This document shows positions 1 to 45,188 of a stretch of 45,188 bases of DNA, one piece after another. Location of the stretch: IMG/VR virus record IMGVR_UViG_3300021181_000018, positions 1-45,188 of that record; one strand, 5' to 3'. Within the stretch, counting starts at the first letter, position 1; each line of letters starts with the position of its first letter. Origin of the DNA: a virus. The notes beneath the pieces are model-generated. The model was not told the DNA's origin and ran no database searches. It was given only the letters and a program-made list of their open reading frames with translations. The position numbers and the translations under genes are program-made.

Positions 1-140
1 CAGGCGGAACTCCTCAAGCCATTGCGACATCGTTTTGAACACTTTCAATCGGCCGGTAGACATGCGATTCCAGCAGCCATATAGCCCAGACTCAACGCCG
101 TTATCAGCGAGCGCTAATTTAAGGCCGAGGTTCTTGTAAT
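1..140. repeat. Terminal direct repeat, left copy
   Basis: This 140-base segment recurs at 45049-45188 with one difference: t at 14 versus g at 45062. The terminase gene is in frame across the join, since the offset of 45048 is divisible by 3. The repeat therefore most likely reflects a circular assembly or circularly permuted ends rather than a functional long terminal repeat. The mismatch changes Glu to Ala in TerL. Confidence 0.95.
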
Positions 141-1332
141 CCTGGAATAACTGCGAGCCATCTTTCTGTGAACGTCCTCGGGAAGCAGGATCAATAAATC
201 CTGGAATCCAGTCACCGCGAGCACGAATGCCTGCTGCATGGATAGTCGGCTCGGCTTGGCCGCGCTTATGCTCGCCGGTGAGGAAGAGAACGTCGTTTTG
301 TCGGTCATAAGCCCCCCAGCAAGCTGCGGTGCAGTTCCAGCCAACGTCCATCCCGTAGCCTTGCGGCCAATGAACAGGTATCTGAAATGGCGTAACGAGC
401 AAGTCAGTCTCAGGTACGGGGTAGATAGCGCCGGCGCCAAGCTGCGGTATGCCCTTGCTGCGCGCGTCGCGCTGGTGCGGTGGCAGGCTGTTCCACAATT
501 CTTTCTTCGCGCCTTCGTCCAGGTGCGGTGCGTCATCCCATGTCGCCATGACGATATAGCGGCCAGCCACATCGCTCGTGCCTTCTGGCAGCTTGCCATC
601 CGGAAGGAATTGCAGCACGACGTCACTCATGCCCAGCAGCGGCGTAAACGTCAGCATAATCATGCCGTTATTGGTCATCGTGCGGAGCAAGCATTCGGTG
701 TAGATGTCTAGGCTGGGCTCCTCGTCAAGCCAAATTACATCCTGCTCCGTTCCTTGGAACGCCTCTCGCCTTTGATCGTAGGACTTAAAGATGAGCGTCG
801 AGTCGCCATCTCCCACATGCCGGACATAGACGATTTCGACGGTATCAGCCACGCCCCCAGTTCCCCGGACAATCCGGCTAATTGAGTCACCTGGTATGAG
901 TCCAGTCCCCCACGCTCCAACAGGCCCCAAGAGCTTATGTTGAAGGATTTCTCGAACTGTCTTGCCAGTGTCTCCTGCCGCCCAAGCGCGGATTGGTCTA
1001 TCGAAACGGCGGCCGGTCCACCAATCCGGATATTGACCGGTGAGGTGGAGAGCCATTTCATACCCGCCAACTCCTTCCGTCTTGCCAACGCGATTGGCTG
1101 CGAGCATGAGCCTTTCGCGGTGGCTCGCGCCGGCCGCGAAGAATTCACAGTGCTTCCCATATAGCTCCCTCCGGAGTGGGCCGGTTTCGGGGAAATAGGT
1201 TTGCAGCTTGCGCCTGGATGCGCGACGTTTCGCTTCCTCGATCAGCTGGATTGCCTCTATTTTCTTCGGGCGTGGCAGTTCTTGGAGGCGGGTGATTACG
1301 GCAGGATCGTTCAGCTGCTCTAAAATATTCAC
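1..1332 (-). CDS. terL: Terminase large subunit (N-terminal ~444 codons; gene continues at 45048-44896)
   Basis: TerL is the ATPase-nuclease motor that cuts concatemeric DNA and pumps it through the portal. The reading frame is open from a GTG at 1332, which overlaps the TGA of the small-subunit gene (GTGA), to the window edge. It continues in the right-hand copy to a TGA at 44896, giving about 494 residues in total, a normal length. Visible motifs are a Walker A-like ANRVGKT near residues 79-85, a Walker B stretch (VIWLDEEP) near residue 200, and nuclease aspartates in GMDVGWN (~330) and GFIDPAS (~380), with a C-terminal HLMDATRY. Gene order terS-terL-(decoration-like)-portal-scaffold-coat fits a P22-like head module. 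The break is only where the circle was opened. Confidence 0.93.
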   Translation of the reverse strand, partial: MNILEQLNDPAVITRLQELPRPKKIEAIQLIEEAKRRASRRKLQTYFPETGPLRRELYGKHCEFFAAGASHRERLMLAANRVGKTEGVGGYEMALHLTGQYPDWWTGRRFDRPIRAWAAGDTGKTVREILQHKLLGPVGAWGTGLIPGDSISRIVRGTGGVADTVEIVYVRHVGDGDSTLIFKSYDQRREAFQGTEQDVIWLDEEPSLDIYTECLLRTMTNNGMIMLTFTPLLGMSDVVLQFLPDGKLPEGTSDVAGRYIVMATWDDAPHLDEGAKKELWNSLPPHQRDARSKGIPQLGAGAIYPVPETDLLVTPFQIPVHWPQGYGMDVGWNCTAACWGAYDRQNDVLFLTGEHKRGQAEPTIHAAGIRARGDWIPGFIDPASRGRSQKDGSQLFQDYKNLGLKLALADNGVESGLYGCWNRMSTGRLKVFKTMSQWLEEFRL

Positions 1333-1676
1333 TTTTGCGTCAATTTCGCTATCTTTTCTGCCAAATCCGCATCAGAAAGCTTGTTTATTTCACCGGTTAC
1401 CTCAAGTTTCTCTGTTACCTTGCCCTCGATTCGCTCCGCTCCCTCGCGTAGCATCAGCACCGAAGCCATTTTCCCTTCGAGCATAATCTTTAGGATTGAT
1501 TTCTCTATGTCGCGTCGATTCTTGGCGTTGCGGAATATCTTCTCGAATATCTTTGTGATCGGCGCTTTCTTGGGACGGCCGGCAGGATTTCCGGATTGAC
1601 CGGGCTTGAATGGCTTGAGACCTCTGTATCGCGCGCTGTTACCAGTGTCGCTCTGGGCCTTGGAAACCGGGTCCAT
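1329..1676 (-). CDS. terS: Terminase small subunit-like DNA-binding protein
   Basis: This 115-residue protein lies directly upstream of terL, and its TGA overlaps the terL GTG. It has a basic N-terminal segment with a KPGQSGNPAGRPK-type motif, seen in DUF5681-like phage proteins that often sit in the small-terminase position, followed by a helical, charged C-terminal half. The expected role is recognition of packaging sites and regulation of TerL; this rests on position, size and the motif rather than on a full domain match. The ATG at 1676 overlaps the stop of the preceding gene (ATGA), indicating translational coupling. Confidence 0.72.
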   Translation of the reverse strand: MDPVSKAQSDTGNSARYRGLKPFKPGQSGNPAGRPKKAPITKIFEKIFRNAKNRRDIEKSILKIMLEGKMASVLMLREGAERIEGKVTEKLEVTGEINKLSDADLAEKIAKLTQK

Positions 1677-1882
1677 CAGTCCAAAGCCTTTAGCTTCTTG
1701 ATTGGCACGCGCTGCACGATCGCGCCATGCGCCAGCTTTACCTCGTAGGCCTGCATTGGGGCCAAAGTCTGAATTCGTGCGTTGGGATCCAGATAGGAAG
1801 GGACGACGCCCAGATCCGCATGGATTACCGCTGGCAGGCCGTTATAATTCACCTTGTCGCCGAACTTAAATGCTGCGTCCAC
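1676..1882 (-). CDS. Small SH3-like hypothetical protein
   Basis: A 68-residue protein with short alternating beta-prone segments (FKFGDKVNYNGLPAVI near the N terminus and a KLAHGAIVQRV stretch near the end). This resembles small SH3/KOW-like barrels, but I do not recognise the family. It is coupled to terS by an ATGA overlap and overlaps the preceding gene by 17 bases. Its conserved position upstream of terS suggests a late or packaging-associated accessory; no function is assigned. Confidence 0.7.
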   Translation of the reverse strand: MDAAFKFGDKVNYNGLPAVIHADLGVVPSYLDPNARIQTLAPMQAYEVKLAHGAIVQRVPIKKLKALD

Positions 1883-2042
1883 GCTGCTCCCTCATGAACT
1901 TCTGCCCAGGTGCATTGGCATCGTTGCGGCTGGCGATCACGTGCAGCTGCTCTGGAATCGCAGCAGGGGCCATTACGCGCACGAGGAGCTTCTGGCCGGA
2001 GAGTTCTATTTGCTTTTCGGCTATCTGGATGGGCTTTTTCAT
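1866..2042 (-). CDS. Small hypothetical protein
   Basis: A 58-residue protein (MKKPIQIAEKQI...). The start is placed at the ATG at 2042 because it overlaps the upstream stop as ATGA. A longer version would need a TTG at 2093 and would overlap the previous gene heavily. No strong ribosome-binding site is visible, so expression probably depends on coupling. The C terminus is basic. I do not recognise it. Confidence 0.6.
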   Translation of the reverse strand: MKKPIQIAEKQIELSGQKLLVRVMAPAAIPEQLHVIASRNDANAPGQKFMREQRGRSI

Positions 2043-2239
2043 GCTGCGCGGAACTGAGTTCCACGAAACTGCGTGTAGGTCTTGCCGTGACAACTGATCG
2101 ATGCAGTTATCTGACGCCCTGCTTTCCCATAAATCACTTCCACCGACTTATTGCAGAGCGGGCACCATAGTCCACCGAAGCGATTATTATCGAGAGTGAA
2201 TGGCCATGCCTCATGCACGTTTACGCCATTTATTTTCAA
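2039..2239 (-). CDS. Small CXXC protein (possible zinc binder)
   Basis: About 66 residues with a CPLC knuckle near the middle and a later Cys-His pair (SCHG), consistent with a single zinc site. The start is set at a TTG (2239) that overlaps the upstream TGA as TTGA and has AGGTGA four bases before it; a TTG at 2269 is an alternative but has no properly spaced Shine-Dalgarno. The family is unknown. It sits in a run of tiny overlapping genes leading to terS and terL. Confidence 0.6.
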   Translation of the reverse strand: MKINGVNVHEAWPFTLDNNRFGGLWCPLCNKSVEVIYGKAGRQITASISCHGKTYTQFRGTQFRAA

Positions 2240-2448
2240 GTGCTCACCTGAAGCACCAGCGGGCCGCAATCTCCGCTCTGCGCCACCTTCCAGCTAACTT
2301 TGCGGTTCCGATCGTGCGCAAGGAAAATGGTCATGCCTTTCCAGCGGGCGTCATTCGAGGAGACGAGCTTGCTTGCAGCGGAAGGCGTTAGGTGGTGGGA
2401 TAAACTGCCGTCAGAATTGTAGGCTGCTACCGTCTTGCGCTCTGCCAT
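2236..2448 (-). CDS. Hypothetical protein, first gene of the late (packaging/structural) run
   Basis: A 70-residue protein (MAERKTVAAYNSDG...) with a compact alternating pattern and one Cys. It is the first gene after the only sizeable non-coding gap in this part (2449-2561), which holds a TTGACA-type promoter on the same strand, so it probably opens the late operon. No Shine-Dalgarno is obvious. I do not recognise the family. Confidence 0.65.
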   Translation of the reverse strand: MAERKTVAAYNSDGSLSHHLTPSAASKLVSSNDARWKGMTIFLAHDRNRKVSWKVAQSGDCGPLVLQVST

Positions 2449-2536
2449 TTACAGATGGGGGTGCTTTAATACTCCTGAGGCCGCACGCTTCACTCACCGC
2501 AGCGGGTACGGTAGGGCTGTAACGGTACTACGTGGA

Positions 2537-2565
2537 ATACTGTAGCCAGTTTCACCGCGTGTCAA
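2537..2565 (-). promoter_or_regulatory. Putative sigma70-like promoter for the late operon
   Basis: Reading the minus strand, a perfect TTGACA (2565-2560) is followed after 15 bases by TACAGT, or after 17 bases by CAGTAT. It lies in the 113-base gap before the gene run leading into terS, terL and the capsid genes, and the -35 overlaps the stop codon of the upstream gene. Just downstream is TAGTACCGTT (2530-2521), whose first nine bases also occur at the 14.44 kb control region. Confidence 0.5.
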
Positions 2566-2735
2566 CGACTTACAGGCTTGCCTTGCGGAATCCGTCTATT
2601 AGTTGTGGGTCGCAGGCTTTCAAAGCTCGTGTGCCTCTCTTTGCAGTTTGGACAGCGATAGCGGCGACGGCGAATGCTTCCTCTTTGCCTGCTGTCAATC
2701 GCCTGCATCTTGCGCTGGCAGTTGGGGCAGATCAA
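2562..2735 (-). CDS. NrdR-like zinc-ribbon protein
   Basis: A 57-residue protein starting at a TTG that overlaps the preceding TGA (TTGA). It has a CPNC knuckle, then a DSRQRG...IRRRRYRC segment and a second CPNC, then RHTSFE. This order (two Cys pairs around a DSR and a poly-Arg IRRRR stretch, ending in a T-x-F-E motif) is that of the N-terminal zinc ribbon of NrdR, the repressor of ribonucleotide reductase genes. The ATP-cone domain of NrdR is absent. It may bind DNA at host or phage sites, or it may be only a generic ribbon. The similarity is seen by eye; the function is inferred. Confidence 0.65.
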   Translation of the reverse strand: MICPNCQRKMQAIDSRQRGSIRRRRYRCPNCKERHTSFESLRPTTNRRIPQGKPVSR

Positions 2736-3289
2736 CTAATTTCTCTTCCCAAGTGCTCGAATATCAGCACCCTGACTATTTGGGCAATTTTCACCCAAGT
2801 TGGTGATATATGCGTCCCTGATTTTAATAGGTCGTTTTTAAGCGCTTCAAATGGTCTTCCCTGCTGGTACGCGATGGCTGCGGTAGCGAGATAAAGAGCG
2901 AGACCTTCCTCAAATTCTCCAGCAGGCTGTGCCATGATATTAATGAAAACTTGTTCTCTTTCATTGTTTTCCATTTCACTCCTCGCTTCACCCGGTAAGT
3001 CCGGAAAGTTATCGGCTAGAGAACATATTTTATCGATGATTCCATCGCTAAAACGCGAACCTCCGCCGAATTGCACCTTTTCTATTATGCTGATTGGATC
3101 AATGGGACTTCCTTCTTCGCAAAGGCTCCTCATCGCTTGGAATATTAGTAGGTTTTCCTGATCGATGAAATCTCCTTCCCCAAGACAGCGGTAGTTGATT
3201 TCTTTCATAAGGTTAGGGTTCAAAAGCGCTCTGGCAATCATGGATTCTTCCCACCATTTTTGAAAATCTTTCCCGAATCCATGAGCCAT
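2732..3289 (-). CDS. Stand-alone DnaB-type helicase N-terminal domain protein
   Basis: A 185-residue protein with an excellent ribosome-binding site (GGGAGGAG before the ATG at 3289). Residues ~15-75 match the N-terminal domain of replicative DnaB helicases: a leading A-L-L, a later EGDFIDQENLLIFQAMRSL stretch, then a Glu-Gly-x-Pro-Ile-Asp segment. The C-terminal half is helical and has no Walker A, so no RecA-like ATPase is present here or elsewhere in the window. In DnaB this domain forms the collar that binds primase and loaders, so the protein could recruit or block the host helicase. The domain call is from pattern; the role is inference. Confidence 0.72.
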   Translation of the reverse strand: MAHGFGKDFQKWWEESMIARALLNPNLMKEINYRCLGEGDFIDQENLLIFQAMRSLCEEGSPIDPISIIEKVQFGGGSRFSDGIIDKICSLADNFPDLPGEARSEMENNEREQVFINIMAQPAGEFEEGLALYLATAAIAYQQGRPFEALKNDLLKSGTHISPTWVKIAQIVRVLIFEHLGREIS

Positions 3290-3300
3290 CTTCTCCTCCC

Positions 3301-3639
3301 CTATACCGGCGCCGCGCCGCACAGCCAAGTCTTTAGAAACTCGCGGGCCGTGCCGTCCAGTACTTGCTGCGTGCTGAAGCGCAAAAGCCTGTAGCCGAGC
3401 ATTGCCGCAGTATTATATTTCTCCAAATCTTTCAGGAAGCCTGATCCACGCGTGTGCCTGCCTTGCGTCCAGACTGAGCCTTCGATTTCAACCAGCGTTT
3501 CCTTAATGCTCACGAAGTAATCCGCTCGCCACTCTCGACCGATCGGCAAGCCGAAGCGGAATTCGCTTATATAGGGCAGCCGCAATTCCTTTAGATGCTG
3601 CTCGAGAACAAGGTTCGCTTCGTTCTTGCTGCGCTTCAC
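3301..3639 (-). CDS. PD-(D/E)XK-like endonuclease
   Basis: About 112 residues. A GTG at 3639 gives good spacing from GGGGGAGG; the TTG six bases earlier is too close to it. The pattern FGLPIGREWRADYF...LVEIEGSVW has an Asp followed by Glu-x-Glu, and a later GSGFLKDLEKYNTAAMLGY block is typical of small phage VRR-NUC/restriction-endonuclease-fold nucleases and resolvase-like enzymes. It would cut DNA in recombination or replication and lies just upstream of the DnaB-N gene. Exact substrate unknown. Confidence 0.65.
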   Translation of the reverse strand: MKRSKNEANLVLEQHLKELRLPYISEFRFGLPIGREWRADYFVSIKETLVEIEGSVWTQGRHTRGSGFLKDLEKYNTAAMLGYRLLRFSTQQVLDGTAREFLKTWLCGAAPV

Positions 3640-3659
3640 CGGCAAATCCTCCCCCGCTT

Positions 3660-3749
3660 TTAAGTGCGCCGCGCGGCACGAAACTCCTCCGCCGCAAGTT
3701 CGATGGCTGGCAGCGGTAAGTAAGCTGCAATTTCTTTCAGTCGTTTCAT
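3660..3749 (-). CDS. Very small ORF (29 aa)
   Basis: MKRLKEIAAYLPLPAIELAA-type peptide, basic at both ends and probably one helix. The ATG at 3749 overlaps the upstream TGA as ATGA and is preceded by AGGTGAGG. Coupling and the Shine-Dalgarno support translation. No homolog recognised; it may be a short DNA- or protein-binding helix. Confidence 0.45.
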   Translation of the reverse strand: MKRLKEIAAYLPLPAIELAAEEFRAARRT

Positions 3750-4003
3750 GCCCTCACCTGTCGTGCGGCAATCAATCGCTGGGCCGACGCGCGACTCTTC
3801 TTCTCCAGAAAGCCTTCTGCGAAGATGAAATGCTCGTGGCCTATCTTCTGTCCACTCTCCCAGCGCCGCGTCTCCCCATCCGTCAAGAACTTCGCGGCAA
3901 GTGCTTTCCAGAACGGATGCTGGAAGGCTGAGTTTCTGACTAGCCGCTGAGCAGTGCCAAACTGGCCCGCCGAATCCCGCCTCGATTCACTCGTATCCGC
4001 TAT
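3746..4003 (-). pseudogene. Start-less open frame, possibly frameshifted gene
   Basis: An 85-codon open frame whose C-terminal ~60 codons look like a genuine protein (FQHPFWKALAAKFLTDGE, then an IGHEHFIFAEGFLEKK stretch). It ends in an ATGA overlap with the next gene. There is no ATG or GTG anywhere in it; the only legal start is a TTG at 3886 inside the conserved-looking part, with no Shine-Dalgarno. A GTG that overlaps the upstream stop (GTGA at 3990-3987) opens a different frame reading VNRGGIRRASLALLSG before a stop. A single indel near 3930-3950 would join the two, so either a natural frameshift or a sequencing/assembly error is likely. Confidence 0.5.
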
Positions 4004-4115
4004 TTACGGTGAGGATAACGCTCAGACCATTGCGGAAAAAGTGGAACTGCGGGTGCGCCGTCTCGAAAGCAAACCTGCAATGATTCTTAATTGCTAACGC
4101 GTGTTGATGCCCCAT
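3987..4115 (-). CDS. Small His/Phe-rich hypothetical protein (42 aa)
   Basis: The ATG at 4115 has a strong ribosome-binding site (GGGGAGGAGCG). The product has four His and seven Phe residues and no recognised domain. Its stop overlaps a GTG (GTGA) that begins the apparently broken frame downstream. The start signal is good, but the coding content is not convincing by composition alone. Confidence 0.45.
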   Translation of the reverse strand: MGHQHALAIKNHCRFAFETAHPQFHFFRNGLSVILTVNSGYE

Positions 4116-4206
4116 CGCTCCTCCCCTTTTAAGTGCAGCGGGCCATGCACGGCGCCCCCTACTTTAAGCCTGGCCGCAACTGCTGCTGGAAATCACTCCG
4201 CTTCGA

Positions 4207-4236
4207 CAAAGGGCCTCACGGTGAATTGTGAGACCC
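4207..4236 (-). terminator. Candidate rho-independent terminator
   Basis: On the minus strand a GGGTCTCAC arm pairs with GTGAGGCCC (one G-U wobble) around an eight-base loop and is followed by TTTGT. It lies in the 154-base gap (4116-4269) directly after the 249-residue gene. The T run is short, so termination may be partial. Nothing else is visible in the gap. Confidence 0.5.
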
Positions 4237-4269
4237 CTCCTCGGTTAGACTTTTACTTTCTCCGGCTTC

Positions 4270-5019
4270 TCAATCTTCGTCGTCTTCTTCGTCGGCATTG
4301 GAATTTGCACCGGCTCGGAAATTCCTGTCCGCTTCGTCGTCCCCGTATTCATATCCGTCCTCCTCTGGGTTGTACATCAGTACTGGCTGGTCCATGAAAA
4401 TTGGCACATGAAAAAGCTTCAGCGACTCCAATTCATCGGGTGTGATGTCCGGCAAGACGTGAAACGATTTCGGATAGCAGAATTGCGCGCGCCAGCCCGA
4501 TCCGCCGCGAACGTAACGCCCCCAGCCGGACACACGACCGAAAACAATTGTTCCCACTTTATCTGCGGTGTACGCTCGCATACTCTCGAAATCATCGCCC
4601 GCATAGAAACCACAATGACAATGTTGCGCTGGCACCTCGTGCGTTTTCGTGCAATGCGCTTCGGCGGCAACGTCTGGAAGCCACGAGTGCGGCCCCGGCC
4701 CGTGCGTGTACATTGAGCCAAGCTTTCCTTTTTCCAAACGCCACGCTCGCCAGCCCTCCAGCGCTTCAACCATGTTCACTTCAAACGTGGCTTCATCTGG
4801 CGGTATCGGCGCTGGCCCTCCTCTGTCTAGCCCCATCCACGAATAGGATGAATTGAACAAACTCGACGTGAAAGGATTCCAAAAGTCCGCCATGTAGATG
4901 GTCTTGTTCGGAATCCACAAGCCTGTGGCTGGGTCTTTGTGCATGTCCGAATACATCGGATTCGGCGGCTCTTTGCCGTCTGTCAGTAAAATTCGAGGCG
5001 AGGGAAGCTTATTGTTCAT
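4270..5019 (-). CDS. Hypothetical protein with HCHCGFYA motif
   Basis: 249 residues, ATG at 5019 with AGGAGA at good spacing. The N-terminal half is Pro/Trp/Tyr-rich. Residues ~120-145 hold a Cys-T-K-T-H segment followed by HCHCGFYA, a Cys/His cluster seen in phage and actinobacterial proteins of unknown function that probably binds a metal. The final 30 residues are strongly acidic (a run of Asp/Glu). It precedes a terminator-like hairpin, so it probably ends a transcription unit. No enzymatic role can be assigned. Confidence 0.75.
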   Translation of the reverse strand: MNNKLPSPRILLTDGKEPPNPMYSDMHKDPATGLWIPNKTIYMADFWNPFTSSLFNSSYSWMGLDRGGPAPIPPDEATFEVNMVEALEGWRAWRLEKGKLGSMYTHGPGPHSWLPDVAAEAHCTKTHEVPAQHCHCGFYAGDDFESMRAYTADKVGTIVFGRVSGWGRYVRGGSGWRAQFCYPKSFHVLPDITPDELESLKLFHVPIFMDQPVLMYNPEEDGYEYGDDEADRNFRAGANSNADEEDDED

Positions 5020-5033
5020 TCACGATCTCCTGT

Positions 5034-5050
5034 CGAATGCGAAGCGCACT
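5034..5050. repeat. 17-bp intergenic repeat, copy 1
   Basis: cgaatgcgaagcgcact occurs here and again at 7699-7715. Both copies lie in gaps between minus-strand genes (here 5020-5108), just upstream of a gene with its own Shine-Dalgarno. It may be a regulatory element or RNA-processing site; no promoter consensus is evident. Confidence 0.7.
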
Positions 5051-5108
5051 TAAAGTTCCTGCCTTTTTGCGATTCTCAAGCGAGGGTGACTCGCTGTGCG
5101 TCTACTTC

Positions 5109-5285
5109 TCAAACCGCAGTCAGGGTTTCCCAATCTTCCTGAATGCAGATTCCGCCGCAGTCTGGTACCGGACAGCCGAGAGACCCGTCGCCGTCAACGT
5201 CTGGCTCGCAATCTCCCGCGCGCGTGATCTTCCCGCAGAGCATACATTCCATCCGCACGTCTGTGATGCTCTTCAACTCGTCCAT
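5109..5285 (-). CDS. Small Cys-rich zinc-finger-like protein (58 aa)
   Basis: ATG at 5285 with GAGGAGA six bases upstream. The product has CMLC near residue 14, then three more cysteines around a CPVPDCGGIC segment (residues 38-47). With Cys pairs about 22 residues apart this looks like a rubredoxin- or zinc-ribbon-type knuckle. It is one of several tiny Cys-rich early proteins. No specific family is recognised. Confidence 0.7.
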   Translation of the reverse strand: MDELKSITDVRMECMLCGKITRAGDCEPDVDGDGSLGCPVPDCGGICIQEDWETLTAV

Positions 5286-5309
5286 GCGTTCTCTCCTCGC
5301 GTGCCTGAT

Positions 5310-5489
5310 TTACTGCCCGCGCTCTCGCTTCGTTAGCGGACGCAGTAGTGACATCCAAACAGCTACCATAGGATGTCCGTATAAAATGCAATGGTTCGCA
5401 TCTCCGCAGATTCTTTCAATCCTCTTGTATGACTGATTGCTTTTCACAAACACCACCTGACCCACGCGAAACTTCGGATTACTTTTCAT
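5310..5489 (-). CDS. Small basic protein (59 aa), SH3-like
   Basis: ATG at 5489, overlapping the end of the upstream gene by 11 bases and preceded by GGAG. The start (MKSNPKFRVGQVVFVKSN) resembles small KOW/SH3-like phage proteins in which an RxGQVV strand leads a barrel; the C terminus is basic (RPLTKRERGQ). Function unknown. Confidence 0.62.
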   Translation of the reverse strand: MKSNPKFRVGQVVFVKSNQSYKRIERICGDANHCILYGHPMVAVWMSLLRPLTKRERGQ

Positions 5490-5676
5490 GCCCGTCTCCG
5501 CTCCGGTCCCGTGCAGCGCGTTCTGGAAAGCTACTCACGATTAGCCCCAAGTAATATCCAAGCAGCCAACCCAATGCTAGAACTGCAACCATACGTTCGT
5601 GCGTAAGGTGCCCAAACAAGAAAAACATTGCAGCTAGGGGTAACGGAGCAGCAGTCAATCTAATTACTCGGCTCAT
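5479..5676 (-). CDS. Small membrane protein with two transmembrane segments
   Basis: 65 residues with two hydrophobic stretches (about 7-23 and 30-48) separated by a short polar turn and a charged C terminus, consistent with a helical hairpin in the inner membrane. The ATG overlaps the upstream stop (ATGA) and has a GGAGAGA ribosome-binding site. Candidates are a superinfection-exclusion or holin/antiholin-like protein, but its early-region position argues against lysis. Unknown. Confidence 0.65.
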   Translation of the reverse strand: MSRVIRLTAAPLPLAAMFFLFGHLTHERMVAVLALGWLLGYYLGLIVSSFPERAARDRSGDGHEK

Positions 5677-5930
5677 TTCTCTCTCCGGTCCCGTGCAGGG
5701 GTGGGCCGGGATGCGCGGCGCTTGTGTATTACAAATCGCAAATAATCTCTCCCGAGTTTAGTCAATGAAAACCAATCGCCGCCGCCACGAGAAACCAAAC
5801 CGTGATGCTCCAAAACTTGTACCGTTAGGCTGCGGCGACTAAAAGCAATGTGCATATCTCCGTACTCGGTATTCTCGAAGTCACGCATCATCAAACGCTG
5901 ATGCGGAGTTAGTTTAGGCCAATTACTCAC
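5673..5930 (-). CDS. Winged-helix-like small protein
   Basis: The start is placed at a GTG (5930) nested in the end of the upstream gene and preceded by AGGAG; a longer GTG version from 5975 has no such signal. The 85 residues contain an RSLTVQVLEHHGLVSR segment, a Gly turn and WFSLTKLGRDYL, the helix-wing pattern of winged-helix DNA-binding domains. The ends are basic. It may regulate transcription, but no family is assigned. Confidence 0.6.
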   Translation of the reverse strand: MSNWPKLTPHQRLMMRDFENTEYGDMHIAFSRRSLTVQVLEHHGLVSRGGGDWFSLTKLGRDYLRFVIHKRRASRPTPARDRREK

Positions 5931-6969
5931 CAGTCCGCTCCTTTGGTGCAGGGGTGGGCTGCGCGGCCCGGGCACGCCGGGTAAGGAATTCGTCTATCTC
6001 CGCAGCGCTCTGCCGCTTGAAGTCAATCCCGCAGCATTGCATCTCGCCATCGTCGCCGTAGGGCATGTGAACGCCGGGTATATAGCGTGCGTGATTCAGC
6101 CACAAGAGCCTGCGCCAAGTATCGGATTCGGCCAGCGCCGCACGCAGCTTGGTGCGGATGAAATTAGCGATGTCGTTCGCCTGCGCTTCTCTGTTTGCGT
6201 TTCTCAGTAATAGCCTAATAATCTCCTCGTACAAAGATGCACATTGGCAATCGAGGAATATCTTCCCGCACTTGTCGCAGCCCGGAGTGTTAACGACAAT
6301 CTCACCGGGCTTGCGAAACTCCAGCGTCTCCCCGACCTGTGGTGATGCGGGGGCGGGCATAGCTATGTCTGCTACGAATGTTCCACACACAATATCCGTG
6401 AGTTTTGCGATTCTCGATTCAATGTAACGGTCTGTTTCATTATCCCAGTTGCACGATTCCTGCTCGCGCAGCTGTTGCAACTCCGACAATCGTCCTTTGG
6501 CCGCTGTCCAAAAGTCTCTTTCGGCTTGTCCTGCTTCATCCTGCGCTGGCGGTGGTGATGCGGGGGCGGGCACATGTTCTTCTAAATGTCCGGTTGCTCC
6601 CTCATACGGTAGAACTGGCGGCGTCCCCTGCGCCGGAACGAGGTCGCCCCCGTTGTCCCATAGATGCTCCGTCACCTTCAAATTCTCCCATCCCTGCATG
6701 AATACCATCACGCTTTCCGCATCTTCTCGGCGAGAGAATCGCAGAGCCTTCACGGAATCCCGCGTCCATCTGAATGAACGGGTAGGTTTCAAGGTAACGT
6801 AAGCCCATTCAGAATCGGTGTTCTCGATCAGCCATCCCACTTCTGGTGGCGCTGGCGTCTGCGCCGGAACTTGAGAGGCGAGCGCGGCCACGTGAGCGGC
6901 GTGCTGCTGCTGGCAAGTCATTCCCTTTTCCGCCAAGACGGTATGGCTGTCCGCTTGCTTATCGCTCAT
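5923..6969 (-). CDS. Modular hypothetical protein with Pro-Ala linkers
   Basis: 348 residues, ATG at 6969 with AAGGAG eight bases upstream. Three or four short folded segments are joined by Pro/Ala-rich linkers (PAQTPAPPE near 36-44, PAPASPPPAQDE near 135, PAPASP near 205), and the linker DNA repeats a gcgggggcgggca core. A CDKCGKIFLDCQC cluster near residue 230 is a probable zinc site; a second Cys pair lies near 315. The pattern suggests an assembly of phage mini-domains shuffled through GC-rich linkers. No function can be assigned. Confidence 0.7.
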   Translation of the reverse strand: MSDKQADSHTVLAEKGMTCQQQHAAHVAALASQVPAQTPAPPEVGWLIENTDSEWAYVTLKPTRSFRWTRDSVKALRFSRREDAESVMVFMQGWENLKVTEHLWDNGGDLVPAQGTPPVLPYEGATGHLEEHVPAPASPPPAQDEAGQAERDFWTAAKGRLSELQQLREQESCNWDNETDRYIESRIAKLTDIVCGTFVADIAMPAPASPQVGETLEFRKPGEIVVNTPGCDKCGKIFLDCQCASLYEEIIRLLLRNANREAQANDIANFIRTKLRAALAESDTWRRLLWLNHARYIPGVHMPYGDDGEMQCCGIDFKRQSAAEIDEFLTRRARAAQPTPAPKERTGE

Positions 6970-7223
6970 CGCGGTGGCTCCTTTTTGAAGATGGCCTTGT
7001 TATGCGCTGGGCAGAGGTGGGCCACGAGCGCATCTTTTCTCTCGCTATTTGCAGCGCAAAGCAAAGCCACACCGTTCCCAATAAGCGGAAGAGCCATTAG
7101 CCAGTAAAAGCTCTGGTCAAACTTCTCGATGCGGCACCAAAGTTCCCTGCTGACTCCGCTTTCTTGATCTGCGCTCATCAGATTCGTGCATCCCGGAAAA
7201 TCGCAAGCCCATTTCTCGCTCAT
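6966..7223 (-). CDS. Small Cys-rich hypothetical protein
   Basis: 85 residues. The ATG at 7223 is preferred over a TTG at 7259 because it overlaps the upstream stop (ATGA) and follows GAGAG. A CDFPGC knuckle at residues 7-12 and a C-terminal LCPAH pair about 60 residues later could form one zinc site around a hydrophobic middle. It is coupled to the next gene by ATGA. Family unknown. Confidence 0.65.
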   Translation of the reverse strand: MSEKWACDFPGCTNLMSADQESGVSRELWCRIEKFDQSFYWLMALPLIGNGVALLCAANSERKDALVAHLCPAHNKAIFKKEPPR

Positions 7224-7642
7224 CTCTCTGTATCTCTCCCTCGCAGCGCACCCGGACAACGAAGTGCGTGCGTTAAATCAGCTTCGCCTTCGACAGATGG
7301 CCTCACTCCGCAGCGACAGTTTTCCTCACCAGCCAGCACATTGAGCTTCCATCGCAACCAGCTCCTCACCTGCTTCCATCGTTCTTTGGGGGTAGCGGTA
7401 GGAGGCACGGCATCGTTCACAGCAGCCACTTCGTCTATCAGGGACGTATTCAATGTGGCCTTGGGGTTATCCTCCCAGAAGCAACCTAAAGCGCAATGGT
7501 TTCCGTATCCGTCGTCTAGCTGACCGTGAATCAGGCTCCTGCGACGCTCGACAGAATCCCTGATGAGAAAAAGAGCGGTGTCATCGGGCAATGCTGGCTT
7601 ATCCGATGTCCGTACATCCCTTGCTCGCAACTGGCTTCCCAT
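7220..7642 (-). CDS. Hypothetical protein (140 aa)
   Basis: ATG at 7642 with GGAGG eight bases upstream. The product is mixed alpha/beta with a C-terminal Cys cluster (ENCRCGVRP and a later LRCPG). A Trp-rich helix (RWKQVRSWLRWK) lies near residues 88-100. It sits in an ATGA-coupled run. I do not recognise the fold; nucleic-acid binding is possible from the basic and aromatic content, but this is a guess. Confidence 0.68.
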   Translation of the reverse strand: MGSQLRARDVRTSDKPALPDDTALFLIRDSVERRRSLIHGQLDDGYGNHCALGCFWEDNPKATLNTSLIDEVAAVNDAVPPTATPKERWKQVRSWLRWKLNVLAGEENCRCGVRPSVEGEADLTHALRCPGALRGRDTER

Positions 7643-7698
7643 TTTTCTCGCCTCCTAAGCGAAAGATGACTTCCCCTGCGAACCACACAAACGAATGG

Positions 7699-7715
7699 CG
7701 AATGCGAAGCGCACT
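7699..7715. repeat. 17-bp intergenic repeat, copy 2
   Basis: Identical to 5034-5050. It starts right at the stop codon of the coiled-coil gene and lies in the 72-base gap before the gene starting at 7642, as the first copy lies in a gap before 5019. Confidence 0.7.
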
Positions 7716-8242
7716 CAGCCTAAATCTTTTGACCGCACGTTGAACGGTTTCCAGCGTGCCAGCTCTGCCTGCTGAGCCAGAATGTCGCGCTGCAGCATCC
7801 GGCGATCTGCGTCGGAATGCTCCAACTCTCCGCGGAGGAAATCAATCTCCTCGTTCGTGTCATTCCAGAGCTTGTTATAATCCCGCACCGCTTCGTGATA
7901 GAGAGTCGTTGCTCTCTCCATTTGCGCGCGCAGCGTCTTAATCTCCGCCAGCGTCTTATCGTTCGCCAGCGTCAGTATTTCATTGGCGCAGCGCAGCTCG
8001 CCCACCAGCGCGTGATTCGTCTTTGCGTGCATCAGCGTGTCGTCTAACTCTTGCTTGCAGTCCAGCCAAGCTTTCTGCATGTCCTTTGCGATACCTTTCC
8101 AGAATTCGAGATTATCCGTCGCTTCCCTTTTCGCGGACTCTGAACTCCGCAGCATCGTAAGCAATTCTTCGCTGGTAGTAGCCTTCCGCTGCGCCGGGGG
8201 ATTTATCATGCGCTTGGGATGGCGGGGCTTGCGGGCGGTCAT
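7715..8242 (-). CDS. Coiled-coil protein
   Basis: 175 residues: a basic N terminus (MTARKPRHPKRM), then an almost uninterrupted helical, heptad-like stretch from ~25 to ~160, rich in Leu, Ala, Glu, Lys and Arg. The ATG overlaps the upstream stop (ATGA). Such proteins may be scaffolds or DNA-bridging factors; with the basic head it could bind DNA. No specific family recognised. Confidence 0.72.
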   Translation of the reverse strand: MTARKPRHPKRMINPPAQRKATTSEELLTMLRSSESAKREATDNLEFWKGIAKDMQKAWLDCKQELDDTLMHAKTNHALVGELRCANEILTLANDKTLAEIKTLRAQMERATTLYHEAVRDYNKLWNDTNEEIDFLRGELEHSDADRRMLQRDILAQQAELARWKPFNVRSKDLG

Positions 8243-8475
8243 GGCTTAGCCTCCTCCGCCTTTGGTATCTCTTTGGCGTTACTTTCCTCATTGCGAAGAA
8301 AGTAAATCGTCAGAGCATCAGCCATCTCGTTTGGTGAACCATTCTGGAATTGCCGACTGGTAATCATATTCAGAATTTCCAATTTCATTTTTATTCGACG
8401 GTCCAACTCGTTCCCCAATACTGGCCCCTTGAAATTTCGAAGCGTCTGATTATTTTCCCTGTCCTTACGGCTCAT
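8239..8475 (-). CDS. Small helical hypothetical protein (78 aa)
   Basis: The start is placed at ATG 8475, preceded by GGGGGAG and overlapping the upstream stop (ATGA); the longer open frame above it has no start signal. The product begins MSRKDRENNQTLRNFKGPVLG, then forms an amphipathic helical region ending in an acidic/basic tail. Family unknown. Confidence 0.65.
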   Translation of the reverse strand: MSRKDRENNQTLRNFKGPVLGNELDRRIKMKLEILNMITSRQFQNGSPNEMADALTIYFLRNEESNAKEIPKAEEAKP

Positions 8476-8858
8476 TGCGCTCCCCCTTCCCTCTCTGCCA
8501 TGACCAGCGGAATGGACGGTGCAACGCGTTTGAAGCCTGGAGTGCGGTGCGCGTGGCACTTGCGGCCGGTCGTGGTATCGCAGCGCAGTTCCGAGCATCC
8601 CACGCAATCGCAGGTCTTCGGGTGATGCCATGCTCCGCAGTCCGCCTGAAACGGTTCTGCGGCCTCAAGTAATGCCCTGCCGCAAACTGCGCACCTGCTC
8701 CGATGCTTCTTGAATACCAGCGTGCGTAGTCTCGATTTGTCCTTGCCTTCAAAGCACAGATGCCCGTCTAATCGCACGAAACTATCTGCATCGAGAAGCA
8801 GACCCGCCTCGCGCAGATTATTTGTGACCGTGATGTCTTTCTTCCCTCGCAAGCTCAT
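8472..8858 (-). CDS. Cys/His-rich protein, HNH- or zinc-ribbon-like
   Basis: 128 residues from ATG 8858; the frame upstream of it has only a TTG. Two segments are visible: an N-terminal alpha/beta part and a C-terminal block rich in metal ligands (CAVCGRALL, then D-C-x4-HH, then CDCVGC, a further Cys and CHAH). Up to three zinc sites are possible. The Cys-x2-Cys then HH arrangement recalls HNH/treble-clef folds, but the catalytic pattern is not complete enough to call a nuclease. Confidence 0.62.
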   Translation of the reverse strand: MSLRGKKDITVTNNLREAGLLLDADSFVRLDGHLCFEGKDKSRLRTLVFKKHRSRCAVCGRALLEAAEPFQADCGAWHHPKTCDCVGCSELRCDTTTGRKCHAHRTPGFKRVAPSIPLVMAEREGGAQ

Positions 8859-9031
8859 TGCTTTGCCCTCATCTTCCGCACCGATCGCAGCACCATCAGG
8901 CGACGTCGGTGCGGGTACCGCCAGTACCACGCATCCTCTCTGCATTTCTTGCTGCAATATCTCTGGCGCGGGCCTTGCTTCGCCGGCACAAAGTCGCGCG
9001 CGCAGAACTCATATTGGCAGCAGTAAATCAC
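8855..9031 (-). CDS. Zinc-ribbon protein of the QRYCSKKCR type
   Basis: 58 residues from a GTG that overlaps the upstream TGA (GTGA) with GGAGG four bases before it. It has CCQYEFC near the N terminus and QRYCSKKCRE in the middle, a pattern common in small phage and bacterial treble-clef zinc proteins, followed by a very basic tail that likely contacts nucleic acid. Specific role unknown. Confidence 0.72.
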   Translation of the reverse strand: MIYCCQYEFCARDFVPAKQGPRQRYCSKKCREDAWYWRYPHRRRLMVLRSVRKMRAKQ

Positions 9032-9666
9032 GATGCCTCCGCGAATTCGTGATCTGTCCAAGACGGGCAATGCCTCAGCCTGTTTTTAGGATTCATCTTG
9101 TGAAAGAACTCCGTGTATCCGCACACGCTGCATGTGCGCGAAAGTGGAACCTCTGGCCCAGCTCCAACTCTCGCGTCTATCTGTGCTTTGGTAAGACGGC
9201 GAGGTTTTGATTGCCCCCCTGAAAGGGGGGTAGGGGGGTTAGGTTTTGTCTTTGCAGAAGAAGAGGAAGAAGAAGAAGGCGTTGACATCGCGTTGACATT
9301 CCCCTGACATCCTCTCCGCGTATCCCTGTGATTCTTTTGCTCTTTTCGCCAAGTTGCCCGCTGCTTCTCGTCTCTAACCATGCGCCGCGAGTAAATGATC
9401 CCGTCAGATGTCCGACTCGGAACTCCGGCACGCGATAACTCGTCAAGAAGGGAATCGTATTCGGCCAAGGAGCACCCGCAGTAGCGGGCGATGCCTTCTG
9501 GCGGAATAGGCGAACCATTTATTGCGAGGTAACCGTACTGTTCCTGAGCGTGCATCATGTCGAGCATTTCTCTCCATAGTCCACGAGCCGCAAGCGAGCA
9601 TGTGAAAACCGGGTCCGCGCGCCAATCCTTCGGGTAATACTGAAAACTCGGGGCCTTGCTTGGCAT
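9028..9666 (-). CDS. Replication-initiator-like protein (DUF1376-type N terminus) with C-terminal zinc knuckle
   Basis: 212 residues, ATG at 9666 with GAGGGA upstream. The N-terminal ~100 residues (FQYYPKDWRAD near the start, LAARGLWREMLDMMH, then a helix-turn-helix-like ARYCGCSLAEYDSLLDEL) are of the DUF1376/phage replication-protein type that binds origins. A Ser-rich and Pro-rich linker follows (125-150), then a CSVCGYTEFFHKMN knuckle with a final Cys. It lies with the recombination genes and the DnaB-N protein, so it probably helps initiate replication. Domain call by pattern. Confidence 0.65.
   Translation of the reverse strand: MPSKAPSFQYYPKDWRADPVFTCSLAARGLWREMLDMMHAQEQYGYLAINGSPIPPEGIARYCGCSLAEYDSLLDELSRAGVPSRTSDGIIYSRRMVRDEKQRATWRKEQKNHRDTRRGCQGNVNAMSTPSSSSSSSAKTKPNPPTPLSGGQSKPRRLTKAQIDARVGAGPEVPLSRTCSVCGYTEFFHKMNPKNRLRHCPSWTDHEFAEAS
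9214..9230. other. C6/G6 hairpin inside the replication-protein linker
   Basis: Six C then TGAAA then six G form a perfect GC stem; another G6 run follows at 9233-9238. It encodes the Pro/Ser/Gly linker of the replication-like protein. Such a structure could pause replication or form G-rich structures. Confidence 0.6.
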
Positions 9667-9708
9667 CCAGTTCCCTCAGTGCTGGTCGTGAGGTACGTTG
9701 ATTTGTGT

Positions 9709-9722
9709 TTGCGTTTAGGTTT
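9709..9722. repeat. 14-bp leader repeat, copy 1
   Basis: ttgcgtttaggttt here and at 9999-10012. On the minus strand (AAACCTAAACGCAA) each copy lies a short way upstream of a gene start (42 and about 16 bases), suggesting a shared operator or translational element. Confidence 0.65.
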
Positions 9723-9725
9723 GAA

Positions 9726-9908
9726 CTACGCCACGTTTAGAAATCCGCAGCCGATACGTGGCCTACGACGCGGATTATTCACTTGAGCTTTTGGCGTCGG
9801 AGACGCACTTCGGGTAGACGAGCACGACGTGAGGGTGATGAGGGAAAGCGTCATCGCCAGGGTCCAAATGAAACCCTTCGCCGCACTCCCAGTGAATCCA
9901 CGCATCAT
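9726..9908 (-). CDS. Small lipoprotein
   Basis: About 60 residues from the tandem ATGs at 9908/9905, preceded by GAGGAG. The product has a short basic/polar n-region, a hydrophobic core (FIWTLAMTLSLITL) and an LTSC lipobox with Cys near residue 28, a classic type II signal peptide. The mature part is short, polar and basic. An ATG at 9983 with GGGGGTG before it would add 25 residues and spoil the signal peptide. In the early region this could be an outer-membrane superinfection-immunity lipoprotein; a u-spanin-like role is less likely by position. Function inferred only from topology. Confidence 0.6.
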   Translation of the reverse strand: MMRGFTGSAAKGFIWTLAMTLSLITLTSCSSTRSASPTPKAQVNNPRRRPRIGCGFLNVA

Positions 9909-9998
9909 CTCCTCGGTCCGTCGTAACCCTCTTCGAAGCTTTGTCCACGACCAACGCTGGCTCAGGTGCTTTATCACGAACATCACCCCCTTCTTTTC

Positions 9999-10012
9999 TT
10001 GCGTTTAGGTTT
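9999..10012. repeat. 14-bp leader repeat, copy 2
   Basis: Second copy of ttgcgtttaggttt, between the inverted repeat at 10014-10047 and the ATG at 9983. Confidence 0.65.
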
Positions 10013-10013
10013 A

Positions 10014-10047
10014 CCGGGGAGCTTGCGCCAAAGTACTTGCTCCCCGG
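10014..10047. promoter_or_regulatory. Perfect 9-bp inverted repeat in an intergenic gap
   Basis: CCGGGGAGC and GCTCCCCGG separated by 16 bases, in the 226-base gap 9909-10134 after the exonuclease gene. There is no T run on either side, so an operator or RNA stem affecting the lipoprotein gene is more likely than a classic terminator. A weaker C5/G5 stem lies near 10100-10126; nothing else is seen in the gap. Confidence 0.45.
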
Positions 10048-10134
10048 CTGTTCAGTTTCCCATTGCTGTTAAGTTTTGACTGCAACCTCCCTTCCGTATT
10101 TCCCCCGGAGATTTTTGGGGGATCTCGCTCGTGC

Positions 10135-10887
10135 CTAAAATCCATCGCCTCTTAGCGCAGGCTGCGATGAATCGTTGACAGGCTGCCACTCTGGAATGAT
10201 GGCTTTCGGCGGACCAGGTGCAGCCGTCGTCTCGGCAGTCGGTGCAGGCCGGTTCTTGAGTAGCTTCGCTGCCATTGCATTCAGTTCCTCTATAAATTTC
10301 TCCACTTCGCATTCCATTTCTCCGATTGCTTTTTCGTCGCGTTCAAATCGGATGATGAATAGTCCCAAATCCTCGTGTATTCGAGGGTCGTAGCTGACAA
10401 AATCGCACCATTCGCGACCTGTGCAGGCCATCTGCCACATCATCTGCGGCTTGTATTCCTCTGGCACTACGCCTTCAATGAAATAACCCAAGTGTGTCGT
10501 GGTGTTTGGAACCTTGATTTCAACGAGTCCGTGGTCTCCAACTAGTCCGTCCGGTGAGGCGCCGGATCGAGGGATGCTTGCATGTTTAACGTAGCCGATA
10601 CGCTCGACTTCGACGCCGCGCTTCAATTCGTACATGCTGCGGGCCAGAGGTTCGTTTTCGATGCCATACATCATCGGAATGGAGACGAAATGCTCGGCCG
10701 CGCTGCCCGTCACTACTTCTGCGAGAAGTTCCATCATGTATGTGGCGCGAGACGCTGATACTTTCCCGTTCTTGAGTTTGGACACCACATCCGCTACCCG
10801 GCTCGCCGTGACGCTTCCTGTACGCGCGGCGAGCCATTCTGGCGTGCGTTGCTCAAAGGTCAGATAATTGGGAGGATATTTTTTCAT
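10135..10887 (-). CDS. YqaJ/lambda-exonuclease-family recombination nuclease
   Basis: 250 residues from ATG 10887 (a GTG one codon earlier is possible). Family features are visible: TGSVTAS near 23-29, an N-E-P motif (E79), SPDG with D113, E-x-K at 123-125, and a downstream Y-K-P-Q-M-M-W-Q-M helix. These are the metal-binding and catalytic residues of RecB-like 5'-3' exonucleases. It resects double-stranded DNA ends to give substrate for the annealing protein encoded immediately upstream; the two genes overlap by one base (TGATG). Together they form a phage exo-annealase recombination system. Confidence 0.88.
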   Translation of the reverse strand: MKKYPPNYLTFEQRTPEWLAARTGSVTASRVADVVSKLKNGKVSASRATYMMELLAEVVTGSAAEHFVSIPMMYGIENEPLARSMYELKRGVEVERIGYVKHASIPRSGASPDGLVGDHGLVEIKVPNTTTHLGYFIEGVVPEEYKPQMMWQMACTGREWCDFVSYDPRIHEDLGLFIIRFERDEKAIGEMECEVEKFIEELNAMAAKLLKNRPAPTAETTAAPGPPKAIIPEWQPVNDSSQPALRGDGF

Positions 10888-11645
10888 CACGCCGCCTCGT
10901 TCTTGAGAAGTTCCGCTTTGCGGGAGTCTTTAGCATTTGCCAGCTCCAGCATTGCCTTGGCGTCCTTAGCCTCTTTGGCCTTGCTGAAAGCTTCCCCAAA
11001 CGTCTTCTGCAGGATTTCCAGGCTGTGGCACATGGCAATGGCGGAGAGATATTCTTTCAGACCGTCCCACTTCGGAGCGCCCTGCCCGTCATTGTCCTCG
11101 TCGCCTGCCTCAAGACCCGTCGCAGCCAAAAGCGTATAGCGTTGGAGATATTTCACGGAGGACGCAATCGCCTGAATGGCATTTTTGCTTCCGGTATTGT
11201 CCGGCCCAGCAGACATCTCGGTTTCTTCGCTGTGCCCTAGATCGTGCGTCAGGATGCAGATTACTTTTATCAGTCCCTCTTTTTCCTGCACCACGCGCCA
11301 GCGATGCGAGATGCCCTGCTTGCTCAGAGCGCCGGTGACCTGATCGCAGACATCGGCCAAGTTCGCATATTTGTAGCGGACATCTTTGAAGGCCACTAGC
11401 TTGTCCTTTACGATTTGCGGAGGGTCAGCCTTGAAAGCATTCATCGCCTTAACGAACGCCTGCTTCGCCTGTTCTCTCTGCCAACGAAGTTGGAGGTCCA
11501 TCAGCTTTTCCAGCTTGTCAATGTCTGCTCCTTTGCTAACGGCCATCTGCAAAAGTTCCATCGGAGTGATGGCCTGCTGCTCGTCATACGGATTCGGCTG
11601 ATGATTCCCTGCCGCTACGATTTCTGCTTTCGCTGCTTCGCTCAT
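10887..11645 (-). CDS. erf: ERF-family single-strand annealing protein
   Basis: 252 residues from ATG 11645, which has AGGGAG seven bases upstream; an ATG at 11687 sits inside a hairpin loop with poor spacing. The central AFKDVRYKYANLADV segment and the QAIASSVKYLQRYTLL stretch (about 155-170), followed by acidic EAGDEDNDG, are hallmarks of ERF annealases. It coats single strands made by the partner exonuclease and anneals homologous DNA, useful for circularising terminally redundant genomes as in P22. Confidence 0.88.
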   Translation of the reverse strand: MSEAAKAEIVAAGNHQPNPYDEQQAITPMELLQMAVSKGADIDKLEKLMDLQLRWQREQAKQAFVKAMNAFKADPPQIVKDKLVAFKDVRYKYANLADVCDQVTGALSKQGISHRWRVVQEKEGLIKVICILTHDLGHSEETEMSAGPDNTGSKNAIQAIASSVKYLQRYTLLAATGLEAGDEDNDGQGAPKWDGLKEYLSAIAMCHSLEILQKTFGEAFSKAKEAKDAKAMLELANAKDSRKAELLKNEAA

Positions 11646-11667
11646 CTGATTGCTCCCTATAAAATTA

Positions 11668-11714
11668 CCGGTGTGCTGTTCAGGCATATCCTTGGGGATT
11701 TTTCAGCACACCGG
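11668..11714. promoter_or_regulatory. 11-bp perfect inverted repeat in the erf leader
   Basis: CCGGTGTGCTG (11668-11678) and CAGCACACCGG (11704-11714) pair perfectly around 25 bases. On the minus strand the stem is followed by TAATTTTAT, so it could act as an attenuator/terminator before erf, or as an operator. An in-frame upstream ATG of erf (11687) lies in the loop, so folding could also govern start choice. Confidence 0.6.
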
Positions 11715-11867
11715 GCCTTTCGGCGCTGCGTGTGTTTGCACCGAAACTTAAATGGGCTGTCTCGTTTTCCGGGAACGCCAGCCCTGCGGTCAAAGTATCG
11801 CGCCATAGAGACGCGCCCGAATTCGCATTCCTTTGCGCCGGGTTACTCGGCCAGCGGCGCCCGGAAT

Positions 11868-12218
11868 CTAATGCCCCGGCAATTCCTCACGGGATTCAAT
11901 GTCGTCGTCGCGCTCGTCCGCGCAGATAATCTCTTCCAGATCGTAGTCCGCTACGTCGCTGTCATAGTCAGCACGAAACTCAGCCCGTCTCTGCCTAGCC
12001 TCTACATCCTCGCAGCCGATGCGCCGGCAGTCCGACGTGCAGGTGTGGCCCGCCAACTCGTCAATCTCTTCCTCGTCGCGCTGCAGTTGCAGCTCCAGCG
12101 TCGGAGGCTTGGGCGTGAAGTCGCGCCGGATCATGCCAAGCAATTCGTCCTGCAGCTCAACGCTCTTGCTGGCAGCTCTTTCCATGCGGTCAATGAATCT
12201 CTCGCGCCCAAAGCTCAT
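11868..12218 (-). CDS. Acidic hypothetical protein
   Basis: About 116 residues from ATG 12218, which follows the upstream stop by one base and has GGGGAGAA before it. The N-terminal half is helical and basic; the middle has a CTSDCRRIGC cluster (three Cys in a knuckle-like spacing); the C terminus is strongly acidic. Possible single zinc site. The 150-base stretch downstream (11715-11867) shows only a weak basic 49-codon frame. Family unknown. Confidence 0.62.
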   Translation of the reverse strand: MSFGRERFIDRMERAASKSVELQDELLGMIRRDFTPKPPTLELQLQRDEEEIDELAGHTCTSDCRRIGCEDVEARQRRAEFRADYDSDVADYDLEEIICADERDDDIESREELPGH

Positions 12219-12219
12219 G

Positions 12220-12423
12220 TCAGTTCTCCCCGAACAGCTTAGGATTTTTCGCTTCGTCCGCGCGCTTCTTGCGCGCCTCAATCTGTTTCTTGCTCTCGCC
12301 GGAAACCTGATGCTCCATGCAGCGCCCGATGCGGCCGTTGCTCACGACGTGCTGCGTGTGCCGCGAACAGTGGTTGCACCATTTCGTGTCTGATTCCGTG
12401 TCGCGCGTGTAGTGGTGAGGCAA
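12220..12423 (-). CDS. Small zinc-finger-like protein (TTG start)
   Basis: 67 residues. The TTG at 12423 is preceded by GGAG at good spacing inside the end of the upstream gene, and no ATG is nearby. The N-terminal half has WCNHCSRHTQH followed by a second CMEH, a Cys2-His2-like set reminiscent of small phage HNH-associated fingers; the C terminus is a charged helix. Function unknown. Confidence 0.62.
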   Translation of the reverse strand: MPHHYTRDTESDTKWCNHCSRHTQHVVSNGRIGRCMEHQVSGESKKQIEARKKRADEAKNPKLFGEN

Positions 12424-12624
12424 CTAGTTCTCCTCTGCCAGAAGTTGTATGAGTGCGTCCGCTTCCTCGATTGTGCGTTGCGCGTCAGCCAGGAATTCCG
12501 CAGTCGTCATGGTGGCGAGCTTTCTGCGGGCTTCGGCAGTCAGTTCTCTTGCGCGTTCCACGTCCTTCGCGTTCTCGCGCATCCAACGGTCGTCAAAGAA
12601 TCTGGTTACCAGCGTTTCGCTCAT
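12424..12624 (-). CDS. Small helical acidic protein (66 aa)
   Basis: ATG 12624 with CCGGAG six bases upstream. An amphipathic helical protein rich in Ala, Glu and Arg, probably a short coiled coil. It is coupled to the neighbouring genes by a four-base overlap upstream and direct abutment downstream. No family recognised. Confidence 0.62.
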   Translation of the reverse strand: MSETLVTRFFDDRWMRENAKDVERARELTAEARRKLATMTTAEFLADAQRTIEEADALIQLLAEEN

Positions 12625-12806
12625 GGCTGCTCCGGTCCTCCCTTCTTGACCAGCTTTTCTTTGCAATCCGGCTTAATCGCATTCACTCCCAGATAATCGT
12701 GAATTAGCCAGATGCCGTGCTTGTTTTCCCAATACTCGTCGTGCTGCTGCTTCGAGAGTTGTTCAAATCGCGCTTCCAGATGCTTTAACCTGCTCCAGAT
12801 GCTCAC
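12621..12806 (-). CDS. Small hypothetical protein (61 aa)
   Basis: Starts at a GTG overlapping the upstream TGA (GTGA). The first half is a helix (SIWSRLKHLEARFEQLSKQQ), the second half aromatic (YWENKHGIWLIHDYLGV) with a basic tail. The longer open frame upstream of the GTG is antisense-like and unlikely. Unknown function. Confidence 0.6.
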   Translation of the reverse strand: MSIWSRLKHLEARFEQLSKQQHDEYWENKHGIWLIHDYLGVNAIKPDCKEKLVKKGGPEQP

Positions 12807-12946
12807 GGTTTCACCCCCGCCCCGCCAATCAGAAAAGACAAAAGAGCCACGACAATCACCAGCCCGACGAATGCGAGAATCGTTATCTTGCTCGCGTGCC
12901 GGTACAGGAATGCTTGCACCGGGTAGCTCTGGCGCCAGCGCCTCAC
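12803..12946 (-). CDS. Single-pass small membrane protein (47 aa)
   Basis: GTG start overlapping the upstream TGA (GTGA). A basic N terminus (RRWRQ...YRH) precedes one hydrophobic segment (ITILAFVGLVIVVALLSFLI). Together with the membrane peptide just upstream it forms a tandem pair of tiny inner-membrane proteins. This pairing is seen in some holin/antiholin or immunity modules, but this location is early. Confidence 0.6.
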   Translation of the reverse strand: MRRWRQSYPVQAFLYRHASKITILAFVGLVIVVALLSFLIGGAGVKP

Positions 12947-13083
12947 AGCGCCTTCGCAAACAGCCAGATGACCGCTACCCAGAACGGAATCACTATCAGC
13001 AGGCCGATCACGAGCCCTTTGAATCCGGTTTGTGCAGCTTCCCCTGTGGCCTCTATTTCTACGAGCACGTCGTTGTCGCGCAC
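12943..13083 (-). CDS. Single-pass small membrane protein (46 aa)
   Basis: GTG at 13083 with AAGGAG six bases upstream. An acidic N-terminal half (VRDNDVLVEIEATGE) is followed by one transmembrane segment (LVIGLLIVIPFWVAVIWLF). It overlaps the upstream gene by 25 bases and the next membrane peptide by GTGA. Likely a peptide that acts on a host membrane protein or forms a complex with its neighbour; inferred from topology only. Confidence 0.62.
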   Translation of the reverse strand: MRDNDVLVEIEATGEAAQTGFKGLVIGLLIVIPFWVAVIWLFAKAL

Positions 13084-13430
13084 GGCTGCTCCTTGAACCA
13101 TTCGGTGTCTTCGGATAGCTGCTCGGTTTCGGCGGGCTCGATAGAGCGAACCCAGTTAGCGATTTCTTCAACAGACCATTCGTGCCGGTCATTCAAATGA
13201 ATACCAATTATTGCGGCACAGTTATCCTTCTGTCCGCACTCCGGGCAAGAGGTCTCCTTCAGTGTCCAACGGTGCCGACGCATAGTTGAGCCCATGCAAA
13301 AGGTGTCTTTCTTTTCACCTGCTGCAACCATTGCCATCTGTAAAACGCACCCAGCATCCTCGTCCTTTCTAAGCCACAGACCCCGTTTAATTACCGTGCT
13401 TCCCAGAACGATCTCTTCGCTCAATCGCAT
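13059..13430 (-). CDS. Zinc-ribbon hypothetical protein of a common phage type
   Basis: 123 residues from ATG 13430 with AGGAGGAAAG. The middle has SCPECGQKDNC, and the following HLNDRHEWSVEEIANWVRS helix is typical of small early proteins in many phages (a His-Leu-Asn-Asp then Trp-Ser-x-Glu-x-Ile-Ala pattern). Probably a metal-stabilised protein; function unassigned. Confidence 0.7.
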   Translation of the reverse strand: MRLSEEIVLGSTVIKRGLWLRKDEDAGCVLQMAMVAAGEKKDTFCMGSTMRRHRWTLKETSCPECGQKDNCAAIIGIHLNDRHEWSVEEIANWVRSIEPAETEQLSEDTEWFKEQPCATTTCS

Positions 13431-13443
13431 CTTTCCTCCTCCG

Positions 13444-13737
13444 TTAAACCACTTTCCAAACAATCGCCGTAGCTCCCGATGGAGTCTTGCGGCGCTCGGA
13501 AGTTTTCCTAACCTTGCCCTTAGCTTCCAAAGGCTTGAGGCGCGGCGAGATGGAAACCAGGGGCATCCGGCACTTCTCTGCGATCTGGTGCGCCGTCATT
13601 GGGCCGTATTCGTGCAGCGCGTAGAGAACGTCGCTTTCGAGTTTGTGCGTATCAACTTTCGCCGCAGCCTCATGCGAGGTCGTCGGGTCGCTGCGCCGCG
13701 CGACGGCCTCGAACAGGGAGCTTTGAGAGGAGGTCAT
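13444..13737 (-). CDS. Winged-helix DNA-binding protein
   Basis: 97 residues, ATGA-coupled to the methyltransferase gene. The pattern SDVLYALHEYGPMTAHQIAE then a helix with PLVSISPRLKPLEAKG and a basic wing (KVRKTSERRKT) is that of MarR-like phage winged-helix proteins. It could be a transcription regulator of the early operon. No cofactor site visible. Confidence 0.72.
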   Translation of the reverse strand: MTSSQSSLFEAVARRSDPTTSHEAAAKVDTHKLESDVLYALHEYGPMTAHQIAEKCRMPLVSISPRLKPLEAKGKVRKTSERRKTPSGATAIVWKVV

Positions 13738-14387
13738 GCGGGCACCTTTGCTTCAAGCAGGCGTTCGGCGTAATCCGCTACGCAGTTGGCGAGTTCGGGA
13801 GGAATGGTTGCTGCGAAAGCTGCCGTGTGCTTGCGACCGCCGGCGCGAACCTCGACATCTTTTTGCCACGCATTGCGCCAAGTCTTTTTGTTGAATCCTG
13901 GAGGGCAAGTTTCCATGTAGTTGCCGGGAGCTCCACGGAACGTTTTCCCTTTCTTGATTCCTTGCGGAACAATCGGCGGAACTCCACTTCCCCACAGATA
14001 GAAAGGTCCGCAGTGATGCGCGGCGTTCCCAACGAATTTCTGCGCCGCTCGAACATTCTCCATGACATAGGGAATTTGACTGTCCTCGCACAGAAGTCGG
14101 GTGTGGTTGAAGAGGTTGATTCCTAGCTCTGGGTACTTGGGATTCGGATGGAAATGCGGCATTCCGTGAACACTGAACTCTTCGCAAGGACTGGATGCGC
14201 AGATGAAATCAAATCCCCAATCTAGAATCCATTCGTCTGTTATCGCAAGCACGCTATTCTGAACAAACGTGCAACCAGTCGGCGTCTCTGGTGGCTGAGC
14301 AATGTCCACGCCCACGCACTCCCATCCTCGCGCAGCAAAAGACCGCGACCATCCCCACCTTCCGCAAAAGAGGTCCAAAAGCCTCAT
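13734..14387 (-). CDS. C5-cytosine DNA methyltransferase
   Basis: 217 residues, ATG 14387 with GAGGAG upstream. Motif I is DLFCGRWGWS (5-14); motif IV is an S-S-P-C-E-E-F-S segment with catalytic Cys68; motif VI is an E-N-V near 110. It transfers a methyl group from S-adenosylmethionine to cytosine C5. At 217 residues it is shorter than bacterial Dcm and the target-recognition region is small, as in many phage orphan enzymes. No cognate restriction enzyme is next to it, so protection against host restriction is the likely role. It opens the minus-strand early operon beside the control region at 14.4 kb. Confidence 0.85.
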   Translation of the reverse strand: MRLLDLFCGRWGWSRSFAARGWECVGVDIAQPPETPTGCTFVQNSVLAITDEWILDWGFDFICASSPCEEFSVHGMPHFHPNPKYPELGINLFNHTRLLCEDSQIPYVMENVRAAQKFVGNAAHHCGPFYLWGSGVPPIVPQGIKKGKTFRGAPGNYMETCPPGFNKKTWRNAWQKDVEVRAGGRKHTAAFAATIPPELANCVADYAERLLEAKVPA

Positions 14388-14445
14388 GACCCGCTCCTCG
14401 CATACTCCGCCGCCACCACTTCCGGCAAATTGAATCTACTAGTAC

Positions 14446-14479
14446 CGTAGTTTTTACTTGACGCATAGGTAAAACTACG
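14446..14479. promoter_or_regulatory. Operator-like palindrome
   Basis: CGTAGTTTTTAC (14446-14457) and GTAAAACTACG (14469-14479) form an imperfect inverted repeat (one extra T) around 11 bases. It covers the -35 and spacer of a plus-strand promoter and lies between the divergent methyltransferase operon and the plus-strand gene at 14514, so it probably binds a repressor. TAGTACCGT (14440-14448) beside it recurs near the late promoter at 2530-2522. Confidence 0.6.
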
Positions 14480-14485
14480 TAGAAT
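14458..14485 (+). promoter_or_regulatory. Sigma70-like promoter, plus strand
   Basis: TTGACG (14458-14463), 16-base spacer, TAGAAT (14480-14485). Transcription would begin near 14492, just ahead of the GGAAGGAAG ribosome-binding site and the GTG at 14514. The operator palindrome overlaps it. Confidence 0.6.
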
Positions 14486-14513
14486 GGCCTTCCCCGCAGG
14501 AAGGAAGTTGATT

Positions 14514-14822
14514 GTGAAAGAAAAGCCTTGGGAGTATTTGCAAGATTGCTCTGAACTCTCTCTGAAAAACTTCCAGCTCCTGAGAACTACCGTCGCCGCA
14601 AACGCTCTCAAAGAGATCATCAGGTTGGCCGCAGAATATGCAGACGCGACTGCCGATTCCGAAATGTGCGAATTGCTGCTGAACGAAGCGGACAACCTTG
14701 CCCGCATCGCAGACCATCGCCAGAAAGTCTTCAAGTGGGAAGAGGCACGAGACATCACCGAGGAAATCCCCGTCAAGCGCGGTCGCCCGCCAGCCAGATA
14801 CCGTTCAAAAGACGTGGCTTGA
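14514..14822 (+). CDS. Helical protein with AT-hook-like C terminus
   Basis: 102 residues from GTG 14514, with AAGGAAG six bases upstream; an ATG at 14484 falls inside the predicted -10 and is unlikely. The bulk is helical with many Ala, Leu and Glu; the C terminus has KRGRPPARYRSK, matching the core of AT-hook DNA-binding motifs. It is transcribed divergently from the early operon behind an operator, so it may regulate its own promoter. This is inference; no known repressor fold is visible. Confidence 0.6.
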   Translation: MKEKPWEYLQDCSELSLKNFQLLRTTVAANALKEIIRLAAEYADATADSEMCELLLNEADNLARIADHRQKVFKWEEARDITEEIPVKRGRPPARYRSKDVA

Positions 14823-14919
14823 TTACTTCCTTGGCGGAATATTCCACGCTCTTCTGGGCGGTAGCAAAGACCAGTCTCCTGGACCTGACACCGCACTGGG
14901 CGGCGACCAGCACCCAGCT

Positions 14920-15087
14920 TTGTTCTCATTCGTTGCACTGGTTGTCGGTGAAACCCTCCGCCAAGGAACTCTAGTTGATACAAATGACAACTGGAATGTG
15001 TACCAAAATGCTTCGTGCACTGGGTATTATGTTGCGCGCGATAACCAAAAAAGGCCGGAAATGTGGTCTGTGCGCTCATGGGGTTAG
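14920..15087 (+). CDS. Possible ORF without a convincing start
   Basis: The plus frame ending at 15087 reads like protein (DTNDNWNVYQNASCTGYYVARD and a Trp-rich end) and ends four bases into the convergent gene. It has no ATG or GTG; the TTG at 14920 lacks a Shine-Dalgarno. The frame is open back through the end of the preceding gene, offset by one base, so a frameshift fusion is an alternative. The region 14823-15083 holds nothing else I can support. Confidence 0.3.
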   Translation: MFSFVALVVGETLRQGTLVDTNDNWNVYQNASCTGYYVARDNQKRPEMWSVRSWG

Positions 15088-15206
15088 GCTACCTTCTTCC
15101 AGTCAACACGCTTGCAACGGGGGCACTGAACGGGGTTCTTTTTTCGCGGAATCCAGCTTGCACCGCATTTCTGGCAGGTCAGCTTGTCTTGAGATGCGGA
15201 ATTCAT
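15084..15206 (-). CDS. Zinc-ribbon protein (40 aa)
   Basis: Short protein with CQKCG near residue 10 and CPRCKRVDW near the C terminus around a WIPRKKNPVQ turn. Phage proteins with this Cys-pair, Trp-x-Pro-Arg and Cys-Pro-x-Cys-Lys-Arg-x-Asp-Trp pattern are common and probably bind nucleic acid. The ATG lies only six bases after a strong -10, and no Shine-Dalgarno is visible, so the mRNA may be leaderless. It lies on the minus strand within the plus-strand segment, with its own promoter. Confidence 0.75.
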   Translation of the reverse strand: MNSASQDKLTCQKCGASWIPRKKNPVQCPRCKRVDWKKVA

Positions 15207-15212
15207 TTGCAC

Positions 15213-15241
15213 AAGATAATAATAATATGCTAGTCTGTCAA
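15213..15241 (-). promoter_or_regulatory. Strong sigma70-like promoter for the zinc-ribbon gene
   Basis: On the minus strand: TTGACA (15241-15236), 17-base AT-rich spacer, TATCTT (15218-15213). The ATG at 15206 is six bases beyond the -10, where transcription should start, implying a leaderless transcript. Confidence 0.7.
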
Positions 15242-15284
15242 GAGAAATCGACATAGGCCCCAAAGATTTTTGGAGGCAGTTCCC

Positions 15285-16334
15285 ATGAGCACCCCACTGG
15301 TATCCGTCGTAATGGTCACGCGCAACGTGGAGCGGTTTCTGCCGCAAGCTATCGAGAGCATCCTAACGCAGAGCTTCAAAGACTTCGAATTCATCATTCT
15401 GGATTTTGGCTCGACGGACAGTTCGCGGAAGATCGCAGGCAGGTATGGAGTCCGCACCTTTGAGTTGCCCGAATGCGGCTTGAGCCGGGCTAGAAATGCG
15501 GCTTGCGGGCAGGCTCGCGGTAAATACATTGCGGTTATGGATGCTGATGATATTGCGCTCGGAAATCGTCTGCGGGTCCAAGTTGACTACCTCGAAGCTC
15601 ATCCCGATGTGGCCCTGCTGGGCGGACTAGCCGAGTGCATCAACTCCGCTGGCAAGCCTCTGGGCTTCATGGTGCACCTCGACCCGCCAACCGAAGATTC
15701 CGCGATCAAAGCTGCCCTGCAGGACCATAGCCCATTCTGCCACCCCACAACGATGTTTCGCAGGGACGCATTTGAGCGGATAGGCGGCTACCGGCCGATA
15801 GTAGAGCAAGCGGAGGATTATGACCTGTTCGCCCGCATGTCGGAAAAGTACGGCTGCGCGGGGCTGAATCAGGTTATTTTGCACTACCGCATCCATCCCG
15901 GCCAGCTATCCGTGGGCAAGCAAAGGCGGCAGACAATGTACATGGCTGCGGCGAAAGCCTCAACGAAGGCGCGCCGGAACTGCTACTTTGACCCGCTGGA
16001 CAAGCTCACGGAAATCACCCCGGAGGCCCTTGAGGGCATGGGCATCTCGCGCGCCGAGCAAAACGCAGCTCTGGTGCAGGCGGCACAGCTTTGGGTGAAG
16101 TTTTCATGCCTTGCGGGGGAAGAAGATTCTGCGCGGGAAGGAATCGTGACTTTGCTGCAGTCAGACATTCGCGGCGCCGACAAGAGGCGCATATCGGACC
16201 TGTACCACACCCTATCAGGGCTCTACTGGAAGAAACATCAGGTATGGAATAGCGCTATCGCGGTGAGTCTGGGCGTACTGACGCGCCCCGCGAGCGCTGC
16301 GCGGCCACTCAAGAGCCTATTGCGGAGAGGCTAG
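15285..16334 (+). CDS. Family 2 glycosyltransferase
   Basis: 349 residues, ATG 15285 with GGAGG eight bases upstream. A GT-A fold is clear: VSVVMVTRN (6-14), ILDFGSTDSS (38-47), SRARNAACGQARGKYIAVMDADD with the DXD-type metal site at 86-89, and a downstream EQAEDYDLFARM holding the probable catalytic base. The C-terminal ~120 residues are helical and not recognised. It transfers a sugar from an activated nucleotide sugar; in phages such enzymes modify host surface glycans or the phage's own DNA or proteins. It is on the plus strand near the operator-controlled gene, so it looks like a cargo gene. Acceptor unknown. Confidence 0.85.
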   Translation: MSTPLVSVVMVTRNVERFLPQAIESILTQSFKDFEFIILDFGSTDSSRKIAGRYGVRTFELPECGLSRARNAACGQARGKYIAVMDADDIALGNRLRVQVDYLEAHPDVALLGGLAECINSAGKPLGFMVHLDPPTEDSAIKAALQDHSPFCHPTTMFRRDAFERIGGYRPIVEQAEDYDLFARMSEKYGCAGLNQVILHYRIHPGQLSVGKQRRQTMYMAAAKASTKARRNCYFDPLDKLTEITPEALEGMGISRAEQNAALVQAAQLWVKFSCLAGEEDSAREGIVTLLQSDIRGADKRRISDLYHTLSGLYWKKHQVWNSAIAVSLGVLTRPASAARPLKSLLRRG

Positions 16335-16335
16335 G
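16321..16335. repeat. 15-bp direct repeat, copy 1 (end of glycosyltransferase gene)
   Basis: tgcggagaggctagg spans the stop codon of the glycosyltransferase gene and recurs exactly at 16434-16448. The first 13 bases also occur at 38531-38543. It may mark a recombination join. Confidence 0.65.
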
Positions 16336-16433
16336 TGCGTGTTTTATTCCGGATGCGGCCCCCGGTCTTACTCAAGGCCCGATGGCGATGTAATCGTCGG
16401 GTTCAAAGTGGCATCACCTCCATTTTCTTGCGC

Positions 16434-16448
16434 TGCGGAGAGGCTAGG
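16434..16448. repeat. 15-bp direct repeat, copy 2
   Basis: Second exact copy; a 98-base block (16336-16433) without a supportable gene separates the two. The whole gap 16335-16515 holds only this repeat and a weak AGGGCGG/CCGCCCT inverted repeat near 16446-16480. Confidence 0.65.
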
Positions 16449-16515
16449 GCGGCCAAGCTCGGGGAGAGCCTACCGCCCTGTCCTGTGTGGGCTGGCTGTT
16501 GTTTCGCCTCCTACG

Positions 16516-16860
16516 TTACGACTTCTTCGCTGCGTGCAGAGCGGCCGCTACCGCGGTCTGCGGCGGAATCGTCAGGATGATGCCATTGTTCTGAGTCGGA
16601 GGCGGCGGAGCGGCGGCGAGCACCGTCACCACAACCGAGTCAGTCAAGTTCCCTACCGCGTCAGTTACGGTTACGGTCGCCGTGCCAGCCGAGAGAGGTG
16701 TGCAGGTACCGATTACCGGGTCCACAGAGAGAATTGCCGCCTGGTCCACCGAATAGGCCAGAGGGCCGTTGAGCGTTGATTGCGGCACGCCGTTGAGCGT
16801 TTCTACCGCCGATGCCTGTACTGATCCTGCCCCTACTGTGAGTGTGACTGGCTGTCCCAT
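16516..16860 (-). CDS. Big2-like immunoglobulin-fold protein
   Basis: 114 residues, ATG 16860 with AAGGAG. A single Ig-like repeat: VTLTVGAGSVQAS at the start, AYSVDQAAILSVDP in the middle and the GTATVTVTDAVGN...VTVL ending typical of bacterial Ig-like group 2 domains. A Pro-rich linker and short tail follow. There is no signal peptide. Such domains decorate phage capsids and tails and bind carbohydrates weakly. It is the last minus-strand gene of the late operon, converging on the glycosyltransferase. Probable virion decoration protein. Confidence 0.75.
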   Translation of the reverse strand: MGQPVTLTVGAGSVQASAVETLNGVPQSTLNGPLAYSVDQAAILSVDPVIGTCTPLSAGTATVTVTDAVGNLTDSVVVTVLAAAPPPPTQNNGIILTIPPQTAVAAALHAAKKS

Positions 16861-16994
16861 TGTTTCTCCTTTGTTTGGCTGGGTATTCTGAGGGTTATTT
16901 TATTGCTCGGGAATGCTCCCCGAAGGCGCGTTTCGATGGCTCGTTGCACTTGCAAGGTGTCACGGAGGATTCTTCGTTCTGATTCTCTTCCCAT
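16833..16994 (-). CDS. Small basic protein (53 aa)
   Basis: ATG 16994 with AAGGAG five to six bases upstream; it follows the previous stop by nine bases and overlaps the Big2-like gene by 28. The product is a charged helix (residues ~3-25) followed by a polar tail. The strong ribosome-binding site is the main support. Unknown function. Confidence 0.5.
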   Translation of the reverse strand: MGRESERRILRDTLQVQRAIETRLRGAFPSNKITLRIPSQTKEKQWDSQSHSQ

Positions 16995-17003
16995 CGGATC
17001 TCC

Positions 17004-17345
17004 TTACTGGGCTGGGGGTTTGGGGGCATCAACCGCGCCGGATGCTTCCTCAGTCTGGACGATGTTTTCTGCGCGTTCGAGGTCGCCAGCTTGGGCTTTT
17101 GGCCCATGGTTCTTCTGAAACCAGTCGAGGGCGTCGGACAGCACCTTGCCCCACTCATGGCCCTCCAGAGCCGCGCGCGAGGCGTGCGAGCTGATTGTCT
17201 CGTCGGGTAGGCCGCGCAGGAAAACCACGTTCCCCGCCTCGTCTATTGCAACCAGATCGCGGTGTATCCAGCCTTCGGTAGCCGCCTGCGCTTCCTGCTG
17301 GGATGTTTCTGCTGGCGTCAAAGGTGTTACCGGTGAATCACTCAT
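17004..17345 (-). CDS. Hypothetical protein (113 aa)
   Basis: ATG 17345 with TAGGAG seven bases upstream. A Thr/Glu/Ala-rich N terminus, then a compact segment (WIHRDLVAIDEAGNVVFLRGL, residues ~26-46) and a helix with W-x-K-V-L-S-D-A-L-D-W-F, ending in an acidic, Pro-rich tail. Located after the lysis-like genes. No family recognised. Confidence 0.65.
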   Translation of the reverse strand: MSDSPVTPLTPAETSQQEAQAATEGWIHRDLVAIDEAGNVVFLRGLPDETISSHASRAALEGHEWGKVLSDALDWFQKNHGPKAQAGDLERAENIVQTEEASGAVDAPKPPAQ

Positions 17346-17354
17346 GGGGCGCTC

Positions 17355-17558
17355 CTAGGGCACAAAGTAAGGTGATTCCGGATCATTGCTTCCGCCCGGG
17401 GTCGGGCCTTCGTCCGGGGTTGAATCCACGGCCACTATCGCAGCCTTCGTCGCAGCAGGCTTGTTCTTGTGGTGGAAAATCTTCTCGAATAGTAGGATGA
17501 CGTCGGGCTCGAGCTTGACGCCTAGCGTGATCAGGGCTGCGATGACTGCGGGGCTCAT
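17355..17558 (-). CDS. Small hypothetical protein, possible membrane-associated helix
   Basis: 67 residues, ATGA-coupled to the lipoprotein gene. The first 28 residues are hydrophobic or amphipathic (MSPAVIAALITLGVKL...VILLFEKIF), followed by a basic HHKNKP and a Pro/Gly-rich tail. It may be membrane associated. Function unknown; its lysis-region position is the only clue. Confidence 0.58.
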   Translation of the reverse strand: MSPAVIAALITLGVKLEPDVILLFEKIFHHKNKPAATKAAIVAVDSTPDEGPTPGGSNDPESPYFVP

Positions 17559-18142
17559 CGCAGGTGCAGATGCTCGGCCATCGTGAGCTTCATCTGCATC
17601 TCAGGACGTCCGAACTGTCGGCAGAGGGTGTTGAACTGGCGCTTGAAGTCGCCCGACGAGGTTGCATACTTGCGCGGCTTGGCTCCCATCACGGTCGTAG
17701 CGGGCAGCGCTCCCCCGCCCCAGTCTTCATGGCCGGAAAGGTTAACTGCGGTTGCGGAAGTCGCTGCCTTGTTCGCAACGATGGCCTGATAGGTGCCGAT
17801 GGACAGGTCTAGGATTGCGACCGCCAGCTTGACGTCGTTGTTGTTCGACACCCCGAGGTCGGTCTCGAGCTGCCCTGCTACCGTTTCCACCACGCCCAGC
17901 TTGGCGCTGATAGTGGCATCTCCCTGAGCTGTGCCGATAGCTGCCGCAAGGTCGTTGACCGCGGCGTTGATTTTAGCCTCGTCGGCCGCGACTGCGGGTG
18001 AGGAGTTCGGCGCCACGAGCGCGAGAACGCCGTTAAGTGCCGATTCAAAGATTGGCAGGTACGAAGCGAACGTCGCCGCCGAGCATCCCACCACTAAAAC
18101 TGCCGCGAGAATTCCAACTGCTAGTTTCTTTTTGCCTTTCAT
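17555..18142 (-). CDS. Putative lipoprotein (195 aa)
   Basis: From ATG 18142, which overlaps the previous stop (TAATG) and has GGAGG ten bases upstream. The N terminus is a type II signal peptide: MKGKKK, a hydrophobic core and a VVGC lipobox (Cys20). The mature protein is helical and Ala-rich (about 70-150), with a C-terminal charged part. It would be anchored in a membrane facing the periplasm. Next to the endolysin it could serve in lysis (outer spanin-like) or exclusion, but it is much longer than usual o-spanins. Confidence 0.65.
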   Translation of the reverse strand: MKGKKKLAVGILAAVLVVGCSAATFASYLPIFESALNGVLALVAPNSSPAVAADEAKINAAVNDLAAAIGTAQGDATISAKLGVVETVAGQLETDLGVSNNNDVKLAVAILDLSIGTYQAIVANKAATSATAVNLSGHEDWGGGALPATTVMGAKPRKYATSSGDFKRQFNTLCRQFGRPEMQMKLTMAEHLHLR

Positions 18143-18345
18143 TATTTGGAACCTCCGCCTTGAGTGATAACCAAAACTCCGTCCGTACTGACGGAACACA
18201 TAGAACTGGGAATGCAAAGAATCTGATGGACAGGTGTGCCGTTGAACATCGTCACGACTGAAGTGCCGTGACTCTTGGATTGAGCATGCAACCCGATGGC
18301 GAAAGCAGAAGCGACCAAAATAAACATAGCAGCTATCTTTTTCAT
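18142..18345 (-). CDS. Small secreted protein with Sec signal peptide
   Basis: 67 residues, ATGA-coupled to the endolysin gene, with AGGAGG upstream. Signal peptide 1-21 with an H-A|Q cleavage site; the ~46-residue mature part has exactly two Cys (ILCIPSSMC), suggesting one disulfide in the periplasm. It lies between the hydrolase and the lipoprotein gene. No family recognised; it may modulate lysis or the cell envelope. Confidence 0.65.
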   Translation of the reverse strand: MKKIAAMFILVASAFAIGLHAQSKSHGTSVVTMFNGTPVHQILCIPSSMCSVSTDGVLVITQGGGSK

Positions 18346-18773
18346 GTTGCCGAATCCTCCTCTTTCAGTTTGTAAAATCTCAGCCTGCCCACCGCCAAAG
18401 TCAGTGTCATGCTTCCCGCCCAGATGGGTGTGGGTATGGAAATGTCGAAATAGCTCGTTGCGCCTTGCGTGATGTCGGAATCGCCGTTCACCAGCACGTC
18501 TTCGCTGACCGTGAGGCTGTCCGAGTAGGCCGGGTCATTATCCGCGGGCCACTGGTCCGCATTGGGATCCCCCGGATTGAAGCTCGAGAACTGGTAGCGC
18601 TCGAGGATGACCGTGCTGACGGAATGGCCCCACCAACTGGGATTGTCGGAGCGGTTTTTCACCACATGGGCCACGCCACGCTTTCCCAGCAGCCCTTCGC
18701 CGCGCGCTTCGCGCCAGACGCAGAGGCTACAGAGTTCCAGGTCGGAGAGGTTTGAGTACGGCTGTGGGTTCAC
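18342..18773 (-). CDS. SleB/Hydrolase_2-type cell-wall hydrolase (endolysin)
   Basis: 143 residues. The GTG start at 18773 lies just after the upstream TGA. The segment CVWREARGEGLLGKRGVAHV (18-37) followed by VKNRS matches the SleB-like hydrolase family, in which the Glu of the REARGE block is catalytic; a later YQFSSFNPGDP and a run with D-P-x-Y-x-D also fit. It cleaves peptidoglycan glycan strands. No signal peptide is present, so release by a holin is expected. Adjacent small membrane genes support a lysis cassette. Confidence 0.82.
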   Translation of the reverse strand: MNPQPYSNLSDLELCSLCVWREARGEGLLGKRGVAHVVKNRSDNPSWWGHSVSTVILERYQFSSFNPGDPNADQWPADNDPAYSDSLTVSEDVLVNGDSDITQGATSYFDISIPTPIWAGSMTLTLAVGRLRFYKLKEEDSAT

Positions 18774-18774
18774 G

Positions 18775-19062
18775 TCAGTTCGGGTGCGATGACTGGTACT
18801 GCTGCTGCTTCGCCTGTCCGTTTTGCAGCATGTTCAGAGTCGCCTTCACTCCGCCCATATCCTCGTGCAATACGGTGAGAGAGTTGTTCACTTCTTTCAG
18901 CGATTCGTCGTGAGCGTCCAGCTTTTTCTGAATGTTGGTGATGTCGCTCGCGGAGACGGTGTTGCTCTTCATGGTGAAGATGCAGCCCAGCAGCGAGAGA
19001 ATCAGGGCGAAGAACGTAATCGCTGCCGTGCGCCATATTTCCAGGGCCTTGTCGTCGGTCAC
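18775..19062 (-). CDS. Membrane-anchored coiled-coil protein (holin or inner-spanin candidate)
   Basis: 95 residues. The GTG start overlaps the previous TGA (GTGA) and follows GGGGA. One N-terminal transmembrane segment (about 12-32), then a heptad-rich region (40-80) and a Gln-rich tail. This type II, single-pass plus coiled-coil topology is that of Rz-like inner spanins and some holins. It is encoded directly upstream of the endolysin. Confidence 0.65.
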   Translation of the reverse strand: MTDDKALEIWRTAAITFFALILSLLGCIFTMKSNTVSASDITNIQKKLDAHDESLKEVNNSLTVLHEDMGGVKATLNMLQNGQAKQQQYQSSHPN

Positions 19063-19271
19063 GATTTCCCCACGGAAGGCGGTGAAATAATCGTCGCGCT
19101 GGGGTCAAGGCCGCTGAGGCCTTTCAGGAGCGAATAGCCGAACGTCTTCCACCATCCGGCATTCGATGGAAGCGGAGGCATGTTTTTGGAAACATAAACG
19201 AGAAACTTCACGATCCCGCCGCCAGTGAAGAAAGCGGAAAGCGCGGTGACGATATAGCTTGTTGGGGGCAT
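19059..19271 (-). CDS. Small membrane protein, holin candidate
   Basis: 70 residues from ATG 19271 with AAGGAG eight bases upstream; longer frames lack a signal. One hydrophobic segment (about 5-28: YIVTALSAFFTGGGIVKFLVYV) and a polar C-terminal half. It is first in the lysis cassette, before the coiled-coil membrane protein and endolysin, so it is a holin candidate by position and topology. Confidence 0.6.
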   Translation of the reverse strand: MPPTSYIVTALSAFFTGGGIVKFLVYVSKNMPPLPSNAGWWKTFGYSLLKGLSGLDPSATIISPPSVGKS

Positions 19272-19284
19272 GGGCTGGGCTCCT

Positions 19285-21417
19285 TTATTGCACCGCGATG
19301 CTGGGAAGCGCACCGGGCGAAAGCGTCACACTGGTAAGAAACTTCTGAAACACCGCTCCATTCTTGGAAACTCCGCAGCCATCCGTGCCGCAACACAGCT
19401 GCGTCTGATTGGCGACGGCTTTGCAGAAATTAGCCATCGTCAGAGTTCCGCTCATCGAGAACATCGTCGCCGGCGCCGGAGGAGTTGCAAGTCCCGTCCC
19501 AGTCAGCGTAGCCGCCCCGCTCCCGGTTCCCGTCACGGGCAGGGTGACGGTGTAAGTTAGCTGCGCCGTGCGGACGCCGGTATTGAGCGGCACGAAATAG
19601 GCCGTCACGGTGCAACTGCCGCTGCCCGGAATCGAAGTTCCGCAGGTATTGTTTATCAGCGTGAATTCGGTTGGATTCGTGCCGGTGAAGCTGAAGGACA
19701 ATCCCGTTGCGGACCCCGTGCTGCCATTTGAGAGCGTGAAGACTTGGCAGAGAACCGAAACTCCCAGATTCGAGTTTGGGCAGGTTGCGGTGCCGGGGGA
19801 AATGGTTACGGTGCTTTGGCTGCCGCCCGTCAGAGGATGCGGGTAAGTGTACGGCGTGTAGTAGCTGGCCCACGTTCCCGACTGGCATTGCCAGAGCGTG
19901 TTCGCGCTCGATTGCCAGTATGCCGTGAAGTTCGTGCAGGTTGGTGCGCCGGAATAGGCGCCTGAATTTGTTGGCGCGAGCGTACCATGTCCGACTCCCG
20001 CTGTACCGTTGAACGTGGTGGAAGGCTCGCTGAAATTCGGAAGTTCTAGGAAGTAATCTCTATTTTCTTGAATCGTGAATGCGCTGTTGGATGTGGCGTA
20101 GCCATTCGCACCCGTTGGCGCGGTAAAGGAATTGGCGAACACGTAGTAGGGGTCTTGCACATTGTTTGGCCACGAAGCAACGCCAGTGACGTTATTTATT
20201 TTTCCGCTTCCGAACGGTGTGAAATATCCACTCAGAAGCTGGCTTTGTCCGCGCCCTACTTGGTCAATCGAGGGCCAGCAGATGGGATTGGCAGAGCCGT
20301 TGTCCCAGGGGCTAGTAGTCTGCCCTTCCGCAGTGGCCGTGGTTGTGCCGCAGTATCCCCAACCGGCAGGATTCTGAGATTGTGCGTGCGGCTCTCCCGC
20401 GCTTTCATTGGTACGATCCTGCGCGAAGTTTGCTACCTGCTTATAGCCAACAAGCGTGTTGTTGTAGATAAGCCCAGTGCCCATCCGGGTCTGCACGAAG
20501 AATGCAAAGTTGGTCGTGTTGGGATTGGTGCTGGCGGTTGCGGTATTGTTATAAACTTCAACTGCGCGGCATCCCCGGAAGTCGCCTTCCATCTCGTGCG
20601 TCTGGAAGTAAATCAGGCCGACGATAAGGTTGTAGCGGAACACCGCGCGGCCTGCGTCGTTGCAGTCATTAACCGTTCCGAAATCGGCGGAAGGATTCGA
20701 GGTTGCTCCCAGCCAGTTGAAGGTATTGTTTTCTGCGAAAATAAACTGGCTGGTGCCGAAGTGGTCCGTGTCCGCCCAAGAATTGTTTCCAACTGGCCCT
20801 CCCGAGCCTGTCTCGCCATTCCATGCAGGCTCGCCAAAGCGGAATCCGTTGGTATCGCTGTAGAACTCGTCAATTTGATTGTGGTCTTCTACTCCCTCAA
20901 TCCAGCCTCCGAATGTCACAAATACAAGATTCAGTTGGTCCAAGTGGTTGTGATCTAAGCGGAAGGATGTGGACGTGCCGCCGAAACGCAGGAATCCGGC
21001 GAAGCTCTGCGTCGTGTTCGACGGACTCATAGCAATGTGGCAGCCCGTCATGCGGAAACTCTTGCCAGCAAGGAGCGTTATCGCCATCTCCGCAGTATCC
21101 GAGCTGCTGCGGTTGATGTTGTCGAGAATGGTGGTCTGGTCCGTGCCGATTGGAGTCGCTGAGGGATACCCGGACGATTCCGCGCCCGCGCAGTTGATAA
21201 CCATCGAATTCGTCTGCGTGTAGGTAATACCACTAGTCCATGTTGTGCTACTGGCAGGGACATTCAGCGTCGTGCCGTCCATGTTGATGCTGTTGAGCGC
21301 GGCCTGCCATTGGGTAGGGCCATACGGTGCAGCGACCGAGCAAGTCGTCACGCCAGCGCATTGCGCGTGGAGCGCGGGAGCCAAGAGCAACAGCAGAAAT
21401 GGGAGAAGTTTTTTCAT
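19285..21417 (-). CDS. Secreted beta-helix fibre/spike-like protein with choice-of-anchor-like C-terminal domain
   Basis: 710 residues from ATG 21417; the frame above it is antisense-like. Signal peptide 1-18 with H-A|Q cleavage. Residues ~60-400 show repeated short Asn-rich turns (FAENNTFNWLG, RLDHNHLDQLN, YNNTLVGY) typical of a right-handed parallel beta-helix as in pectate lyases and tailspikes. Residues ~550-660 resemble a choice-of-anchor D/Ig-like domain. The mature part has 18 Cys, an even number, including a C-terminal LCCGTDGCG. No catalytic dyad can be assigned confidently; a depolymerase or adhesin is likely. It is last of four exported fibre genes. Confidence 0.75.
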   Translation of the reverse strand: MKKLLPFLLLLLAPALHAQCAGVTTCSVAAPYGPTQWQAALNSINMDGTTLNVPASSTTWTSGITYTQTNSMVINCAGAESSGYPSATPIGTDQTTILDNINRSSSDTAEMAITLLAGKSFRMTGCHIAMSPSNTTQSFAGFLRFGGTSTSFRLDHNHLDQLNLVFVTFGGWIEGVEDHNQIDEFYSDTNGFRFGEPAWNGETGSGGPVGNNSWADTDHFGTSQFIFAENNTFNWLGATSNPSADFGTVNDCNDAGRAVFRYNLIVGLIYFQTHEMEGDFRGCRAVEVYNNTATASTNPNTTNFAFFVQTRMGTGLIYNNTLVGYKQVANFAQDRTNESAGEPHAQSQNPAGWGYCGTTTATAEGQTTSPWDNGSANPICWPSIDQVGRGQSQLLSGYFTPFGSGKINNVTGVASWPNNVQDPYYVFANSFTAPTGANGYATSNSAFTIQENRDYFLELPNFSEPSTTFNGTAGVGHGTLAPTNSGAYSGAPTCTNFTAYWQSSANTLWQCQSGTWASYYTPYTYPHPLTGGSQSTVTISPGTATCPNSNLGVSVLCQVFTLSNGSTGSATGLSFSFTGTNPTEFTLINNTCGTSIPGSGSCTVTAYFVPLNTGVRTAQLTYTVTLPVTGTGSGAATLTGTGLATPPAPATMFSMSGTLTMANFCKAVANQTQLCCGTDGCGVSKNGAVFQKFLTSVTLSPGALPSIAVQ

Positions 21418-21427
21418 TTTGTCCTGA

Positions 21428-22891
21428 CTATTTGAAGCAGACCGCGTTACCCGCGCTTGCGGTGTTCTGATTGGTAATCCACTCGATTGCAGCACCTGTT
21501 CCAGCACTCGCTCCGTAGTAAGTTCCGGGAAGAAAGACTTCCGAGGCGGAGTCATTCAAGATGTACGTTCCTCCGCCTGGAGCAACGGTGTAAGCGAATG
21601 GATACGATTGGACTGTAATTACTCCGCCCGTACTCCAGACACCCTGAAAGCAGGCATCATTGGAGCCTGTCAGGGAAAGCGCAGGCCCCGTCAAATATGC
21701 TGGCGGGGCTTCACCGGCCATTTGTATCGAGCCTTGCGCGTCCAAGGTCCAGCTTCCCCCGGTGCGAGCTACCTCGAATATGCCGACGCCAGTAGAACTG
21801 TTCGCGGTCATGGTGATCGAGAGAGATGTCTTGCCTCCCGCCGTGACCGTGTAGGCGCAGGTAAGGGATTGGGCCAGTGAAGTGGTGGTAATGTTCGCGC
21901 CGCTGGTTCCTGATGTGGAGCAGTTCGTGAATGTGTCGCCGCCGTCCGTGATGGAAGAGAAGTAAGCGGTTGCGGTTGCGGTCGCGCCCGCTACGAACAG
22001 CAAGTTCCCGTTCGTGGTGGACGGAATAGATATGGTGCATGTGGGATTGCAGGCCAGGTTTCCCGCATTGGTAACGATGGTGAAGTTGACGAGATTGAAA
22101 AGAGGCGTCGTGGTGGTGAAGGTTCCCGCCGAACTTTTGAATGCGAGCGCGGAGAATGGAACCGAACCAGCCGCTGCCATCGTAAGCACTGGCGCGGAAA
22201 GAGAACCCGGTGCCACGTTCTGCGCGAAGATGCTGTTCGCGTGGTCAATAAAATAAGGTGAGCTGACGGAGTTCCATGCGTTCACGAACTGCGCGGCGTT
22301 GAAAGCGCCTTGAATGATTGCGTCCGTTGCCGTAGTGGTGAGTGCAACGCCAGAGCAAGTGGTACAGCTCGTGTTAATCACGGAGCCGGAGGCGTCAAGT
22401 CCCGTGACTGTCTGACCAGGAGGCGGGGCGATCTCAACAAACTCAGCGGAGTATTCTCCCGTGGCACTGCCCGAGAGCGTGACGCTTACCTGCTCCGTGC
22501 CAGCGGTGTGTCCCGTTTCCCATTCGGCATCCACGCTGCCGCCCGTTGCATTGAAAGCGTTGCAGAGTTCGTTGAATGAACCGCCAGCGGGGCAGGCATG
22601 AAATGTCGCTCCCGTAATACTCGCCGATGAGATGTGGACGTTATTCCCCGTGTAAGTGAAAACTACCCCTACGCTTCCCGCCGTCATCGGCAAAACGTTG
22701 AAGGTACAACCTGTTCCTCCAGTCGCGCAGCCTGATGCAGCGCTGATGCTGCCAATGTCCTGCAAAAGCGTCCAGCCAACCGGGATGGCTGCGCTGCCAC
22801 TCTGCGCGTTCTGTATTCCGTACAGGCGTTGCGCGCGGCAAGGAAGAGCGAAAGCGAGAAGCAGCAAGATGAGTTTTATTTTTCTGTGCAC
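21428..22891 (-). CDS. Secreted Ig-like/adhesin protein with duplicated domain
   Basis: 487 residues; GTG start directly after the upstream TGA with GGAG six bases before. Signal peptide 1-20 with R-A|Q cleavage. Two halves look like copies of one beta domain: each has a leading hydrophobic strand, paired Cys (SGCATGGTGC; LACNPTC), a long Thr/Ser-rich strand region and an E-V/E-I-A followed by G-x-x-L-D-A-x-G-S. The mature protein has 12 Cys. Such domains occur in bacterial secreted proteins and phage fibres. Probable fibre accessory or adhesin. Confidence 0.7.
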   Translation of the reverse strand: MHRKIKLILLLLAFALPCRAQRLYGIQNAQSGSAAIPVGWTLLQDIGSISAASGCATGGTGCTFNVLPMTAGSVGVVFTYTGNNVHISSASITGATFHACPAGGSFNELCNAFNATGGSVDAEWETGHTAGTEQVSVTLSGSATGEYSAEFVEIAPPPGQTVTGLDASGSVINTSCTTCSGVALTTTATDAIIQGAFNAAQFVNAWNSVSSPYFIDHANSIFAQNVAPGSLSAPVLTMAAAGSVPFSALAFKSSAGTFTTTTPLFNLVNFTIVTNAGNLACNPTCTISIPSTTNGNLLFVAGATATATAYFSSITDGGDTFTNCSTSGTSGANITTTSLAQSLTCAYTVTAGGKTSLSITMTANSSTGVGIFEVARTGGSWTLDAQGSIQMAGEAPPAYLTGPALSLTGSNDACFQGVWSTGGVITVQSYPFAYTVAPGGGTYILNDSASEVFLPGTYYGASAGTGAAIEWITNQNTASAGNAVCFK

Positions 22892-25800
22892 TCAGTTCTC
22901 CGTCCAGGTTCCTTTGTTCGGATACACATCCCAGTGCGTGGAATCTATGGCGATAAAGCAGGCGGAATCCGCTGCGGCCCCACCAGAGACCACACCATGC
23001 GTCCCGCCGCCGCCGACTGTGTTGACTACCCCATTCAAAATCACAAAGGAGCCGGACGGAGGGTAAACGGTCAAAACTCCGGTATCAGGAGCGCCTGAGC
23101 CGCTGACGATGCTGTTCTTGACGCAATATTGCAGCCCCGCAGCAGTTGCAGGCAGCGTGTATGTGACACCCGCACCCGCCGTGGCCTCTTGATTGAAGGT
23201 GTAGCCGCCCTGATAGGTTCCAGCGCCCAGCGTGGCCGTCGTCCCTGTCGTGATCGTGACTGGGGCTTTTCCATCCGAGATGCCGCTGACGAGAAGCGAT
23301 GTCGCTGTCGCAACACCTAGGCTGGGAGTCGTCAGTGCGGGCGAAGTCAGAGCCAATCCAGAGGGGAATGAAATATTGGAAGCGGTCAGAGCGCTGAGAT
23401 TGAATATTGCCGATGCTCCGCCTGCCAGCGTGTGCGTGGCATAGGTGAAATCTCCGTTGCCTGTGGCCGGCGCGCCACCAGCGCCTCCACCTGTCATCAG
23501 ACAGTTCGTGCAGAGGAGCGCGGAGGCAGAAAGCGTCGTGGAGTTGCTGAAATATGGGACCGCGCCAGAAACGCCGCTGGTAACCGTGGCCGGAAATGCG
23601 AGGCCAGAAGTGATTGTGCATGTCGAGCCGAGCGTGCAAGTCACGCCGTTAACGGTCGTGGCAGGATTCGAGAGCATTGCATTGGTGACAGGGCCGGACG
23701 TGCAGATTTTTGAAGTTCCGACAAAGGTGCATACATTGTTCGCTGTCGGAGCTATGGACATGGTCACCACATTTGCTGCCACAAGCCCCGAATCAGCGGG
23801 AATATTTCCAGCGCCGAAGGAAACTAGGTGACCGTTCGTGCCAGCGAAAGCTGTGTTATTGATTGCCGTACAGGTGAACGCGAGCGCTCCTGCTGAGTTC
23901 GTGCAATCTCCCGTGAATGCGGGCATCGAAGCCGCAGCCAACCTTCCGTTGGAGTCCGTTCCCGGAATTAGCGCGGACCAGTAGTTGTTGCTGGAATCGG
24001 TCCACACGAAAGCGCATGGCGGGTTTGTGTTCGCGGCCGCTCCCTGCAACACGAGCGTTGCTCTGCTGTTTATGGTTGAGGTCGTGGGAGTCGCTGTATT
24101 GACAACCGTTCCGGTGTTGCAGAGGACGAATGTGAAATTCGCGGACAGGCCGGAGCCCGCAGGAATGGAGGTTGCGGTCGAAGTCGTGCCGTTCGAGGTC
24201 TGCACTACTCCCGCGAGGTTCGCTTGTGCCACGGAAGGCGTTGCGCTTGCTGACGCGCTCACTGGCACACCGGGCAGCATGACTGTCGGCGCGACACTGG
24301 AAGCGCCGGGAACATTAAAGACGACACTGTAGGTTCCGGGCGTGACCGGAGAATTCAGTCCTCCGAAAGTTCCGCCGCCAGCGTTATACTGCACCGCATT
24401 CGTTGACCCGCCCGGAGAGCCTCCACCGCCGCCGCTTCCCACCACGCAATCCACTCCCGCGCAGAGGACGTGCGTGTTTCCCGTGCTTGAATCAACTCCG
24501 ATTTCCGATGAGCTTGTTGCCGTGAAGCCCGCGGCTGTCGGAAGTTTTATCGTGGAGTTGGCGAAGTTCTCTTGGTGCGCGGGGAAAATGTCCGGGCATT
24601 GCGGCGACGAAGTGAAGGTGCCTGTCGCGGAGCGCCAGTACCAGCCGAGCAACCCGGATTCACCTGCGGACGTAATCGTGCAAGGATTCGTCGAACTGTT
24701 GTCTTTCAGGATGTTGGTGAGGTTGGAATTCGGCGCGGAGATATTTTCCACCAGGATGTTGGTGCTGTTCGTGGAAGCAAGGTCAATCGCCGAAGTCATG
24801 GGCTTGCCGGATGTGCCCGTAAATCCGTAGTTGCCGATGAAGATGTTGTGCGCGAGATTGTTGGCCCCGATTTCGATTCCTACCGTGGTGTTCTCGCAAT
24901 GGCCTGATTCCAGCCACAGGTCCACGATGAAATCTATCGTCATGCAATCCACTTGCGCGGCTGCGTTCGCGGTCCCGCCAGCGGAAAGTTGAATGGCACT
25001 GGTGTTTGCAATCGTCTGAGAAGTGCCTGCGATGCCGAACTGGAAGTTGATTGCGGAGGTCGAATTGACTCCGTTCATTCCCGCGACAACGCCGATGAGT
25101 GGCCCCATGTTCTGCGCTGCGGAAGTTCCCATGCTGAAATCGAAGGCGGAGCCGCCATCCAAGAAAACATCTTCAAGCCGCGTTCCCTCTTGGCCCCACA
25201 GGTTCTGATAGACCGTTCCCGCTGCGGGATTTGAAGTTCCGCCAGCAGTCGTGTACATCGAAAGCCGCACATGCTCCAATGCAACGCTGCCAGTGTTCGC
25301 GGTCGTGCCTACCTGAAACAGCGTGGAGCTGCCCGGAAAACTCGTCGTTGCCTGAATGGTTGAGCCGCGCGGCGTGCCCACGGGAGAAGAAACCGGGTGT
25401 GCGGAGCTTCCCCTAATCAGCAATCCATTCTGCGCGACCCAGGTTGTCGAAGCCTGGAACTGCGCGCCGCCAAGCAATAGAGTTCCGCCCAAGCTCGTGT
25501 CATTTCCGAGAGGGCTTGCAGCGCAGGAAGGCGTTCCCGAGAAAGCGCGTGCGTCGTTCACTCCGCCCAGAGAAGAGATGCCGCCAGAGATAGTCGTCCA
25601 GTTCGTGTTTATCTTGGCGCAGTCGTCCGCTCCCGTTTGCACCGAAGCATCGCTCTGTTGCGGGGAGGTCGCATAGGTCGTGGCACCGTTCGTGTTAATG
25701 AATGGCTGCCCTTGGGCTCCACTGGGCAGGCTGCCTCCGCCGCTTGAGCATCCTACGGTCGTGAAGTCCCCGCCTGAACCATTCGGGCAGATTGGGCTAG

Positions 25801-28561
25801 TGCCTGGAGTTAGAGCGTTGTCTATGAAATTATTCGCGGTCAGTGCTCCGATGATGTCCGCGTTTCCGTTTACGTCTAAGTTATCGGACGTGGATGGCTG
25901 GCAGAGCATGTTGACGCCAAGGCAGGGACCGCCGCCGAATTGAATCAGCCCGACGTTCTGCCCGATTTGAGGAGCGGCGGTGCCTAGCCACGGCTGATTG
26001 CCAACCCAGTTAACCTGAAGCGCAGGGACGGCTGCCCCCGTGACGATTGCAGGCCTACCACCCGTCTCGCCGCTGGTATCCGGCAGGAAAGACAATACGG
26101 CGGTGAGCTGCGCCCCCCAGTTCGCAACCATCGCAGTCGTGCTGGTGTCATTGGCACCTGCTTCGATAGACAGGTCAACGTTGTTACCCGGCCCGAATAT
26201 GAATACTGGAGCGACAACTTGCTGGTTGTAATTGGTATAAATCTGGATTCGCGCGTTAGAGCCCAGCGTCGGGTTGCTCTCCCATCCGAAGCAGCGCCCC
26301 ACGCAGAAAATATTATCCAGAATCATCGAACCGGCACCGTTCACACCGGCCATGTCGTTTCGTTCTAGGAGTAGCGGTCCAAAGAAATATCCGAATCCCG
26401 ATGAATTGTTTGTGGAGAACAGAGAGTCGTGAAACTGAATGCCGTAAGCGCCGTAGGAAACGATGCATTGCCCCACCACGTCATTGCTCGGCAGGGCGCA
26501 GGAATAATTATCGAATCTGCTGTTCGTCTGCCCAGATCCGGTAACAGTGGCCGCTAGGCCGTTGGCTTGCGCCGAAATGTTGGCATGCCTAACATGGTCG
26601 GTTCCCGTGAAGATGACGCCGGGGTATGCGCCTTCAACGACGATGCACGCTCCCTCGCCATAATCGAACTGCGGCGAGCCGCAAGGTTGCCCTCCTTGAG
26701 AACCATTCCAGTTTATGTTTGCAACTGTCAGCGCTTCATTGACGAACATCTCTCCCGCAGGAGTTACGGCTGTCGCTTGGCACAATGTCGGAGAGTTGAT
26801 GTAGTAATTGCTGTTCTGCGCCGGAGTCGAAATCCTCATCGGGCCAAGAGGATTTGCTGCGGCGCAAGCTGCGGAGAGCGTTGGTCCATCATCGAAGTAA
26901 GCCGTCAATCCCGACGCGCTCTGCGTGGCCGCATTCGCTACAACGACGCTTGAAGTTCCGCCTCCAGATACAATGGTTGTCGAAAGTGCGCCAAGCCCAG
27001 CGGAAGCCGGTGCGCTGGCGGGATACCACGCATTGCGCGTAGGAGCCGCAGCGCCGAAGTTCGTCCAGTTCACTTCCCCCGGCCGCGTATAGCCCAGGAA
27101 GGAACCAGAGGCGGTGTAAATCAGGTATTGATAAACGCTCGCGTTGGAAGGGAAAGTCAGTTTGTCCACGCTGTAAACGGAGGCTGTTCCGCCCGTGGCC
27201 GCATTCGTTGAGTTGCCGCCGCCTTGCAGCGGAATCGGTAAAGTGGTGCTATAGCCCTGTGAGTAGCTGATCTGCGTCGTAAAGATGGGAGACGTTCCCC
27301 CGTTGCAGAGCGTGATTTTGAAGAAACCGCTGAATGTCGAATCGGTGGAATTCGTATCGTAAATAATCGCGCCCACCGCGCAAGGCAGAGAGCTGGCGAG
27401 AGTGATGGTGACGGTTTGCCCCGACCGCGCTTGGCTGGTCATGTTGGCGGTCAGTTTGCCGAGCGTGTTTCCTGTGGTCGTGGTGCCTGTACTGCTGCAC
27501 GCCGTGTAAGCTCCGAAAACATTCGCATCGCGCGCCGATTCGCAATAGCTGCGCGTGGTGCTTCCAGCGGGAGCAACAACCGTGTCATTCGGCGTATCCG
27601 GGCCGGAAAGCAGCGAAGGCGTGACGGTAGGGGCGGAGGGAGTAGAGAGAGACGTCGCGGCCCCGGCGCCAGGAATCATGATTCCATCGCCATTCTTGAA
27701 GCTCGCAAAGCTGCCGCCCGTGAAAGAGATTGCCGTCGTGCCATTTACTGTGGCCGTTGCGGTGAAATCCGACGTCACTGCGCGCATGTTGTACTGGCAG
27801 GTGGCAATCCAGGGCTCGGGGCCTTTCACGCAGTCATTGCCGGGGATATTGAGATTGTTTCCCGTGGCATCGGTTGTGATGTTGCTGCCCTGCGCGGTGG
27901 CGGAGGTTCCATTGTTGGGCTGATAGAAAACCTGGAATTGCGGGCTGGCGACCACTGAGCCAGAGCCGCTTCCGCTGCATGAGCCTGCATCATTGAAAAC
28001 CAGCGGGGCGATCGAGAGAATTCCGACGCAATCTCCAATTGTAAAAGTGCCGGAAGTTCCCGCGACGTTCAACCCTCCCACTTGGAGGATATTCACGAAA
28101 TTATTTAGCGGCCCAGTGAACGTGTTCGATAGCGGCCTGATGTCAATGCCACCTCCCGCAGTAATCGTCACGGAGAATGGCCCGATGCTGTTGCCATTGG
28201 GAATCGTGATGGTGAAGGAGTAGGTTCCGGGCGCAACCCACACGCCCCAGTTTCCGAAGGCATCAGTCGTGCCGACGCAGGTGCTCGTGGTTGCCAGAAC
28301 AATCTGCGTGGATGTGGGGCAAGGAACGGAGAGAGTCGCATCCGTGTACGTCTGGGCCTTGTTCGTGCAAGGTGCGCCATTCGCCGGCGAGTTGCACCAG
28401 TTGATGACGGCATTCGGCACGGAGAAAATGGGACCACCCGGAGTCTGCCCGGACTGCACGGGCTGCTGATCTCCGAAGCGTTGTCCCTGCCCGAACGCGC
28501 TCGCCGCAATCAGCAGAAAAGGAATCAGCAGAAAAGGAATCAGCAGAAGTAGGCGCTTCAA
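22892..28561 (-). CDS. Giant secreted tail-fibre/adhesin protein (1889 aa)
   Basis: TTG start overlapping the previous TGA (TTGA) with GAGGG seven bases upstream. Signal peptide 1-24 (repeated LLIPF core, A-F-G|Q). Residues ~40-135 form a beta domain ending in WVAPGTYSFTI, like phage fibre N-terminal modules. The centre (~500-1250) is Asn/Gly-rich with tailspike-like beta-helix segments. Around 1390 is a NAVQYNAGGGTFGG fibre motif, and the last ~120 residues (GTYQGGYTFNQEA..., YCVKNS, THGVVSGGAAADS) resemble a fibre tip. There are 44 Cys, arranged mostly as 22 near-neighbour pairs. A likely host-recognition fibre, unusual in carrying an export signal. The TTG start may keep expression low. 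Confidence 0.78.
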   Translation of the reverse strand: MKRLLLLIPFLLIPFLLIAASAFGQGQRFGDQQPVQSGQTPGGPIFSVPNAVINWCNSPANGAPCTNKAQTYTDATLSVPCPTSTQIVLATTSTCVGTTDAFGNWGVWVAPGTYSFTITIPNGNSIGPFSVTITAGGGIDIRPLSNTFTGPLNNFVNILQVGGLNVAGTSGTFTIGDCVGILSIAPLVFNDAGSCSGSGSGSVVASPQFQVFYQPNNGTSATAQGSNITTDATGNNLNIPGNDCVKGPEPWIATCQYNMRAVTSDFTATATVNGTTAISFTGGSFASFKNGDGIMIPGAGAATSLSTPSAPTVTPSLLSGPDTPNDTVVAPAGSTTRSYCESARDANVFGAYTACSSTGTTTTGNTLGKLTANMTSQARSGQTVTITLASSLPCAVGAIIYDTNSTDSTFSGFFKITLCNGGTSPIFTTQISYSQGYSTTLPIPLQGGGNSTNAATGGTASVYSVDKLTFPSNASVYQYLIYTASGSFLGYTRPGEVNWTNFGAAAPTRNAWYPASAPASAGLGALSTTIVSGGGTSSVVVANAATQSASGLTAYFDDGPTLSAACAAANPLGPMRISTPAQNSNYYINSPTLCQATAVTPAGEMFVNEALTVANINWNGSQGGQPCGSPQFDYGEGACIVVEGAYPGVIFTGTDHVRHANISAQANGLAATVTGSGQTNSRFDNYSCALPSNDVVGQCIVSYGAYGIQFHDSLFSTNNSSGFGYFFGPLLLERNDMAGVNGAGSMILDNIFCVGRCFGWESNPTLGSNARIQIYTNYNQQVVAPVFIFGPGNNVDLSIEAGANDTSTTAMVANWGAQLTAVLSFLPDTSGETGGRPAIVTGAAVPALQVNWVGNQPWLGTAAPQIGQNVGLIQFGGGPCLGVNMLCQPSTSDNLDVNGNADIIGALTANNFIDNALTPGTSPICPNGSGGDFTTVGCSSGGGSLPSGAQGQPFINTNGATTYATSPQQSDASVQTGADDCAKINTNWTTISGGISSLGGVNDARAFSGTPSCAASPLGNDTSLGGTLLLGGAQFQASTTWVAQNGLLIRGSSAHPVSSPVGTPRGSTIQATTSFPGSSTLFQVGTTANTGSVALEHVRLSMYTTAGGTSNPAAGTVYQNLWGQEGTRLEDVFLDGGSAFDFSMGTSAAQNMGPLIGVVAGMNGVNSTSAINFQFGIAGTSQTIANTSAIQLSAGGTANAAAQVDCMTIDFIVDLWLESGHCENTTVGIEIGANNLAHNIFIGNYGFTGTSGKPMTSAIDLASTNSTNILVENISAPNSNLTNILKDNSSTNPCTITSAGESGLLGWYWRSATGTFTSSPQCPDIFPAHQENFANSTIKLPTAAGFTATSSSEIGVDSSTGNTHVLCAGVDCVVGSGGGGGSPGGSTNAVQYNAGGGTFGGLNSPVTPGTYSVVFNVPGASSVAPTVMLPGVPVSASASATPSVAQANLAGVVQTSNGTTSTATSIPAGSGLSANFTFVLCNTGTVVNTATPTTSTINSRATLVLQGAAANTNPPCAFVWTDSSNNYWSALIPGTDSNGRLAAASMPAFTGDCTNSAGALAFTCTAINNTAFAGTNGHLVSFGAGNIPADSGLVAANVVTMSIAPTANNVCTFVGTSKICTSGPVTNAMLSNPATTVNGVTCTLGSTCTITSGLAFPATVTSGVSGAVPYFSNSTTLSASALLCTNCLMTGGGAGGAPATGNGDFTYATHTLAGGASAIFNLSALTASNISFPSGLALTSPALTTPSLGVATATSLLVSGISDGKAPVTITTGTTATLGAGTYQGGYTFNQEATAGAGVTYTLPATAAGLQYCVKNSIVSGSGAPDTGVLTVYPPSGSFVILNGVVNTVGGGGTHGVVSGGAAADSACFIAIDSTHWDVYPNKGTWTEN
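28508..28548. repeat. 15-bp tandem repeat inside the signal peptide of the giant fibre gene
   Basis: aatcagcagaaaagg occurs twice in tandem with an 11-base partial third copy. The unit is exactly five codons, encoding LLIPF on the minus strand, so copy-number change would lengthen or shorten the hydrophobic core in frame. Confidence 0.85.
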
Positions 28562-29784
28562 TTTCTTACCCTCACATGCAGAAATAGCTGTCTAAGAAAA
28601 ACCAGATTCCCCGCAGTCATGTTCGTGGTGATTACGGTCGGAGAGGTTCCAGTAATGATTCCGCCTGGAATCGGGAAAGTCGCAACGGTAGTCACTACTG
28701 CTGGCGTGCTGCTGATGACCGAGAGCAAGCCTTGCGGAGAACTAATACTGGAGAGCGCAATCGAAAACCTGACTTCGTAAGTCGTGCTTGCCGCAAGCGT
28801 GAAGCTCCCAATCGAATTACCGTTCACCTCTATTGCTATCGTCGGAGCCGTGCTGGTGAAGCTGACGCTATCGAATTCCGTCTCGCCTTCGATGAATGAA
28901 CCTTGAGGCAGCGCAGATTGCACTCCGCCAATCGGGATAGTCGCGGTTTGAAGCGTCGCAGGGGCTGACAAGCCGAAGAGCTGAGTGGGAGCGTAGTTGT
29001 CATAGTCCGCAATGACGGCGCTGGGCGGGCCGCTTATCGTCACGCCGTTGATAACTGGATTCGTCAGGACTGGCGCAGTCAGATTGCAAGGCACAGTTCC
29101 CGATAAGCAGACATTTCCAGATGAATCGGGGAAATTATAGATTCGCTGCGCGGTGTTGGAGTTCGTCAGTTCCGACTGAAAAACAGTGCCGCCAGTGAAA
29201 AACAAGCCGGTAAAAATTTGCGGCACAGTCCAAATCTGTTCCGTTCCTGTAAAAGCGAATGGCGTGCCGGTATAGAGCAGTGCATCTCCTGAGTTTTTGC
29301 TGATGCAATCATCAGCGCTGTTTCCATTGTTGCGCCAGCAGATTTGATCGCCGCTTGCCATGCGCAGAAAGCCGGAGAGCGCGGGATTCGTGCTTGCGGA
29401 TTGGAAGAAAGTTGCGGTTAGGCTCGTCACCTCCGAAGGCAGCGCCGTCACGTTGAGAATCTTGTACTGCTGCGTCATGGAGGAATTGAAGACTGCGATG
29501 TCCACCGGAGTTGATGGCAGCCAGATTGAAGCGAAGCCTCCACTGTCGAGCGTGATTGGATTGGTCGCCTGGCTGCTGCCCGTAGAATCGAGGTAGGTGG
29601 GGCATGGCGTCGAGGTTCCAGCGCAATAGACCGAAACGAACCCTCCGCTCAAAGGAGTGCCGCTGGCAGAAAAGAATTGCTGTCGGATCGTCGGTGACAA
29701 ACTGACTGGCACTTGCGCCGAAAGGCTGAAAGCACCCAGGCAGAGCAAGACGGCGACGCAGCAGGCGCGAAGGACTGTTTTCAT
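28558..29784 (-). CDS. Secreted tail-fibre/spike protein with P22-type head-binding-like domain
   Basis: 408 residues from ATG 29784. Signal peptide 1-23 (S-L-S-A|Q). Residues ~29-95 match the pattern of tailspike/fibre N-terminal virion-binding domains: F-S-A-S-G-T-P-L-S-G-G, then Y-x-A-G-T-S-T-P, T-Y-L-D-S-T-G and ITLDSGGFASIWL. The rest is beta-rich with a Cys-paired segment and a jelly-roll-like C terminus. The mature part has six Cys in three close pairs. It should attach to the tail, yet it has an export signal. It is the first of four coupled exported genes. Confidence 0.78.
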   Translation of the reverse strand: MKTVLRACCVAVLLCLGAFSLSAQVPVSLSPTIRQQFFSASGTPLSGGFVSVYCAGTSTPCPTYLDSTGSSQATNPITLDSGGFASIWLPSTPVDIAVFNSSMTQQYKILNVTALPSEVTSLTATFFQSASTNPALSGFLRMASGDQICWRNNGNSADDCISKNSGDALLYTGTPFAFTGTEQIWTVPQIFTGLFFTGGTVFQSELTNSNTAQRIYNFPDSSGNVCLSGTVPCNLTAPVLTNPVINGVTISGPPSAVIADYDNYAPTQLFGLSAPATLQTATIPIGGVQSALPQGSFIEGETEFDSVSFTSTAPTIAIEVNGNSIGSFTLAASTTYEVRFSIALSSISSPQGLLSVISSTPAVVTTVATFPIPGGIITGTSPTVITTNMTAGNLVFLRQLFLHVRVRN

Positions 29785-29845
29785 GTTGTGTTCGCTTTTC
29801 TTTCTATCTAGACTTCGTTTCCTGAAAAGTGCACAATCCCGTCAG

Positions 29846-29977
29846 ATGTCATGGGATGAATACGTGCGACTACTCGTAAAGGCATATCTAAAAACCACGC
29901 CAGCCCGTAAGTTCTTCATTGCCTTTTGCTTGCTGGCACTGTTTTCCAGCATCATCAGGGTGCTTGGCTCTCGATAA
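29846..29977 (+). CDS. Possible small membrane peptide on the plus strand
   Basis: A 43-codon frame reading MSWDEYVRLLVKAYLKTTPARK and then a hydrophobic FFIAFCLLALFSSIIRVL segment, with a basic-positive boundary as in single-pass peptides. It lies in the 170-base gap between two minus genes (29785-29954) and overlaps the end of the upstream minus gene. No Shine-Dalgarno or promoter is evident, so this is only a candidate. Confidence 0.3.
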   Translation: MSWDEYVRLLVKAYLKTTPARKFFIAFCLLALFSSIIRVLGSR

Positions 29978-30926
29978 GTTTCTTCACCGCATAGCCTCCA
30001 GCACCGGCTCCGATCGCGGAGCCCGCCGCAGTTGCCGCATACTTGATTCCGTGCGCCGCCATATCCGCCTTGAGGTCTTTCAGCTGCATCGCTTTCGCGT
30101 ACTCGCTCATTGCTCCCTGAAACTGCTGCAACTTGCCACCGCGTAAGGCGGTGTCCGCAATTGTTTCCCCGAAATCATTTGCGATTTGCCCCACTGCCCG
30201 CCGCATCGGCGGAGTCAACCTCTGCGCTTCATCAGCCGACAGCCTGCTAATGTTCGAGTAAAAATCTCTCGCCTCGTTGAAAGTGAGAGCGCCCTTGTCT
30301 GGATTTGTGAGACGGGTCAAAAGTTTTTCGACTGAAAGAGAGCGCGAGCCGCCAGCGTCCACAAGCTCGCGGTAACGCATCAGGCTGTTACTGAGGTCAT
30401 CCGTAACCGCCACCGGATGGTCCCCAACTACGTTTTTGACAGCATTAAATGCATCTCCGGCCCTCTTCGCGTTTGGAACCATGTCCATCAGAGTACTTAC
30501 TAGGGCTTCTCCACCAGGCTCGCCAGCCAATGCGCCTGCGACAGCGGGGGAACTCTGCGCGATGTGTGCCGTCTGTTCCATTCCTTGCGGTACATCCGGC
30601 TTGGGACCACTTAAAGAAAGAATTGGAATCTTGTTATTACTCCCCGGTGTTATAGGCTGCCCCTCGGCGAGAGCTGCGGGTGATCCTGGCGTTGGAGTTC
30701 CCGCAGTTGTGAGTCCCGCATCACGCGGCAGTGCTGCGGCACGAGCATCCATTTGCTGCTGCGTTTGCTGGCGAGAGGCGGCGAACATTGCATCTGGGTT
30801 GGTGATGTCGACTGCGCTGGCCGGCTTCGCATCTTGAAATCCCGGAGGAAGCTGCACAGAAACAGGGGCGGCGTCCTCGTACCCTGGAGGAAGCTGTACT
30901 GCTGTTGCGCCGTTTCCATCACCCAT
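29955..30926 (-). CDS. Putative internal virion/ejection protein
   Basis: 323 residues. The ATG overlaps the previous stop (TAATG). The N terminus carries a duplicated QLPPGYEDA/QLPPGFQDA motif, then a disordered Ala/Pro/Gln-rich region (to ~110), a helical core (~140-290) and a C-terminal AAGSAIGAGAGGYAVKKL glycine-zipper that could insert in a membrane. Placement after the other ejection-type genes and the glycine-rich helix suggest a DNA-ejection channel component. The duplicated motif and topology are seen; the role is inferred. Confidence 0.6.
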   Translation of the reverse strand: MGDGNGATAVQLPPGYEDAAPVSVQLPPGFQDAKPASAVDITNPDAMFAASRQQTQQQMDARAAALPRDAGLTTAGTPTPGSPAALAEGQPITPGSNNKIPILSLSGPKPDVPQGMEQTAHIAQSSPAVAGALAGEPGGEALVSTLMDMVPNAKRAGDAFNAVKNVVGDHPVAVTDDLSNSLMRYRELVDAGGSRSLSVEKLLTRLTNPDKGALTFNEARDFYSNISRLSADEAQRLTPPMRRAVGQIANDFGETIADTALRGGKLQQFQGAMSEYAKAMQLKDLKADMAAHGIKYAATAAGSAIGAGAGGYAVKKLIESQAP

Positions 30927-32470
30927 TATTGCGAGCCAATTTTCTTCCCATTTCCGTCAAACCAATTTTTCCCGTCATCAGAGAAAATCTCACCATTTTT
31001 ACCTTGGTAATGGAACTTTGCGGTGCCGGGACCGGGCGTATTCGATTGGCTTCCAAAGTTCGGCTTTCCCTGCTTTCCCGCATTATATTGCTGCTGCAAA
31101 GCATCGCGCTTCGATGCCATTAAGCTCTGGGCTTGATTGATTGCGCCCTTCAACTGCGCGGTAGAATTCGCAGAACTGAATGGACTTGAAACCTGCTCGA
31201 TCTCCGCGTCTGTCGCGCCGCCGCCTTTGAATACCTTTGAAATCTCTCCGGCCAGAGCGTTCTTGATTACATTGAAATTCGTGGTTTTGTCGCTGCCGAA
31301 TTCATAGCCGAGCTTATTTCCAATCGCATTTAGAGCGCGGACGTCGCCGTTATCTAGCGCATCTGTCGCCGCGCTGAGCTGTTTCGCATGGTCAATCGCC
31401 GTATTGAACGCCGTAAGAGATTTCGCCGCATCGCCCGAAGTGAACTCTTCTTGCACTTTCTTTTGCACGCCGAACTGGGCTTGGTTGTAGTCGGGATACT
31501 TCTGCGCGAGTTGCGACATGAATCGGTCTTTCGCTGCGGGAGGCACGCGCTGTAAGGCGGTCTGCAAGTCCACGCGACCGGTACCCACCATATCCACCAT
31601 AGGATCGCCCTGATTGCCGAATCCTCCCTGCATAATCATCGTGGGAGAGTGCTGCGCTTTCCAGACGAGGAAATCTGATGGGCCTTTGCCTGGATTCTTT
31701 TGCAGGAAATCGTTTAACTCGCGCACGTCTGGATTCTGTCCGCCCGTTTTCTCGAACGCGAGCTTGTCTGCGGCCGTCTGCGCTTCGGAAGTTTTAGAAG
31801 CCGCCGTCGCTGTCTCGGCCGCGAGCTGCTGCTGTTTAGGTGACGATGCAATGAGCTGCTTCCATAGCTGTGTTTCGGTTTGCGGCGCCTGCTGCAAATG
31901 CTGTTGAAGTTGCTGCGCTTCCTGGCCGTATCCCGCTGCCTGCATGTGCTGAAAAAAAGCCTGCTTCACATTCGGATCGTAGGTAATGGAACCGTCAGGA
32001 TTTTGCTTGCCCGATGCGATTACAGCTTGAGCGCCCGCGCCGGCCGCATCCGCTTCTTGTGCCGCGAGTTCCGATTTCTTTTGTGCAAGGCCCATGATGC
32101 TGGAATTCATATCGGTGAGGCCCTTCACAATCGAAGGAATCGCTTCGCCATGACCGCTCGTTGCGAGTGCGCTCTGCAATTTGTTGGGATCGAGCGTCAC
32201 CGTTCCGCTGGAATCCGGTACAACCGCTTCCTGCCATGCCTTGTTGATTGCCGCGCGCTGCGCGAGGTCGAGAGCGCCGGATTGCACCGCCTGCGCACCG
32301 AGTTGGTTCTGCGTCGTCTGGGCCTGGACTTTGCCGGGTTGAAGCTGGGCCTCATTCGCCTGTTCTTGCTGGGATGCCTTGATCGCCGTCATCTGCGCGA
32401 GTTGACTAAGCGGAGATTCTGGGCTGTATTGATGAAGGTATTGGACCGCAGGGAAAAAGTTATTAGACAT
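30926..32470 (-). CDS. Putative internal virion/DNA-ejection protein
   Basis: 514 residues, coupled by TAATG overlaps on both sides. Almost entirely helical and rich in Gln, Ala and Asn, with coiled-coil-like stretches (about 35-75 and 190-250) and a C-terminal small beta motif (KFHYQGKNGEIFSDDGKNWF). Large Ala/Gln-rich helical proteins between tail-hub genes and fibres are typical ejection proteins of P22- and Bcep22-like podoviruses. No peptidoglycan-degrading motif is visible. Confidence 0.65.
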   Translation of the reverse strand: MSNNFFPAVQYLHQYSPESPLSQLAQMTAIKASQQEQANEAQLQPGKVQAQTTQNQLGAQAVQSGALDLAQRAAINKAWQEAVVPDSSGTVTLDPNKLQSALATSGHGEAIPSIVKGLTDMNSSIMGLAQKKSELAAQEADAAGAGAQAVIASGKQNPDGSITYDPNVKQAFFQHMQAAGYGQEAQQLQQHLQQAPQTETQLWKQLIASSPKQQQLAAETATAASKTSEAQTAADKLAFEKTGGQNPDVRELNDFLQKNPGKGPSDFLVWKAQHSPTMIMQGGFGNQGDPMVDMVGTGRVDLQTALQRVPPAAKDRFMSQLAQKYPDYNQAQFGVQKKVQEEFTSGDAAKSLTAFNTAIDHAKQLSAATDALDNGDVRALNAIGNKLGYEFGSDKTTNFNVIKNALAGEISKVFKGGGATDAEIEQVSSPFSSANSTAQLKGAINQAQSLMASKRDALQQQYNAGKQGKPNFGSQSNTPGPGTAKFHYQGKNGEIFSDDGKNWFDGNGKKIGSQ

Positions 32471-33225
32471 TAGACGAGACTCGCCGCCCAGCTAGGAACA
32501 TTCGTGTTCGTCAAGTCAACGGCCCCGAGACCGTTGGCGAGTTGCTGCATCGAATTGTTCCAGGCATTTGCCTGCCCGATGTAGCCGCTCGCCTGAGCAT
32601 TGCCGTAATTCGTGGTCTGTTGATTCTGTTGCCCAGCGAAACCATAGTTCAGCGCTCCCTGATTTTGCGCACCGGCTTGATTCAAGTTGTTCACATTTTG
32701 AGTGGCAGCTTGACCGGTGTTCGCTAGTCCTTGCAGAGATGCAAGCTGATTCTGGTATTGCGAATAATTCTGCTGATACGCTGAGAGCGCGTTGTTGTAG
32801 GTCTGCTGGTACGTCGTGGATGCAAGGCCCTGTCCATACTGTTGCTGCGCGGCCGCTTCGTTTCCGGAGAGCAAACCACCGGATGCTGCGGCAGAATTCT
32901 GCAGCGCGTTCTCTCCCTGCTGCAACGTGAACTGATAGCCTGGAGTTGCCTGCGCCTGCGCCGCAGTGGGGGCCGAGAAAGTTTGGCCGTATCCCTGCGA
33001 CGCCATTTGCCCGAGCTGGTTAACTGCGCTTGCGCCGACGCTCGTATATGGTGACTGATTCTGCGATTGCTGGAGCGTCGCTTGATTCTGTGTGTTGATT
33101 GAATTCTGCTGCTGAATTTGGGAATTCTGTAAACCTTGCTGCGCTGCGTTTTCTTGGGCGGTCGCAGCCTTCCCTGCAGCATTGGAGCCAATGATTCCGC
33201 TAACAATGTCGCCTATGAATGGCAT
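32470..33225 (-). CDS. Putative DNA-transfer/ejection protein, Gln/Asn-rich
   Basis: 251 residues; ATG 33225 with GGAG upstream. The N terminus MPFIGDIVSGIIGSNAAGKA is a small hydrophobic/glycine helix followed by a long Gln/Ala/Asn-rich helical body with a SPYTSVGASAVNQLGQM block and YGQGLASTTYQQTYNNAL. This pattern is common in podovirus 'DNA transfer' proteins. Probably packaged in the head and ejected into the host envelope. Confidence 0.68.
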   Translation of the reverse strand: MPFIGDIVSGIIGSNAAGKAATAQENAAQQGLQNSQIQQQNSINTQNQATLQQSQNQSPYTSVGASAVNQLGQMASQGYGQTFSAPTAAQAQATPGYQFTLQQGENALQNSAAASGGLLSGNEAAAQQQYGQGLASTTYQQTYNNALSAYQQNYSQYQNQLASLQGLANTGQAATQNVNNLNQAGAQNQGALNYGFAGQQNQQTTNYGNAQASGYIGQANAWNNSMQQLANGLGAVDLTNTNVPSWAASLV

Positions 33226-33686
33226 GGGAGATCGCTCCGGCTGATGCCAAACATCAGTTGGTCATGCAGCACACCGTTTTTCAGATAGCTCTTGTAATTG
33301 AGGCCGAATTGCTGCCAGTTCGCGAGTCGCGCGAGACGGCAGGCCAGCGTGTTATATTTCGGGACGCTTCCCACCAGGCGCATGCAGTTCGTGTTCTCGA
33401 AAATCCAGCGCGTCACCTGGCGCATCGCCTCACTCGACGTCGCGCCATAAGCAGCAGGCAGCAGGCAAACATGAAAGCGCCAACAAATAGGATTTTCTGG
33501 AACGCAGACGAACATGCCGAGGAGTTCGCCGCGATCATGGGCAAGGATGTACCAGAACAATTCGCTTTCGACGGGTTGCCAATTTTCCTCTTTTGGTGCA
33601 AAATCATCCGAACATGCTGTATAGAGCCTTTTGTGGATTCCAATCTCTCTAACCAGCTTGTAATCAAATGTTCTGGAGAATTCCAA
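33213..33686 (-). CDS. GNAT-type acetyltransferase-like protein
   Basis: 157 residues from a TTG at 33686 preceded by AGGAAGG; no better start is near. The pattern of a mid-protein ELLGMFVCVPEN strand, LLPAAYG with E-A-M-R-Q-V-T-R-W-I-F and later VPKYNTLACRLARLANW fits GNAT-like phage proteins often found among podovirus tail genes. The acetyl-CoA-binding loop (usually R/Q-x-x-G-x-G/A) is not clear, so activity is uncertain. It starts back-to-back with the plus-strand homing-endonuclease-like gene. Confidence 0.65.
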   Translation of the reverse strand: MEFSRTFDYKLVREIGIHKRLYTACSDDFAPKEENWQPVESELFWYILAHDRGELLGMFVCVPENPICWRFHVCLLPAAYGATSSEAMRQVTRWIFENTNCMRLVGSVPKYNTLACRLARLANWQQFGLNYKSYLKNGVLHDQLMFGISRSDLPCHS

Positions 33687-34153
33687 TGGCCCTTCCTAAG
33701 CATGGCATGAGCAAGACTCGCACCTATAAAATATGGGGAGGGATGATAGATCGCATCGAACACCCCAAAGGAGAATCAGGAAAACGCTACGGAGGAAGGG
33801 GTATAACTGTTTCTCCGAAGCTGCGAACTTTTGAGGGATTTCTTTCTGTTCTCGGCGAATGTCCCGAAGGAATGTCACTAGACCGAATAAATACGAACGG
33901 AAACTATGAAGAAGGTAACGTTCGCTGGGCCACGGCAAGTGACCAAGCAAAGAATCGGTCAACGACCGTCTTTTACACATACCAGGGAAAAACTCAGTGC
34001 ATACGCGACTGGGCAATTGAATATGGAATAGACGAAAACTGTTTGCGAGGACGATTGCGAAAATATGGGTGGCCGCTAGAGAAAGCACTTCTCGCTCCTC
34101 GATACGCGCATCACAATCCCAATCCCAATAAAGGCAAGCCGCGTCATTGGTAA
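33686..34153 (+). CDS. HNH-type homing-endonuclease-like protein
   Basis: 155 residues from ATG 33686 with GGAG eight bases upstream. A TYKIWGGMIDRI start, a Y-G-G-R-G-I-T-V segment, then LDRINTNGNYEEGNVRWATA and a Q-A-K-N-R-S helix follow the D-R-I-x-N-N-G-x-Y-x-x-G-N-x-R-W pattern of freestanding phage HNH-like endonucleases. The C-terminal 45 residues resemble a NUMOD-type DNA-binding repeat. It is on the opposite strand to both neighbours and abuts them within a base or ten, as expected for a mobile gene dropped between structural genes. Confidence 0.78.
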   Translation: MALPKHGMSKTRTYKIWGGMIDRIEHPKGESGKRYGGRGITVSPKLRTFEGFLSVLGECPEGMSLDRINTNGNYEEGNVRWATASDQAKNRSTTVFYTYQGKTQCIRDWAIEYGIDENCLRGRLRKYGWPLEKALLAPRYAHHNPNPNKGKPRHW

Positions 34154-34413
34154 TACGGCCAGAAGATTTTTTCGCCAGTCGTTTCGTCAATCGCTGCTAC
34201 CCAGCCCTTCGGCGTCACTGTGTCCACTGGAGCATCAGCGGAAATTCCCGGCAGAAGCGCGGCCACAAAGAGAATTGCTTGCAGCAATGCTTGCTGAAAC
34301 TGAATCCACGCGCGAGTGAGGGCATTGGTGAGCCTGCCGTTCTGGTCTGTTACTAGAGGCGCTGTCTGAACCGGAACCGTTGAGAGTTGCTGGAGAGCGT
34401 TTCCTGCTGGCAC
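34144..34413 (-). CDS. Hypothetical virion-module protein (89 aa)
   Basis: GTG start overlapping the upstream TAG (TAGTG) with AAGGTGA before it. The N-terminal half has a helix with a hydrophobic stretch (QALLQAILFVAALLPGI); the C terminus has a compact P-K-G-W-V-A-A-I-D-E-T-T-G-E motif. It sits next to the gp10-like gene and its last bases overlap the convergent homing-endonuclease-like gene by ten. Function unknown. Confidence 0.6.
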   Translation of the reverse strand: MPAGNALQQLSTVPVQTAPLVTDQNGRLTNALTRAWIQFQQALLQAILFVAALLPGISADAPVDTVTPKGWVAAIDETTGEKIFWPYYQ

Positions 34414-35915
34414 TAACTCACCTTCCGCAACTGCGCCGCATAACGTTCACTCGTGTCATAAGCAGGCGAAGCCTTCAGATACGCATCCACGATTCGATAC
34501 GGAATGGGATCGCTGCACGACAATTCATAGGTCCGCTGCCGTGAGCGTCCCAACCTGCGCCAGATAACGCGCTTCGTGTACTCGCCTGCCGCACCAACAC
34601 TCTTTTCGTACTGATTGCTCCATGAATGCGTGCCGTCATCGGACCAACGGAGAAATACTTGGGGTGCGCGGGGCTTCCCTTGCCCATCGAGTAGCGGGGG
34701 AATTGGCCCTAAGCCAACTTCCATGTCAACCTGCAGTTGCTCGTGATAGACCCATTCGAGTTCAGTGCCGACTGTCGCTGCGCGACGCACTCTGCGAATC
34801 GGATTGCCGAAGTCTGTGTAGATGTTGAGGGCTTGCTGGTAAATATTCCCCGTCGCCCAGTCACCCACGAGGTGCATTCCGAACGCGTAGAAGTGGCAGC
34901 GCGCGCGATCTGCCGTGAAGACTCCGCCATTCCAGAATCCGCGCTGGTGCCATTGGCCGCTTGCCGCGTCATAAATCCACGTTGCATTTCCCGAAGGAAA
35001 ATAAAGGTGCCAGAACGTATGACCCTCTTCCTGGTACGTGAAGGAAATTGCATCAGTGATTCCGGCCGGATACTGCGCCCAAGCATGCTCTGTTGCGAAA
35101 GTACTCACGCGCTGCGGATTGTAGGCGTTGCCACGCCATGCGATTCCCGCGCCTCGGTCGTCGGCGCCCAGCCAAAACGGACTTCCATCCATGAAGCAAC
35201 CGGAATAGGTCGCACCGGATCCTGTTTCGATGAATCCACCGGAAACAGGCGCGAACGGCTGAATCGCCGCGCCTGAGTCGTAATAGACCGCCGTCTGCTT
35301 CGGACCTTGAAACCAAATCTGGCGATAGGCCGCAATCATTCCGACAATGAAATCGGGGAACACGGAAACGATTGCGGTGTCGAGCAACGGCCATGTCGTC
35401 GCATCGTCGGGATTCGACACTTGGAATTGCCCTGTGCCAGCGAATGTCGCCACGAAGAATCCGTCCAGGTAAACCACCTGCGAGACGACTGGCTGCACAA
35501 GCGTAGAAGTTGGGACTTGAAATAGCGTGTTCGTGGTGAAGTTCCAGACATACATCACGCCAGCGCTGATGAATACGATCTGATTCGGCCCCGCTGCCAT
35601 CGTTCCGTTATTAACCGATACAGGATTGTTGTCCGAAGCGATTGTCGCTAACGCAGTTGTGGTGCCATTCGCAAATATCTGATAGAAAGTGGCACCAGAA
35701 ACCGCGAAACACAGCCCTTGAAACTGAATTCCCCCGCGAACGGATGGACCGACTAGGCTGCAGAACAGTTTTTTGCCGGGAGTCGAGTACAAAGTGACCG
35801 CTGTACGTGCGCCAGATGATTCAGGATTCTCCGGGTAAAAATTCATCGCCATTTCCGCATCAACGTTGGGCGATTGGCTTGTGTAAGAGCCGTTGCAGAA
35901 CGCAAAACGGGCCAT
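34413..35915 (-). CDS. P22 gp10-like packaged-DNA stabilisation / tail protein
   Basis: 500 residues, ATG 35915. The N terminus FCNGSYTSQSPNVDAEMAMNFYPE is typical of the P22 gp10 family (a tail accessory factor that plugs the portal after packaging). Its body is beta-rich with a propeller-like run of W- and Y-rich strands, as expected for that fold. In P22 gp4, gp10 and gp26 close the portal, and a gp4-like gene lies just upstream here. No clear gp26 needle homolog was seen. Confidence 0.8.
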   Translation of the reverse strand: MARFAFCNGSYTSQSPNVDAEMAMNFYPENPESSGARTAVTLYSTPGKKLFCSLVGPSVRGGIQFQGLCFAVSGATFYQIFANGTTTALATIASDNNPVSVNNGTMAAGPNQIVFISAGVMYVWNFTTNTLFQVPTSTLVQPVVSQVVYLDGFFVATFAGTGQFQVSNPDDATTWPLLDTAIVSVFPDFIVGMIAAYRQIWFQGPKQTAVYYDSGAAIQPFAPVSGGFIETGSGATYSGCFMDGSPFWLGADDRGAGIAWRGNAYNPQRVSTFATEHAWAQYPAGITDAISFTYQEEGHTFWHLYFPSGNATWIYDAASGQWHQRGFWNGGVFTADRARCHFYAFGMHLVGDWATGNIYQQALNIYTDFGNPIRRVRRAATVGTELEWVYHEQLQVDMEVGLGPIPPLLDGQGKPRAPQVFLRWSDDGTHSWSNQYEKSVGAAGEYTKRVIWRRLGRSRQRTYELSCSDPIPYRIVDAYLKASPAYDTSERYAAQLRKVS

Positions 35916-35919
35916 TTTG

Positions 35920-35928
35920 TGCTAGAAT
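35920..35928 (+). promoter_or_regulatory. Extended -10 promoter for the Tat-signal gene
   Basis: TGCTAGAAT (TG-n-TAGAAT) with no good -35. The plus-strand ATG at 35935 lies six bases after it, so transcription would start at or near the start codon (leaderless). It lies in the 19-base gap before the divergent gp10-like gene. Confidence 0.45.
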
Positions 35929-35934
35929 TCCCTC

Positions 35935-36270
35935 ATGAATAGGCGTTCATTTCTTGGGGCGCTAATTGGCGGAATGGCAACCGCTGCCGCTGTCCGCACA
36001 TTTCCATTCAGAGTCTTCAGCTTCCCGTCCGAAGTTACTTCTACCGTTGCGCTAGACACGGCTTCGGGCCTCTCCGCGCAGTACAATCGCATCCTGACTG
36101 TTGACGAAATCACCAGACAACAATTCGCAATTCTCGTCTCTCACCTCAACTACCAGGAAACTTTCAACAGCGCATTGGCTAAGTACCAAGAAAGCTTTGC
36201 GAAAATTGGACAAGTTCTTCATATCAGAAAGCCGTCGCGCTTCAACGACTCTGCCCTGTTAGGTAATTAA
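35935..36270 (+). CDS. Twin-arginine (Tat) signal protein of unknown function
   Basis: 111 residues. The N terminus is MNRRSFLGALIGGMATAAAV, an almost canonical Tat motif (R-R-S-F-L-G) followed by a moderately hydrophobic stretch, so the product should be exported folded or cofactor-bound. The mature part is helical (LTVDEITRQQFAILVSHLNY) with no Cys. It is the only plus-strand gene in the tail/head module, with its own promoter, and overlaps the convergent minus gene end by 29 bases. Likely a cargo gene acting on the envelope; function unknown. Confidence 0.7.
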   Translation: MNRRSFLGALIGGMATAAAVRTFPFRVFSFPSEVTSTVALDTASGLSAQYNRILTVDEITRQQFAILVSHLNYQETFNSALAKYQESFAKIGQVLHIRKPSRFNDSALLGN

Positions 36271-37054
36271 AGGTTGTACGATGCCGCTCAAGTTGCGGAA
36301 TCCCCGCGTCTCGCGTTCCCATGCGTGGTGCTTCCTGATTGTTTCCCTGAATATTTCGGATGGCTTCTTTTGCGAGGCCCGCGAGAGTTGGATCCAGAGG
36401 CCTGCCGAATGACGGACACAGCGATACCGCGAGCGAAAGAATGATTGCATCTGCATAGCCCGGTGGCAGAGAAAGGAAGGCTCCGGTCAGCTGTACCTCA
36501 TTAATGATCGTGTCAACCCACAGCTCTACCGGATAATTGACCAGCGGCACTGGCCAGATGTAGAGCGAGCCATTCGGCCAATCGGGTGAGTAGAAGCAGT
36601 CAGTCGGCAGCGTTCCCGTGACTGCATACGCTCGTTTATTTGCCCACCAATCCGCATCCCGCACGTTCATCGGGTAGCGAATCTCTGGCGTGACCGTGTT
36701 CAGGATGATATTTGCGCGGTTGACCTTTACTGGCCGCTGATTGGCGGACCATGTGGCAGGAACGGCGGGAGGGCTAGGTTGTCCCGGCCCTATGGTGTGC
36801 GGCTGGAGGTTCGGAATGATGGTGTACTGATTGAAGGTTTCTGCATAAATGTAGCGGCGGTCCGCGTTCCAGTTATCAATCAGACGATTGAGCTTCTGGA
36901 GGCCTTGCGCCGCCTCCGCCGCAGACGGATTCTCACCTTGCGCGAGCGCACCGATCTCCAGCATTGCCGCAGAGATGATGTCTAGCGGAGTGAGGCTGCT
37001 AGTTCCGCCCGGTGCTGATGCCGGGGGACTGGGTGCCGGCAGGGGAACGGGCAT
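36242..37054 (-). CDS. gp4-like head-completion / tail accessory factor
   Basis: 270 residues, coupled to the upstream gene by TAATG. After a Pro/Ala-rich leader, ISAAMLEIGALAQGENPSAAEA (about 25-47) and L-x-x-L-N-R-L-I-D-N-W-N are the pattern of P22 gp4-like connector proteins, which bind the portal after packaging. A YAD and Gly-rich loop follow. Position beside the gp10-like gene supports the call. The lytic activity reported for P22 gp4 cannot be judged from motifs here. Confidence 0.68.
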   Translation of the reverse strand: MPVPLPAPSPPASAPGGTSSLTPLDIISAAMLEIGALAQGENPSAAEAAQGLQKLNRLIDNWNADRRYIYAETFNQYTIIPNLQPHTIGPGQPSPPAVPATWSANQRPVKVNRANIILNTVTPEIRYPMNVRDADWWANKRAYAVTGTLPTDCFYSPDWPNGSLYIWPVPLVNYPVELWVDTIINEVQLTGAFLSLPPGYADAIILSLAVSLCPSFGRPLDPTLAGLAKEAIRNIQGNNQEAPRMGTRDAGIPQLERHRTTFNYLTGQSR

Positions 37055-37479
37055 TAGTTAGTCGCAGACGCCTTGCGCTGCTTCTCAACAGCGAGTCCTG
37101 CCGTTACCGGAATATCAGCAAGGGCGATGTTATTGCGCTTCTGGTCCGCATGGAGTTGCGCTTGGACGTGCGTATGCGTCGGCTTCTCGGTCCATCCCGC
37201 GGCAAGCGCCGCTTCGAGATTCGCTTCATCCTTGCAGACCTGAATGCGTCCATCCTTGTGATAGAGAGACTTCGGGAAAGGCTGCCACGGCGGAGGGACA
37301 GGACCTTGATAATCCGGCGTCGCGCCAATCGTCATCACGCGCATCTTCGCCTCGCGTTCAGGCACTCCCTGTTCGATCATCAGCCGCATGTGGCCCTTCT
37401 GCTGTTCGCTCAGGCGCGCATCGTCGGCCTGCATCGTCTCCCAAAACTGCTGCATCATCGCCTGCTGCTTTGCATCCAT
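37054..37479 (-). CDS. Hypothetical virion-module protein (141 aa)
   Basis: ATG 37479 with GAGGAG about eight bases upstream. A Gln/Met-rich helical N-terminal third (MDAKQQAMMQQFW...), a Pro-rich middle and a K-D-G-R-I-Q-V-C-K-D-E-A-N-L-E-A-A-L-A-A-G-type segment seen in phage proteins near head-completion genes. It may help capsid assembly; no confident role. Confidence 0.65.
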   Translation of the reverse strand: MDAKQQAMMQQFWETMQADDARLSEQQKGHMRLMIEQGVPEREAKMRVMTIGATPDYQGPVPPPWQPFPKSLYHKDGRIQVCKDEANLEAALAAGWTEKPTHTHVQAQLHADQKRNNIALADIPVTAGLAVEKQRKASATN

Positions 37480-37536
37480 ATGGTTTCTCCTCTTTCAGTA
37501 CTGCGCCATCGGTGTAGCGAAAATCCGGCTTCATGT

Positions 37537-37947
37537 TTAGGTGAAGCTGGTGACTCCGACTTGTCCCACAGCCTGCCAGTTTCCCTGATACGCCCGCAGC
37601 TGAACGCTTGCGCCAAGATTCGCCGTCAGAGTGACGACGGTTTTCAGTGCCGAAGCTCCGCCAGTCTGAATACAGGTGGTCGGGCAGGTGATCGTGTGGG
37701 CGTTGGCGGTGTTTGAAACGAACACAAGCGTCAGGCCGTCATCAGCGCCAGCAATTGGCTGAAAAAGAGTGATGGCGTCAACGCCTGCGCGATTAATCAG
37801 ATAATTTCCGCCTACATGATTCGTGATGGCATCGGCGGATCCGGACAAAACTGTAATCGGTCCCTGATACGGGTCTGTATCAATCAAATCCTGCTGGCAA
37901 TCGCCGCTATAGGCTCCGCCTGCATGTTGTCCAATTCCACGCGACAT
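37537..37947 (-). CDS. Probable minor head/decoration protein
   Basis: 136 residues, ATG 37947 with AAGGAG. Beta-rich (QGPITVLSGSADAI, GVDAITLFQPIAGA, TLTANLGASVQLRAY) like small phage trimeric decoration or collar proteins. It has three Cys (one near residue 17, two in an ITCPTTC pair) and no signal peptide, in contrast to the neighbouring exported gene. Confidence 0.6.
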   Translation of the reverse strand: MSRGIGQHAGGAYSGDCQQDLIDTDPYQGPITVLSGSADAITNHVGGNYLINRAGVDAITLFQPIAGADDGLTLVFVSNTANAHTITCPTTCIQTGGASALKTVVTLTANLGASVQLRAYQGNWQAVGQVGVTSFT

Positions 37948-38010
37948 AAAATCTCCTTAGAAAAAGTGAGGGAGCGCCGGAACCGCACGCTCCCCTTGGT
38001 TTAACCTAGG

Positions 38011-38883
38011 TTACGGGGCCTGATACCACTTGCCATCAGCTCCGTTCCAAACCCAACATTGCTCGACGCCCACGATCGCTGTGGTTGCCGCACCGATGTT
38101 GTTCGTTGCCGTGGTGGTGAAGATTCCGGTCGGGATGACGCAGAACTCACCGCCCACCTGGTTATTGGCCGTTGCCGCCCCGTTCAAGCCAATATTCCCC
38201 TTGCCTGCGAAGGTGAAGGATGTAATGGCGTTGGTGCCCGAAATCTTCGATACCGGGCCGGGTATGGCTTGCGCCCCCGCAGCAGATGCGACAGTGGAAA
38301 AGCTGGACCCCAAAGGAAGCAGCGGGTTATTGAAACCCGGAGTCCAAACTAGCGCTGTGGGATTGCAATACCACTGCGCCCCGCTTTTGATGTTGACCCA
38401 CGGAGAGACGAGCACGTTGTTCAGGACGCAGGGCGTGTTGCTGATATAGCCCGGTGAGCCCGGTGTGCCGCCTGGATCAAAATCGTAAAAATAAAACGGG
38501 TTTCCGAACAGGACCATAGCCCCCGAAGAATGCGGAGAGGCTACCGTTCCGCTCGCGCCACGTACCACTGTGAGCGTAGTGCCGTTCACCGCCACCACAT
38601 ACATCAGCTCTCGGTCAATGTAGACCGCCGTTTGCGATGGCTGCGATGCCACAACACCGAGGTTCGGGTTGAGCCCAACGATACCCGTTGCGCTCGCCAC
38701 GGAAATCGTGGTTGGCGCGGGAGTCAGCGGAGTATTTCCCTGTCCCAAGATGTTGCCGAGGACAGCCGCCGATAGGGTCGTTTGGCCGAGATAGTTCTGC
38801 TGTGCGAGTGAAAGTGAAGGAACACACAGCAACGCGAGTGAAACGGCGAGGTACTTCAGTGTGTTTTTCATGTTTACGCGCAT
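38011..38883 (-). CDS. Secreted structural-like protein next to the coat gene
   Basis: 290 residues from ATG 38883, with GAGG upstream, overlapping the coat gene by ten bases; an ATG at 38871 gives the same signal peptide minus four residues. Signal peptide with S-L-A|Q cleavage at about 27. The mature protein is beta-rich with a RGASGTVASPHSSG region like phage collar/decoration proteins and four Cys. A Sec signal on a gene fused by overlap to the major coat gene is unexpected. Confidence 0.72.
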   Translation of the reverse strand: MRVNMKNTLKYLAVSLALLCVPSLSLAQQNYLGQTTLSAAVLGNILGQGNTPLTPAPTTISVASATGIVGLNPNLGVVASQPSQTAVYIDRELMYVVAVNGTTLTVVRGASGTVASPHSSGAMVLFGNPFYFYDFDPGGTPGSPGYISNTPCVLNNVLVSPWVNIKSGAQWYCNPTALVWTPGFNNPLLPLGSSFSTVASAAGAQAIPGPVSKISGTNAITSFTFAGKGNIGLNGAATANNQVGGEFCVIPTGIFTTTATNNIGAATTAIVGVEQCWVWNGADGKWYQAP

Positions 38884-40124
38884 AGAATCCTCACAGCGCA
38901 ATTGTCGGGATAGAGGTTGCCGAAACCGATTACGGTATCCCAACGATTGACCATTTTTGATTGGATTGGGTCAAACATGCGGACGAAGCGGATCGGGATT
39001 CCGGTCTGCTTGTCGCGCGCCTGACTCGTCAGTTCAGTTGCTTTCGGAGACTCGAGCTTTACGCCGACCAGAGCAAAAGCATCGCGGTGAATTGCGAGGG
39101 CTTGTGCGCCGGATTTGCCAGAAGGCGACGTGGTGCCGGGATACAGCGTCATAAGCGCTGAGTTCGCAGGCAACGCGTCAACGTTCTGGTATTGGCTGCC
39201 GGGTCCGAAGATTGCCGGAGAGATGCTGATTGCGTCATTGCCGCCGCCAGTTCCAACGAAAGGCGCGGTGACAACGAACTGCTTCGGCACCAGAGACACG
39301 TACCGGCGAGTCATCGGGTTGACCTCGTTTACGTTGGCAATCGAGAAAACGTCGCCAGCGTTGTAGGTGTCACCCGCGGTGTTCGCCACAAGCAAACTCG
39401 TTCCGGATTGCGCGCCGGCCGTTGCCGATGTCGTGTTGTTAGCGGGCGTCTGCCAGTTACCGGCAGTTGCGCGCCACAGCGACATAGACTCGTACCAGTC
39501 AAATCCCCACAGCTTGCCGAGAGAGCCTTCCTTGTATTGCTCGGAAATCTCGCTCGTTGGGTTGAACAGGGACTGCAAGGCCGGAACCAACGCAGTGTTT
39601 ACCTGCGGAGGCACGATCATGCCCTTTTCACCGCCCGGAGGACACGCAAGCTCAATCAAGCGCTGCCGAGCCTGCATGAACGTAGTGGCGGAGTTTGGGT
39701 CAACGCCAAGCTGTCCGACGATGTTGTTGGCGTTCTGATACGCGAAGAGGGCGGCGCGGGTGTCAATTTCCTGGGCGATCTGGGCCATTGCTGGCTCCAG
39801 GTATTGCTTGGAAATCTCTTCCTTGCTGCGCTCCATCAGCAGTGCGGCCTCGAATGAATCCCACTCGAAGTCCACGCCGAAAATCTGGTTGCAAGTTACG
39901 GTGGTGTTGATCCGGTTGATGGGCTGCGGCGAATAGCCGAGTCCTTCGCGGATCAGAAACCGTTGGGGTAGCTTGACGCGAACTACTTCGCCAATTGGAA
40001 ACTCCCGGTCAAACTCTTTGTTGTAGTCAGTGTTGAAAAACTGAGCAACTTCGAGCTTGTTAATTAGTAACCGGAGAGCTTCCTCGCAGACCCAATCGGG
40101 AAAGATGAATTGGTTGGCTGCCAC
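38874..40124 (-). CDS. Major capsid protein, P22 coat (gp5) type
   Basis: 416 residues, GTG 40124 with GGGAG upstream. The N-terminal arm (FIFPDWVCEEALRLLINKL), then a K-L-P-Q-R-F block, a later EPAMAQIAQEIDTRAALFAYQ helix and a C-terminal insertion-like beta segment match P22-type HK97-fold coat proteins. It self-assembles on scaffold around the portal. The preceding gene is the scaffold, as expected. Confidence 0.82.
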   Translation of the reverse strand: MAANQFIFPDWVCEEALRLLINKLEVAQFFNTDYNKEFDREFPIGEVVRVKLPQRFLIREGLGYSPQPINRINTTVTCNQIFGVDFEWDSFEAALLMERSKEEISKQYLEPAMAQIAQEIDTRAALFAYQNANNIVGQLGVDPNSATTFMQARQRLIELACPPGGEKGMIVPPQVNTALVPALQSLFNPTSEISEQYKEGSLGKLWGFDWYESMSLWRATAGNWQTPANNTTSATAGAQSGTSLLVANTAGDTYNAGDVFSIANVNEVNPMTRRYVSLVPKQFVVTAPFVGTGGGNDAISISPAIFGPGSQYQNVDALPANSALMTLYPGTTSPSGKSGAQALAIHRDAFALVGVKLESPKATELTSQARDKQTGIPIRFVRMFDPIQSKMVNRWDTVIGFGNLYPDNCAVRILCA

Positions 40125-40127
40125 GGG

Positions 40128-41162
40128 TTATCTCCCTCGTGATTTGCGGGCGGCGATGTCGCGGTCATTCATGATCTTGCGATAACCCTCTTGATCGCCC
40201 CGCTTCAAGGCAGCAAGCGCCGGATCACCACTCGGGGAAGTTCCTTTGCTGCCGACTTCCGAGGGAGGCTTGCGGGCTGCTGTCACTTCTTTCGTGGGAG
40301 GCTCTGCTTCAGGCTCTGCTTTTCCGAGTTCCTGCTGCATGGCAGTTTCAAGGGCTTCGAGTTCCTTGAACTGTTGGCGTGCAGGCAAGGCAATGATGCG
40401 TTCCAGGTCAGCCCGTTTCAGGCTGAAATAGCGGAACAAATGGGCGGCGGTTTCAGGCTCAGAATCCCGGATAAAGCGTTCCACCGGGTCATGCTGATAG
40501 ATGGGGAGATTGCTTTCGGTGATGGCCTTTTTCCAGCCATCCTCACCGTAAATCTCCCTACCCTTTTCCGTGATTTTCGCCCATGCGTCATTGACCGCTT
40601 TGTTTTTCTCGTTGAGCAGAGTCTGTTGCTTATCGAAATTGGCTTTGGCGTCATCGAAGGCTTGCTTTTTCGCGGGATACGTCAGCAGTTCGTCCTCATA
40701 CTTCTCCATCGCCGTTTCCCATTCAGGCACATCTTTGAATTCTGCGAGTTTGGGTCGCTTGGGACGTTCGGGTGGTTGAGGTCCGCTGCTGGGTGCGGCT
40801 AACGAGGCCGCTGTTTTCTCGTCTTTTGGTGCTTCCGTTGTTTTGCCAGCCTTGAGTTCTGCCAGTTCTTTTTCGAGTTTGTCGGCCTTTGCAGCCTTTT
40901 CCCGGAGTTCCTTCCAATTGCGCTCCTGGTCGGGCTTGCGTCGTGCGGTCCCTGATTCCGCATTCTTCTCGACTGCGGATTTCTCCGCGTCAACAGGTTT
41001 CGGGGTTGCCGATTCCCCGGCTTTCGGCTTAATTTCCTCGTCACCCGGGCGAACGCCAGTGCGAATCCACTTATCGCGTTGCTCGGTTGTGTAATTCTCA
41101 ACTTCGACGTGCTGGGTTTCTTCTGCAACCGCTGGCGGGGCGGTTACGGTTTGATCAGCCAT
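40128..41162 (-). CDS. Scaffolding protein
   Basis: 344 residues, ATG 41162 with GGTGG. Highly charged, helical, rich in Lys, Glu and Ala; no Cys; a Pro-rich hinge near 125-145; a C-terminal basic helix (KRGDQEGYRKIMNDRDIAARKSRGR region), the usual coat-binding end. Position between portal and coat and the composition are typical of P22-like scaffolds. Confidence 0.75.
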   Translation of the reverse strand: MADQTVTAPPAVAEETQHVEVENYTTEQRDKWIRTGVRPGDEEIKPKAGESATPKPVDAEKSAVEKNAESGTARRKPDQERNWKELREKAAKADKLEKELAELKAGKTTEAPKDEKTAASLAAPSSGPQPPERPKRPKLAEFKDVPEWETAMEKYEDELLTYPAKKQAFDDAKANFDKQQTLLNEKNKAVNDAWAKITEKGREIYGEDGWKKAITESNLPIYQHDPVERFIRDSEPETAAHLFRYFSLKRADLERIIALPARQQFKELEALETAMQQELGKAEPEAEPPTKEVTAARKPPSEVGSKGTSPSGDPALAALKRGDQEGYRKIMNDRDIAARKSRGR

Positions 41163-41329
41163 TTAATTTCCACCTTTTGCGATAGGTTCACCGTGCTACC
41201 GCCCACGAGTCTGTGAAATTCTGTTGAGCGCTCCACTGAGGACGCAGGCACAAGCGGCTGCCACCACATCCAGCCGTTTTCGTAGTGAATTCGCAGAACC
41301 GCATCTACTGGATGGTCACTGATTAGCAC
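41144..41329 (-). CDS. Small protein between portal and scaffold (61 aa)
   Basis: GTG 41329 with CGGAG five bases upstream, overlapping the portal end by 14 bases and the scaffold start by 19. A Trp-rich segment (GWMWWQPLVP) near residue 20 and a Lys-rich end. The overlaps and ribosome-binding site support translation. Role unknown. Confidence 0.6.
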   Translation of the reverse strand: MLISDHPVDAVLRIHYENGWMWWQPLVPASSVERSTEFHRLVGGSTVNLSQKVEIKWLIKP

Positions 41330-43520
41330 TGGGCTCCGGTTGCGGCTGTAAGGCTGCGGCAGTCACTTGCTGCTCTTGGGCCTGCCCATGATCTTGTGCG
41401 GATTGATTGGATTGCGTCTGCGCTGCGGTAGCGGCTTGGTCCTTCTCGTGTGCATGCTGATTGGCCTGCAATGCCGCCTCGGCCGCGGCGCCGTGCGTTT
41501 CCTTCCAGTATTCCGCGAACATTTCCATGCGCTCGGAGAGGTTCTGCTGCATCGTGGTCGTGTTGGCGATGAGAACCTTTACGTCATTGTTGATGGCTGC
41601 CAATTTCAGCGCATACTCGTTGTCAATGACCTTGCCCGCTTTTTCGAGGCGCAGCTTGCCGAGCTCTTCCTGCATCTTCTGCATCAGCTCTTGCTGTTGC
41701 TGCATTGCCTGAGCCTGCTGCATCTGCTGTTGCTGCTGCGCGGCCTGATCGGGCGGTGGAGAAATGACATCCGCGATCTCATCGCCGATTGGCCCTAGCT
41801 GCTTCATCTTGATTGCGAGGGCAAGAATCTTTGCCATTTGTGGAGGCGGAATCGGGAGCGTGGTGAGGTTCGTAATCAGCGTGTCAACAAATGCCGAAAC
41901 CGCATCGCGCTGACTGTCTTCGCTCGGCCCAACCGATATCGTGACGCCATGCTCGCCAGTTTTGGCGTCCCACACATCAGGATCGCCAGCCTTATTGGTG
42001 GCGGTCGGGTCATTCACGGCGATTGATTGATGCGTGCCATCCGGCTTGCGAATTCCAACTTCCCGCTTCGTGTCATAGACAAAGGGAATCCACGCATCCA
42101 AAATCCGTCCCGTATGCTCAAGGAACGTGTTGTAGTTGTCGATGAAGTGGAATGTGCCTTGATCTTCCTGTGCGTCAATCTGCTTCAAGGCCACGCCTGA
42201 TTTCTCATTCATCCGCTGCGCCTGCGTCGGCAACACGCTTCCACTCATGGCGGTCTGAATGGCGCGCCGCGCAGCTTCGCAGGCCACTTCATAGCTCTGG
42301 AAGTTCGGTGTGAATTGCGGGCGAGTCGGCAGTGGCAGGACTGTCGTGCCTGTCTGGTCTAAAACCGGCTCAACTTCGAGGTACGCGCGCGGAACCTTGT
42401 TGACCGTGGCCCATGCTTCCTTGTCGGAGGGGTTGATTTGTCCCTTATAGACTAGGAATGGGCTCTTGGGCGTCATTCCAGCCTCTTCCGCTTCCTGCGA
42501 GCGATAGAAGCAATACGCCATGAATGGATCGCGGGCCATGCGGACAAGAGAAATCAACTTGCGCTTGGCTCCGCCACCGTCATCTACCCAGATTTCCTTG
42601 CCAAACACTGGAATCAGAGGAATCCAGGGAATTTCAATCTGCGTTTCGTCAAGAATCTCGACGCCGTTCGTGATGTATTGCGTTACGACTCGCTTATCAA
42701 CGCTGCGGTTGTCATCTGCCTTGGCAATGTCGAATCCTGCCGGCAACTCGTCCTCGAAATAAGCAGTTGCGCCCTCTTCGCCGCCCTTGAACAGCAGCAA
42801 TTTCTTTTTCTCGATACGGACCTTCCAATACTCCGCAACCTGAATCTGATTATCCCAAATCCACTGCTGCGCCAGGCCGCGGTCATCATCGGTGAAGGCT
42901 GTTTTCTCTGCATTCGGATAGTCACGCTTGAAGTCCTCAATCCGCATGATGTCAGTGACAAAAGCGCCCATCATGTCGGAGGCGTCCATTTCCTTATAAT
43001 TCGGGTCAATCACCACTGAATCAGGGTTGGGAATACGGCCGATGTAAAGTTCCTGATTGAATGAGTCCGTGCTGGCAGTCGTCGCAACCGAGGTCACATA
43101 CCGCTTGCCGACGCGCGCCCAGCCATATGAACGCTCGACGCCGCCCTGAAACGCCGTCGTGAATGCCTGTTGCGCGCGGGAGTTGTACTCAATCTCTCGA
43201 ATCAGGTTGCCGCGGAACTCTGCCGTCCGGTCATTTGCGCCATTACCTTTCGGGTTGACTTGGATTGCGCGGGGATTTTGTTTCGGGTCATTCAGTAGCT
43301 TGTTGATGTAGGGGTTTAGCTCGTCCCACGTCATGCACGGACGGTCGTTATCCTCGCGCAGCTTGCGATCTTTTGGATCCCACGGATCGCCGGCGATGTA
43401 TTGCATGTCCGTGCGGGCTTCCTCACGGATTTCTCGCCATGCTTCGAGGTAATACTTATAATTCTCTCGAATCTCATGCAGCAGGTCGGAATCCGCTGCG
43501 TTGTCCCGGTTCTTAGCCAC
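41316..43520 (-). CDS. Portal protein, P22 type
   Basis: 734 residues from GTG 43520, nested in the end of the previous gene; the ~89 codons above the GTG are antisense-like and lack a start signal. The N terminus has LLHEIRENYKYYLEAWREIR, then GDPWDPKDRK and a long alpha/beta stem; the C-terminal ~200 residues are Gln-rich coiled coil forming the barrel, a hallmark of P22-like portals. Twelve copies form the vertex for packaging and ejection. Confidence 0.85.
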   Translation of the reverse strand: MAKNRDNAADSDLLHEIRENYKYYLEAWREIREEARTDMQYIAGDPWDPKDRKLREDNDRPCMTWDELNPYINKLLNDPKQNPRAIQVNPKGNGANDRTAEFRGNLIREIEYNSRAQQAFTTAFQGGVERSYGWARVGKRYVTSVATTASTDSFNQELYIGRIPNPDSVVIDPNYKEMDASDMMGAFVTDIMRIEDFKRDYPNAEKTAFTDDDRGLAQQWIWDNQIQVAEYWKVRIEKKKLLLFKGGEEGATAYFEDELPAGFDIAKADDNRSVDKRVVTQYITNGVEILDETQIEIPWIPLIPVFGKEIWVDDGGGAKRKLISLVRMARDPFMAYCFYRSQEAEEAGMTPKSPFLVYKGQINPSDKEAWATVNKVPRAYLEVEPVLDQTGTTVLPLPTRPQFTPNFQSYEVACEAARRAIQTAMSGSVLPTQAQRMNEKSGVALKQIDAQEDQGTFHFIDNYNTFLEHTGRILDAWIPFVYDTKREVGIRKPDGTHQSIAVNDPTATNKAGDPDVWDAKTGEHGVTISVGPSEDSQRDAVSAFVDTLITNLTTLPIPPPQMAKILALAIKMKQLGPIGDEIADVISPPPDQAAQQQQQMQQAQAMQQQQELMQKMQEELGKLRLEKAGKVIDNEYALKLAAINNDVKVLIANTTTMQQNLSERMEMFAEYWKETHGAAAEAALQANQHAHEKDQAATAAQTQSNQSAQDHGQAQEQQVTAAALQPQPEPSANQ

Positions 43521-43761
43521 GCTTTTTCTTGGGTCTCCCGAAATGCTTGCGAAAATCGTAGGTGCTGGAGCTGGATTCCATAGAGACTTTCTTGCGCTGG
43601 CGCGCGTCAATCTTCGCTCGCGGCCCGCTAGTGCTGTGCTTAACCTTGTGCTCGCTGCCGCCAACCACCACATCCGCTGCCGTGAAGGGGATACCGTGCA
43701 TGTGCCGATAAGCAAGGTTCTTGCGATAAGCCTCTTTGGATTTGAACTTATCAACTGGCAT
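43513..43761 (-). CDS. Small basic protein before the portal gene (82 aa)
   Basis: ATG 43761. The pattern S-K-E-A-Y-R-K-N-L-A-Y-R-H-M-H-G near residues 8-23 and a very basic C terminus (FRKHFGRPKKKRG) recall small phage proteins found next to portal genes. It overlaps the portal start by eight bases. No Shine-Dalgarno is visible. Function unknown; possibly DNA binding. Confidence 0.65.
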   Translation of the reverse strand: MPVDKFKSKEAYRKNLAYRHMHGIPFTAADVVVGGSEHKVKHSTSGPRAKIDARQRKKVSMESSSSTYDFRKHFGRPKKKRG

Positions 43762-43870
43762 CGGAAAGTTTCGGGGCTTCCTTGCAAGATGCCATCTTTA
43801 TACCCACTTCAAAGGAGTCCACTGTGCGAAAAGACCCGCCTATCGCACCCCTCTCATTGCAAGGCTGCAT
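43751..43870 (-). CDS. Possible small protein (39 aa)
   Basis: ATG 43870 lies two bases after the upstream stop and the ORF overlaps the next start by 11 bases, filling what would be a 110-base gap. No good Shine-Dalgarno. The sequence (SFRTVDSFEVGIKMASCKEA) looks moderately protein-like. The only support is spacing. Confidence 0.4.
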   Translation of the reverse strand: MQPCNERGAIGGSFRTVDSFEVGIKMASCKEAPKLSDAS

Positions 43871-43871
43871 C

Positions 43872-44180
43872 CTAAGAATCGATCTCATCGTTCGCGCTGT
43901 CATGGGCTGCGGCCAAATCATGTTCCGATTCCGCGTCGCCAATCTCTGCCAAACCGCCGTGCCCCAAATGCTGCGCCAAGTGCGCCACAATCGTGTGGCC
44001 GTCCTCATGGCTTGAACCAAAGTGGTGAGTTGCCGTCGCCGGCCCGTTCTCCACTGCGTGATGCGAAACAGTCAGGCCACCGCTTTCAGATGGCATCAGC
44101 TGAAGGTGGTGGACTGCGGAAACCTCGGTAGTCGTCTTAATCTTCGGCTGCAGCTTCTTCATCGCGCCATGGCTAGGCAT
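43872..44180 (-). CDS. His/Asp-rich hypothetical phage protein (102 aa)
   Basis: ATG 44180 with AAGGAG eight bases upstream. A basic Lys-rich start, a GGLTVSHHAVENG segment and a long His/Glu/Asp-rich C-terminal half (HFGSSHEDGHTIVAHLAQH). A common phage protein type near portal genes. The many His residues suggest metal binding. Role unknown. Confidence 0.68.
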   Translation of the reverse strand: MPSHGAMKKLQPKIKTTTEVSAVHHLQLMPSESGGLTVSHHAVENGPATATHHFGSSHEDGHTIVAHLAQHLGHGGLAEIGDAESEHDLAAAHDSANDEIDS

Positions 44181-44337
44181 ACTTGCGCTCCTTCTTTTCG
44201 CGGAATCTGACGGGGAAAACTTTGGTCATCATCTTGACGTGGTGCTCGTAGAACAGCGGAGACGTGCGGGCCTTGTAGAGCCATTCGCTAAGGTCTCGTG
44301 CACGGCAGAAAGTCGTTTGAGCTTCCCGCAGATTCAC
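44173..44337 (-). CDS. Small basic helical protein (54 aa)
   Basis: GTG 44337 overlapping the upstream TGA (GTGA); its stop overlaps the next gene by eight bases. Helical with an aromatic middle (LSEWLYKARTSPLFYEHH) and a Lys/Arg-rich C terminus (RFREKKERKYA). The overlaps and composition support a real gene. Unknown function. Confidence 0.62.
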   Translation of the reverse strand: MNLREAQTTFCRARDLSEWLYKARTSPLFYEHHVKMMTKVFPVRFREKKERKYA

Positions 44338-44537
44338 TTGCCGAGAATCCTGTTGGCCTTGCTGCGGATCCGTGCTGCACTTGCCGCTGACAGCTTGCCG
44401 CGCTTGACCATCTGCGTAGCGCGCGCCTTGGCGTTCGCTGCATGACTTCGATCTGGCATCGGGTATTTACGCGAACCGGGCAGGCCGAAAGTGCTGGATT
44501 TCAGCTTGTTGCGGGAGGCTGCTTTGAGCTTTGTCAT
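44334..44537 (-). CDS. Small basic phage protein with Pro-Asp-Arg-Ser-His-Ala motif
   Basis: 67 residues from ATG 44537 (TAATG overlap with the previous gene). The block STFGLPGSRKYPMPDRSHA followed by a helix N-A-K-A-R-A and a basic K-A-N-R-I-L-G-K end is a recurring small phage protein (DUF6582-like) often near head genes. Basic charge suggests binding to packaged DNA or capsid interior; this is inference. Confidence 0.7.
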   Translation of the reverse strand: MTKLKAASRNKLKSSTFGLPGSRKYPMPDRSHAANAKARATQMVKRGKLSAASAARIRSKANRILGK

Positions 44538-44905
44538 TAGTTGAAACTCACCGTCTGATCTGAGGCTGCTACCGTGTCCTGAATGCACAAACCGTTTAGG
44601 AAGCGGGCATCATAAAGCAGGCTTCCTGGTAGAGCTCCTGATGCTGGGAGGGTCAATACCGCGATAACGTTCGTGGAGGGTGTCGCGGTACAGGCGTTCT
44701 TGCCCAAGTCGAAAAGGGTAATCACGCCAGATGCTCCGGCCGTATTGATTGTCAGCGTGTGCAGTATTCCAGAGCCATCCTTGACTGCGGTTGCCGTCGT
44801 GCTGCCAGCCAAGTGCAGATATGAGAAGTTGGTCTGGTCTGCTAGGCACGGAGCATAGGCCATACAGAGCGCAAATATCAGTGCTGCCAGTCGCTTCAAG
44901 ACCAT
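44537..44905 (-). CDS. Secreted decoration-like protein next to terL
   Basis: 122 residues from ATG 44905 with AAGGAG; overlaps the terL stop by ten bases. Signal peptide 1-22 (basic MVLKR, hydrophobic core, C-L-A|D). The mature part is a single beta domain whose TTATAVKDGSGILHTLTIN, GVITLFDLG and F-L-N-G-L-C-I blocks match small phage head-decoration-like proteins that normally lack signals. Two Cys remain in the mature part, suggesting one disulfide. Confidence 0.72.
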   Translation of the reverse strand: MVLKRLAALIFALCMAYAPCLADQTNFSYLHLAGSTTATAVKDGSGILHTLTINTAGASGVITLFDLGKNACTATPSTNVIAVLTLPASGALPGSLLYDARFLNGLCIQDTVAASDQTVSFN

Positions 44906-45188
44906 GTTCCAACTCCTTGCGAGCGTGAGGCTTCCGATACGACGAACGGCTTCACGATAAATTGTGCAATCTTGCTTTCGAGATACCGCGTGGCATCCAT
45001 CAGGTGATCGTTGTTTTTGACCACGCGCCCGTTTTCGTCGCGGCGGTACAGGCGGAACTCCGCAAGCCATTGCGACATCGTTTTGAACACTTTCAATCGG
45101 CCGGTAGACATGCGATTCCAGCAGCCATATAGCCCAGACTCAACGCCGTTATCAGCGAGCGCTAATTTAAGGCCGAGGTTCTTGTAAT
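44896..45188 (-). CDS. terL: Terminase large subunit, C-terminal end (continuation)
   Basis: The same gene as at 1-1332; its N-terminal part lies at the other end because the circle was opened here. The part seen ends in V-G-T-W-S and TGA at 44896, includes the HLMDATRYLESK nuclease-end segment, and overlaps the next gene by ten bases. The Ala at the mismatch (45062) corresponds to Glu in the left copy. Confidence 0.92.
   Translation of the reverse strand, partial: YKNLGLKLALADNGVESGLYGCWNRMSTGRLKVFKTMSQWLAEFRLYRRDENGRVVKNNDHLMDATRYLESKIAQFIVKPFVVSEASRSQGVGTWS
45049..45188. repeat. Terminal direct repeat, right copy
   Basis: Matches 1-140 with one mismatch; see the left copy. Confidence 0.95.

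Follow-up and report, generated by a model that had tools for sequence, protein, structure and literature searches.

Tail-fibre genes with predicted Sec signal peptides and paired cysteines in a clade of P22-like soil phages

Tailed phages assemble, in the textbook view, wholly in the cytoplasm. The tailspikes of P22 are docked on the gp10/gp4 hub of the particle by an N-terminal head-binding domain and will attach in vitro to particles lacking tails; late docking is known there only in vitro. Phage late proteins that use the Sec system of the host include the spanins and the exported endolysins, which share this route with the proteins described here but are periplasmic lysis factors, not tail appendages. 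The inoviruses have a phage receptor-binding protein, the adsorption protein pIII of M13, that carries a cleavable Sec signal and forms its disulfides in the periplasm. This filamentous phage protein is the nearest functional parallel to the fibres analyzed here, but it is unrelated to them: inoviruses are extruded through the membrane without lysis, and protein, virion and assembly are all of a different kind. Among tailed phages, gp19 of Burkholderia phage BcepC6B (4 cysteines) and orf035 of Xanthomonas phage PBR31 (2 cysteines) lie beside a tail fibre or tailspike gene and, as here, combine a signal peptide with cysteines. They differ in that one such protein was found in each phage, the main tailspike has no signal peptide, and the fibre family is a different one. 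A search of the open-access literature found no report of tailed-phage fibres that bear signal peptides or are exported by Sec.

The window, i.e. the whole analyzed stretch of 45,188 nucleotides (IMG/VR virus record IMGVR_UViG_3300021181_000018), carries a P22-like structural module. Matches to phrog families identify a portal, a major capsid protein, a gp4-like adaptor, a gp10-like head-closure protein and a DNA-ejection protein, so that the P22-type set of portal, coat and gp10/gp4 head closure is present (phrog_156, 283, 578 and 637). As judged from this module, the window phage is a P22-like podovirus. The pIII-like combination of a filamentous gene set, a C-terminal membrane anchor and extrusion was not found; tailed-phage portal, coat and hub genes are encoded instead. 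The following genes are referred to below:

34413–35915, minus strand: P22 gp10-like head-closure/hub protein, the proposed docking site, no signal peptide (phrog_578, E=5e-100)
36242–37054, minus strand: gp4-like head-tail adaptor, no signal peptide (phrog_12985 and phrog_637)
38874–40124, minus strand: P22-type major capsid protein, the marker for the clade tree (phrog_283)
18342–18773, minus strand: cell wall hydrolase (endolysin) that follows shortly after the fibre genes (PF07486, 5e-13; phrog endolysin)

A sequence-only reading of this DNA had described a chain of four tail-fibre or adhesin genes, each beginning with a Sec signal peptide. An ORF check returned the same four minus-strand genes, with the same coordinates and the same chaining by overlaps and gaps. 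The first two genes overlap by 4 bp (28558/28561), the second and third abut (22892/22891), and the third and fourth are separated by a 10-bp gap (21428/21417); joined in this way, the four have the appearance of a single operon with translational coupling. The genes and their predicted signals (↓, cleavage site) are:

28558–29784, minus strand: signal-bearing tailspike-type fibre, 408 aa, first gene of the operon, 6 Cys after the signal peptide (sequence; homologues annotated tailspike/tail fibre; P22 head-binding fold)
29716–29784, minus strand: its predicted Sec signal peptide, 23 aa, LSA↓QVP (rule-based scorer)
22892–28561, minus strand: signal-bearing giant fibre/adhesin, 1889 aa, TTG start, 44 Cys (clade homologues)
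28490–28561, minus strand: its predicted Sec signal peptide, 24 aa, AFG↓QGQ (rule-based scorer)
21428–22891, minus strand: signal-bearing fibre/adhesin, 487 aa, GTG start, 12 Cys (sequence; Cys count)
22832–22891, minus strand: its predicted Sec signal peptide, 20 aa, CRA↓QRL (rule-based scorer)
19285–21417, minus strand: signal-bearing fibre, 710 aa, beta-helix-like by eye, 18 Cys (sequence)
21364–21417, minus strand: its predicted Sec signal peptide, 18 aa, LHA↓QCA (rule-based scorer)

The last gene could also be read as a longer ORF from 21555, but its signal peptide would then be buried and the preceding gene overlapped.

In all four N-termini a few basic residues are followed by a core rich in Leu and then by a cleavage site of the form A↓Q or G↓Q. 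Signal peptides were called with a home-made rule-based scorer (threshold 7) that requires a small residue at position -1; it called 8 of 8 known E. coli signal peptides and none of 7 non-exported controls. The four fibres scored 9.4–10.3, which bears out the signal and cleavage site proposed for each, and composition-preserving shuffles of the N-terminus reached the observed score in 0–4 of 2000 cases. When about 3,100 internal windows of the fibre proteins were scored, none was called as a signal peptide, and hits on the minus strand of the whole window fell at real genes only. By this scorer, the n-, h- and c-regions and the A-x-A-like site of a protein secreted by Sec and processed by signal peptidase I are present at the N-terminus. 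Every sizeable fibre gene in the window bears such a predicted signal.

Beyond the chain, signals were called on four more genes (38011–38883, 44537–44905, 17555–18142 and 18142–18345):

38011–38883, minus strand: FibA, signal-bearing tail-fibre-domain protein directly after the major capsid gene, 4 Cys (phrog_1101 tail protein)
38803–38883, minus strand: predicted Sec signal peptide of FibA, 27 aa, SLA↓QQ (scorer; alignment)
44537–44905, minus strand: small signal-bearing protein, beta-rich-looking, 122 aa, 2 Cys (clade homologues; alignment)
17555–18142, minus strand: exported protein or lipoprotein, lipobox-like VVGC, lysis region (scorer)
18142–18345, minus strand: signal-bearing protein of 67 aa, lysis region (scorer)

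The AF2 model of FibA (pLDDT 83.6) retrieved the N-terminal domains of phage tail fibres in a Foldseek search of a viral fold library. The fibre or adhesin identity proposed for the chain is supported by homology and predicted fold in 28558–29784, and the label of tail fibre is supported on the same grounds for FibA. For 22892–28561, 21428–22891 and 19285–21417 it rests on position and composition, and searches of Pfam and PHROG gave no significant family match for these three.

The first fibre of the operon carries, directly behind its signal, the following domain:

29449–29712, minus strand: P22-tailspike-like head-binding domain, residues 25–112 of 28558–29784 (alignment; AF2; Foldseek)

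These residues match proteins of cultured and metagenomic phages that are annotated as tailspike or tail fibre. In seven annotated phages the same domain begins at the initiator Met, which aligns with the predicted end of the signal peptide and mature N-terminus of the window protein. The AF2 model of the domain has pLDDT values mostly over 90, and Foldseek superimposes it on the P22 tailspike (1lkt) with a TM score of 0.66 on the target and an rmsd of 2.4; further matches are a second entry for the P22 tailspike domain (2vky), Sf6 gp14N, the Sf6 hub complex, and the Pam1 and Pan3 tails. The predicted protein has the N-terminal head-binding fold of P22-type tailspikes, but a 23-residue signal peptide precedes it. 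Since the fold matches that of P22 and the hub counterparts are encoded by the phage, the signal peptide appears as an addition ahead of an otherwise normal particle-docking domain. A comparison with P22/Sf6-type tailspikes reveals that the head-binding fold, the portal/coat/gp10/gp4 set and the position of fibre genes after the ejection genes are shared. By contrast, in the P22 tailspike the domain stands at the very start, no signal peptide precedes it, and folding takes place in the cytoplasm, whereas a signal and cysteine pairs are present here. The tailspike is thus a known kind of protein, for which the export route would, as far as we found, be new.

Even cysteine counts are typical of exported proteins that form disulfides (PMC7678975). 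In the clade of relatives described below, 73 of 81 proteins with a signal peptide have an even count. For the cytoplasmic virion proteins encoded by these phages the figure is 107 of 191; cysteine is all but absent from scaffold and ejection proteins. After clustering at 35% identity, the signal-bearing set retains 28 even counts out of 35 (binomial about 4e-4). All complete signal-bearing copies of FibA are even (37/37); in its alignment the second cysteine pair shifts position as a pair, and of three closely related copies, those of L145 and L154 have a signal peptide and two cysteines while that of L150 has neither. The four window fibres, with 6, 44, 12 and 18 cysteines, are all even, which is weak taken alone. 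Of 65 distinct head-binding domains, 20 bear a signal (19 by the scorer, one judged by eye), and all of these contain cysteine, mostly exactly 2; of the 45 without a signal, 2 do. The Fisher value of 8e-15 for this comparison overstates independence because the head-binding tree requires only about four changes of signal state, one of them on supported branches; an independent-pairs test on this tree was not significant, with too few supported changes. Even, paired cysteines in the mature part, as in a disulfide-bonded exported protein, were thus found. The cysteine signature is evidence independent of the signal peptides, and real export to the oxidizing periplasm is likely because the signal-bearing fibres are even in cysteine and because cysteines mark the head-binding domains with a signal but rarely those without.

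A search with a single gp10-type protein as query against viral contigs gave no matches, and an alignment query was used instead. The gp10 alignment yielded 80 P22-like loci, of which 77 could be scored; a strong signal on a structural-strand gene was found in 5 of these, including the close relatives L012, L013 and L014. A capsid alignment of the close relatives yielded 80 viral loci and 3 loci in metagenome-assembled genomes (MAGs), from which the homologues were counted. Signal peptides were called on 48 of 51 homologues of FibA, 7 of 8 of 22892–28561, 4 of 5 of 28558–29784 and 4 of 4 of the small 44537–44905 protein. The assembly proteins gave none (portal 0/64, scaffold 0/19, gp4 0/57; together 0/140), and the counts were 0/14 for gp7 and 1/50 for gp10. 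Three capsid homologues that scored positive were discarded as over-long ORFs running into an upstream membrane-like segment. In the capsid tree, a single clade with 100% support comprises 76 loci, 54 of them with signals, as against 2 of 30 loci outside it; within the clade there are sub-clades that have lost the trait or do not show it, and others too short for a judgement. The near-complete relatives repeat the same layout, in which the ejection genes are followed by a signal-bearing head-binding fibre and then by one to several more signal-bearing fibres, and FibA adjoins the capsid gene in most relatives. The presence of predicted signals on fibres is thereby confirmed as a trait kept across a clade of soil tailed phages, and fibre export, as predicted from this conservation and the cysteine signature, is well supported. 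Proteins whose start lies beyond the hydrophobic segment, which might have spoken against export, are found only in distant relatives; because these lack the cysteines too, they support the idea.

The same trait is found in isolated phages. Tunturi 2 is a podovirus of the acidobacterium Tunturiibacter psychrotolerans (PMC11924767), and signal peptides are not mentioned in the main text of that report. In the records of Tunturi 1 and 2 (PP887698 and PP885685; 63-kb genomes), signals were called on gp12, gp13, gp14, gp16 and gp17 of Tunturi 2, with 20, 10, 20, 1 and 34 cysteines, and on the corresponding genes of Tunturi 1, with 20, 10, 20, 1 and 32. In Tunturi 2, gp13 is annotated as tail fiber, gp14 as pectin lyase (tail spike in Tunturi 1) and gp17 as virion structural. 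Consecutive large fibre, spike or structural genes with signal peptides and even cysteine counts are shared with the window phage; the Tunturi phages differ from its clade in their 63-kb genomes and in a capsid and portal without a match to it. Segments of gp13 and gp17 of Tunturi 2 are nevertheless common to fibres of the clade phage L013, and this combination suggests that signal-bearing fibre genes are exchanged between unrelated phages. In Tunturi 3 and 4 the trait was absent from the genes checked.

The reading that we prefer, with a probability of roughly 0.6, is that in this phage and its relatives the tail appendages leave the cytoplasm through Sec, lose their signal by cleavage, acquire disulfide bonds and attach to the tail hub no earlier than lysis. 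The fibres would be made with an N-terminal Sec signal and cross the inner membrane, signal peptidase I would cut just before the particle-binding domain, and folding with disulfide bonds would follow in the periplasm. Capsid, portal, hub and ejection proteins would meanwhile assemble in the cytoplasm into particles without fibres. Holin and endolysin would then merge the compartments, and the mature N-terminus, now as in an ordinary tailspike, would snap onto the gp10/gp4-type hub. Translocation, cleavage in vivo, disulfides and post-lysis docking are what we infer from the sequences; that the fibres belong to the virion is suggested by one predicted domain fold and by gene position. Late docking is physically plausible because P22 tailspikes join tailless particles in vitro. 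Post-lysis assembly had been one option of the sequence-only reading and is favoured here because the hub-binding domain of a tailspike lies directly behind the signal. Its proposal of periplasmic export is strongly supported by the signals and cysteines of the clade, but specific support for biofilm attack or host manipulation was not found. At odds only slightly better than even, we extend the preferred reading to a two-compartment virion, in which the DNA-filled particles would form in the cytoplasm, the receptor-binding fibres would be exported by Sec and locked by disulfides in the periplasm, and the two would be joined only at lysis, as a trait that spreads between unrelated Acidobacteriota phages.

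The main rival holds that the proteins are exported without being part of the virion and act during infection, in the periplasm or outside, as secreted depolymerases, adhesins or receptor-masking factors. Signal peptides and paired cysteines would suit any secreted protein, three of the four fibres have no recognized virion homologue or family, and secreted bacterial enzymes with tailspike folds are known (PMC7949094). We nevertheless consider this unlikely: a P22-type hub-binding domain is kept directly behind the signal, FibA lies beside the capsid gene in most relatives, and no fibre candidate of comparable size without a signal, which could serve as receptor-binding protein, was found in the window. 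It is less likely still that the hydrophobic N-terminus is an uncleaved, untranslocated anchor in the membrane or particle that, for instance, holds the fibres at the inner membrane until release. A hydrophobic helix could do so, and cleavage is here a prediction. However, A-x-A↓Q-type sites recur while the core diverges (Gln at +1 in 50 of 83 predicted sites, with a scorer that demands a small residue at -1), and even, paired cysteines mainly in the signal-bearing versions argue for translocation and cleavage.

An exported form might also coexist with a form without signal, made from an internal start and assembled in the cytoplasm. In the first fibre, residue 25 is encoded by GTG, at the place where homologues without a signal have Met; yet a start codon near the mature N-terminus occurs in only 7 of 19 signal-bearing head-binding genes, none of these 7 has a Shine-Dalgarno-like motif, and cysteine pairs would be useless in the cytoplasm. 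With no conserved internal start for such forms, dual-start isoforms were rejected, and we give dual products very little credence. Least credible of all is an artefact of wrong start codons, or of secreted host genes captured by or mis-assembled into a phage contig. The record is metagenomic, and one of the genes begins with TTG and another with GTG, but the signals begin with the ORFs themselves, for which no better start lies downstream, and the same pattern recurs in dozens of contigs and in the isolated phages Tunturi 1 and 2, so that for the clade as a whole this explanation is refuted.

If the preferred reading is true, exported disulfide-bonded fibres represent a new assembly route, against the view of a wholly cytoplasmic one, and could account for fibre stability in harsh acidic soils. 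Receptor-binding proteins would be free in the periplasm before lysis, which bears on superinfection, debris binding and particle maturation. Tunturi 1 and 2 and a cultured host make the idea directly testable, and viromes could be searched for such fibres in a new way, by signal peptides combined with cysteine parity.

The host was considered from the MAGs in which clade contigs occur, two of Acidobacteria (including a Bryobacterales MAG) and one of Betaproteobacteria. The capsid model was run on 396 genomes from the phylum to which the Bryobacterales MAG belongs and on 399 from that of the Betaproteobacteria MAG; hardly any close members of the clade turned up beyond the known MAGs. Gln at +1 was considered as a host mark and is not diagnostic, with 9 of 30 in Bryobacterales and 7 of 22 in Betaproteobacteria. 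The Betaproteobacteria contig points elsewhere, but the two Acidobacteria contigs and the fibre segments common with Tunturi 2 make Acidobacteriota the likely host.

Segments of the tail fibre gp13 of Tunturi 2, a podovirus of an acidobacterium, are 42-74% identical to fibres of L013, a phage of the capsid clade; capsid and portal genes showed no match between Tunturi 2 and the clade. This combination of common fibre segments with unmatched capsid and portal genes suggests that modules are exchanged between unrelated phages. The fibres concerned are located as follows:

L265 13371-15398
L211 (G019)

Signal-bearing, fibre-like proteins also occur in cultured phages, and their C-terminal parts match tail fibres of the ordinary kind from phages of Pectobacterium and Klebsiella:

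L004 14154-14963, orf035 of Xanthomonas phage PBR31, two cysteines
L267 6001-7074, gp19 of Burkholderia phage BcepC6B, four cysteines

Within the capsid clade, a sub-clade (loci L138, L144, L149, L151, L143 and L163) carries after the capsid gene another gene without a signal (MATxSSxE...FSPLRGEPTMG...), perhaps the mark of another host.

Three further genes of the window have exported-looking products:

35935-36270, plus strand, 111-residue ORF starting MNRRSFLGALIGGMATA
17555-18142, minus strand, signal-bearing or lipobox-like (VVGC) protein
18142-18345, minus strand, signal-bearing 67-residue protein, two cysteines

The first is encoded on the strand opposite to the structural genes, and the clade genomes yielded no homologue of it; its start resembles a twin-arginine (Tat) signal. 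The second is encoded close to the endolysin gene and is possibly a lysis-related lipoprotein. The third, preceded by a good Shine-Dalgarno sequence, is flanked by the endolysin and lipoprotein-like genes.
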